Shown piece by piece: positions 1 to 33,568 of a DNA stretch of 33,568 bases; the stretch's first letter is position 1; the number at the start of each line of letters is the position of its first letter. The notes beneath the pieces were generated by a model, which was not told where the DNA came from, did no database searches, and worked only from the letters and a program-made list of their open reading frames with translations. Position numbers and translations under genes: made by a program. The stretch is from Deltaproteobacteria bacterium (GTDB lineage Bacteria; Desulfobacterota; Binatia; UBA9968), in the NCBI GenBank assembly GCA_016193465.1, contig JACPSE010000068.1, positions 1 through 33,568 on the forward strand, written 5' to 3'.

Positions 1-267
1 CAACAAAGCTTGAGGACGAGACAACGCTTTCTCGGCAGAGAGGGCCGTTACTGCGTTACCGAGCAAATAATGCTCGCGGTCGGAATGGATTTCAAAAAAA
101 AAAGTGCAAAGCAGTGTCATCCACCTCGCAGACAACCGTACCGTGGATTGGGCCGTGTCGTTGGAGAGAAAGACCTCGTTGGCGGCTAGGACCAGGCTAA
201 CTGGACCTTGTAAGGCCAAAAGGCATAGAATGGGTATCAAGACCAATCGACATATAGACTTTAGCAT
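1..267 (-). CDS. Secreted protein, N-terminal part (runs off window)
   Basis: An open frame on the minus strand begins with ATG at 267 and stays open to the window edge (89 codons). A strong Shine-Dalgarno AAGGAGGT lies 3 bases upstream. The first 29 residues form a classical signal peptide: a basic start (MLKSICR), a hydrophobic core (LVLIPILCLLAL) and a small-residue exit (LVLA before ANEV). I do not recognise the mature part. A run of ten A at 94-103, read as poly-Phe (FFF), is a likely indel site. The frame on either side of it may not belong together, because the alternative frame before the run (GTVVCEVDDTALHF) looks at least as protein-like. It lies downstream of the propeller gene on the same strand, and both products are predicted to be exported. 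Confidence 0.55.
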   Translation of the reverse strand, partial: MLKSICRLVLIPILCLLALQGPVSLVLAANEVFLSNDTAQSTVRLSARWMTLLCTFFFEIHSDREHYLLGNAVTALSAEKALSRPQALL

Positions 268-350
268 ATGACCTCCTTATTCTCCGCTTATTGCCTGTGC
301 CCTAGGGGTGACTGGCATATTGCGCAAGATGATACCAAAGGCTACTTCGC

Positions 351-3300
351 TTACTTTCCGCCGCAGGTTGACCGCGCCGCTTGATTCACGATGGCGCCTT
401 TATCCTTCTGATTGATCAGCCCGGATTTCGCTACCCTTTCGGCCTCCCGCGTGACGCAGGATACGTACGTGCCGTGATTTTTCCAGCTCCCGCCCGAGGT
501 TGGTCCGGCGCACGGGCAGGCCTTGGCGATAAGCTGCTCGCCACTGCAGCCGTTGGCGTCGACTACCTTACCAGAGGGAGTACCGGAGCACTGATCTTTA
601 TGGTCGGGAACGCCGTCGCCGTCGCTGTCAGGAGAAAAGGTCCCGGAGCCTCCAGGTCCAACTTCCGTCACCTGCCCGTTGAACTCAACGATGATCGTCC
701 CTTCGCCTCCCAAGTTCTGAACCTCGAACTGTCCATCGGCGATCTCTGCGACTCTGACCGTCACTCCCGTGGGCACGGTCGCAATTCCGGAGGTTCCAAG
801 GAGGATCTGGAATGGTCCCACCACGACCTCCGCGGTCAACGAGCCGCAACTGAGCGGCTGGACCTGACCTCCGGACAGGAGAACTGTGTTGAAGTCACAG
901 AGTTTGATCTGCGCTCCCCCGGGGCCGGCTTTTGCGACAAGCCCGGCAAAGCTCTGGATCGCGGCCGTCCCCGAAAGGATCTCGCCAGAGACCGTGCCGC
1001 AGAGGTGCTTGTTTGAGAAGGTCTTGTTGTTGGAATTATTGCTCTGGTCTTGAGTTCCATCCAGAGACCGATCGACCAGATCTTGGATCCCATCCCCGTC
1101 CTTGTCCAGCACCGGGAAGCCGATGAACTGGCCAAGGGCGACCGGGCCGGTGCCGACCTTCAGATCACCATTCGCGTTCGCGTCTGGCGAGGTAAAGACA
1201 ATCCGCTTGTCGTTCGCCGTGTTGATTACCGACACGGAGTCGTCGGACACGTTGGCCACGTAGACCAGCGCACCATCCGGGGTGACCGCCACGCCTCTCG
1301 GGTTATTCCCGACTCCCACCGTGGTCTTGGTGGGAAGCGCGGGTAACGGCATGGTGAACTCGAGGACAAAGAGGCTACTGCCCGCACCGTCGGTCACGTA
1401 GACGGTGTGCCCGTCCGGATGCGCCGCGACGCCGAACGGACTGGTCGTAGCGCCGAGCTCGATATCGGTGCTGTTGGTATTGAAATTGATCTTGGTGTCG
1501 TCGGTCGTCTTGATCACGGACACGCTGCCGCTTCCACCATTCGCCACATAAACCTTACTGCCATCCGGGCTCACCGCCACACCCTGAGGTGAAGTGCCCA
1601 CGGGCACCGTAGTGACGAAGCTATGGGTCGGCGGAGTCGTCGTGGTGTTCACATTGATCACGGTGACAAAGTTCCCGACCAGGTTTGTCACATAGACCTT
1701 AGTGCCGTCCGGGCTCACCGCAATGCCGAAGGGCACGTTTGCCTGCCCGACGATGGCGAGCTCCACCTGCTGGATCCCGGGGACGTTCAGGTCGAGGTCC
1801 AACAGGGCGTTGGTCGCGGTGTCGATTACCGAGATGGTGTGCGTGAACTTGTTGGGGGCGACGCCGCTGTTCGCCACATAGACCCACTTGCCAAGCGGAT
1901 GCACGGCGACGCCGATGGGATTTAGGTTGACCCCCAGGGGCACCGTCTCCATCACCGTGTTCGTTGCAGTGTTGATGACCGACACGGAGCTGTTTCCAAG
2001 ATTCGCCACGTAGACCCGCGTACCATCCGGGTGCACCGCGACGCCTTCGGGGCTCGTCCCCACCGTGATGGGATTCGCTCCGACGGTGTTGGTGTGGGTG
2101 TCGATCACCGAGACGCTGCCCGCGCTGAAATTGCCGATGTAGGCGCGAAACCCCAGTTGGGCGATCTTGGCGACGAACGCGTCGCCGTTTTCGCCGACGT
2201 TGATCTTATTGGCGAAGTTCTGTAGGAGGGGGTTCATCAGAGGGAAGTCGGGGGAAAAGGTCTGGCCCGTCACGTAGGCGTTGCACGAGGCGTCCAGAGC
2301 GATCCCGCTGGCCGTGTCCCCGCCTGTGCCGCCGAGCAACGTCGAGTAGAGGATCTGGGTACCCGATGGATTCACTTTCGCGACGAAGACGTCGCCGCCC
2401 TCTCCGAATTGCCCTTGGCCCAGTTTCGGGGCGGTCTCGCTCCCCGCGCCGGGAAAGTCGGTCGAATCGGTCTTCCCCGTCACATAGGCATTGCCTTGAT
2501 TATCCACGGCGATGCCAAAGCCTGTGTCCACGTCAGTCCCACCGATGTAGATGGAGTAGATTAAGGATTCGACACAAGTGATATTTGTGTTTTGTACCGG
2601 CGTACAGTTGGCGGGAGAAGGATCCAGCTTCGCGACAAAGACGTCTCCAAGGGCACCCTTGGCGCCGGACCCTAGCTTCGGGGCGATGTTGCCTGGTCCC
2701 AGACCCGGGAAGTTGGCCGCGTTGGTCCCCCCCGTCACATAGATGAAGCCGGAGGAGTCCACCGCTATGGCGAGGTCGATCGCATTCCCGCCACTACTCT
2801 CCTGGCCAGGGCCGCCGCCGAGATAGGTGGAGTAGAGGAGATCGGCACAGTCGTTATACTGCACGGTGGCGTTGGACGGGGTGCAAGGCACTTTCGAGTT
2901 CGAGTTATCCGGCTTCAGCTTCATCACGAAGGCATCTCGGTTGCCGGCTTGAATTCCCTGAAAGGCATTCTTCGTGGGCAAGTCACTGGCTAAGGTCCAT
3001 CCCGCCACGTAGGCGTTGCCGGAGGCGTCCACGGCGATGGCGAAGCCTTCGTCATCCCCCTGTCCGTTCCCAGATGCGATCAGGTAGGTGGAGTAGAGGA
3101 GGTCAGCGCAGTCGTTGTACGTCTCCTTGGGGTTGAGGATGGTGCAGGCGCCATTGGACTTGGAATTATCCGTGCTCAGCTTCGTCATGAAACTGTCCAT
3201 GTGGGGATCAACGGTCGAGAAGGCCCCTGAAGTCACCGGAAAATCGTTGTCAATGCCGCCGCCGCCACAGCTGTTGCCACCGGGACAAAAGGTCGACCCC

Positions 3301-4619
3301 GTCACATAGGCGTTGCTCTGGTTGTCCACAGCGATGCCGAAGCCAAAGTCCTCGTTACTCCCGCCGAGATAGGTGGAGTAGAGGAGAGCGCTTCCTTCGG
3401 AATTAAGCTTCGCCACAAAGGCGTCGGGCTTGTCGCCATTGCAGTTGCCATCCGTGCCGCAGGTCTTGTCGTAGGCGCCGGCGGTGAAGGGAAAGTCCGT
3501 CGAGTATGTAGTGCCCGTCACGTAAGCGTTGCCGGAGGAGTCCACGGCGATGGCATTACCGGAGTCCTCGCCGCTGCCGCCCAGATAGGTGGAGTAGCCC
3601 AAGCTCAACGCGAAGGTGTTGGGATCGACCACCAGCTTCGCCACGAACACGTCGGTCGAGGCGCCGGGGACCAGCGTAGCGGGAATTTTCCCGGCCGGGT
3701 TCATTCCCGCGCCTGGGAAGTTGGACGAGATCGTGGTGCCTGTCACATAGGCGCTGCCGTCGGCGGCCACGGCGATGCCGTGGCCGGAGTCGGCGCCGCT
3801 CCCGCCGAGATAGCTCGAATAGAACAACACCGGATCGATCACCAGAGGCTTGGTGGTGTCGTAGGCGGCGAGTTGGAAACCGACCACTGGCGATTTTGGA
3901 TTGAACACGTAGTCACCGGCGATGGGTTGCTTGACACCGTTGACGAGCTGGTAAATGTGAGGCTTCTTCAACAGGACATCGCCGCTGGAAGTCGACAGCA
4001 CAAGATCGCCCTGGGAGTCGGTCTCAATCTTGTTCGCTCCTTCGAACGCGAGCCTGATCGCCTTGGGGTCGGCACCCGGCGCGACGATGAAGTCATATTC
4101 AAGTTGCCTTTGGTTGCCGTAATAGACGAGGTCAATGCCGGGATAGACATTCTGGTATCTGACCTTGCCGTAGGTAGGGACGTTGGTGCGCCACTTCTTT
4201 GGGTCGTTGCCGATGAAGTAGTTGACCTTACCCGAGAGTTGATCGAGTCCAATCACCTGGGGCTCGGAGTCAGCCCCTACGAGGTTCATGCGGAGAACAG
4301 TTTCGCTCCTCAACACCATCACCGCTTCGTTAGCTGTCAGAAACAGCGCGTAGCCCCTCCCACGGGAGAGGAACTTGACCTCGGCATCGGTCTGGCCCTG
4401 GTTGGCCTCAAAGTGAAGAGGGAGCTTGCCATAGGCTTGCCGCGTTCTGACCATGACACTTGCCTTCATATCCGGAGCGGGTAAAGCCTTTACATGCTGC
4501 TCCTTTGGTAGCTCTTTTGCCGTGACCGGTATGAAGCCATTATCCATCGCCCAGGTTACAGTCAGCAGACCAAAAACCAGGGCGAGCAACCATAAAGTTA
4601 CTTTACTTTTCTGGCCCAT
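351..4619 (-). CDS. Secreted SBBP / YVTN beta-propeller protein with TSP3-like calcium motifs
   Basis: This 1422-residue protein starts at ATG 4619 behind GGAGGAG. Residues 1-25 are an export signal or anchor. About 60-265 match the N-terminal domain usually found with SBBP repeats (HFEANQGQ, VYPGIDLVYYG, LEYDFIVAPGADP). About 265-840 hold at least eight SBBP repeats, each with LLYSTYLGG, DxGxGIAVD and GNAYVTG cores. About 845-1175 switch to seven or eight YVTN-type blades (VSVIDTxTNT, PxGVAVxPDGTxVYVAN). About 1190-1210 and 1335-1350 carry Asp-rich thrombospondin type 3-like motifs (DKDGDGIQD, DSDGDGVPD). The tail is Cys-rich (ACPCAGPTSGGSWKNHG). Such proteins are exported and thought to be surface or matrix scaffolds; ligand and role here are unknown. 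The repeats make assembly collapse possible. Confidence 0.9.
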   Translation of the reverse strand: MGQKSKVTLWLLALVFGLLTVTWAMDNGFIPVTAKELPKEQHVKALPAPDMKASVMVRTRQAYGKLPLHFEANQGQTDAEVKFLSRGRGYALFLTANEAVMVLRSETVLRMNLVGADSEPQVIGLDQLSGKVNYFIGNDPKKWRTNVPTYGKVRYQNVYPGIDLVYYGNQRQLEYDFIVAPGADPKAIRLAFEGANKIETDSQGDLVLSTSSGDVLLKKPHIYQLVNGVKQPIAGDYVFNPKSPVVGFQLAAYDTTKPLVIDPVLFYSSYLGGSGADSGHGIAVAADGSAYVTGTTISSNFPGAGMNPAGKIPATLVPGASTDVFVAKLVVDPNTFALSLGYSTYLGGSGEDSGNAIAVDSSGNAYVTGTTYSTDFPFTAGAYDKTCGTDGNCNGDKPDAFVAKLNSEGSALLYSTYLGGSNEDFGFGIAVDNQSNAYVTGSTFCPGGNSCGGGGIDNDFPVTSGAFSTVDPHMDSFMTKLSTDNSKSNGACTILNPKETYNDCADLLYSTYLIASGNGQGDDEGFAIAVDASGNAYVAGWTLASDLPTKNAFQGIQAGNRDAFVMKLKPDNSNSKVPCTPSNATVQYNDCADLLYSTYLGGGPGQESSGGNAIDLAIAVDSSGFIYVTGGTNAANFPGLGPGNIAPKLGSGAKGALGDVFVAKLDPSPANCTPVQNTNITCVESLIYSIYIGGTDVDTGFGIAVDNQGNAYVTGKTDSTDFPGAGSETAPKLGQGQFGEGGDVFVAKVNPSGTQILYSTLLGGTGGDTASGIALDASCNAYVTGQTFSPDFPLMNPLLQNFANKINVGENGDAFVAKIAQLGFRAYIGNFSAGSVSVIDTHTNTVGANPITVGTSPEGVAVHPDGTRVYVANLGNSSVSVINTATNTVMETVPLGVNLNPIGVAVHPLGKWVYVANSGVAPNKFTHTISVIDTATNALLDLDLNVPGIQQVELAIVGQANVPFGIAVSPDGTKVYVTNLVGNFVTVINVNTTTTPPTHSFVTTVPVGTSPQGVAVSPDGSKVYVANGGSGSVSVIKTTDDTKINFNTNSTDIELGATTSPFGVAAHPDGHTVYVTDGAGSSLFVLEFTMPLPALPTKTTVGVGNNPRGVAVTPDGALVYVANVSDDSVSVINTANDKRIVFTSPDANANGDLKVGTGPVALGQFIGFPVLDKDGDGIQDLVDRSLDGTQDQSNNSNNKTFSNKHLCGTVSGEILSGTAAIQSFAGLVAKAGPGGAQIKLCDFNTVLLSGGQVQPLSCGSLTAEVVVGPFQILLGTSGIATVPTGVTVRVAEIADGQFEVQNLGGEGTIIVEFNGQVTEVGPGGSGTFSPDSDGDGVPDHKDQCSGTPSGKVVDANGCSGEQLIAKACPCAGPTSGGSWKNHGTYVSCVTREAERVAKSGLINQKDKGAIVNQAARSTCGGK

Positions 4620-4826
4620 GATCTCCTCCTACGTGGTTTGGTTAAGATTAAAACAGCCTGCTGAAAAACGCCCGACCCCATCAAAACGACTCCTCTAGTT
4701 TTATTTCGCCGTTGCCACAGCCCTGAGGGCGAAGATACACCAGGATGACGGCAGGGTAGAATAGATCTAAAGGATCAAAAGGGAGCTAGCTCTTTTGGAC
4801 TACTAAGTCAGTCGGTAAGGCGGGTA

Positions 4827-5489
4827 TTATCGACTTGGTTTAGGACTTCCTTCAACACGGGCATGGACGGCTATCTGTAGGCGACTGTGGAGGGCAAGTT
4901 TCTCTAGGATGTGATGCACATGGTTCTTTACTGTGTAGGGAGCGAGGTGAAGCCTTTGGGCGATTTCCTTATTGCTCAAGCCTTCCGAAATCAGGTCAAT
5001 AATCTCCCGTTCCCGCTTAGTTATCCGCACATCGTTCAATTGCACCTTGCCGTTTCTGACCGCAACTTCGACAATCTGAGAAAAGAGCGAACCGGTCAAT
5101 GCCAGTGGGAGAACCTTCCCACCCTGGGCTACCGATCTTATGGTTTTCAGAAAATCATCAAAAGTTGAATCCTTAAGGATGAAGCCTGAGGCGCCTGCTT
5201 TCACAAACTCCATGACATCCGCCTTCACAGGTATGAGACCCATCACGATCACTTTGGTCTCTGGAAACTCCTTTGTAATTATTTCCGCCACGTGCAAACT
5301 GTTTTGATCTCGCAAACACTGATCCAAAAGAACCACCTGGGGTTTTAATTTCTGTTCCTTGGACAAAACACCTTCAAACTTTTCAGAGGCGCCGACCAGG
5401 TCGAGACCCCTCTGTTTTTTGATCATCTCTGTAAGTCCTTCCCTGAGAAGGCGATTATCTTCGATGAGCAATAATCGGATCTTCCTCAT
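4827..5489 (-). CDS. NarL/LuxR-type response regulator
   Basis: The product is 220 residues from ATG 5489; a longer TTG frame adds 17 residues that do not look like a receiver domain. Residues 3-120 form a receiver domain with acidic D11, phospho-acceptor D56 in VVLLDQC and the conserved Lys in GFILKDS. Residues about 150-212 are a LuxR helix-turn-helix (TKREREIIDLISEGLSNKEI, then YTVKNHVHHILEKL). It should bind DNA as a phosphorylated dimer. No partner histidine kinase lies beside it, so the stimulus is unknown. It is divergent from the GH84-senA-senB set and could regulate it, but the sequence does not show that. Confidence 0.88.
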   Translation of the reverse strand: MRKIRLLLIEDNRLLREGLTEMIKKQRGLDLVGASEKFEGVLSKEQKLKPQVVLLDQCLRDQNSLHVAEIITKEFPETKVIVMGLIPVKADVMEFVKAGASGFILKDSTFDDFLKTIRSVAQGGKVLPLALTGSLFSQIVEVAVRNGKVQLNDVRITKREREIIDLISEGLSNKEIAQRLHLAPYTVKNHVHHILEKLALHSRLQIAVHARVEGSPKPSR

Positions 5490-5674
5490 GCGCGGGCCTC
5501 TCACGCGTTTGTCAAACCGGTCGCCCAGATTTGAGAACAAATTTAGGCTCGAGATTTAACCGATTAGCCGCTCTTAGTCAATCTCAGAGCACGAAGAGGC
5601 TGTGATCAACTTGATTCTTGCGGGTCAAGGCTGGGCTAAGAGTGGGTGCACATCCTTGCACCTCCCCTTTTCCT

Positions 5675-6829
5675 ATGCCAGATTGGCTTCGCATGCCAGC
5701 CAAACTTACTTTTCAGCGCCGGGGAATCGTCGAGGGATTTTTCGGTCCGCCGTGGAGCATGGGCCACCGCGCCGCCCTCTTCGAGTTCGGCGCCAACCGA
5801 GGGATGAATACCTATCTCTACGCGCCTAAAGACGACCCCTATCATCGTGAGCGCTGGACAGAGCCTTATCCAAAAAAAGAATGGACGGAGTTGCTCAAAC
5901 TCATCCGCCTCGCGCAAGTGTGCCGGATCGACTTCGTGTACGGCTTCCATCCCGGGAAGGGACTCTGCTTTTCGGCTGAGGAACCCGTCGCTACCCTGTT
6001 AACCAAAGCAAAACGATTTTACGAAGCTGGCGTGCGCACTTTCGCTGTCCTCTTTGACGACATCCCGTCACAACTGGAACACGCGGAAGACAAAATGCCA
6101 TTCGACGGAAGCCTTGCGAAGGCAGAAGGTATCTGGCTCAAGAAGATTTTCACTCAACAACCAGCCGCATGGACGGATGTGGAATGGTGGATTTGTCCTT
6201 CCTATTATACGGAAGATCCGTTGCTGGCCCGCATTTTCGGCGAGTTTGAATCCTCGTTCCTAGAAACACTTACCGACCACCTCCCTCAATCCGTTGCCTG
6301 CTTTTGGACCGGCCCTTCGGTGGTGTCAAAAAAAATCACCCTGGCACACGCCCGCAAAGTTGCCAAGCGGCTCAGGCGCCGCCTGATCCTGTGGGACAAC
6401 TATCCGGTCAATGATCTGAGCATGAGCCAGGAAATGCACCTGAGCCCTCTAACCGGAAGAGACCCGCGATTGCCGGAACAAGTGTATGGCTATTTGAATA
6501 ATCCCCTGCTACAGGAAACACTGAGCTTCATTCCGCTAGCCACTTGCTTCAATTACGCGGCGGACCCTGTTGCCTATAACCCTGAGAAGAGCTGGAGACG
6601 TGTAATCGGGGAAAGATTCGGCGAGGGGGCAATAAAACACTGGCGCGCGATGCGAGGCTTTTGCGAACGCGTGAACCGGGCAAAGAACAAAAACCTGCCC
6701 TTACCCCTATCGTCCAAGGAGCGCTCCCAGCTCATGGCAGCACGCCGCTACCTCCTGGAGAACCGGGGCCGGCGTTGGTTTGAAGAATTTCGACCCTGGT
6801 TGGATCTCATGGAAAAGAGCCCTGCTTGA
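5675..6829 (+). CDS. GH84 beta-N-acetylglucosaminidase (O-GlcNAcase-like), cytosolic
   Basis: I chose ATG 5675 (384 residues); the frame is open from TTG 5618, but those 19 residues do not resemble the family. GH84 hallmarks appear in order: GIVEGFFGPPWS (17-28), MNTYLYAPKDDPYHR (44-58), catalytic Asp pair D128-D129 in VLFDDI, FWTGPSVVSKKI (210-221), and WDNYPVND (240-247), whose N242/D247 spacing matches the substrate-binding Asn and Asp of human OGA. GH84 enzymes remove terminal beta-linked GlcNAc by substrate-assisted catalysis. There is no signal peptide and no N-terminal GH20b or C-terminal binding modules, so it should act in the cytoplasm. The stop lies 36 bases before senA on the same strand, which suggests co-transcription and a substrate tied to the selenosugar pathway (inference). 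Confidence 0.88.
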   Translation: MPDWLRMPAKLTFQRRGIVEGFFGPPWSMGHRAALFEFGANRGMNTYLYAPKDDPYHRERWTEPYPKKEWTELLKLIRLAQVCRIDFVYGFHPGKGLCFSAEEPVATLLTKAKRFYEAGVRTFAVLFDDIPSQLEHAEDKMPFDGSLAKAEGIWLKKIFTQQPAAWTDVEWWICPSYYTEDPLLARIFGEFESSFLETLTDHLPQSVACFWTGPSVVSKKITLAHARKVAKRLRRRLILWDNYPVNDLSMSQEMHLSPLTGRDPRLPEQVYGYLNNPLLQETLSFIPLATCFNYAADPVAYNPEKSWRRVIGERFGEGAIKHWRAMRGFCERVNRAKNKNLPLPLSSKERSQLMAARRYLLENRGRRWFEEFRPWLDLMEKSPA

Positions 6830-6865
6830 TACCGACCTCTGAGTGGAGTAAAAAATAGTCTCACC

Positions 6866-8296
6866 GTGAATGAGACGAGGCAACACCGCGAAACCGATTT
6901 CATCGAAATCGGCAAACTTTCGGCCGCTCAGCTCGCCGACCTCTTGCGCGAGACCCGCGCCCGGACTCTGCAATTAATCACCGACCTGAACGGCGAGCAG
7001 ATGATAGGCCCGCGCCTGCCTATTGTGAACCCTCCCCTTTGGGAGATCGGGCACGTGGCGTGGACCCAGGAATTCTGGATTTTGCGCCATCTAGGCAAAC
7101 GCAGGCCCCTATTGGAGGGCGCGAATGCCCTGTACAACTCCACCGAGGTAGTGCACGACACCCGCTGGGATCTCCCTCTTCCATCGAGAGAAAAAACCCT
7201 GGAGTACATGCAGACGGTTTTAGATCAGGTGATCGGATTCTTAGCCAGCAGGAAGCTCGACAAAGAAGAGTCTTATTTCCCCTTTCTGGTGATTTTCCAC
7301 GAAGACATGCACGACGAAGCCATCGCTTACACGCGCCAGACTTTGGGATATTCACCTCCAAAGCTGAGCGTTCCACGGGCCGACAATAATATAGGAGGGG
7401 GATCCCTGACGGGCGACGCGGAAATCCCTGGCGGAACCTTCATGCTGGGGGCCACCCCCGATTCTCCTTTTGTCTTCGACAACGAGAAATGGGCCCATCC
7501 CGTCCAGGTGAAACCTTTCCGTATCGCGCGCGCGCCCGTTACCAACGCAGAGTTCGCCGCTTTTGTTGAGGATAGAGGGTACCAAAAGCGGGAGTTCTGG
7601 AGCGATGAGGGATGGCGCTGGCTCGAATCCGGAGGCTCCCCTGAGTTGGAACGATCCTTCTCGCGTTTTTGGAACAAAGAGAGTCACCGTGCCTCCGGAT
7701 CTCCTTCGCAAGCGGGCAGAGCCGAACATCCTGTCTACTGGCAGCGCGAGGCCGGAGGACGCTGGCGCCAGCGCGTGTTCGATAGCCTCATGCCGTTGAG
7801 GGAGCATTGGCCCGTTCTTCATGTCAACTGGTATGAAGCCCAGGCTTACTGCAACTGGGCCAGACGCAGATTGCCCGCGGAGGCGGAATGGGAGATGGCG
7901 GCCTCCTGCGAGCCGGGCGCAGGCAGGCGCAGCGTCGGCGAGCGCAAACGGATCTTTCCGTGGGGCGACGAGCCCCCTGCTCCGGACCTGGCCAATCTCG
8001 ACTGGCGCGGAATGGGCTGTCTGGAGGTCGGCGCGCTGCCCAACGGAGATAGCGCCTTCGGCTGCCGCCAGATGATCGGCAACGTATGGGAGTGGACGGC
8101 GAGCGACTTCCAGCCCTACCCGGGCTTCGTCGTCGATCCCTACAAAGAATATTCCCAGCCCTGGTTCAGCACGCACAAGGTTCTTCGCGGCGGCTGCTGG
8201 ACCACGCGCTCGCGCCTTATCCGCAACACCTGGCGCAACTTCTATACCCCCGACCGGCGCGACGTGTGGGCCGGCTTCCGCACCTGCGCAAGGTAG
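6866..8296 (+). CDS. senA: Selenoneine synthase SenA (EgtB-like non-heme iron enzyme)
   Basis: The product is 476 residues from GTG 6866. Residues about 15-165 are a DinB-like domain with the three-His iron site of EgtB enzymes: H63 in WEIGHVAWTQEFW, and H145 and H149 in FHEDMH. Residues about 190-475 are an FGE-sulfatase domain (PVTNAEFAAFVEDRGY, HVNWYEAQAYCNWA, LPAEAEWEMA, GNVWEWT, VLRGGCW, GFRTCA). EgtB homologues join a sulfur or selenium donor to hercynine using O2. The family alone does not separate EgtB from SenA; I call SenA because the next gene, 6 bases downstream, encodes SenB. The product would be hercynine coupled to a selenosugar, resolving to selenoneine. No hercynine synthase (EgtD) lies in the window. 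If the SenB call fails, this is EgtB. Confidence 0.82.
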   Translation: MNETRQHRETDFIEIGKLSAAQLADLLRETRARTLQLITDLNGEQMIGPRLPIVNPPLWEIGHVAWTQEFWILRHLGKRRPLLEGANALYNSTEVVHDTRWDLPLPSREKTLEYMQTVLDQVIGFLASRKLDKEESYFPFLVIFHEDMHDEAIAYTRQTLGYSPPKLSVPRADNNIGGGSLTGDAEIPGGTFMLGATPDSPFVFDNEKWAHPVQVKPFRIARAPVTNAEFAAFVEDRGYQKREFWSDEGWRWLESGGSPELERSFSRFWNKESHRASGSPSQAGRAEHPVYWQREAGGRWRQRVFDSLMPLREHWPVLHVNWYEAQAYCNWARRRLPAEAEWEMAASCEPGAGRRSVGERKRIFPWGDEPPAPDLANLDWRGMGCLEVGALPNGDSAFGCRQMIGNVWEWTASDFQPYPGFVVDPYKEYSQPWFSTHKVLRGGCWTTRSRLIRNTWRNFYTPDRRDVWAGFRTCAR

Positions 8297-8302
8297 CACT
8301 CC

Positions 8303-9256
8303 ATGCGAATCAAGCTCATAACCCCATCCTTAGCGAGGGTCAGAAACGGGAATAGCATCACCGCGGTGCGCTGGGCACGGATTCTAAAACAACTGGGCCA
8401 CCAGATCTTTATGGAACAAAGCTATGACGGTGGGAGGTGCGACCTCATGATCGCCCTGCACGCCCGCCGCAGCTTCGAATCGATCGAACACTTTCGCCGA
8501 CTCCATCCAGATCTGCCGTTGATAGTGACACTAACCGGAACAGACCTGTACCGGGACATTCGCACAAACCGCAACGCTCAAAAGTCCCTTGATTTAGCGG
8601 AGCGCCTCATCGTCCTCCAGTCGATGGGCGTCGCTGAGCTGCCGAAGAGGCTGCGCGCGAAAACCCGCGTCATCTATCAGTCCGCCACTGCGATAAACGG
8701 TAAGGTGTCGGGCTCGCGCAACGGCTCTTTCAAGGTTTGCGTCATCAGTCACCTGCGCCCGGAAAAGGATCCTCTGCGCACAGCGATGGCGGCCAGGCTG
8801 CTCCCAGCCTCGTCCCGCGTGCGGGTCTTGCATATCGGCCGCCCCTTAAGCAAAGAGATGGGCACGAGGCTGCGCGCCGAGGCTGCGCGCAACTCGCGCT
8901 TTCAGTGGTTGGGAGAACTGCCCCATTGGAAGACGCGGCAGGTTTTGGCCAACTCCCATCTCCTTGCCGTCACCTCCCGGATGGAGGGGAGCTCCAACGT
9001 CCTGTGCGAAGCGATCGCCTCCTCAGTGCCTGTGGTTGCCTCGAAGATCCCCGGCTTAATTGGGACGCTGGGAGAAAGCTATCCAGGCTATTTCCCTGTC
9101 GGAGACACCGGTAAGCTTGCCCGCCTCTTACAACGACTAGAATCCGATCCGAAATTTTACCGCAGGTTAAAAACCTATTGCGCCCGTCTGCTGCCGTTGG
9201 TGGACCCCAACCGTGAGGTGGCGGCCTGGAAAGAACTGCTGCAAGAGCTTTTGTGA
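8303..9256 (+). CDS. senB: Selenosugar synthase SenB (GT-B glycosyltransferase)
   Basis: The product is 317 residues from ATG 8303, 6 bases after the senA stop. Its N-terminal half matches the distinctive SenB family (TIGR04348-type): ITPSLARVRNGNSITAVRWA (6-25), CDLMIALHARRS, LTGTDLYRDI and AERLIVLQSMGVAELP. The C-terminal half is a glycosyltransferase group 1 domain (VISHLRPEKDPLRTAMAARL, SRMEGSSNVLCEAIASSVPV), where EGSSNVLCE is the nucleotide-sugar binding loop. SenB attacks a UDP-sugar (UDP-GlcNAc or UDP-glucose) with selenophosphate to give a 1-seleno-beta-sugar for SenA. The selenophosphate synthetase partner SenC is not in the window; a genomic SelD could supply selenophosphate. Confidence 0.85.
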   Translation: MRIKLITPSLARVRNGNSITAVRWARILKQLGHQIFMEQSYDGGRCDLMIALHARRSFESIEHFRRLHPDLPLIVTLTGTDLYRDIRTNRNAQKSLDLAERLIVLQSMGVAELPKRLRAKTRVIYQSATAINGKVSGSRNGSFKVCVISHLRPEKDPLRTAMAARLLPASSRVRVLHIGRPLSKEMGTRLRAEAARNSRFQWLGELPHWKTRQVLANSHLLAVTSRMEGSSNVLCEAIASSVPVVASKIPGLIGTLGESYPGYFPVGDTGKLARLLQRLESDPKFYRRLKTYCARLLPLVDPNREVAAWKELLQELL

Positions 9257-9299
9257 CTGTTAAGGATGCCTCTTTAATTCGTCAGCAGCCGGGAACCTT

Positions 9300-10529
9300 T
9301 TAAGATTTTGTTTCCTCGCGGATCCACTTCTTTACCCACGGAAGCAGCGCATAGGCCGGCAGCGACAATAGAAAGGTGAATGCGAAATAATTGCCGTAGC
9401 CGAAGTGCTCCGCCCCTAGACCGCTGAAGCCCCCTACCAACCGTCCGCTCAGAGAAAAGATGGAAGACAAAAGAGCGTACTGAATAGTCGCGTGTTCCTT
9501 CTCACAAACATTCATCAGGAAAGCCAGAAATGCCGCGGTCCCAAGTCCGCCGCTAAACGACTCGAACACCGACGCTCCGTAGAGACCCCATTGACCCAGA
9601 TGGGTCCAGGCAACCAAAGCATAACCGAGATTGGAGACCGCCTGCAGCAACCCAAGCACCCACACCCCGCGAAAGGTCCCGTAGCGTGAAACGAATGCTC
9701 CGCCGGCAAGAGCCCCGGCCACGCTCAGGATGATGCCAAAGGTAGTGGGAACCAGGCCGATCTCGAACACCGATTTGCCCTGGTCCACCCAGAACGGCTT
9801 CACCATCGGACCGATGGCGAACTCGCCCAGCTTGTAACAGAGGACAAACAGCACCAGGGGGACGGCGTTCCAAGTTCCAATCCAACCAACAAAGCCCGCG
9901 AGCCATTGTTCGCGCGCCGCCGCGGGAAGATCGAGGCGCGGCACAAGCAGAGCGACCGAGGCCAACAGAGCGAGAAGGATTGCGGCGACGAGGTAGAGCA
10001 CGGTCCACTGGAGAACGGAGGCGAGCAAAACCATGCCCCCTCCCACCAGCACTAAAGCGACGCGATAGGCTGAGGCGCGCACCCCGTTCGCCGCCCCCTC
10101 CTCCTCCCTTTGAACCAAACCAACAGTGTAGGAGTCGATAGCAATGTCCTGGGTCGCCGAGAGCGTGGTCAGCACCAAAAGAAGAACGATGACGATCCAT
10201 CCCGGATGCGCGACATCCATGAAGGGAAGCAGCCCTACCACGACTGCTATCGCCGACATGCAGGCTACGACCCAAATCCTGCGGTCACCGTAGCGGTGCA
10301 CCAGCGGAGACCAAAAGACTTTTAACGAGTAAGGAAGCTCCAGCAGGCGAAGACCGCCGATGGCCCTGAGAGATCCACCGTGGAGACGAAAATATACCGG
10401 CAGCACTTCCCAGAGAATGGCCGGCGGGCTCCCCTGGATAAAATAGAGCAGCGCCACGATCCCCAGCTTCTTCCGTGATTCCCCGGAAAGCCGGTCGGCA
10501 CCCAAAAGGCTCCAGACACTAAATTTCAT
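9300..10529 (-). CDS. MFS transporter, PAT/AmpG-like
   Basis: The 409-residue protein has about 12 hydrophobic segments. Its N-terminus has the AmpG/PAT-family pattern (LLYFIQGSPPAILWEVLPVY, then LLELPYSLKVFWSPLVHRYG), followed by TLSATQDIAIDSYTVGL with the family's conserved QDIA(V/I)D motif. The family includes AmpG, which imports GlcNAc-anhydromuropeptides, acetyl-CoA carriers and RhtX/FptX siderophore importers, so substrate cannot be assigned. The gene converges on senB with a 43-base gap. A link to the selenosugar genes is possible because AmpG cargo is a GlcNAc derivative, but orientation gives no support for co-expression. There is no strong Shine-Dalgarno before the ATG. Confidence 0.78.
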   Translation of the reverse strand: MKFSVWSLLGADRLSGESRKKLGIVALLYFIQGSPPAILWEVLPVYFRLHGGSLRAIGGLRLLELPYSLKVFWSPLVHRYGDRRIWVVACMSAIAVVVGLLPFMDVAHPGWIVIVLLLVLTTLSATQDIAIDSYTVGLVQREEEGAANGVRASAYRVALVLVGGGMVLLASVLQWTVLYLVAAILLALLASVALLVPRLDLPAAAREQWLAGFVGWIGTWNAVPLVLFVLCYKLGEFAIGPMVKPFWVDQGKSVFEIGLVPTTFGIILSVAGALAGGAFVSRYGTFRGVWVLGLLQAVSNLGYALVAWTHLGQWGLYGASVFESFSGGLGTAAFLAFLMNVCEKEHATIQYALLSSIFSLSGRLVGGFSGLGAEHFGYGNYFAFTFLLSLPAYALLPWVKKWIREETKS

Positions 10530-10680
10530 ACCGATCCGAGTAGCAGATCTAAACTTGGATATAAAGGGAAAAGGCTACTTCTTTCATCAGTTCTTAATTT
10601 TTTTCTTCATCCTCCTATTAGATTCAAGCCGTATCTTGAGCGTGAAAAGAGAAAAGTCAGGAGTTTCACAGCAGAAGTTT

Positions 10681-10724
10681 CTGTAACAGGGAATTCATTG
10701 CCCTGTAACATTTTCGTAACAATC
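10681..10724 (+). promoter_or_regulatory. Pho box upstream of pit
   Basis: Four consecutive 11-base units start at 10681, 10692, 10703 and 10714. Units 1, 3 and 4 contain GTAAC (10683, 10705, 10716), exactly 22 and 11 bases apart; unit 2 (AATTCATTGCC) is degenerate. Direct repeats of 11-base period are the layout of PhoB sites. The same architecture recurs before pstS at 12008. It implies that pit is induced by phosphate limitation through the PhoB-PhoR pair encoded downstream. Confidence 0.75.
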
Positions 10725-10793
10725 ACCGTCTATCCTGTTACTGAGGAAGCGGCGGGGGAGTTTCAGAAGGCCAAAGAACAGGATCAAGAGTAA
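10716..10793 (+). pseudogene. Fragment of pstS between Pho box and pit
   Basis: Reading from 10716, the frame gives VTITVYPVTEEAAGEFQKAK and then EQDQE before TAA at 10791. The complete PstS encoded from 12082 has [20 protein letters not shown] near its N-terminus; the match is also clear at the base level (caccgtctatcc, gagtttca and so on). There is no start codon or signal peptide. The piece directly abuts a Pho box of the pstS type, so it looks like what remains of a duplicated pstS gene after an internal deletion placed pit under its promoter. Confidence 0.7.
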
Positions 10794-10810
10794 TCTCAGC
10801 CAAGGTCTAG

Positions 10811-11809
10811 ATGCCCGAGCAACTTTGGTCCATACTGCCTGTTTTCCTGCTAATTTTAGCCGCTGAGTTTGTCAACGGTTGGACCGACGCGCCAAACTCC
10901 ATAGCCACTGTGATAGCCACCCGTGTCCTCCCTCCCTACCAAGCTCTGGTTATGGCCACGGTCCTTAATATCCTAGGGGCGATGTCGGGCACGGCGGTAG
11001 CCGCAACCATCGGCAAAGGAATTATCGATCCATCAATTATCAATATCACCACTGTGGCCGCGGCCATGGTGGGGATTATCTTCTGGAGTACCCTTGCCTA
11101 TTACATGGGAGGCCTTCCGACCAGTGAGAGTCACGCGCTTGTAGCGGGACTAGCAGGAGCAGGACTGGCCACTGCCGGACCCTCAGTCCTCTTGTGGGAA
11201 GGATGGAGCAAGGTTTTCATAGGTTTGTTTTTTTCCACCTTCTTGGGATTTTTGGGGGGCCTGGGAATTATCTTAATACTCTACCGCATTTTTTACCGAA
11301 GCCGGCCTGGGACCATGAGGCTCCTTTTTGGTCGTCTCCAGATTCTCTCTGCGGCCTTTATGGCTTTTAGCCACGGGAGCAATGACGGGCAGAAATTCAT
11401 CGGTGTTTTTACACTGGCCCTCGTTCTCGGGGGCATCCTGCCTGAGTTTCAAGTTCCCCTTTGGGTCATTTTACTCTGTGCAACCACCATGGGGATTGGG
11501 ACTGTTTTGGGAGGCTGGAAGATTATTCAGACAATGGGTATTCGGCTTACCAAGCTAGAGCCGATCCACGGCTTCGCGGCAGAGACCTCAGCCGCGCTGG
11601 TCATCGAGACAGCATCTCGGTTTGGAATACCTTTGAGTACCACCCACACAATCAGCACATCGATTATGGGGGTCGGATCCGTTCAGAGGTTCTCCGCGGT
11701 ACGGTGGGGTCTCGCTGGCGAGATCATCATGGCCTGGATATTGACCTTCCCTGTGTGCGGGCTTATCGCTTACATCGTGGCCTATGTAGTCTCCTATGTC
11801 TCGTTTTAG
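10811..11809 (+). CDS. pit: Inorganic phosphate transporter, PiT family
   Basis: The 332-residue membrane protein has about ten hydrophobic segments and the duplicated PiT signature: FVNGWTDAPNSIATVIATRV near residues 20-40 and AFSHGSNDGQKFIGV near 195-210. PiT proteins move phosphate, usually as a metal-phosphate complex, with protons or sodium as the driving ion. The length fits the short bacterial class. The PhoU-like DUF47 partner often found beside pit is absent. The gene follows a Pho box and a pstS fragment, so it is probably under PhoB control, whereas the well-studied E. coli pitA is largely constitutive. Only a weak ribosome site precedes the ATG. Confidence 0.93.
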   Translation: MPEQLWSILPVFLLILAAEFVNGWTDAPNSIATVIATRVLPPYQALVMATVLNILGAMSGTAVAATIGKGIIDPSIINITTVAAAMVGIIFWSTLAYYMGGLPTSESHALVAGLAGAGLATAGPSVLLWEGWSKVFIGLFFSTFLGFLGGLGIILILYRIFYRSRPGTMRLLFGRLQILSAAFMAFSHGSNDGQKFIGVFTLALVLGGILPEFQVPLWVILLCATTMGIGTVLGGWKIIQTMGIRLTKLEPIHGFAAETSAALVIETASRFGIPLSTTHTISTSIMGVGSVQRFSAVRWGLAGEIIMAWILTFPVCGLIAYIVAYVVSYVSF

Positions 11810-12007
11810 AGTCCTCTCTCTATTACATCGAAATCCTGACATGATACGGGGAAGCGCGCGATAACATCCGAACCTCTTTCTTCATGATCTTTTAACCCTC
11901 TCTTCATCCATCAGTCAAATTCCACCTCTATATTAAGTGTCCAAGGAACCAAAAAGCGCCCGATAACCTAAGAGGAGGGCAATGATGAAATTTCGCTGCC
12001 GGAACCC

Positions 12008-12051
12008 GTGTAACAGCAAATTTATCAGCATGTAACATTCTCGTAACATTT
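12008..12051 (+). promoter_or_regulatory. Pho box upstream of pstS
   Basis: Four 11-base units begin at 12008, 12019, 12030 and 12041. GTAAC lies at 12010, 12032 and 12043 (spacing 22 and 11), and the second unit AATTTATCAGC is degenerate at the same place as in the pit box (AATTCATTGCC). The pstS Shine-Dalgarno AAGGAGG follows at about 12068. The site would activate the pstS-pstCAB-phoU operon under phosphate starvation. Confidence 0.78.
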
Positions 12052-12081
12052 CAGAACTAATCTCGATAAGGAGGAAATCCA

Positions 12082-13068
<987 letters not shown>

Positions 13069-13090
13069 GAACCCAACGGACCGAATAGCT

Positions 13091-13119
13091 CGAAGGGGCG
13101 CCCTCTCGGCGCCCCTTCG
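13091..13119 (+). terminator. Intercistronic hairpin between pstS and pstC
   Basis: A perfect 12-base-pair stem (CGAAGGGGCGCC at 13091-13102 pairing with 13108-13119) has a 5-base loop, CTCTC. No T-run follows, so it is not a standard intrinsic terminator. In this place it more likely acts as an attenuator or protects the 3' end of pstS mRNA, raising PstS over PstCAB. Confidence 0.7.
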
Positions 13120-13160
13120 GTATCCTGAAGCGGCTCTACGACGACCATAAGGATATTCTT

Positions 13161-14117
13161 GTGGATACAAATCCAGCTCCAGCCGAAGCAGCGTGCCCAG
13201 GGCAAGGGGGTCTCGCTGGCACCTTGCCATCAAGCTTCGCCTGGCGACGCATCAGGGAGCGTTTGATTGAGTTTTCCATGTTTCTCTGCGCGCTATCCTC
13301 GGTCGCCATTACCCTGGGAATCGTCGGCACACTGGTTTTGGAATCGTGGCACTTCTTCGAAAACGTCTCCATTTTAGACTTTCTTACCGACACTCAGTGG
13401 ACCATGCTGTTCGAGAATCCGCGGTATGGCATCATGCCGCTCGTGGCCGGCACCGCCGTGACATCTGGTGTGGCGTTGCTAGTGGCGCTGCCTTTGGGCA
13501 CTGTCATTGCAATTTACTTGAGCGAGTATGCCGACCCGCGCGTTAGAGAGATATTGAAACCCATCCTGGAACTCTTGAGCGCCGTTCCCACCGTTGTGTT
13601 TGGTTATTTCGCGTTTCTCTTTGTGACCCCGATCCTCCAGAGCTTTCTGCCAAACCTTCCGGGCTTCAATATGCTGAGCGCCGGGATCGTCATCGGCGTC
13701 ATGATCATCCCTTACGTAAGCTCCTTGAGCGAGGACGCCATGAGAGCCGTGCCAGTGCACATTCGAGAAGGCTCCTACGCGATGGGGGCGACGCGTCTCC
13801 AGACGGCGGTGAGGGTTCTCATCCCGTCGGCTTTCTCCGGCATCGCCTCTGCTTACGTCCTGGGATTCTCCCGGGCGGTCGGAGAGACCATGGTGGTTGC
13901 GATCGCGGCGGGCCAGCAACCTAACCTTACGCTCAACCCCATGGAGGGGGCAGCCACGATCACCGCCTACATCGTTCAGGTCAGCCTGGGAGATCTACCC
14001 CACGGCACCATCGCCTATCAGAGCATTTTCGCGGCCGGCCTGACGCTGATGGTGATGACCCTTGTTTTCAACATCGCCGGTTACCTTCTCCGCAAACGCT
14101 GCCGGGAGATTTACTGA
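13161..14117 (+). CDS. pstC: Phosphate ABC transporter permease PstC
   Basis: The product is 318 residues from GTG 13161, with AAGGA 8 bases upstream. A hydrophilic N-terminus of about 35 residues precedes six membrane segments. The permease-ABC contact loop is REGSYAMGATRLQTAVRVLI, followed by SAFSGIASAYVLGFSRAVGE, which is typical of PstC. With PstA it forms the membrane channel of the high-affinity phosphate importer. The gene is 2 bases from pstA. Confidence 0.96.
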   Translation: MDTNPAPAEAACPGQGGLAGTLPSSFAWRRIRERLIEFSMFLCALSSVAITLGIVGTLVLESWHFFENVSILDFLTDTQWTMLFENPRYGIMPLVAGTAVTSGVALLVALPLGTVIAIYLSEYADPRVREILKPILELLSAVPTVVFGYFAFLFVTPILQSFLPNLPGFNMLSAGIVIGVMIIPYVSSLSEDAMRAVPVHIREGSYAMGATRLQTAVRVLIPSAFSGIASAYVLGFSRAVGETMVVAIAAGQQPNLTLNPMEGAATITAYIVQVSLGDLPHGTIAYQSIFAAGLTLMVMTLVFNIAGYLLRKRCREIY

Positions 14118-14119
14118 AG

Positions 14120-15028
14120 ATGGAAGATATAGAAATCAGAGTAGCCCGCCGCAAGCGCATGGATGGCATTTTCGCCATTCTCGGTCTGGTCTCCACATTC
14201 GTCGGCATGCTCACCCTCGCTGCCTTAATAGTCGATCTTGCCATTGCCGGCTCAGAACGCCTGACACAGACTTTCTTCACTTCCTTCCCATCCCGCTTCC
14301 CCGACCAGGCGGGAATACTCTCGGCCTGGGTCGGCACGACGCTGGTGATGCTGGTCACCGCAGCCAGCGCCGTGCCGTTAGGGGTCGCCGCGGGGGTCTA
14401 CCTAGAGGAGTATGCCCCCGGGAACTGGCTCACCGCCTTGATTGAGATCAACATCGCGAACCTGGCCGGGGTGCCGTCCATCGTCTATGGCCTCATGGCG
14501 CTGGGTCTTTTCGTTTACCAGTTCCGTCTCGGCCAGAGCATTCTTTCGGCCGGCCTGACTTTGGCTCTCCTTATCTTGCCCATCGTCATCGTCGCGACGC
14601 GCGAGTCCGTACGGGCCGTTCCCGGCAGCATGCGCGAGGCCGCCTACGCCTTAGGGGCCACTAAATGGCAAACCGTAAGGGACCACGTACTACCCTATTC
14701 CACTGGCGGGATATTGACGGGGGTCATCATCGCCCTGTCCCGGGCCATCGGCGAAACCGCCCCCTTGATTACTATTGGCGCTCTCACTTTCATTGCCTTC
14801 CTGCCGGGCCCTCCGCTCGGGGCGGAATTTCCCTTTGTGTCCTTCGAATGGCTTATGTCGCCATTCACCGTCATGCCGATCCAGATGTTTAATTGGACTT
14901 CGCGGCCGCAGCATGCTTTCCATCTCAATGCGGCCGCGGCGGGGCTTGTCCTGATGGTCATGACCCTGATCATGAACGGCATCGCCATCTATCTCCGTTA
15001 TCGCTTCCGCAAACGAATCAGATGGTAG
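14120..15028 (+). CDS. pstA: Phosphate ABC transporter permease PstA
   Basis: The 302-residue product has six membrane segments. The EAA-type loop reads [20 protein letters not shown] and is followed by [20 protein letters not shown]. Regions such as [20 protein letters not shown] and GVPSIVYGL are characteristic of PstA. It pairs with PstC. The last 7 bases overlap the start of pstB, so the two are probably translationally coupled. Confidence 0.96.
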
Positions 15029-15828
15029 AAGCGGCGGGAGTAAAACCGGCTGTGGAAAACCGATCCCAAATCACCAACCCTATCATCCAGGTGCTGGACC
15101 TCAGCGTCTACTACGGCGTCACCCGGGCTCTGAGATCCATTAACCTCGAGATCCCGGAAAAAAAGGTCACGGCCCTTATCGGCCCTTCGGGCTGCGGTAA
15201 GACAACGCTGCTCCGTTCTTTGAACCGGATGAACGATCTCATCCAGAATGTGCGCACTATGGGCAGCATCAAGCTTGACGGCAAAGATATCTACGCCCCA
15301 TCCACGGATGTCATCAACCTGCGACGGAGGGTAGGAATGATCTTCCAGAAGTGGAACCCTTTCCCCAAGAGCATCTATGAGAACGTGGTTTACGGGTTGA
15401 GGATCGTCGGCATCAACAATCGAAGCCAATTGGACGAAACCGTCGAAAAGAACCTCAAGCGGGCGGCTCTGTGGGATGAGGTCAAGGACAACCTGCACAA
15501 GAGCGCCTCCGATCTCTCCGGGGGCCAGCAACAGCGTCTATGCATCGCCCGGGCCCTGGCCGTGGAGCCGGAGGTGCTCCTGATGGACGAGCCTTGTTCC
15601 GCCCTCGATCCGATCTCGACGGCGAAGATCGAGGAACTGATCCACGAGCTCAAAGAAAGCTTCACCATCGTCATCGTGACCCACAACATGCAGCAGGCCG
15701 CCCGGGTCTCGGACTACACGGCTTTTTTCTACTTGGGGGAACTGGTAGAATTCGGCGAGACCAGCAAGATCTTCACCGCCCCGGACAAGCAGCAGACGGA
15801 GGATTACATCACCGGACGCTTTGGATAA
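15022..15828 (+). CDS. pstB: Phosphate ABC transporter ATP-binding protein PstB
   Basis: I chose ATG 15022 (268 residues), which overlaps the pstA stop; a longer frame from 14893 would lie inside pstA. ATPase motifs are Walker [11 protein letters not shown]-loop [17 protein letters not shown], signature LSGGQQQR, Walker [14 protein letters not shown] and switch His in [13 protein letters not shown]. It energises phosphate import. Length and motifs are normal for PstB (about 257-270 residues). Confidence 0.97.
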
Positions 15829-15835
15829 CAATGTT

Positions 15836-15899
15836 CAACTTTTGAACCCTTGAACCCTTAAACCGGAAGGGAAAAGTTCAAAGGTTCCATAGTTCAATG
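15836..15899 (+). repeat. TTGAACCC short repeats with inverted arm, pstB-phoU spacer
   Basis: TTGAACCC occurs at 15842 and 15850, followed by TTAAACC. The second half (GTTCAAAGG, AGTTCAA) is roughly the reverse complement, so the spacer could fold into an imperfect hairpin. The same TTGAAC/GTTCAA theme recurs in the phoU-phoB spacer and after phoR. Confidence 0.6.
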
Positions 15900-15909
15900 A
15901 GGAGTGGCC

Positions 15910-16599
15910 ATGCCCCACGCTGAGCACACAGACAAAAAATACGAGGAAGAGCTAAAGAAGCTGCGCGAGGATATCCTCTATATGGGGGGCCTGGTGGAAG
16001 ATCAGATCCAGAAAGCGGTGAAGTCGCTGGTCGATCGGGATTCCCCGCTGGCGGAAACGATCATCCAGAGGGATCAGGAGGTAAATCGCCTTGATATCGA
16101 AATCGATGACCTCTGCATCCGGCTATTGGCCCTCCACCAACCGGCGGGCAAGGACCTCCGTTTCATCACCACGGCCTTGAAGATTACGACCGACCTTGAG
16201 CGCATCGGGGACATGGCAGTCAACATCTGCGAACGGGCTCTGGAGCTCAACCTGGAGCCCCAGCTCAAACCCTACATTGACATTCCGCGCATGGCACAGA
16301 TCGCGCAATGGATGATTCGGGAGAGCCTTGATGCCTTTGTCCGGAAGGACACGGACCTGGCCCTCAAAGTCTGTAAAGATGACCGCCAAGTCGATGATCT
16401 CAACAGCCAGGTCTTCCGCGAAACAATAAGCTTCATGATCGAGGATCCCCACACGATCAACCGAGCCATGAAAATCACTTTTGTCTCAAAATACTTGGAA
16501 CGGATCGCGGACCATGCCACCAACATTGCTGAGATGGTCATCTTTATGGTCAAAGGCAAGAGCATCCGGCACCTGAAAGAACTACCCCAGTCGGTTTAA
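15910..16599 (+). CDS. phoU: Phosphate signalling protein PhoU
   Basis: I chose ATG 15910 (229 residues) because GAGGAG lies at a good distance; GTG 15904 is an alternative. PhoU carries two three-helix bundles with metal-binding acidic motifs; here DLERIGDMAVNICERAL (first repeat) and YLERIADHATNIAEMVIFM (second repeat) are visible. It links PstSCAB to the PhoR kinase and turns off the Pho response when phosphate is ample. It closes the pst operon, directly before phoB-phoR. Confidence 0.96.
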   Translation: MPHAEHTDKKYEEELKKLREDILYMGGLVEDQIQKAVKSLVDRDSPLAETIIQRDQEVNRLDIEIDDLCIRLLALHQPAGKDLRFITTALKITTDLERIGDMAVNICERALELNLEPQLKPYIDIPRMAQIAQWMIRESLDAFVRKDTDLALKVCKDDRQVDDLNSQVFRETISFMIEDPHTINRAMKITFVSKYLERIADHATNIAEMVIFMVKGKSIRHLKELPQSV

Positions 16600-16624
16600 C
16601 TTACGTCGCGCAGGCGAAAGCGAG

Positions 16625-16714
16625 GTTCGAGACGTTCAAGATGTTCGAGTCGTTCGAATCGTTCGAGCAGTTCGAGACGTTTTGAACGATTGAAACGGTT
16701 TGAACCTTTGAAAC
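16625..16714 (+). repeat. Ten 9-base tandem units (GTTCGAGAC type) between phoU and phoB
   Basis: From 16625 the sequence keeps a strict 9-base period for ten units: GTTCGAGAC, GTTCAAGAT, GTTCGAGTC, GTTCGAATC, GTTCGAGCA, GTTCGAGAC, then diverged GTTTTGAAC, GATTGAAAC, GGTTTGAAC, CTTTGAAAC. TTCGAA-like cores are self-complementary, and the second half carries TTGAAC, the complement of GTTCAA, so the array can form hairpins. It ends 9 bases before the phoB start and replaces a normal ribosome-binding region. Confidence 0.85.
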
Positions 16715-16723
16715 TACTTGTTT

Positions 16724-17437
16724 ATGGCTTCGAAGAAAATCTTGGTGGTTGAGGATGAGCCGGATATCCGGAAGCTTGTACACTATAATCTGACGCAGGA
16801 GCGCTTCAAAGTTCTTGAGGCGGAGGATGGAGAGAAGGCCCTTAAAACAGTCCAGCGGGAGAAACCGGACCTGGTCGTCCTGGATTTGATGCTCCCGGGC
16901 CTTTCCGGACTTGAAGTTTGCCGGAATCTGCGCGAGCGAGAGGAGACAGCAAGAATTCCTATTCTCATGCTCACAGCCAAGGCCGGCGAGGCGGACCGGG
17001 TGGTCGGTCTGGAGATGGGAGCGGATGACTATCTCACCAAGCCCTTCAGTCCGAGGGAGCTGGTTGCCCGGGTGAAGGCCATCCTTCGCAGGACGGAGAT
17101 GCAATCCGCTTCCCTCGTGGCCGAGGTTTACGAGAAGGGGTCCCTAAGGATCAACTTTTCGACCTACGAGGTCTCTGTCAAAGAAAAAGCCGTTAAGTTA
17201 ACCTTGAAGGAATTTGAACTGCTCCGCTTTCTGGTCCAAAATCCCAACCGGGTCCTCAGCCGCGATCAGCTCTTGGATCGGGTATGGGGGGGAGAGGTTT
17301 TCGTGGATCCCCGCACGGTGGACGTACATATCCGCAGGCTGAGGAAGGCTATTGAAAAGAACGACCGCAAGCCCCAATGGGTACTAACGGTCCGGGGAGT
17401 GGGGTATAAATTCGATGAAAAGGCCTTGGAAAAATAG
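16724..17437 (+). CDS. phoB: Phosphate regulon response regulator PhoB
   Basis: The product is 237 residues from ATG 16724. The receiver domain has KILVVEDEPDIRKL, phospho-acceptor Asp in LVVLDLMLPG and Lys in DDYLTKPFSPREL. The winged-helix OmpR-type DNA-binding domain covers about 130-235 (LTLKEFELLRFLVQNPNRVL, RTVDVHIRRLRKAIE, VRGVGYKF). It should bind the Pho boxes at 10681 and 12008. The last 23 bases overlap phoR. No clear Shine-Dalgarno is visible because the repeat array runs almost to the start codon. Confidence 0.93.
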   Translation: MASKKILVVEDEPDIRKLVHYNLTQERFKVLEAEDGEKALKTVQREKPDLVVLDLMLPGLSGLEVCRNLREREETARIPILMLTAKAGEADRVVGLEMGADDYLTKPFSPRELVARVKAILRRTEMQSASLVAEVYEKGSLRINFSTYEVSVKEKAVKLTLKEFELLRFLVQNPNRVLSRDQLLDRVWGGEVFVDPRTVDVHIRRLRKAIEKNDRKPQWVLTVRGVGYKFDEKALEK

Positions 17438-19244
17438 ACTGATCGTCAAGTTCTTCTTGTCCTACCTCGTCGTTGTCTCTTTGCTCTTCGTTCTGTTTTA
17501 CCTTTACGCCGGAGCCATCGTCAAAAACTCTTACGTTTCCTCTCTTTCCAAAAAACTGGAGGAAGAGGCAAGAATCGCAACCCGCTTATTGCCCACGGGA
17601 CTCGAAGGAGAGGCCCTTGATAAAATCTGCCGCGATCTGGGCCGGGAGCTAGGAGCCCGATTCACGGTTATCGCCTTGGATGGAAAGGTCCAGGGCGACT
17701 CCGACGAACCTTCCGTTACCATGGAAAATCACGCCACCAGGCCCGAAGTCCTAGAAACCCTATCCAAGGGCGCGGGCAGAAGCATCCGGTACAGCACAAC
17801 CGTCCGGTACGAAATGCTTTATCAAGCCATTCTTCAACAAGAAAAAGGCCGCATCGCTCGTATTTCGGTTCCCCTACACTCCGTCGAAGAGGCAGTGGGC
17901 TCCATACGCCGGGCGATTTTCGCCGGGCTGCTTTTGGTTTCGGGTTTGGGGCTGCTTCTGTCCTTCCTCTTCTCCCGCGCCTTTGGCCGTCGGGTCACGG
18001 TGATGGCGCAATTTTCCCAAAAAGTCTCCCAAGGTTCCTTTCCCAACGAGCCAATCCCAGCCAAGGGAGAGGATGAATTAAGCATCCTGGAAAAAAATCT
18101 GAACGAGATGAGCCGGAGCATTCAAGAGAAAATCAAGGGCATTGTGGCGGAGAAGGAGAAGGTCAATTCCATTTTAAGGGGGATGACCGAAGGAGTCTTG
18201 GTCGTCGATACCCAAGGAAAGGTCATTCTCCTCAATCAAAATGCTCAAAAGATGTTCGCCCTGCCTCCTTCGCAGAGTTTTCAGGGCGCCTCACTCATGG
18301 AAATCTCGCGCCATCCGGAAATGAAAAAACTCTTGCAAGAAGTTTTGGCCTGCGACTGTTCCAAGGAATGCTTTACCAAGGAAATCTCCCTCGACGAAGG
18401 AAAGTGGTTCGGGGTCAACGCGGTAAGCCTGAGAGATGGGGACGAGAAGCCTCTCGGTTACATCCTGGTCTTTCACGATATCACGGAGCTAAAGCGACTC
18501 GAAATGGTTCGCGCCGATTTCGTCGCCAATGTCTCTCACGAGCTCCGTACCCCTCTGACCGCCATCCGCGGCTACACGGAGACTCTGCTCCGCAATCCTC
18601 CCGCCGATCCCGGAGAGGCGGAGCAATTCCTTGGCATCATACAGCGTCACTCTGAAAGGCTCGGGCGACTCATCGACGACCTACTGACCCTATCGGACCT
18701 GGAATCGGGAAAAATTCAACTGGAAAAAGGAAAGCTACAAACAGCGGACCTGATAGGTAGAGTGCTGGAGATTTTTCAGGATCAGGCCGGAAAAAAGAAC
18801 ATCACGCTCTTACGATCTGTAGACGCCGATCTACCTCTCATCATCGGGGATTCAGATCGTCTCCAGCAACTTCTCATAAACTTGATTGACAATGCTCTAA
18901 AGTACACACCCTCCGGTGGTCGAATCGAGGTCGCGGCGCGCCTGGTCTCTCTCAATAATCATCAACCACCCATGGTAGAGATTGCCGTGGCGGACACGGG
19001 CTGCGGCATAGCGGAAAAGGACCTTCCAAGGTTAACTGAACGTTTTTACCGGGTGGATAAGGCGCGCTCGCGGGAGCTTGGAGGCACCGGACTGGGGCTG
19101 GCTATTGTCAAGCACATCGTCCAGGTCCATGGGGGCTTTTTGAAGATCGGCAGCCAGATACAAAAGGGAACCACAGTGCGAGTTTTTCTCCCCTCGGCCG
19201 GGCAGAAGCGGGTTGAGAAGCTACTTTCCCTTCAACCCTTTTAA
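17415..19244 (+). CDS. phoR: Phosphate regulon sensor histidine kinase PhoR
   Basis: The 609-residue membrane kinase overlaps phoB by 23 bases. Segments: first membrane helix about 9-32, a periplasmic sensor of about 130 residues, second helix about 160-185 (AGLLLVSGLGLLLSFLFSRA), HAMP about 185-240, PAS about 245-360 (ILRGMTEGVLVVDTQGKVIL), HisKA with phospho-His in FVANVSHELRTPLTAIRGY, and HATPase_c with N-box LLINLIDNALKYTP and G-box GTGLGLAIVKHIVQVHGG. The large extracytoplasmic domain distinguishes it from E. coli PhoR and fits the longer PhoR/PnpS class. It phosphorylates PhoB when phosphate is low. Confidence 0.93.
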   Translation: MKRPWKNRLIVKFFLSYLVVVSLLFVLFYLYAGAIVKNSYVSSLSKKLEEEARIATRLLPTGLEGEALDKICRDLGRELGARFTVIALDGKVQGDSDEPSVTMENHATRPEVLETLSKGAGRSIRYSTTVRYEMLYQAILQQEKGRIARISVPLHSVEEAVGSIRRAIFAGLLLVSGLGLLLSFLFSRAFGRRVTVMAQFSQKVSQGSFPNEPIPAKGEDELSILEKNLNEMSRSIQEKIKGIVAEKEKVNSILRGMTEGVLVVDTQGKVILLNQNAQKMFALPPSQSFQGASLMEISRHPEMKKLLQEVLACDCSKECFTKEISLDEGKWFGVNAVSLRDGDEKPLGYILVFHDITELKRLEMVRADFVANVSHELRTPLTAIRGYTETLLRNPPADPGEAEQFLGIIQRHSERLGRLIDDLLTLSDLESGKIQLEKGKLQTADLIGRVLEIFQDQAGKKNITLLRSVDADLPLIIGDSDRLQQLLINLIDNALKYTPSGGRIEVAARLVSLNNHQPPMVEIAVADTGCGIAEKDLPRLTERFYRVDKARSRELGGTGLGLAIVKHIVQVHGGFLKIGSQIQKGTTVRVFLPSAGQKRVEKLLSLQPF

Positions 19245-19322
19245 CCCTTCGAGTTTTATTCCCCCATCACTTTCACGATGCTCCTTGGTATGGAACCAGA
19301 GGTATTCCGTGTGAGACTTCAT
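19221..19322 (-). pseudogene. Truncated yjbQ-like fragment (UPF0047)
   Basis: The minus-strand frame from ATG 19322 starts MKSHTEYLWFHTKEHRE, which matches the very N-terminus of YjbQ/UPF0047 proteins (secondary thiamine-phosphate synthase family, about 135 residues). Homology stops there; the frame continues 16 more codons (SDGGIKLEGLKGLKGK) to TAG. The end overlaps the 3' end of phoR on the other strand. It appears to be a stub left when a yjbQ gene downstream of the recR-lipoprotein genes was cut off. Short matches can mislead, but the motif is characteristic. Confidence 0.5.
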
Positions 19323-19330
19323 CTCCGGCG

Positions 19331-19618
19331 TCAGTTGGAGCTAAAAGAGTAGCTGCGGACTGTCCCGTCCTTATTGAAAATGATATGGAGCCGTTTCTGT
19401 CCCAGGCCGCTGCCGATAGTGTACTGGTAATAGGTCCATGTCTCGTCCCCGGTATCGAGACCCCTCTCTACAGGCTCTCCGAAAAACTTGAAAATATCCG
19501 TTTTGGTTGTCACGTTCGACTGGATCTCTCTAATGGGAGCAGTCGGAAAATCTCTTCCCATGACAGCACAACCCCACAGAAGTAGCGACAGAAAAACGTA
19601 GGAAAATTTACTCCGCAT
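19331..19618 (-). CDS. Small SmpA/BamE-like lipoprotein
   Basis: I chose ATG 19618 (95 residues), preceded by AAAGGAGGAG; an upstream extension would overlap recR. Residues 1-17 are a lipoprotein signal with lipobox LLWGC (Cys about 17). The mature part has the SmpA/OmlA-type pattern: TTKTDIFKFFGEPVERGLDT (a KxDV-x-x-LGxP-like turn), ETWTYYQY and LHIIFNKDGTVRSYSFSSN. BamE-like folds assist outer-membrane assembly, but many relatives are unassigned. It lies 10 bases downstream of recR on the same strand. Confidence 0.8.
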   Translation of the reverse strand: MRSKFSYVFLSLLLWGCAVMGRDFPTAPIREIQSNVTTKTDIFKFFGEPVERGLDTGDETWTYYQYTIGSGLGQKRLHIIFNKDGTVRSYSFSSN

Positions 19619-19628
19619 AGCTCCTCCT

Positions 19629-20249
19629 TTAAATTTCTCTTCTTCCCTCGATCGCCTTGCTGAGCGTAACCGCGTCGGTATATTCCAGATCCCCTCCCAT
19701 AGGCAGGCCCCGCGCAATTCGGGTCACCTTCACTCCCAGGGGTTTGATCACCTTAGAGAGATACAACGCGGTTGCCTCCCCTTCGACTGTCGGATTGGTG
19801 GCAACAATGACTTCTCGAATGGCGGAGCTTTGAACCCGGCTCAGCAGTTCCTTGATCCGCAAGGAGTCGGGACCGACACCATCCAAAGGGGAAATCGTCC
19901 CGTGGAGCACGTGATAGAGTCCTTTGTATTCCTGCGATCTTTCCACCGCGATCATATCCGCCGGCTCCTCCACCACGCAGATCTTTTCCCGGTCGCGACG
20001 CGGATCCTGGCAAACCTTGCACTCGCCGCCTTCGTCGCTTCGTTGAGCTGCTTCGCTCAAGCCGAAGCACTTCCGGCAAAGATCCATCTCCGTCCTCAGT
20101 CTCCCGATACTCTCCGCCAACTCCAGCACGTCCTCTCTTTTTTCTTTGAGCATGTGGAAGGCCAGGCGGGCAGCGGTCTTCTCACCGATGCCGGGGAGCT
20201 TGCACAGTTCCCGAATCAGACGGGCAAACGGGGCAGGATAGGTACTCAT
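19629..20249 (-). CDS. recR: Recombination mediator RecR
   Basis: The 206-residue length is normal for the family. It shows the N-terminal helix-hairpin-helix (LCKLPGIGEKTAARLAFHML), a four-Cys zinc finger (CRKCFG and CKVCQDP; the loop between, AAQRSDEGGE, is slightly long), the Toprim domain with ICVVEEPADMIAVE and VIVATNPTVEGEATALYL, and the C-terminal Walker-like TRIARGLPMGGDLEYTD. RecR works with RecO, and RecF at gaps, to load RecA. It follows ybaB and dnaX, a widely conserved order. Confidence 0.97.
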   Translation of the reverse strand: MSTYPAPFARLIRELCKLPGIGEKTAARLAFHMLKEKREDVLELAESIGRLRTEMDLCRKCFGLSEAAQRSDEGGECKVCQDPRRDREKICVVEEPADMIAVERSQEYKGLYHVLHGTISPLDGVGPDSLRIKELLSRVQSSAIREVIVATNPTVEGEATALYLSKVIKPLGVKVTRIARGLPMGGDLEYTDAVTLSKAIEGRREI

Positions 20250-20306
20250 AGGATTACAACAGCTCTCTTCTACTGCTCACTGCTGACCGGTCACTGCTTA
20301 CTGTTT

Positions 20307-20633
20307 TCATGGCATTAGACCAGGGATTTTAAATCCCCCTGTCACCTTGCTCATCTCCTCCGACACCATCTCTCGCGCGCGCCGCAGCCCTTCATTGACC
20401 GCAGCCAGAATAAGATCCTCCAGCATCTCCTTCTCTTGAGGATTGACAACGGCCGGATCCACTTTGACAGAGGAGAACTCGAGGTGCCCGTTCACCGTGA
20501 CTTGCACCATGCCTCCCCCGGATGACGCCTCGACGGTCTTTCGGCCCAAATCCTCCTGAACCTGTGCCAGCCGGGCCTGAATCTCCTGAGCCTGCTTGAA
20601 GAGATTGCCCATGCCCCCTACACCTTTAGCCAT
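20307..20633 (-). CDS. ybaB: YbaB/EbfC nucleoid-associated protein
   Basis: The 108-residue protein has the typical YbaB layout: a coiled-coil N-terminal helix (LFKQAQEIQARLAQVQEDLG), a beta sheet (VQVTVNGHLEFSSVKVDPAV) and a second helix (LEDLILAAVNEGLRRAREMV), ending in TGGFKIPGL. Family members are dimers that bind DNA with little sequence preference. It sits between dnaX and recR, its usual place. Confidence 0.95.
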   Translation of the reverse strand: MAKGVGGMGNLFKQAQEIQARLAQVQEDLGRKTVEASSGGGMVQVTVNGHLEFSSVKVDPAVVNPQEKEMLEDLILAAVNEGLRRAREMVSEEMSKVTGGFKIPGLMP

Positions 20634-20660
20634 GCAACCCTCCTTTTATTTCCATAAAGC

Positions 20661-22361
20661 CTACCGACTTTCATTTTTGATCCCTTTGACCGAGCCGCCA
20701 AAAATCCGCAGCGTCTCTTTTACGATATCCTTCCCCGCGTCGTTAATCGGCCTGGAAGCGTTGCCAATCTCGTTCGCCTCTTCCTGAACCTCCGGCTTCC
20801 TCGACCCCACGGGCGTGACTCCCACCACGACTTCCCGGGAGAAAAACCGGCGCGCAAATTCTCTTAACGACGATAGGTTCTCAGCGTCCTGAAGATAACT
20901 CAAGTGGTAGCGTTCTCCCACTCCGATCTTCAACGGGCCAGGAGGCATTTCCAACGGACGGACCTGCGCGAGATGGGAACCCAAAACCTTTTTCTCTCTC
21001 ATAACGAAGGCAACAAATTTCTTCCAAACCTCTTCCCTATCGTTCTCCTCCCCGATGGAATCCGGCAGAGAGGCTTCGCGTTCCGGCCCCTCTATTGCCA
21101 CATCGTCCTCTCTGCGTTGCGGGGGCGGGGTAGAACTTGCCCCCCGTGATAACTTCCGCTCCATCTTTTCCAGGCGATCCAGGATGTGGGAAATCGGCAC
21201 TGCCTTCGGCACAGTCGCGAGTCGCACCAAGGCGGTCTCCAATGCGAAGCGCGGATAGGGAGAATGCGACACCCCTTCGTCCCCCTCCGCCATGAAACAG
21301 AAAAAGTCCATAAGAGTATCGACGGAAAGCTCGGCTACCTGCCGCCTCAGATCTTCTATTTCCTGATCAGGCAAATCCAACAGAAGACCGAAGAGAGAAG
21401 ACTGGGGCTTAGAGCCGCCCGGCTCTCTCTTGCCGTCCTGGGCCAGACGAACCACCAGGAGGTTGCGAAAATGCTCGACGAGATCTCGCGACAGGCGAGG
21501 AAGGTCCCGGCCTTGAGTCATCACGTCGCCTACTATCTCTACGCACCTCCTGGCGTCGCCCCGGATCACGGCGGCAGAGAGATCGTAGAGGGTCTTTCGC
21601 TCCGCAATCCCCAGGATATCCTGCAGCAGAATCTCATCGATCAAAACTTTTGTCTTTTCGCCTTCCGCTGAAGGAGCCGCATAAGAAAGAATCTGCTCCA
21701 GCAGGGACTGGCCATCCCGCATGCTCCCCTCCGCTTCGCGGGCGAGAAGGAGGAGCGCCCCCTCCGTAATCCGCAGCCCTTCTTTCTCCGCGATCTCGCT
21801 CAGCCGCTGGATGATTTCCCGCGCCGGGATGCGACGGAAATCAAAACGCTGGCAGCGGGAAAGTATAGTCTCCGGCAGGCGGTGCGGTTCTGTGGTCGCC
21901 AGAATAAACTTGACGAAGGGAGGCGGCTCTTCCAGGGTCTTAAGCAGGGCATTGAAGGCATCCTTCGTGACTTGATGAACTTCGTCAATGATGTAAATTT
22001 TGAATCGGCTCTTGGCCGGCTGGTACCTGACGTTCTCGATGATCTGCCGAACTTCGTCGATGCCGCGATTAGAAGCGCCGTCGATCTCGTAAACGTCGAT
22101 GGAGCTTCCCCCCATGATCTCGACGCACTGGCCGCACTGGTCACAAGGATCCGCGGTAGGTCCCGTCTCGCAGTTGAGTGCCTTCGCGAGGATACGCGCC
22201 GCGGTGGTTTTTCCCACTCCTCGCACGCCGGTGAAGAGATAGGCGTGCGCAATCCGCCCGGCGCTGATGGCATTTCTCAAGACGCGCGTGATGTGCGACT
22301 GGCCGACAATGTCTTCAAACCGCTGGGGACGCCACTTCCGTGCTAGAACCAAATAAGACAT
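20661..22361 (-). CDS. dnaX: DNA polymerase III subunit gamma/tau
   Basis: I chose ATG 22361 (MSYLVLARKWRPQRF, 566 residues); a longer frame adds 18 unrelated residues. Clamp-loader motifs are Walker A GVRGVGKTT, zinc-finger cysteines around CDQCGQC, IDEVHQVTKDAFNALLKTLE, sensor-1 ATTEPHRLPETILSRCQRF and the domain III region up to about 365. The C-terminal part is hydrophilic and poorly conserved, as in other tau tails. It loads the sliding clamp and couples the replicase. I saw no strong A-run to support programmed frameshifting to a short gamma form. Confidence 0.97.
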   Translation of the reverse strand: MSYLVLARKWRPQRFEDIVGQSHITRVLRNAISAGRIAHAYLFTGVRGVGKTTAARILAKALNCETGPTADPCDQCGQCVEIMGGSSIDVYEIDGASNRGIDEVRQIIENVRYQPAKSRFKIYIIDEVHQVTKDAFNALLKTLEEPPPFVKFILATTEPHRLPETILSRCQRFDFRRIPAREIIQRLSEIAEKEGLRITEGALLLLAREAEGSMRDGQSLLEQILSYAAPSAEGEKTKVLIDEILLQDILGIAERKTLYDLSAAVIRGDARRCVEIVGDVMTQGRDLPRLSRDLVEHFRNLLVVRLAQDGKREPGGSKPQSSLFGLLLDLPDQEIEDLRRQVAELSVDTLMDFFCFMAEGDEGVSHSPYPRFALETALVRLATVPKAVPISHILDRLEKMERKLSRGASSTPPPQRREDDVAIEGPEREASLPDSIGEENDREEVWKKFVAFVMREKKVLGSHLAQVRPLEMPPGPLKIGVGERYHLSYLQDAENLSSLREFARRFFSREVVVGVTPVGSRKPEVQEEANEIGNASRPINDAGKDIVKETLRIFGGSVKGIKNESR

Positions 22362-22369
22362 AAAAGCCG

Positions 22370-22466
22370 TGATCGTGCTCGTTACTCGTGCTCGTTTCTG
22401 TTCGACTCCGGTCACCGTCCTGAGTCTGTCGAAGGACGATCACGAACTACGAACACGAGCCACGAG
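22370..22466 (+). repeat. Large imperfect inverted repeat with CCTGAG-GTCGAAGG core, dnaX-transporter spacer
   Basis: The left arm at 22370-22396 (GTGATCGTGCTCGTTACTCG and on) mirrors the right arm at 22437-22466 (GATCACGAACTACGAACACG and on). Between them at 22420-22440 sits GTCCTGAGTCTGTCGAAGGAC, a smaller inverted repeat resembling the intergenic CCTTCGACAGGCTCAGGAC-type repeats found in many environmental genomes. The rest of the 390-base spacer (22362-22751) holds GCTGA/CAGC-rich short repeats at 22480-22615 and an AT-rich stretch before the transporter gene. Confidence 0.65.
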
Positions 22467-22496
22467 TTCGGGATGCCCATTGCTGACAGCCAGGCT

Positions 22497-22513
22497 CCCC
22501 TGTGGCACAGGGG
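22497..22513 (+). repeat. 17-base palindrome CCCCTGTG-G-CACAGGGG
   Basis: A perfect inverted repeat of two 8-base arms around one base lies in the spacer between divergent dnaX and the potassium transporter gene. The symmetry and compact size suit a dimeric regulator site or a short hairpin. No adjacent T-run indicates a terminator. Confidence 0.5.
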
Positions 22514-22751
22514 ATAATCATCCAATTTATAGCTGTCAGCCATCAGCAGTCAGTCCTCAGGCTTACCCCATCCCTCCTTGCTGAAAGCTAATTGCTGAAC
22601 GCTGATAGCTAAGCTACGACGATCCCGCTCAAGAATCAAGATTGGATCTCCATTTCTTTTAACATTTTTTTAATCCTTCCGGGCTCAGTTTTAATTAAGC
22701 GGCCTTTTCTGAATCTGCTAGCATAGAGACATCAAAACACTGAGGAAGAGC

Positions 22752-24755
22752 ATGAAAAATGGGAAAGGCCTAACTTTTAAGGGCGTTCTGCTCGGCAAAC
22801 CCAAAGATCCTTTAGATCCGAGGGTCTTCCATCAAATCTCTCTCATCGCCTTCCTCGCTTGGGTAGGTCTCGGGGCGGATGGGTTGAGCTCATCGGCCTA
22901 CGGACCCGAGGAGGCCTATCTAGCATTGGGAGAGCATTTTTTCCTTGCCCTGCCTTTGGCGATCCTCATGGCTGTAACAGTCTTTGTTATATCCGCGAGC
23001 TACAGCCAAATCATCGAGCTTTTCCCAACCGGGGGCGGAGGATATCTCGTCGCCACAAAACTGTTGGGGCCCAAAGTCGGTCTGGTCTCTGGATCTGCCC
23101 TGATTGTGGACTATATGCTGACGATCACTATTTCCGTGGCCAGCGCGGGGGATCAGCTTTTCAGCTTCCTGCCCGCTTCGATCCATGGGGCTAAACTGGC
23201 AATCGAATTTCTTCTAATCTTTTTTCTGATTTACCTCAACCTGCGCGGCACCAAAGAGTCGGTCCTTTTTCTGCTCCCTATTTTTCTCCTTTTTGTCGTC
23301 GCCCACCTTTTTGCTATTAGCCTGGGGGTCTTCCCGAAAGCCGCGGACGTTCCGGTACTTGCTTCTACGACCTATCAGAAGAGCATTGGGGATATTCAAG
23401 GCCTGGGGCTGTGGACAACCCTTTTTATCGTTCTCCATGCCTACAGCCTTGGTGGCGGCACATACACGGGCATCGAGGCCGTCAGCAACGGGCTCCAGGC
23501 CCTGCGCGAGCCCAGAGTTGAGACCGGGAAAAGGACTATGCTTTATATGGCCACCTCGCTCGCCTTCACCGCAAGCGGCCTTCTACTTTGCTACTTGCTA
23601 AACCAGGTTTCTCCTGAGCCGGGCAAGACACTCAACGCCAGCCTGTTCGCAAAAGTCTACGAAACTTTCTTCTCCGCCGATCTAGCCTATATTTTGGTGG
23701 TTGTAACTCTTGTAACCGAGGCGGCGATCCTCTTGGTCGCAGCCCAGGCTGGATTTATCGATGGTCCGCGAGTTCTCTCTAATATGGCGTTAGACTCTTG
23801 GGTGCCTCACCGCTTTTCTCACCTAAGTGACAAGTTGGTAACCCAATACGGCGTGTGGTTCATGGGCCTGGCCTCCCTGGCCTTTCTCTCCTACACTGGG
23901 GGTGACGTAAGGCTCCTTGTCGTCATGTACAGCATCAACGTCTTTCTCACCTTTACGCTCTCTCAGTTGGGCATGTGCAGGCATTGGTGGGAAGTGAGGA
24001 AGCAACAAGGATTTTGGCTGCGCAAGCTCCTGCTCAACGGCCTCGGTCTCATGCTGACGGCCACCATTCTGTTGGTGACCGTGATCATCAAGTTTGCCGA
24101 GGGCGGTTGGGTAACAGTGCTGGTGACCTCGGGCTTTATTTTTCTATGCTATACCGTCCGATCTCATTACGATCAGGTGCGGGGCGCACTGAAGAGGCTC
24201 GACGAAACCCTGATAAATATTCCCTTCCAGCCGGATCTAAAAACACCCGTACCGGCTAAAAGCCCTGGGGCTCCCACGGCGGTCGTGGTCACGAGAGATT
24301 TCGATGGCATCGGCGTTCATTCCCTGCTTAGCATCTACCGACTGTTTCCAAACCACTTCAAGAACGTAGTCTTTGTTTCCGTGGGGGTCATCGACTCCGG
24401 CAGATTCAAAGGTCTCAGCGAGATCGAGAACCTGCGGCGCTCAAAGGAGGAAGACCTTAAGAGCTTCGTGGACTTTGGCAATTGTTTGGGTTGGTACGCG
24501 GAGTACCGCTGTTCTCTCGGGATCGATCTCATGACGGAATTGGAAAAGCTGTGCAGGTCCGTCGCCCAGGAATTTCCCAGGCCGGTCTTCTTTGCGGGGA
24601 AACTGGTTTTTCAGCAGGAGAATTTCTTGACTCGCCTGCTCCATAACCACACGCCTTTTACTCTGCAACAGAGGCTCCAATTCGAGGGTTTAGAGATGAT
24701 GGTTCTGCCAATCCGTGTTTTCACTTCCCCGCAGAGCCAGGAAGGCGCCGCCTGA
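22752..24755 (+). CDS. KimA-like potassium transporter (APC superfamily)
   Basis: The product is 667 residues from ATG 22752 (AGGAAGAGC upstream). It has about 12 membrane segments, then a cytoplasmic domain from about 480. Motifs shared with Bacillus KimA are GADGLSSSAYGPEEA, FPTGGGGYLVA, LIVDYMLTITISVASA, NLRGTKES, TYTGIEAVSN, TLSQLGMCRHW and KFAEGGWVTVL. KimA is a high-affinity proton-coupled K+ importer; annotation pipelines often call relatives amino acid permeases. A kdpDE-type two-component pair downstream on the same strand supports a potassium role. The C-terminal domain (PTAVVVTRDFDGIGVHSLLS) is larger than in simple permeases and may be regulatory. Confidence 0.78.
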   Translation: MKNGKGLTFKGVLLGKPKDPLDPRVFHQISLIAFLAWVGLGADGLSSSAYGPEEAYLALGEHFFLALPLAILMAVTVFVISASYSQIIELFPTGGGGYLVATKLLGPKVGLVSGSALIVDYMLTITISVASAGDQLFSFLPASIHGAKLAIEFLLIFFLIYLNLRGTKESVLFLLPIFLLFVVAHLFAISLGVFPKAADVPVLASTTYQKSIGDIQGLGLWTTLFIVLHAYSLGGGTYTGIEAVSNGLQALREPRVETGKRTMLYMATSLAFTASGLLLCYLLNQVSPEPGKTLNASLFAKVYETFFSADLAYILVVVTLVTEAAILLVAAQAGFIDGPRVLSNMALDSWVPHRFSHLSDKLVTQYGVWFMGLASLAFLSYTGGDVRLLVVMYSINVFLTFTLSQLGMCRHWWEVRKQQGFWLRKLLLNGLGLMLTATILLVTVIIKFAEGGWVTVLVTSGFIFLCYTVRSHYDQVRGALKRLDETLINIPFQPDLKTPVPAKSPGAPTAVVVTRDFDGIGVHSLLSIYRLFPNHFKNVVFVSVGVIDSGRFKGLSEIENLRRSKEEDLKSFVDFGNCLGWYAEYRCSLGIDLMTELEKLCRSVAQEFPRPVFFAGKLVFQQENFLTRLLHNHTPFTLQQRLQFEGLEMMVLPIRVFTSPQSQEGAA

Positions 24756-24831
24756 TTCTTCCTCTCCAACTCCCCTGTTGACAGAGAGCATGCAAGCCGG
24801 CGATCATGCTTACCCGGCGGGTGATCCAGAA

Positions 24832-25140
24832 CTACAGCAACGTGCCCCGGAGAACTATAGCGGCAACGCTGAAATAGATAACTATGCCCGTGACGTCCAC
24901 TGGAGGGGCTTCCTGGATAACATCAGCAGCGTCGTCGGGAGCTAATAGCCTCATCCACAGCCGTCTTTCTCCGGCAGGAAGCGCTAAAACCAAGTGAGCC
25001 TTATCCCGCGCGCTCAAGTGCAGAAAGAACTTCTCCGCATCGTCCCTTTGCAGCAATTCAAAACCCTCCACACGTTCATCTATGGAGAGCGCAGGCCAGA
25101 CATCGTAGAGTTCAGAAAGGGTAAAAGTTCTCTCCGCCAT
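24832..25140 (-). CDS. Small MgtE_N-like protein
   Basis: The product is 102 residues from ATG 25140, with AGGAG 6 bases upstream (gene on the minus strand between two plus-strand genes). Residues 15-80 resemble the helical MgtE N-domain (FELLQRDDAEKFFLHLSARD, LVLALPAGERRLWMRLLAPD, DDAADVIQEAPP). The end (VTGIVIYFSVAAIVLRGTLL) could be one membrane helix. Full MgtE magnesium channels add CBS domains and five membrane helices, which are missing, so this is either a stand-alone sensor or a truncated gene. It sits beside potassium genes, so an ion-homeostasis role is plausible but not shown. Confidence 0.5.
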   Translation of the reverse strand: MAERTFTLSELYDVWPALSIDERVEGFELLQRDDAEKFFLHLSARDKAHLVLALPAGERRLWMRLLAPDDAADVIQEAPPVDVTGIVIYFSVAAIVLRGTLL

Positions 25141-25340
25141 CTTTTTCTCCTATTTCATAGGCCGATGTTTTGTCCCGATCTTCTTACCACAGCCATCGGA
25201 CGTTGCAATCGCCGGAGAATTAGATCTCTGCCAAAATCTACGCAGGTCCAAAGAGGAGGATCTCATTTGATCAGAAAGGTCCATAGAAAGAGTCACACGC
25301 ACTGGCGATAACGTTCTTGAAAAAAAGGTTAGAATACCCG

Positions 25341-26978
25341 ATGGTAGATAAGACACGACTAGATCCGGATGACCTGCTGGCGAGTTTGCGGAGAGACAAC
25401 CTGTCGATCTACGCTCGTCTGAAGGTTTTTCTGGGCATGGGTCCTGGGGCGACTAGAACCTACAGTATGTTACGGACTGCTACACCCATCCATGAGTTTT
25501 TTTTGGCTGCGGTTGCCATTGCTCTGGTTACCGGGGCTGCTTTACTGCTTGTGCCGTTCACGGGCTATCAGGCCACCGCCCTACTTTATCTCCTACTCGT
25601 TGTAGCGGTGGGACTGAAGTTGGGCCGCGGCCCCGTCCTCGCGGTGGCCGCTATCAGCGCCCTTCTGTGGAATTTCCTGTTCATTCCTCCCCACTTCACC
25701 TTCTACATTGATAATCTAAACGACGCGATGATGTTTGCGATGTTTTTCGTTGTGGCGATGGCCATGGGCCACCTAACCAGCCGCTTGCGCTTGAGCGAAG
25801 TCGCAGAACGCCGTCGCGAACGACGGACCGCGGCCCTCTACGAGCTGGCGCATCAGGCCGCGTTCGCTACGGACCTGGATACGGGTCTTCGGGCGGCAGT
25901 GAGTTTGATTGAATCTATTGTTGGGGCGCAAGCCGCGCTTCTTCTCCGTCAGAAGGATCATACGCTTTCTAACGCTACGCACCCGGCCAGCTCGTTCACT
26001 CTTTCCGACCAGGAGAAGGGCGTGGCGGCATGGACCTTTACCCGTAAGACGCCGGTGGGGAGGTTTACAGACACACTACCAGACTCAGAGGCCCTCCATC
26101 TCCCTCTTCAGGCACGCACCGCGGTAATGGGCGTTCTGTCTGTTCGTCCCCCTTCCGGTAAATCGTTTGACTTGAGCGAAAGAGAACTGCTCGAAGCCTT
26201 CGCGGTGCTGATCGGGTTAATTCTTGAAAAAGACCATGTCGTTGAAGCCTTTAAGCGCGCTGAGGTTCTCGAGGCTTCCGAGCGTTTACGGCGTGCCCTG
26301 CTCGACAGCGTTTCCCATGAACTCAAGACTCCTCTGTCTGCTGTTCAAGCCGGCATTGATGCTTTAAGCAAGCAGACCGACGACGACCAAAAAAAACAGG
26401 CTACGCTTCGAGAAGTACGTTCCGCGGTACGCCGGCTGCACCGGGTCATTGACAACCTGCTGGACATGACGCGTATTGAAACCGGAGTGGTCGAGCCGAA
26501 GCTGGATTGGTGCGATATCGGAGAGATGATCCGCGCAGCCACTGAGTTGGCCGGCGACGCGCTCCATGAACATCGCATCGTCATCGAAGCGGATGAGGCA
26601 CTTCCCATGGTCAAACTGGACCAAGCCCTTCTGGAGCAGTGCCTTAGTAACCTCTTGATCAATGCAGCCGCGTGGAGCGACCCAGGGACGAATATCACTG
26701 TTCGCGCGGATCTGGATGGGGATAAACTGGTGCTTTCGGTTCTTGATGAAGGGAGGGGCCTGAACGAGTCGGATTTGGCTCACATCTTTGAGAAGTTTTA
26801 TCGCGCCTCGGATGCTCGGCCCGGAGGCACAGGGCTCGGGCTCTCGATTGTCGAGGGCTTCGTTCGTGCACATGAAGGCTTTGTCCGTGCAGCCAACCGG
26901 AAGACGGGTGGGGCTGAATTCGCGCTGACGGTTCCGGTGGAAACGATGCGGGCAGAAACCATGGAGAGTTTAACTTGA
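25341..26978 (+). CDS. KdpD-like sensor kinase lacking the KdpD/Usp input domain
   Basis: I chose ATG 25341 (545 residues); TTG 25317 is also open. Residues 7-47 resemble the start of KdpD (RLDPDDLL, ARLKVFLGMGPGATRTYSML), where KdpD has KVFFGxxxGVGKTxxML, so the Walker A Lys-Thr is lost (GATRT). The roughly 350-residue KdpD/Usp region that should follow is absent; the protein goes straight to the four-helix DUF4118 membrane block (about 50-145), a GAF-like domain (about 165-300), HisKA (LLDSVSHELKTPLSAVQAG) and HATPase_c (CLSNLLINAAAWS, GGTGLGLSIVEGFVRAHEG). KdpD normally senses potassium and turgor and phosphorylates KdpE. The next gene overlaps by 4 bases. Confidence 0.85.
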   Translation: MVDKTRLDPDDLLASLRRDNLSIYARLKVFLGMGPGATRTYSMLRTATPIHEFFLAAVAIALVTGAALLLVPFTGYQATALLYLLLVVAVGLKLGRGPVLAVAAISALLWNFLFIPPHFTFYIDNLNDAMMFAMFFVVAMAMGHLTSRLRLSEVAERRRERRTAALYELAHQAAFATDLDTGLRAAVSLIESIVGAQAALLLRQKDHTLSNATHPASSFTLSDQEKGVAAWTFTRKTPVGRFTDTLPDSEALHLPLQARTAVMGVLSVRPPSGKSFDLSERELLEAFAVLIGLILEKDHVVEAFKRAEVLEASERLRRALLDSVSHELKTPLSAVQAGIDALSKQTDDDQKKQATLREVRSAVRRLHRVIDNLLDMTRIETGVVEPKLDWCDIGEMIRAATELAGDALHEHRIVIEADEALPMVKLDQALLEQCLSNLLINAAAWSDPGTNITVRADLDGDKLVLSVLDEGRGLNESDLAHIFEKFYRASDARPGGTGLGLSIVEGFVRAHEGFVRAANRKTGGAEFALTVPVETMRAETMESLT

Positions 26979-27682
26979 GCGAAAAACCCACAGCACTCGT
27001 TATCGATGATGAGCCTCAAATTCGAAAGCTTATCCGAATTGTCTTGGAGGCGGAGGGCTACCGCATGCTGGACTCCGACAGCGGCCGACAGGGGCTATCG
27101 GACATAGCGCTTCGAAGACCCGAGGTCGTCATTCTCGATCTGGGGCTACCGGATATGGACGGACTGGTCGTCCTCCGCAGGCTCCGTGAATGGAGCCGCG
27201 TCCCGGTATTGATTCTTTCTGTAAGGGATGGGCCTGAGGACAAAGTGGCAGCCTTAGACGCGGGTGCCGATGACTATGTTACCAAACCGTTCGACTCGAC
27301 CGAACTTCTCGCCCGCTTGCGGGCCATTCAAAGACGCGCCCCTTATGGAACCGAGGAGCCTTACTTTCAGGCAGGATACCTGGCCATCGACTTCAACAGC
27401 CACAACGTCACCGTGAAGGGCCACGAGGTAAAACTCACAGCCACCGCGTACGCTCTCCTTAAAGTACTGGCACAGCATGCGGGCAAAGTTGTCACTCACA
27501 AGCAATTACTGCGCGAAGTTTGGGGCCCAAACGCGGAGGAGCAATCACAATATCTGCGGGTTTACATGACGCATCTGCGCAAGAAAATCGAGATCCCTGA
27601 GGCCCCGGAAAAGCTCCTTCGAACGGAGAGCGGCATCGGCTATCGTCTGGTCCTACCCACAGGAAAGGGCATTAGGCAATAG
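26975..27682 (+). CDS. kdpE: KdpE-type response regulator
   Basis: The product is 235 residues from TTG 26975, overlapping the kinase stop (TTGA). The receiver has ALVIDDEPQIRKLIR, phospho-acceptor Asp in VVILDLGLPDMDG and Lys in DDYVTKPFDSTELLAR. The winged helix has the KdpE-specific LREVWGPNAEEQSQYLRVYM. KdpE activates kdpFABC in other bacteria, but no kdpABC is in this window, so the KimA-like gene is the obvious local target (inference). The last four codons (GIRQ) lie inside the flanking tRNA-region repeat, so the C-terminus may have been altered by repeat insertion. Confidence 0.88.
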   Translation: MSEKPTALVIDDEPQIRKLIRIVLEAEGYRMLDSDSGRQGLSDIALRRPEVVILDLGLPDMDGLVVLRRLREWSRVPVLILSVRDGPEDKVAALDAGADDYVTKPFDSTELLARLRAIQRRAPYGTEEPYFQAGYLAIDFNSHNVTVKGHEVKLTATAYALLKVLAQHAGKVVTHKQLLREVWGPNAEEQSQYLRVYMTHLRKKIEIPEAPEKLLRTESGIGYRLVLPTGKGIRQ

Positions 27683-27752
27683 GCATCAGTCTCCGCCCCT
27701 GACTCGTACTCTTTCCGTCTTTGCTATTGCCTAATGCCTCATGCCTGTTGCC
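27668..27752 (+). repeat. tRNA-flanking hairpin repeat, copy 1
   Basis: GGCATTAGGCAATAG at 27668-27682 pairs perfectly over 15 bases with CTATTGCCTAATGCC at 27724-27738. The loop holds CCGCCCCTGACTCG and TTCCGTCTTTG, which recur in copy 2. The left arm includes the kdpE stop codon. It may act as a bidirectional terminator between kdpE and the minus-strand tRNA. Confidence 0.75.
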
Positions 27753-27759
27753 TGCCTTG

Positions 27760-27852
<93 letters not shown>

Positions 27853-27862
27853 ATGAAAAACA

Positions 27863-27955
27863 GGCATCAGGCAATAGGCGTGAGGCATTAGTTCCCACCC
27901 CCTAACTGATAATCCTTCCGTCTTTGCTATTGCCTGTTGCCTACTGCCTATCGCC
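27863..27955 (+). repeat. tRNA-flanking hairpin repeat, copy 2
   Basis: CAGGCATCAGGCAATAGGCG starts at 27861 and is mirrored by CTATTGCCTGTTGCCTACTG and following bases up to 27957. The internal part (CCCCCTAACTGATAATCC, TTCCGTCTTTGCTATTGCCT) aligns with copy 1. The two copies alternate with the two tRNA-Ser sequences, so tRNA plus repeat looks like a duplicated unit of about 190 bases. Confidence 0.75.
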
Positions 27956-27963
27956 TGATTTTG

Positions 27964-28022
27964 TGGCGGAGAGGGAGGGATTTGAACCCCCGGTGCCCTT
28001 CCGGGCACACTTGATTTCGAGT
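27964..28022 (-). pseudogene. tRNA-Ser (CGA) 3' half; probable attachment site of an integrated element
   Basis: From 27964 (CCA end) to 28021 the minus strand reads as the 3' half of a serine tRNA: anticodon loop CTCGAAA (CGA), stem strand TCAAG, long variable arm GTGCCCGGAAGGGCAC, T-arm with TTCAAAT, acceptor strand CCTCTCC-G-CCA. The 5' half does not match: the strand that should read CTTGA reads AGGCA, and no GGAGAGG acceptor strand or D-arm follows. Homology stops at the anticodon loop, a known crossover point of tRNA-targeting tyrosine recombinases. I infer the left junction of an integrated element. Confidence 0.72.
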
Positions 28023-28126
28023 GCCTCCCGATCCGCCAGCAGCACCCATCAGTCACTAATAACACAGGAAAACGTTAGAAGAAAGATTCTTGTCCGGTTC
28101 GTTCACGGGGACAGGCCGGGGATGGT

Positions 28127-28172
28127 TCGGGCACATTTCAGGCACAGAGTCGGGCACAATCCAGGCACAGGG
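28127..28172 (+). repeat. Tandem 23-base repeat near the tRNA junction
   Basis: Two 23-base units (28127-28149 and 28150-28172) agree at 20 positions. Each holds two GGCACA cores, so GGCACA occurs at 28130, 28141, 28153 and 28164, spaced 11, 12 and 11 bases, that is one helical turn apart. Such phased direct repeats about 100 bases from a crossover site resemble integrase arm-type sites or replication iterons. No protein-coding signal explains them. Confidence 0.6.
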
Positions 28173-28212
28173 AAACTTTTTGCCCTTGAAGAATCTAGGG
28201 CTTTTGAGCACG

Positions 28213-28262
28213 CACTTGATTGACAATCTAGGGATGTTACCGCACCTAGTTGGACGGAAGCG
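28213..28262 (+). repeat. 50-base imperfect direct repeat, copy 1 (CACTTGATT type)
   Basis: It begins CACTTGATTGACAATCTAGG and aligns, allowing one gap, at roughly three quarters of positions with 28621-28670. CACTTGATT also occurs at 28008-28016 in the tRNA-Ser anticodon stem, so the three copies may share an origin in attachment-site sequence. Confidence 0.5.
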
Positions 28263-28300
28263 GGTAGGCGGGAACATCTTCCGATGGCCAGGGGGTTCAA

Positions 28301-28480
28301 CTATTTTTTGCTTAGAAGGTTCAGAAAGATCCCTAAGAGGAGGAGTGTATTGGCAACTAGCAGGAGGCTGCTTGCCCGAAAAGCATAGGCAAGGATATGG
28401 ACCTCCGGTGGACCAATGAACCTGCCGGCCACGGCAACCAAAGCTACAAGCAGGCCAAGTGCACAAAGCGCTAAGGACAA
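28301..28480 (-). CDS. Small two-helix membrane protein (59 residues)
   Basis: The minus-strand frame from TTG 28480 to TAG 28301 encodes two strong hydrophobic segments, LALCALGLLVALVAVAG (about 3-19) and SLLLVANTLLLLGIFLNLL (about 38-56), separated by RFIGPPEVHILAYAFRAS and closed by SKK. A GGGAGGG lies 15 bases upstream of the TTG, which is long, so the true start is uncertain and there is no ATG in frame. The clean membrane pattern with charged ends argues for a real gene. I do not recognise its function. It lies just inside the putative element. Confidence 0.55.
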   Translation of the reverse strand: MSLALCALGLLVALVAVAGRFIGPPEVHILAYAFRASSLLLVANTLLLLGIFLNLLSKK

Positions 28481-28620
28481 GTATTTCGTGGGGTTACCCT
28501 CCCGGCAACTTCATGCCGTTAAGATCCGGGAATGGAGAATCAAAGGACAGACCTACTAAAAAAAGACTACCTCACTAGGAACTGTATGTCAACCTCAGGT
28601 AGATTTCGAGGGAGGATGAA

Positions 28621-28670
28621 CACTTGATTCACATTCCAGGGTGTCACCATACGAATTTGAACGGAAATGG
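28621..28670 (+). repeat. 50-base imperfect direct repeat, copy 2
   Basis: It begins CACTTGATTCACATTCCAGG and ends GAACGGAAATGG, aligned with TGGACGGAAGCGG in copy 1 at 28213. The final bases include the ATG (28667) of the helix-turn-helix gene, so the repeat forms that gene's leader. No good Shine-Dalgarno is present there. Confidence 0.5.
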
Positions 28671-29044
28671 ACGATAACGGCGCACTCACGGACAAGCAGC
28701 TTAGGGTAATCCCCTTCCTCCTGGAGGCCCCTTCCATCGGGGAAGGTTGCAAACAGGCCAGGGTAAGCAAAGCCACCGTTTACGGATGGCTCAAACAGGA
28801 GGCCTTCAAGGCGGAGTTAAAGCGGCAAAGAGAGGAAATAATTAAGGCGGGTATAGACAGACTCAAGGCAGGTTTGAACAAGGCCATAGACAGCCTCCTG
28901 GAGCTTGTAGGGAGCACGAATGAGGGCGTCCGACGAATGGCCTGCAAGGATATACTTGAGTTTGCCTTTAAAGGGATCGAGCAGGATTTGGAGAAACGGT
29001 TGGAGGCAGCGGAGAGGGCGCTTGGGATAAAATCAGCGATTTAA
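28667..29044 (+). CDS. Helix-turn-helix protein, phage terminase small subunit-like (phBC6A51 type)
   Basis: The product is 125 residues from ATG 28667. Residues 8-45 form a helix-turn-helix of the phage terminase-small/phBC6A51 class (LTDKQLRVIPFLLEAPSIGE, ARVSKATVYGWLKQEAFKAE). Residues 50-115 are long amphipathic helices (LKAGLNKAIDSLLELVGSTN, GIEQDLEKRLEAAERALG). Relatives occur in prophages and integrated elements and bind DNA. No large terminase subunit is nearby, so a packaging role is doubtful; regulation of the element is as likely. The next gene follows after 14 bases. Confidence 0.72.
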   Translation: MDDNGALTDKQLRVIPFLLEAPSIGEGCKQARVSKATVYGWLKQEAFKAELKRQREEIIKAGIDRLKAGLNKAIDSLLELVGSTNEGVRRMACKDILEFAFKGIEQDLEKRLEAAERALGIKSAI

Positions 29045-29058
29045 AGTAGGAGGGCGTA

Positions 29059-29355
29059 ATGAATCCACAGATTAAGAGTCGGTTAGCCAACGTAGAGGAA
29101 AAAGTAAAAGGGCGGCGGCGACTTACACCTAGGCCGCCTGAGGTTCCGGCCTTATCCGAGGAGGAGATGACGGAGCATCTGGCGAGGCGGATCGCCAGTT
29201 TTTACGAGGCCTTTGGCGCAGAGTGGCTAAGAGAGCGGTTTCTAACAGCAGGGGTGGATACCGCCTTAATAGACGAGATCATGCAGCTGGTTGAAGGAGA
29301 TGGCCGTAGTCACCCTTCGGATATTGTGAATGATAAGAACTTGTTTTTGAGCTAA
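29059..29355 (+). CDS. Hypothetical protein of the element
   Basis: The product is 98 residues from ATG 29059 behind GGAGGG (AGGAGGGCGTA). The first third is basic and Pro-rich (KGRRRLTPRPPEVPALSEEE); the rest is helical (MTEHLARRIASFYEAFGAEW, FLTAGVDTALIDEIMQLVEG). I do not recognise a family. It follows the helix-turn-helix gene by 14 bases on the same strand and is likely co-transcribed with it. Confidence 0.65.
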   Translation: MNPQIKSRLANVEEKVKGRRRLTPRPPEVPALSEEEMTEHLARRIASFYEAFGAEWLRERFLTAGVDTALIDEIMQLVEGDGRSHPSDIVNDKNLFLS

Positions 29356-29554
29356 GGCCGCCGAGAACTCGAAACGGGACCCGACGACCTTCCGCCAGCC
29401 CAGTTTTGAGAGCCTAAAGCGCCCATCAGAGAGGACCGACTAGCCTTCATCCCAAATTTGGACTGGACAGTATCCGATAAGGTGGTCTTATATCAACCTC
29501 GGGCCGACTCGAAGATGGGGCTGGACATCCGCCCCTAACTGGGGTAAGAGGCTT

Positions 29555-29776
29555 TTAAATTAGCTGGCTGTAGGATGGATCGAAGGTAATCCCTTTTGCT
29601 TTTTGAGGGCCCCTGTCCGGCGGGGCGTGGGACTCTTCCCATAGGCCTAAATATTGCAAGATTTTTTTAACTACCTCTGGCTGATCAATGAAACTGATGA
29701 TCCGCATCTCGCCCAGGCAGTTTGGACAGATAAGGGGATCTGCTTCATAGACTTTTCGGATGAAGTGAGACCACCG
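29555..29776 (-). mobile_element. C-terminal remnant of an IS91-family-type transposase
   Basis: The frame read from 29776 down to TAA 29555 gives KRWSHFIRKVYEADPLICPN, CLGEMRIISFIDQPEVVKKI, LQYLGLWEES and GITFDPSYSQLI. The pattern W-x5-IRKVYExDPLxCPxCxGxMRIIxFI with LGLW is the zinc-binding tail seen in many IS91/IS801-like Y2 transposases. The catalytic tyrosine part is absent; the sequence is cut just where the GIY-YIG gene begins on the other strand. The 200 bases beyond the stop (29356-29554) hold no gene and may include the former IS end. Confidence 0.75.
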
Positions 29777-29792
29777 TTTGGGAGGATTAGCC

Positions 29793-30395
29793 GTGGCGCT
29801 AAGCAACCAATTTGTCCGAAAACTTGATGATCTTTGGCACACACGGACGGCTAACATTCGTTCGCTTGTAACTCGAAGGCGGGGGCGACCGCGCGAGTTC
29901 TCTAAAGAGTCTCGCGAGAACTGCATATACGAATTGCAAAAATTAGCGACTAAGATTCTTTTACGTTCAGGGGTCAGGCGTGAGTTTCGTAAGGTAATAC
30001 TTTTTTCAAAGATGAATCGGATCGGATCTCTCGAATCGAGGGAAGCTGATCGTCTTCTTGTGTGGGCCAAGTCACTAGGTAAGCACCCTACTATCTACTC
30101 CTTTTGGAAAGGTAAGAAGTGTCTTTACGTAGGAAAAGCCGCCAACTTCGTCGCCCGACTCAATCACTATATAGCTGCGAAAAGCAAGTATTTGAGCTCA
30201 GGCAACACGATTAAAATATTTGCATTGAAACGACCCAGTCAGCTAGGCCAGGCAGAATGTTTGGCCATACATTTGTTGAATCCAATTGAGAACAAAGTCA
30301 AAGCTGCCCACCAGGCGTGGGGCAAATCGTGCCAAATTTGCGAGTTTCATGATCTTATTCGCGATGAATTACAGTCGCTTTTTCGAATGAAGTAA
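29793..30395 (+). CDS. GIY-YIG-like endonuclease-domain protein
   Basis: I chose GTG 29793 (200 residues) because GGGAGG lies 7 bases before it. The N-terminal 95 residues are basic (SLVTRRRGRPREFSK). The C-terminal half has a GIY-YIG core: PTIYSFWKGKKCLYVGKAAN gives the IYxF and LYVG strands, then the conserved Arg in ARLNHYI, and Glu with Asn in QAECLAIHLLNPIENK. The tail has KSCQICEFHD. GIY-YIG enzymes cut or nick DNA; members include homing enzymes, repair nucleases and element-borne nucleases. It starts exactly where the transposase remnant ends. Confidence 0.7.
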   Translation: MALSNQFVRKLDDLWHTRTANIRSLVTRRRGRPREFSKESRENCIYELQKLATKILLRSGVRREFRKVILFSKMNRIGSLESREADRLLVWAKSLGKHPTIYSFWKGKKCLYVGKAANFVARLNHYIAAKSKYLSSGNTIKIFALKRPSQLGQAECLAIHLLNPIENKVKAAHQAWGKSCQICEFHDLIRDELQSLFRMK

Positions 30396-30471
30396 ATTAA
30401 CCGGGATTCCTTTCACAGATGGGCCAGAAAAGACAAAGGCCTTAAGAACAGTGAGCTTCGACAGACAATCA

Positions 30472-30669
30472 TCAGTCTCTATTTCTAGACTCTGACTCCT
30501 TCTCAGGGTCGGCTTCCGTCTCCTCTCTTGAACTTTCAGCCCATGCCTCGGCTAGTGATCGTCCCTCTTTGATCCCCTCTATGGTTTTCCTTACTCTCAC
30601 AAACCTCTCTGCGGAGGAGGGATGTGTCGACAAGTAATTTACAGCCAGGGATTGGGGTTTTTCATTCCC
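30472..30669 (-). pseudogene. C-terminal remnant of an M48-family metallopeptidase
   Basis: The minus-strand frame between stops reads GNEKPQSLAVNYLSTHPSSA, then ERFVRVRKTIEGIKEGRSLA and an acidic tail ending SESRNRD. The YLSTHPSSxER motif is typical of the C-terminal region of periplasmic M48 peptidases. No start codon is present; upstream coding appears in another frame (MFEGMKNP), which points to a frameshift at about 30668. The zinc-binding HExxH part is missing. Confidence 0.6.
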
Positions 30670-30682
30670 TCAAACATTCAAT

Positions 30683-30844
30683 CTACCTTCCTAGCCCTTC
30701 TTGCCTCAAAATTTGCGCGACGTTGCGCCCATTGACAGTCACCTTCGCAACAGTCCTCCCGTACCTATCTCTGGCGACTCTTTGCACCTGGACATTCCCA
30801 GACGAAAGAAGCTGATGTAGGCGAACTCTTGCGTGATTCTCCCA
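30683..30844 (-). pseudogene. Remnant of a staphylococcal nuclease-like (SNase) gene
   Basis: The minus-strand frame reads ENHARVRLHQLLSSGNVQVQ, then RVARDRYGRTVAKVTVNGRN and VAQILRQEGLGR before TAG. RDRYGRTVAxVxVxGxxV, with xxxLVxxGLAR-like ending, is the hallmark of SNase domains and includes the catalytic Arg. It starts after an in-frame TAG without a start codon. The next frame upstream (GRAGVDGFCQVVGES, to about 30910) could be the preceding part of the domain (GxDxPxxQxxGxxA) joined by a frameshift. The gene is broken. Confidence 0.62.
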
Positions 30845-30927
30845 CTACTTGGCAAAAGCCGTCAACCCCTGCGCGGCCTATTCGAGGCTTTCGTTGCCCG
30901 TGGTTGGCCAGCCTCTCTCTAATTTCC

Positions 30928-31644
30928 TCATGTGAACGGAGCAGATCTAACCTTTGGGTTTTTACGTTTTTGCTCACGTCTTATCTCTTTCACATAGCCG
31001 TAGATCTGCGCGTGTCTCACTCTTCTTTTGCACTTCTTCGAGCACGCGACTCTTAGGATCTTCGTCTTCAAGTAGAATTTTCCGCACGGCAGGCCGTCCT
31101 TATATTTGGCCTGGCATTGCTCGACGTTCCGCGTCAGGCCGCTCGTGAACAACAAGATCAGTCCGAACCAGGCGGCGCTCTGTACGCCGGATAGGAACGG
31201 CAGGGCATCGAATCGGAGGTTGCCGTGCCGGTCGAAAGAGAGGGTCGGTATTCCCCACGTCTTGAAACAAAGAACAGGCTTGACTGTGCCATTGCGGTCA
31301 TGCGCCAGGATGTGGGCAGTCTCGACGCAATCGGTCTGAAACTGGCGCACGATGTCGTTTTTGACTTTGATCATATCGTACTTTGGAGTCACCTCGGTCT
31401 TCTTCCCCCTCGCCTTGTCATTCGTAGCCACAATCATCTTGAACCATTCCCGCAGGGTGTCCCTCATGTCGATGAAACTAGCGACATCGCTCTTCCTGCC
31501 GATCTTCCGCCATAGGGGAAACCTGACCACTAGGGGGTGCTCCCGAAACAGGCGCTCCACTTGGTCGGTGTATCGTATGTCTTTGATATTCGCCAAGTCC
31601 AACACTCGCTGAACCAAACTCTTCTGCTCGTCTGAGATTATCAT
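30928..31644 (-). CDS. Zinc-finger protein of unknown function (CGNR-like C-terminus)
   Basis: The product is 238 residues from ATG 31644. The N-terminal 130 residues are mainly helical (EQKSLVQRVLDLANIKDI, FIDMRDTLREWFKMIVATND). The C-terminus has a Cys cluster (VEQCQAKYKDGLPCGKFYLK, then VACSKKCKRRVRHAQIYGYV) that resembles a CGNR-type zinc finger, followed by a basic tail. It is divergent from the ribbon-helix-helix gene with 112 bases between; that spacer holds two operator-like palindromes. A DNA- or RNA-binding regulatory role is plausible. Confidence 0.62.
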   Translation of the reverse strand: MIISDEQKSLVQRVLDLANIKDIRYTDQVERLFREHPLVVRFPLWRKIGRKSDVASFIDMRDTLREWFKMIVATNDKARGKKTEVTPKYDMIKVKNDIVRQFQTDCVETAHILAHDRNGTVKPVLCFKTWGIPTLSFDRHGNLRFDALPFLSGVQSAAWFGLILLFTSGLTRNVEQCQAKYKDGLPCGKFYLKTKILRVACSKKCKRRVRHAQIYGYVKEIRREQKRKNPKVRSAPFT

Positions 31645-31669
31645 TCAAGGCCCTCCTGCTTTTTCTGGA

Positions 31670-31707
31670 CTGATAATCAGTTTACCTAATTCTCTATTGA
31701 TAATCAA
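31670..31707. promoter_or_regulatory. Twin palindromic operators in a divergent promoter
   Basis: CTGATAATCAG (31670-31680) and TTGATAATCAA (31697-31707) are two 11-base palindromes with the same core, 27 bases apart centre to centre. The second overlaps a possible -35 TTGATA (31697), with TAAATT (31721) as -10 at 18-base spacing, facing the ribbon-helix-helix gene. A partial third site (GAGATTATCA) overlaps the start of the minus-strand gene. The layout suits autoregulation by the ribbon-helix-helix protein. Confidence 0.65.
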
Positions 31708-31756
31708 ATGCCGCTTGGTGTAAATTATGATAGCTCTCTGAAAGAAAGGAGCGAAA

Positions 31757-31948
31757 ATGGCAAAGACGAAATTTAAACTGGTGCGACTAGAAGCTGATGA
31801 GAATGCTGAACTAGAAGCGACAGCGGCGCGACTCGGCCTCTCGGTTGCGGAAATTCTCAGACGATCAGTACGAATCTCTCTACCGCAACTCAAAAAGTTG
31901 TCCGCACTCGGCGTGCGGCAAGCGGACCGCAAGGCGGCGCGGAGATGA
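31757..31948 (+). CDS. Ribbon-helix-helix regulator (CopG/Arc-like)
   Basis: The product is 63 residues from ATG 31757 with AAAGGAG upstream. The N-terminal strand (KFKLVRLEADENAELEATAA) and two helices (RLGLSVAEILRRSVRISLPQ) match the ribbon-helix-helix fold of CopG, antitoxin and plasmid copy-control proteins, which bind palindromes as dimers. The tail is basic (VRQADRKAARR). The stop overlaps the next start (ATGA), so a coupled operon with the small gene and the RepA-like gene is likely. No toxin-like partner is recognisable. Confidence 0.72.
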   Translation: MAKTKFKLVRLEADENAELEATAARLGLSVAEILRRSVRISLPQLKKLSALGVRQADRKAARR

Positions 31949-32103
31949 GTGGTCTCTTTGAAAAAGTAACAATCCTCGCAACACCGGAAGTTTCTCGAGC
32001 ATTCTTCCCCGATGTAGACCCGAAGCGGGATGGAAGCGGAAGGGAGAAAGCAAAAAAAGGTCCTCCTCTGTGTCGAGGAGAACGGGGGAACAATGGGCAT
32101 TAA
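31945..32103 (+). CDS. Small coupled reading frame (52 residues)
   Basis: ATG 31945 overlaps the stop of the ribbon-helix-helix gene (ATGA), and the frame ends at TAA 32103, 11 bases inside the next gene. The product (MSGLFEKVTILATPEVSRAF to LCRGERGNNGH) has no recognisable domain. Its tight fit between two genes argues that it is translated, perhaps mainly to couple ribosomes to the RepA-like gene. Confidence 0.5.
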   Translation: MSGLFEKVTILATPEVSRAFFPDVDPKRDGSGREKAKKGPPLCRGERGNNGH

Positions 32104-33382
32104 CAGGGAACTTCTGACCCCCACTCCTCACCCGGACTACGAGGCTTTTACGGTCCGAGAAATCCAACAGGACTTGGAGCGGATAGACAACGAGTTATCT
32201 TTTGCCAAGGAACACGGAGCGGAGACCCTATTTATACAGTGGCTAGCTGATGAGCGCGACTTTGCTTTGGGAGAGCTGGCCCGGCGCAACGGCCAGCCTA
32301 ACCCTTTCCTCCTTTCCTCCCCCCTATGTCAGGGGAAAGCCGGAAAACAGGAAAGCCCCTCTTATCTACCCCTAATCTCTTCCCGTGACCTACTCCCCAA
32401 AGAGGGAGAAGAGTCGGTTGACTGGCTGGTAGACAACCTCATCCCCAAGGGTTGCGTTGTTCTTCTAACCGCCCCTCCTGGCTCCTACAAGACCTTTTTC
32501 GCCCTCAGTCTTGGCCGCTCTGTGGGTCAGGGTGAGCCATTCTTAGGCCGGGCGCTGGAAGCCGCAAGCGTAACCTATGTTGACAGGGAGAACCCGAGAA
32601 GCGTTCTTAGCAGTCGATTAAAAGCTGTTGGCCCGTCTCCTAACCTCACCCTTTGGCCTCTCTGGGCCGAGCCTGAACCCCCGCTCCTGGGTGACAAGAG
32701 CTATCTGACTCTCGCCAGTGATAGGAGCCTGCTTGTTTTTGATTCACTCCGTAGATTCCATACGGGAAGCGAGAATGCCCCAGAAGAAATGGCCGTTGTT
32801 ATGGGCTATCTCCGGGAGCTTACAAAGCCGGGCGCTACCGTTCTAGTTCTCCACCATACGGGAAAAGCTGAGGGCAGCATTTACAGAGGGACAACAGAAA
32901 TTTTAGCGGGGGTAGATGTGGCTTTTTCCCTTGAGAAAGACAAACAACAGACGCGGGTTTTAGGAACCCCTGTTCCCTTAACCCTTCGGTGCGTCAAGCA
33001 CAGATTCATTGAAGAGCCGACTTTAAGCCTTGAGTTTGCAGTCGAGGGGGAGCGGGTAGTTTTTCGGGACGTAACGGCGTCGCGCCAAGAAGAGCGGGAG
33101 GAAGACAAACGAGAAAAGCTTGAGGAGATCCAGGAGGTGATACAGAAACTTGAGAGGGAACAAGGGACCCCTAATCAAACCCAAGTGCTCAGAGCCTTAA
33201 AAAACACCCTGAACATCGGGAAGAACGCGGCCCTTAACCTCCTTGGCAGAGGAGAGGGTAGTCATTGGAGATCCGAACCAAAGGACGGGTCAAGGCGCTA
33301 TCAGACCCTTTCCCCCTTTCCTGAGACTATAGGGAGAGGAAAGGAGGAAAGCCTTGGAGGAGGGTGGGAGCAAGTCTTATGA
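32093..33382 (+). CDS. RepA-like AAA ATPase / hexameric helicase
   Basis: I chose ATG 32093 (429 residues), with GGGGG 4 bases upstream and overlap with the small frame; ATG 32030 is an alternative. Residues about 98-330 form an AAA_25/RepA-type RecA fold: Walker A TAPPGSYKTFF (126-136), VTYVDRENPRSVLSSRLKAV, Walker B LLVFDSLRRFH and VLVLHHTGKAEGSIYRG with the sensor His-His. The C-terminus has a helical bundle rich in Lys and Glu (ERREDKREKLEEIQEVIQKL-like) and a probable helix-turn-helix (TPNQTQVLRALKNTLNIG). RSF1010 RepA relatives unwind plasmid or element DNA at replication initiation. The stop overlaps the next start (ATGA). Confidence 0.8.
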   Translation: MGINRELLTPTPHPDYEAFTVREIQQDLERIDNELSFAKEHGAETLFIQWLADERDFALGELARRNGQPNPFLLSSPLCQGKAGKQESPSYLPLISSRDLLPKEGEESVDWLVDNLIPKGCVVLLTAPPGSYKTFFALSLGRSVGQGEPFLGRALEAASVTYVDRENPRSVLSSRLKAVGPSPNLTLWPLWAEPEPPLLGDKSYLTLASDRSLLVFDSLRRFHTGSENAPEEMAVVMGYLRELTKPGATVLVLHHTGKAEGSIYRGTTEILAGVDVAFSLEKDKQQTRVLGTPVPLTLRCVKHRFIEEPTLSLEFAVEGERVVFRDVTASRQEEREEDKREKLEEIQEVIQKLEREQGTPNQTQVLRALKNTLNIGKNAALNLLGRGEGSHWRSEPKDGSRRYQTLSPFPETIGRGKEESLGGGWEQVL

Positions 33383-33568
33383 GTCAACTCTTGGAAGTAA
33401 AACGCACCCCGGACGGGAAAGTCCTAGCACGACGTAGGGATGGGCTACCCCTAAGCCCGGAGGACCGGGAGGAGGCAAGGGCGCTGGCCCAGGAGCTTGC
33501 CCCTCCCTGTTGGAATTGCGGCGCGACCATGACAGACGCGAGGGACGCTTTTGGTCAAAACGTTTTCG
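33379..33568 (+). CDS. Zinc-motif protein, N-terminal part (runs off window)
   Basis: ATG 33379 overlaps the helicase stop, and the frame is open to the window end (63 codons). It begins MSQLLEVKRTPDGKVLARRR and contains CWNCGAT near residue 45, half of a likely zinc ribbon. The family is not recognisable from this piece. Position suggests another replication or primase-associated protein of the element. Confidence 0.6.
   Translation, partial: MSQLLEVKRTPDGKVLARRRDGLPLSPEDREEARALAQELAPPCWNCGATMTDARDAFGQNVF

Follow-up and report, generated by a model that had tools for sequence, protein, structure and literature searches.

Why should a gene for a GH84 glycoside hydrolase stand at the head of a selenoneine gene cluster? 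The question is raised by a 33,568-nucleotide stretch of a Deltaproteobacteria bacterium genome (class Binatia, contig JACPSE010000068.1; hereafter the window), in which a GH84 gene precedes senA and senB (Table 1). In the known pathway, SenB makes 1-seleno-beta-GlcNAc (SeGlcNAc) from selenophosphate and UDP-GlcNAc, its preferred donor, and, being promiscuous in its sugar donor, also accepts UDP-Glc (PMC10891094). SenA couples SeGlcNAc to hercynine, the product of EgtD, yielding a hercynyl-SeGlcNAc selenoxide, which is reported to fragment spontaneously towards selenoneine (PMC10702425). The selenoneine literature that we covered describes SenA, SenB and SenC only, with a spontaneous release of the sugar. 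Furthermore, a literature search combining glycoside hydrolase or N-acetylglucosaminidase with selenoneine, with Kayrouz 2022 and the ovoselenol papers outside its reach, returned nothing relevant. We propose, with a probability of about 0.4, that the GH84 enzyme is a dedicated selenoglycosidase, from a clade that in its evolution lost the Tyr in contact with the general acid/base. With the hercynyl-SeGlcNAc selenoether as its main substrate, it would cut GlcNAc from the selenium of what SenA produces and thereby release selenoneine.

Table 1. Features of the GH84-senA-senB locus in the window.
Feature	Position	Strand	Basis
GH84 (NAGidase) catalytic-domain protein, 378 aa	5693..6829	+	start by homology; PF07555, 5diy match, predicted model
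GH84 catalytic Asp-Asp pair, D122 and D123 (T. terrenum OGA D119, D120)	6056..6061	+	kept in all 25 clade members and all 78 GH84s outside the clade
GH84 Phe17 codon; the clade has Phe here in place of the Tyr that contacts the acid/base Asp	5741..5743	+	
senA, putative selenoneine synthase of the EgtB-like non-heme iron type, 476 aa from a GTG start	6866..8296	+	NF041186, motifs, tree
senB, putative selenosugar synthase (GT-B), 317 aa	8303..9256	+	TIGR04348, SenB residues
AmpG-like MFS transporter, convergent neighbour	9300..10529	-	TIGR00901, 268 bits, under the cut-off of 350

The three genes had been described, from the sequence alone, as sharing a strand and lying 36 and 6 bases apart, and their stops and starts, when re-derived, give the same picture (6830-6865 and 8297-8302). 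The start of the GH84 gene had to be moved: homologues point neither to 5675, as first given, nor to 5618, and instead favour the ATG at 5693 (MPAKLTFQRRG). By inspection, no signal peptide is visible, in line with the sequence-only reading, and homologues begin only 6-8 residues ahead of the first barrel strand; the enzyme is apparently cytoplasmic. Scanning the locus for promoters and terminators gave a number of matches near the shuffled expectation. The two short intergenic gaps speak against separate promoters.

Both sen genes are well supported by curated models, SenA scoring 505 bits with NF041186 (cut-off 420) and SenB 400 bits with TIGR04348 (cut-off 300). SenB keeps the equivalents of V. 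paradoxus SenB N20, T23, H58, R61, T83, T85, R155, K158, E231 and E239. A loss of function through the change from EGGAHV to EGSSNV was considered and rejected: E231, E239 and K158 all remain, and for H235 only a partial effect on activity has been reported. The best phmmer score of SenA in the PDB was to OvsA of the ovoselenol pathway (8ux5, 343 bits), which belongs to the same superfamily and is a selenoxide synthase. In the tree, SenA and OvsA form a clade separate from EgtB, within which the two are not told apart because OvsA and the Variovorax SenA are long branches. Unlike OvsA, the window enzyme carries the SenA-type motifs GHVAW-QE-W, HDTRW and PWF/VLRG, and its relatives are linked to egtD. 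An ovoselenol role was set aside on these two grounds, which fit a SenA identity. The egtD homologue in the window's genome (contig C121, 4248-5138) scores 289.9 bits, marginally under the cut-off of 290.9, while the linked homologue in a related locus (L027) exceeds the cut-off and aligns with solved EgtD. In seven loci of the window's family egtD lies close upstream, and in locus L220 directly so. Nearby egtD genes and SenA-type motifs are consistent with hercynine chemistry. Neither selD nor senC was detected in the window's genome, a draft assembly of 238 contigs, and selD was also undetected in two further genomes (G423 and G431); it was found in 20 of the 23 GH84-sen genomes.

The Variovorax paradoxus-type cluster, as PMC10891094 and PMC10702425 relate it from Kayrouz 2022, consists of senA-senB-senC. 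Measured against that description, the window matches in its SenA and SenB scores above curated cut-offs, its kept SenB catalytic residues and an egtD in the genome, and differs in having GH84 as first gene and no selD in the cluster. Moreover, its senA and senB are co-directional, whereas they are divergent in the sen clusters of two annotated plasmids. We predict that GH84-senA-senB is a variant operon for selenoneine synthesis.

Adjacency in related genomes bears directly on whether GH84 belongs to this operon. Within the window's order, 22 genomes from two families (f1, the window's own, and f97) have GH84 upstream of senA and co-directional with it; it directly adjoins senA in 16, and one to three genes intervene in the other six. 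This recurrence excludes chance and a coincidence in a lone genome. The sen-linked GH84s form a single clade (support 100/100) on a long stem of 0.93. Across the class, 22 genomes have both the clade GH84 and senB, one has GH84 only (at a contig end), eight have senB only and 117 have neither (Fisher p 1.3e-18, with genomes counted without phylogenetic correction). None of ten genomes of the class with GH84s from other clades has senB, and sen-related neighbours were not found at a sister-clade GH84 locus (L061). Exceptions occur: in one genome (G422) senA-senB has upstream sequence, yet GH84 is not there, and in another (G426) GH84 is not immediately upstream of senA. Outside the order, GH84 is absent from more than 90% of the senB-positive betaproteobacterial genomes checked (62/67). 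Where the same GH84 occurs in betaproteobacteria, it is unlinked to senB. Co-occurrence there was dropped as independent support, because senB is common in the betaproteobacterial family concerned whether or not GH84 is present (67 of 74 genomes). GH84 is a steady member of the selenoneine gene cluster in one whole order of uncultured bacteria. The earlier placement of GH84 in a selenoneine operon holds for that order, with conserved adjacency and short gaps behind it, but not in general: canonical clusters lack the gene, which is accessory.

Could one ancestral placement beside senA have been inherited without functional meaning? Every linked case lies in one order, the counts are not phylogenetically independent, and the unlinked betaproteobacterial GH84s are of the same kind. 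Nevertheless, linkage and strand have been held while GH84 identity fell to about 60% between the two families and neighbouring genes changed or intervened, and the catalytic residues are under strong constraint across the clade. We consider such passive linkage very unlikely, and a functional part for GH84 in selenoneine metabolism highly probable.

The protein itself belongs to the GH84 glycoside hydrolases, with a predicted beta-N-acetylglucosaminidase activity. It matches PF07555 with an E-value of 2.4e-83 (280 bits, Pfam cut-off 25), and its best PDB relative is the T. terrenum O-GlcNAcase 5diy (E 4e-70), also the closest fold to its AlphaFold model, a GH84 TIM-barrel (pLDDT 95.6, TMq 0.88). 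The Asp pair had been recognized as kept from the sequence alone, and indeed every catalytic and GlcNAc-subsite residue is kept in the clade (T. terrenum OGA G12, K43, D119, D120, Y168, W221, N223, D228 and N257). Fold, Asp pair and subsite are like those of the GH84 beta-N-acetylglucosaminidases and O-GlcNAcases T. terrenum OGA, NagJ, BT_4395 and human OGA. In contrast to these, the window enzyme consists of the catalytic domain only, is apparently cytoplasmic, is sen-linked, and has Phe at the position of Tyr14 (T. terrenum numbering). All 25 clade members have Phe here, whereas 77 of the 78 other GH84s have Tyr; the single other Phe14 enzyme (L034) has no selenium genes among its neighbours. 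In T. terrenum OGA, Tyr14 contacts Asp120 (PMC8819650). The fixed change at the acid/base Asp suggests a different leaving group. T166S, S83H and M259L are also fixed in the clade.

General cytoplasmic GlcNAc turnover, either muropeptide recycling with AmpG or removal of O-GlcNAc, would account for beta-GlcNAc cleavage, the GH84 activity, and leave the sen link to inheritance or shared regulation. In all f1 loci an AmpG-like gene adjoins senB or lies close to it, and of the 11 genomes searched for NagZ four gave no hit, among them the three from f97. However, NagZ is over its cut-off in the window's genome and present in most f1 genomes searched. Furthermore, no AmpG was found in the f97 loci; the downstream neighbour of senB changes between families, while GH84-senA-senB stays constant. 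These observations weaken the idea that GH84 stands in for a missing NagZ beside AmpG, and the AmpG-like transporter is probably outside the selenoneine pathway. The clade-wide Tyr to Phe change likewise points away from turnover, which we regard as unlikely.

GH84 enzymes are specific for beta-GlcNAc, the sugar of the donor that SenB prefers. It is more likely than not that the enzyme acts on an Se-GlcNAc bond of some kind. Among the roles offered by the sequence-only reading, we favour release from the coupled product, narrowed to selenoether hydrolysis. Thiols or ascorbate can reduce the selenoxide to the selenoether (PMC10903977); in the cell, reduction by thiols would give a dead-end product. 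The cytoplasmic GH84 would hydrolyse its beta-Se-GlcNAc bond, and possibly that of the selenoxide. The 2-acetamido group would attack C1 and form an oxazoline, the low-pKa imidazolyl selenolate, selenoneine, would leave with little or no need of a general acid, and water would open the oxazoline to GlcNAc. The enzyme would in this way rescue the selenoether and give back GlcNAc. S-GlcNAc on cysteine is regarded as non-hydrolysable by GH84 enzymes (PMC8386111, PMC10636738), and cleavage would therefore require the better heteroaryl selenolate leaving group.

The operon and sugar-specificity evidence would apply equally to hydrolysis of free SeGlcNAc, seleno-phospho-GlcNAc or misformed Se/S-GlcNAc conjugates to selenide and GlcNAc, limiting reactive selenosugar. 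Off-target conjugates are plausible, given the donor promiscuity of SenB (PMC10891094). Yet this would reverse the SenB reaction, a futile cycle within one operon unless regulated, and we find it rather improbable. A stored or exported Se-GlcNAc conjugate of selenoneine, mobilised on demand, is a still fainter prospect. The selenoether is reported to arise from the selenoxide (PMC10903977), and with a glycosidase encoded on the same transcript such conjugation would be reversible, but GH84 and SenA in one operon leave no separation in time between synthesis and cleavage.

Several points count against selenoneine release by GH84: Variovorax and most sen-positive genomes do without the enzyme, the selenoxide is reported to fragment by itself, a SenB product derived from UDP-Glc would not be cleavable by this mechanism, and selD went undetected in three genomes, the window's own among them. 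The arrangements in G422 and G426 also count against it. By analogy only, the proposed step resembles the EgtE step of ergothioneine synthesis, in that a chalcogen-bearing imidazole is freed from a coupled intermediate; EgtE is a PLP C-S lyase, whereas GH84 would act by glycoside hydrolysis.

With a conserved operon glycosidase for the preferred sugar of SenB, completion or rescue of the pathway would in some bacteria be the work of an enzyme. If selenoether hydrolysis is correct, the last step of selenoneine synthesis would be enzymatic in these bacteria, and GH84 would gain a role in small-molecule selenium metabolism. The enzyme would also offer a natural example of a glycosidase that acts on a selenium-linked sugar, which is an unusual GH84 substrate, and a possible tool for higher selenoneine yield.

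The three genes read in the sequence alone as an apparent selenoneine operon, GH84-senA-senB, are confirmed in the window, all co-directional, with gaps of 36 bases (GH84/senA) and 6 bases (senA/senB). The GH84 start was moved, as homologues begin at 5693 and not at 5675, an in-frame ATG further upstream. The predicted GH84 structure (mean pLDDT 95.6) best matched the O-GlcNAcase (OGA) of T. terrenum (TMq 0.88).

Features of the window and of related loci (L numbers)
Feature	Sequence	Positions	Strand	Remarks
1422-aa protein	window	351-4619	-	DUF7948, SBBP and YVTN/lactonase-type beta-propeller repeats
Lone LuxR-type response regulator	window	4827-5540		adjoins the 1422-aa beta-propeller-repeat protein
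GH84	window	5693-6829	+	PF07555, E 2.4e-83
senA	window	6866-8296	+	GTG start; 505 bits (curated NCBIfam cut-off 420)
senB	window	8303-9256	+	400 bits (curated NCBIfam cut-off 300)
AmpG-like MFS gene	window	9300-10529		convergent with senB
Compact phosphate block	window	10811-19244		PHO4-family transporter, PstS, PstC, PstA, PstB, PhoU, PhoB-like, PhoR-like in a row
Two-domain VOC and HsaD/BphD-like alpha/beta hydrolase	L022	6415-8055		between GH84 and senA, same strand
Same pair	L023	9187-10834		between GH84 and senA, same strand
Same pair, plus SsuA-like binding protein	L027	9166-11752		between GH84 and senA, same strand
egtD and OpuBC-type ABC transporter	L127	4230-7654		divergent; fused permease-binding protein

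Among PDB entries, the window SenA best matched the ovoselenol-pathway enzyme OvsA (343 bits), a rank partly due to the Variovorax SenA lacking about 50 residues in that comparison; identities are 44.5% to Variovorax SenA and 42.6% to OvsA. The motifs near the iron ligands are of the SenA type (GHVAW..QE.W, H.TRW, PWF.T..VLRG) and, together with egtD nearby in relatives, suggest hercynine as the likelier partner.

In public genomes, the GH84 belongs to a sharp group of 56-74% identity, followed by matches of at most 40%. We searched 148 genomes of the window's class for GH84, SenA and SenB, and read the loci. The adjacency check proposed in the sequence-only reading found GH84 upstream of senA, on the same strand, in 22 genomes from two families: 15 of the window's own, and all seven GH84-bearing members of a sister family in that order. 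It directly precedes senA in 16 of them, with spacings from a possible 4-base overlap (L232) to 338 bases (L212), and in the other six between one and three genes of the same direction intervene, coding for a VOC protein, an alpha/beta hydrolase or a binding protein (a lone hydrolase in L208-L210). In G426, the remaining member of the window's family, a contig end cuts GH84, and senA lies on another contig without GH84 just upstream. An AmpG-like gene persistently follows senB, convergently, in the window's family. Since the sister family has other neighbours beyond senB, with no AmpG there, the three-gene core persists while its surroundings change, although GH84 identity between the two families is only about 60%. 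Upstream egtD occurs in seven loci of the window's family, once as egtD-GH84-senA-senB on a single strand (L220).

The divergent egtD-transporter arrangement of L127 recurs in L128, L209, L210, L212, L215, L220 and L027, and in several genomes it stands immediately beside the GH84-sen block. PDB relatives include choline-binding proteins and the ergothioneine transporter EgtUC; uptake of hercynine, ergothioneine or selenoneine is possible.

Within the class, 22 genomes carry both the sen-linked GH84 and SenB, one GH84 only, eight SenB only and 117 neither (Fisher p 1.3e-18, which ignores shared ancestry). In the GH84-only genome (G406) the contig ends after senA. Among the SenB-only genomes, three belong to another family, four have a contig that breaks off within senA or shortly before its start, and one (G422) has no upstream GH84. 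SenB was found in 0 of 10 genomes of the class with GH84s of other clades.

A phylogeny of 103 GH84s places the sen-linked proteins together with three from betaproteobacteria in one clade (100/100 support, stem of 0.93 changes per column), and all others outside it. The betaproteobacterial members nest within the window's family, which suggests horizontal transfer. Betaproteobacterial metagenome-assembled genomes (L024, L025, L026, L243) carry this GH84 alone, unlinked to their resident divergent senA/senB, with GH84 and senB on separate contigs. As 67 of the 74 genomes in that family have senB, and six have GH84, the co-presence counts neither for nor against the link; it shows that a sen pathway can dispense with GH84. 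Divergent senA/senB pairs also occur on Methylorubrum and Hydrogenophaga plasmids (L264, L265), one adjoining an IS6-family transposase, the other chromate and heavy-metal transport genes.

Set against 78 GH84s from outside the clade, its 25 members keep the Asp pair and the other residues of catalysis and of the GlcNAc subsite. They differ at position 14 (T. terrenum numbering), where 25/25 have Phe and 77/78 of the outside proteins have Tyr. In T. terrenum OGA, Tyr14 contacts the carboxylate of the acid/base Asp120, according to a review of simulations (PMC8819650). A GlcNAc-specific site with altered acid/base surroundings would fit the same sugar with a different leaving group.

SenB prefers UDP-GlcNAc as donor (PMC10891094), and the window SenB keeps the residues found important there. 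The SenA product, hercynyl-SeGlcNAc selenoxide, reportedly fragments spontaneously (PMC10702425; PMC11639659), and is also reduced to the selenoether by thiols or ascorbate (PMC10903977). This selenoether, in which GlcNAc is beta-Se-linked to a heteroaryl leaving group, would be a dead-end product in a cytoplasm rich in thiols. The nucleophile in GH84 catalysis is the 2-acetamido group (PMC10636738); one reference of that paper concerns, by its title, the cleavage of thioglycosides by O-GlcNAcase with no general acid catalysis. Against Se-GlcNAc cleavage, S-GlcNAc-cysteine serves as a non-hydrolysable mimic (PMC8386111, PMC10636738). Weighing this resistance against the selenoxide reduction, the mechanism and the thioglycoside precedent, we consider that GH84 belongs to selenoneine metabolism (probability roughly 0.85), that it somewhat probably acts on some Se-GlcNAc bond, and, tentatively, that the selenoether is its likeliest single substrate. 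As NagZ is present in the window genome, muropeptide recycling there does not require GH84; NagZ was not found in three sister-family genomes and G297. The searchable literature, which does not extend to the primary selenoneine and ovoselenol papers, yielded nothing on GH84 with selenoneine.

No selD/senC was detected in the window genome (estimated 100% complete, 238 contigs) or in two others (G423, G431), despite intact senA-senB. It is present in 20 of 23 GH84-sen genomes, including three same-genus relatives. A loss of the gene, a gap in the assembly or a variant that uses sulfur could each account for the absence. In most genomes of the class selD has one in-frame TGA, presumably encoding a selenocysteine-containing SelD.

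GH84-senA-senB is thus a real, conserved operon variant, and the hypothesis proposed for the activity of its GH84 is specific and testable.

Follow-up and report, generated by a model that had tools for sequence, protein, structure and literature searches.

A displaced 3' half of tRNA-Ser(CGA) marks the integrase-distal attachment site of an integrative element

The window analysed here, which is contig C56 in its entirety (33,568 bp), contains the 3' half of a tRNA-Ser(CGA) gene, and identification of this 59-bp stretch as the integrase-distal attachment site of an integrative element is well supported. Recombination by a tyrosine integrase in the anticodon loop almost certainly brought the element into tRNA-Ser(CGA), with the tRNA rebuilt at the integrase end. 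In the proposed mechanism, the exchange would occur inside the loop and the attP of the element would bear tRNA sequence from loop to CCA, so that integration would leave the integrase end with a whole, rebuilt tRNA (C41:58503-58594), while the 3' half that was there before would be pushed to the opposite end (window 27964-28022). An integrase gene does lie just 3' of the intact tRNA, together with ribbon-helix-helix (RHH) and HTH_17 excisionase-like genes, and candidate arm-type repeats flank the core on both sides.

Read on the minus strand, positions 27964-28022 (ACTCGAAATCAAGTGTGCCCGGAAGGGCACCGGGGGTTCAAATCCCTCCCTCTCCGCCA) span from the anticodon loop CTCGAAA to CCA. Their match to the intact tRNA-Ser(CGA) of contig C41 has an E-value of about 1e-24, which excludes a chance match, and the genome holds only two full-identity copies of the 59 bp (the window copy and C41:58536-58594). 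ARAGORN and Rfam, applied to the window, called tRNA-Ser(GGA) only and not the CGA copy, which is a true half gene; it is undamaged, its end coincides exactly with the anticodon loop, and the sequence upstream of the loop is unrelated to the 5' half of tRNA-Ser(CGA). At the half tRNA, GC content drops from about 55.8% on the chromosomal side to 51.6% on the element side, and gene content switches from kdpD/kdpE and tRNA-Ser(GGA) to TerS-like, probable transposase-remnant, RHH and AAA_25 genes. Half-copies of tRNA-Ser(CGA) were found eight times in six genomes of the family (once each in G000, G010, G015 and G023, twice each in G006 and G008), all of them starting at CTCGAAA or one base earlier, which places the left border of exchange at the edge of the 7-nt loop; we infer that CTCGAAA is the 7-bp overlap region, with cleavage at the borders of the loop. 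An earlier note on this DNA had described a tRNA-Ser(CGA) cut at its anticodon loop with the 5' half replaced, a change from housekeeping to mobile-type genes at the same point and a crossover in the loop, all of which these data bear out, while its broader statement that this is the end of an integrated element stands as to the element end and is now refined to the integrase-distal one.

Since the window comprises all of C56, the far end could be found only on another contig. On C41, tadA (NCBIfam PRK10860, 156 bits with the cut-off at 150) is followed by the intact tRNA-Ser(CGA) and then, on the opposite strand, by a tyrosine integrase gene, an RHH gene and an HTH_17 gene before the contig ends at 61012. 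The integrase gene lies 126 bp past the tRNA, and its motifs are readable in the sequence (the R in GWRKSEI, HDLRR, GH and the Y motif). An integrase beside the tRNA that it has rebuilt is the textbook arrangement.

A congeneric genome, G003, carries the uninterrupted tRNA-Ser(CGA) on its contig C171 (L038:1061-4230). When the left flank of C41 through the tRNA was joined to the flank of C56, the result was collinear with this G003 site, with identities of 75% for tadA, 99% for tRNA-Ser(CGA) and 73% from tRNA-Ser(GGA) through kdpE and kdpD; thus, C41 and C56 are two sides of one locus with foreign DNA between them. The complete tRNA-Ser(CGA) and the nearby integrase that the earlier note had predicted outside the window were both found, with an identical core and with the tRNA regenerated rather than lost, and the comparison that it had proposed with a relative lacking the element revealed a whole tRNA flanked by tadA and, in the other direction, by tRNA-Ser(GGA)-kdpE-kdpD (Table 1).

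Table 1. Features of the window (positions without prefix), of contig C41 and of the G003 empty site (L038)
Feature	Position	Strand	Basis or remark
kdpE-like response regulator, chromosomal flank	26975..27682	+	same place in G003 empty site
Intact tRNA-Ser(GGA), chromosomal neighbour outside element	27760..27852	-	ARAGORN/Rfam; adjoins tRNA-Ser(CGA) in G003
Displaced tRNA-Ser(CGA) 3' half, 59 nt	27964..28022	-	100% identity to positions 34-92 of intact tRNA on C41
Anticodon loop CTCGAAA	28015..28021	-	left limit of identity in alignment of eight half-copies, six genomes
Four direct TGTGCC repeats, candidate integrase arm-type sites, distal arm	28130..28169	-	spacing 11/12/11 bp
Terminase small subunit-like HTH protein, 125 aa	28667..29044	+	phrog_2538 E=2e-15; HTH_Tnp_IS630 E=7.5e-6
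ORF, 98 aa	29059..29355	+	no family match
ORF, C-terminal part like end of ISCR-type transposases	29555..30070	-	NCBIfam NF052416 E=0.0027, residues 99-148 (weak); probable transposase remnant
GIY-YIG-like ORF, start uncertain	29778..30395	+	Pfam GIY-YIG E=0.012; phrog_1111 E=6e-4 (weak)
ORF, 238 aa, C-terminal Cys cluster	30928..31644	-	no significant family match
Small ribbon-helix-helix protein, 63 aa	31757..31948	+	NikA-like E=5e-4, RHH_1 E=1e-3; neither reaches its curated cut-off
AAA_25 RecA/RepA-like helicase-type ATPase	32030..33382	+	PF13481 E=2.8e-27; phage helicase/primase families
Small CxxC protein gene, cut by contig end	33379..33568	+	67% aa / 71% DNA identity to gene at C41 end
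Intact tRNA-Ser(CGA), 92 nt	C41:58503-58594		59-bp core is its 3' part, C41:58536-58594
Tyrosine integrase, 377 aa	C41:58721-59854		PF00589 E=4e-22; phrog_1 E=7e-50
Ribbon-helix-helix protein, 60 aa	C41, past integrase		
HTH_17 protein, 95 aa	C41, past RHH gene		matches excisionase families
tadA	L038 1061-1498		G003 empty site
tRNA-Ser(CGA)	L038 1674-1765		G003 empty site
tRNA-Ser(GGA)	L038 1838-1930		G003 empty site; 72-bp spacer between tRNAs
kdpE	L038 2036-2728	-	G003 empty site
kdpD	L038 2728-4230	-	G003 empty site

The spacers on either side of tRNA-Ser(GGA) in the window (27664-27760 and 27856-27963) contain degenerate heptad repeats of the GCCTATT/GCCTAAT type in inverted orientation and fold as long hairpins (z -2.9 and -5.3, respectively). 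A 17-mer common to both spacers (CGTCTTTGCTATTGCCT) has no other site in the genome, one mismatch being allowed, and the corresponding G003 spacers are unlike them.

By analogy with lambda-type integrases, the TGTGCC repeats are probably arm-type binding sites. Read in the direction of the tRNA, the window-side copies precede the core by 147, 136, 124 and 113 bp; on the integrase side two copies lie 80 and 91 bp past the tRNA, and one turn before them stands a TGTGCT copy. The pattern TTGTGCC-N4..7-TGTGCC occurs at exactly two sites in the 4.5-Mb genome, namely within the window repeats and at C41:58674-58691, and its reversed control at none; about 86 kb of flanking chromosome had no same-strand TGTGCC pairs less than 55 bp apart. 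Most of the related integrases that were looked at by eye had similar tandem repeats (TTGTGCCC, TTGTCCGAG and TTGTCCGTG) next to them at the matching place.

Two other explanations of the half tRNA were weighed. It might be a decayed or partly duplicated tRNA gene, and other routes to tRNA fragments do exist, such as CRISPR capture of viral tRNA sequence (PMC9897764); we consider this extremely improbable, since an undamaged half stops exactly at the loop, the rebuilt tRNA adjoins an integrase, an empty site exists and arm repeats are present at both ends. An exact 59-bp repeat could also mislead short-read assembly, in which case the assembler would have crossed two loci and the half tRNA would lie beside mobile genes artefactually. 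There is very little chance of this, because the outer flanks adjoin in the empty relative, the inner flanks share rare repeats and the same arrangement is found in five other genomes; moreover, a swap of partners at the repeat would still require an inserted element.

The favoured reading, integration into the anticodon loop, gives the element a minimum size of about 8.0 kb (2.4 kb on C41, 5.5 kb on C56 and one attachment site). Its proposed ends lie on different contigs that do not overlap, sharing only a homologous gene: both C41 and C56 end in a CxxC gene, just ahead of which a helicase-like frame finishes (...WEQVL), and the two CxxC genes, with 71% DNA identity over 198 bp, are therefore different copies. 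Consequently, either the interior departs from a simple single copy or some of it is absent, and two elements in tandem or a duplication within one may be present. Apart from two distant integrases, the assembly contained, beyond the contig ends, no further helicase, integrase or CxxC gene copies that would bridge the gap. The rare arm repeats common to both ends support a link between C41 and C56, and we infer one continuous element joining the right ends of the two contigs. As a refinement of integration rather than an alternative to it, two related elements could stand in tandem at tRNA-Ser(CGA), one with the integrase, RHH and excisionase genes seen on C41 and the other with the AAA_25 and TerS-like genes seen on C56; the assembly would then lack the stretch between the two, in which a further half tRNA would lie. 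The last helicase-like codons and complete CxxC gene at the end of C41, their diverged counterparts at the end of C56 and the tandem half-copies at the same locus in G006 and G008 speak for this version, which we hold to be possible though somewhat doubtful, as the assembly has no third 59-bp copy, no second integrase of the C41 clade and no further paired arm repeats, and as internal duplication of a helicase-CxxC unit would account for the same facts. This ambiguity of the interior leaves the reading of the half tRNA unaffected.

Integration into tRNA genes with a carried replacement half is very common for bacterial islands. The mechanism is already well known and is not new: the Islander database maps islands by the pair of regenerated tRNA and displaced fragment and counts 2083 islands with an anticodon-centred site (PMC4383910), and a review of archaeal tyrosine recombinases describes a 7-bp overlap and core sites that match the anticodon loop and stem (PMC8371274). 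Consistently with Islander subsite A, the regenerated tRNA lies beside the integrase, the 3' fragment at the far end and the crossover in the anticodon loop, with no essential difference, the ends of the present element being on separate contigs.

Genes of integrase, excisionase/regulator, replication and packaging kinds are all present, split over the C41 and C56 parts. The AAA_25 gene is the probable replication gene of the element; it had only weak matches to phage helicases (about 25% identity) and no relatives in the family, in 148 genomes of the class or in viral contigs. PADLOC detected no defence genes. This gene set recalls phage satellites, but a decayed prophage or an integrative mobilizable element would fit it as well. 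PICI-type satellites have a similar order of zones, with integrase and HTH_17, a replication gene and a late-type gene (PMC10111431), and the present element has its TerS-like gene near the distal end; it differs in that no capsid or other late genes were seen in its available parts, the interior being incomplete, in that its integrase and most of its genes point towards the tRNA, in its AAA_25 replication gene and in its undamaged tRNA fragment, whereas damage to the fragment is reported for PICIs (PMC10111431). With integrative mobilizable elements it shares small size, a tyrosine integrase and a weakly NikA-like RHH protein, but no relaxase was matched among the genes scanned on the C41 and C56 parts. 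It is unlikely, though conceivable, that the element represents an undescribed type of phage satellite in a little-studied family, combining an anticodon-loop integrase, an AAA_25 protein without relatives in the class and a TerS-like gene, its integrase lineage otherwise found at tRNA-Leu(CAA) and Ser(TGA) and now at Ser(CGA).

Relatives of the C41 integrase sit directly 3' of tRNA-Leu(CAA), Ser(TGA), Ser(GGA), Phe, Lys, Glu and Ala(CGC); in viral contigs no close relative was found, and there was one distant match. In G010, the integrase at tRNA-Leu(CAA) (C269, L075 4773-5864) has one in-frame TAG and is possibly a broken relative. In G008, a 3-kb mini-element may be present at tRNA-Ala(CGC) (C78, L084 4315-7418): an integrase directly follows the tRNA, whose 47 bp from loop to CCA recur unchanged about 3 kb away. 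In a tree of 18 integrases, the C41 integrase clusters with those at tRNA-Leu(CAA) and Ser(TGA), and the Ser(CGA) integrases of G010, G015 and G023 form a separate group; a tree uniting the Ser(CGA) integrases was rejected (AU p = 3e-72, and p = 1e-6 when the Ser(GGA) integrase was added). tRNA-Ser(CGA) has thus been reached by at least two lineages. Between the two serine tRNAs of the pair in G006 (C144, L043 1384-8431), two successive half-copies end 5.2 kb and 6.3 kb past the intact tRNA, with histidine-kinase-like genes and no recognisable integrase of the C41 family between them; this array probably consists of decayed insertions. In G015, an integrase of the other lineage directly follows tRNA-Ser(GGA) (C374, L085 825-2113), so that both tRNAs of the pair are targets.

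The locus is a clean worked example: a half tRNA forecast an empty site, a rebuilt tRNA with an integrase and, by implication, arm sites. All were found, the integrase and rebuilt tRNA having turned up on another contig of a fragmented assembly. The example also shows that paired arm repeats can tie two element ends together across contig breaks. With eight half-copies in six genomes sharing their start at the loop, tRNA-Ser(CGA) is a recurrent target, and in this family insertions recur within the tadA-tRNA-Ser(CGA)-tRNA-Ser(GGA)-kdpE interval.
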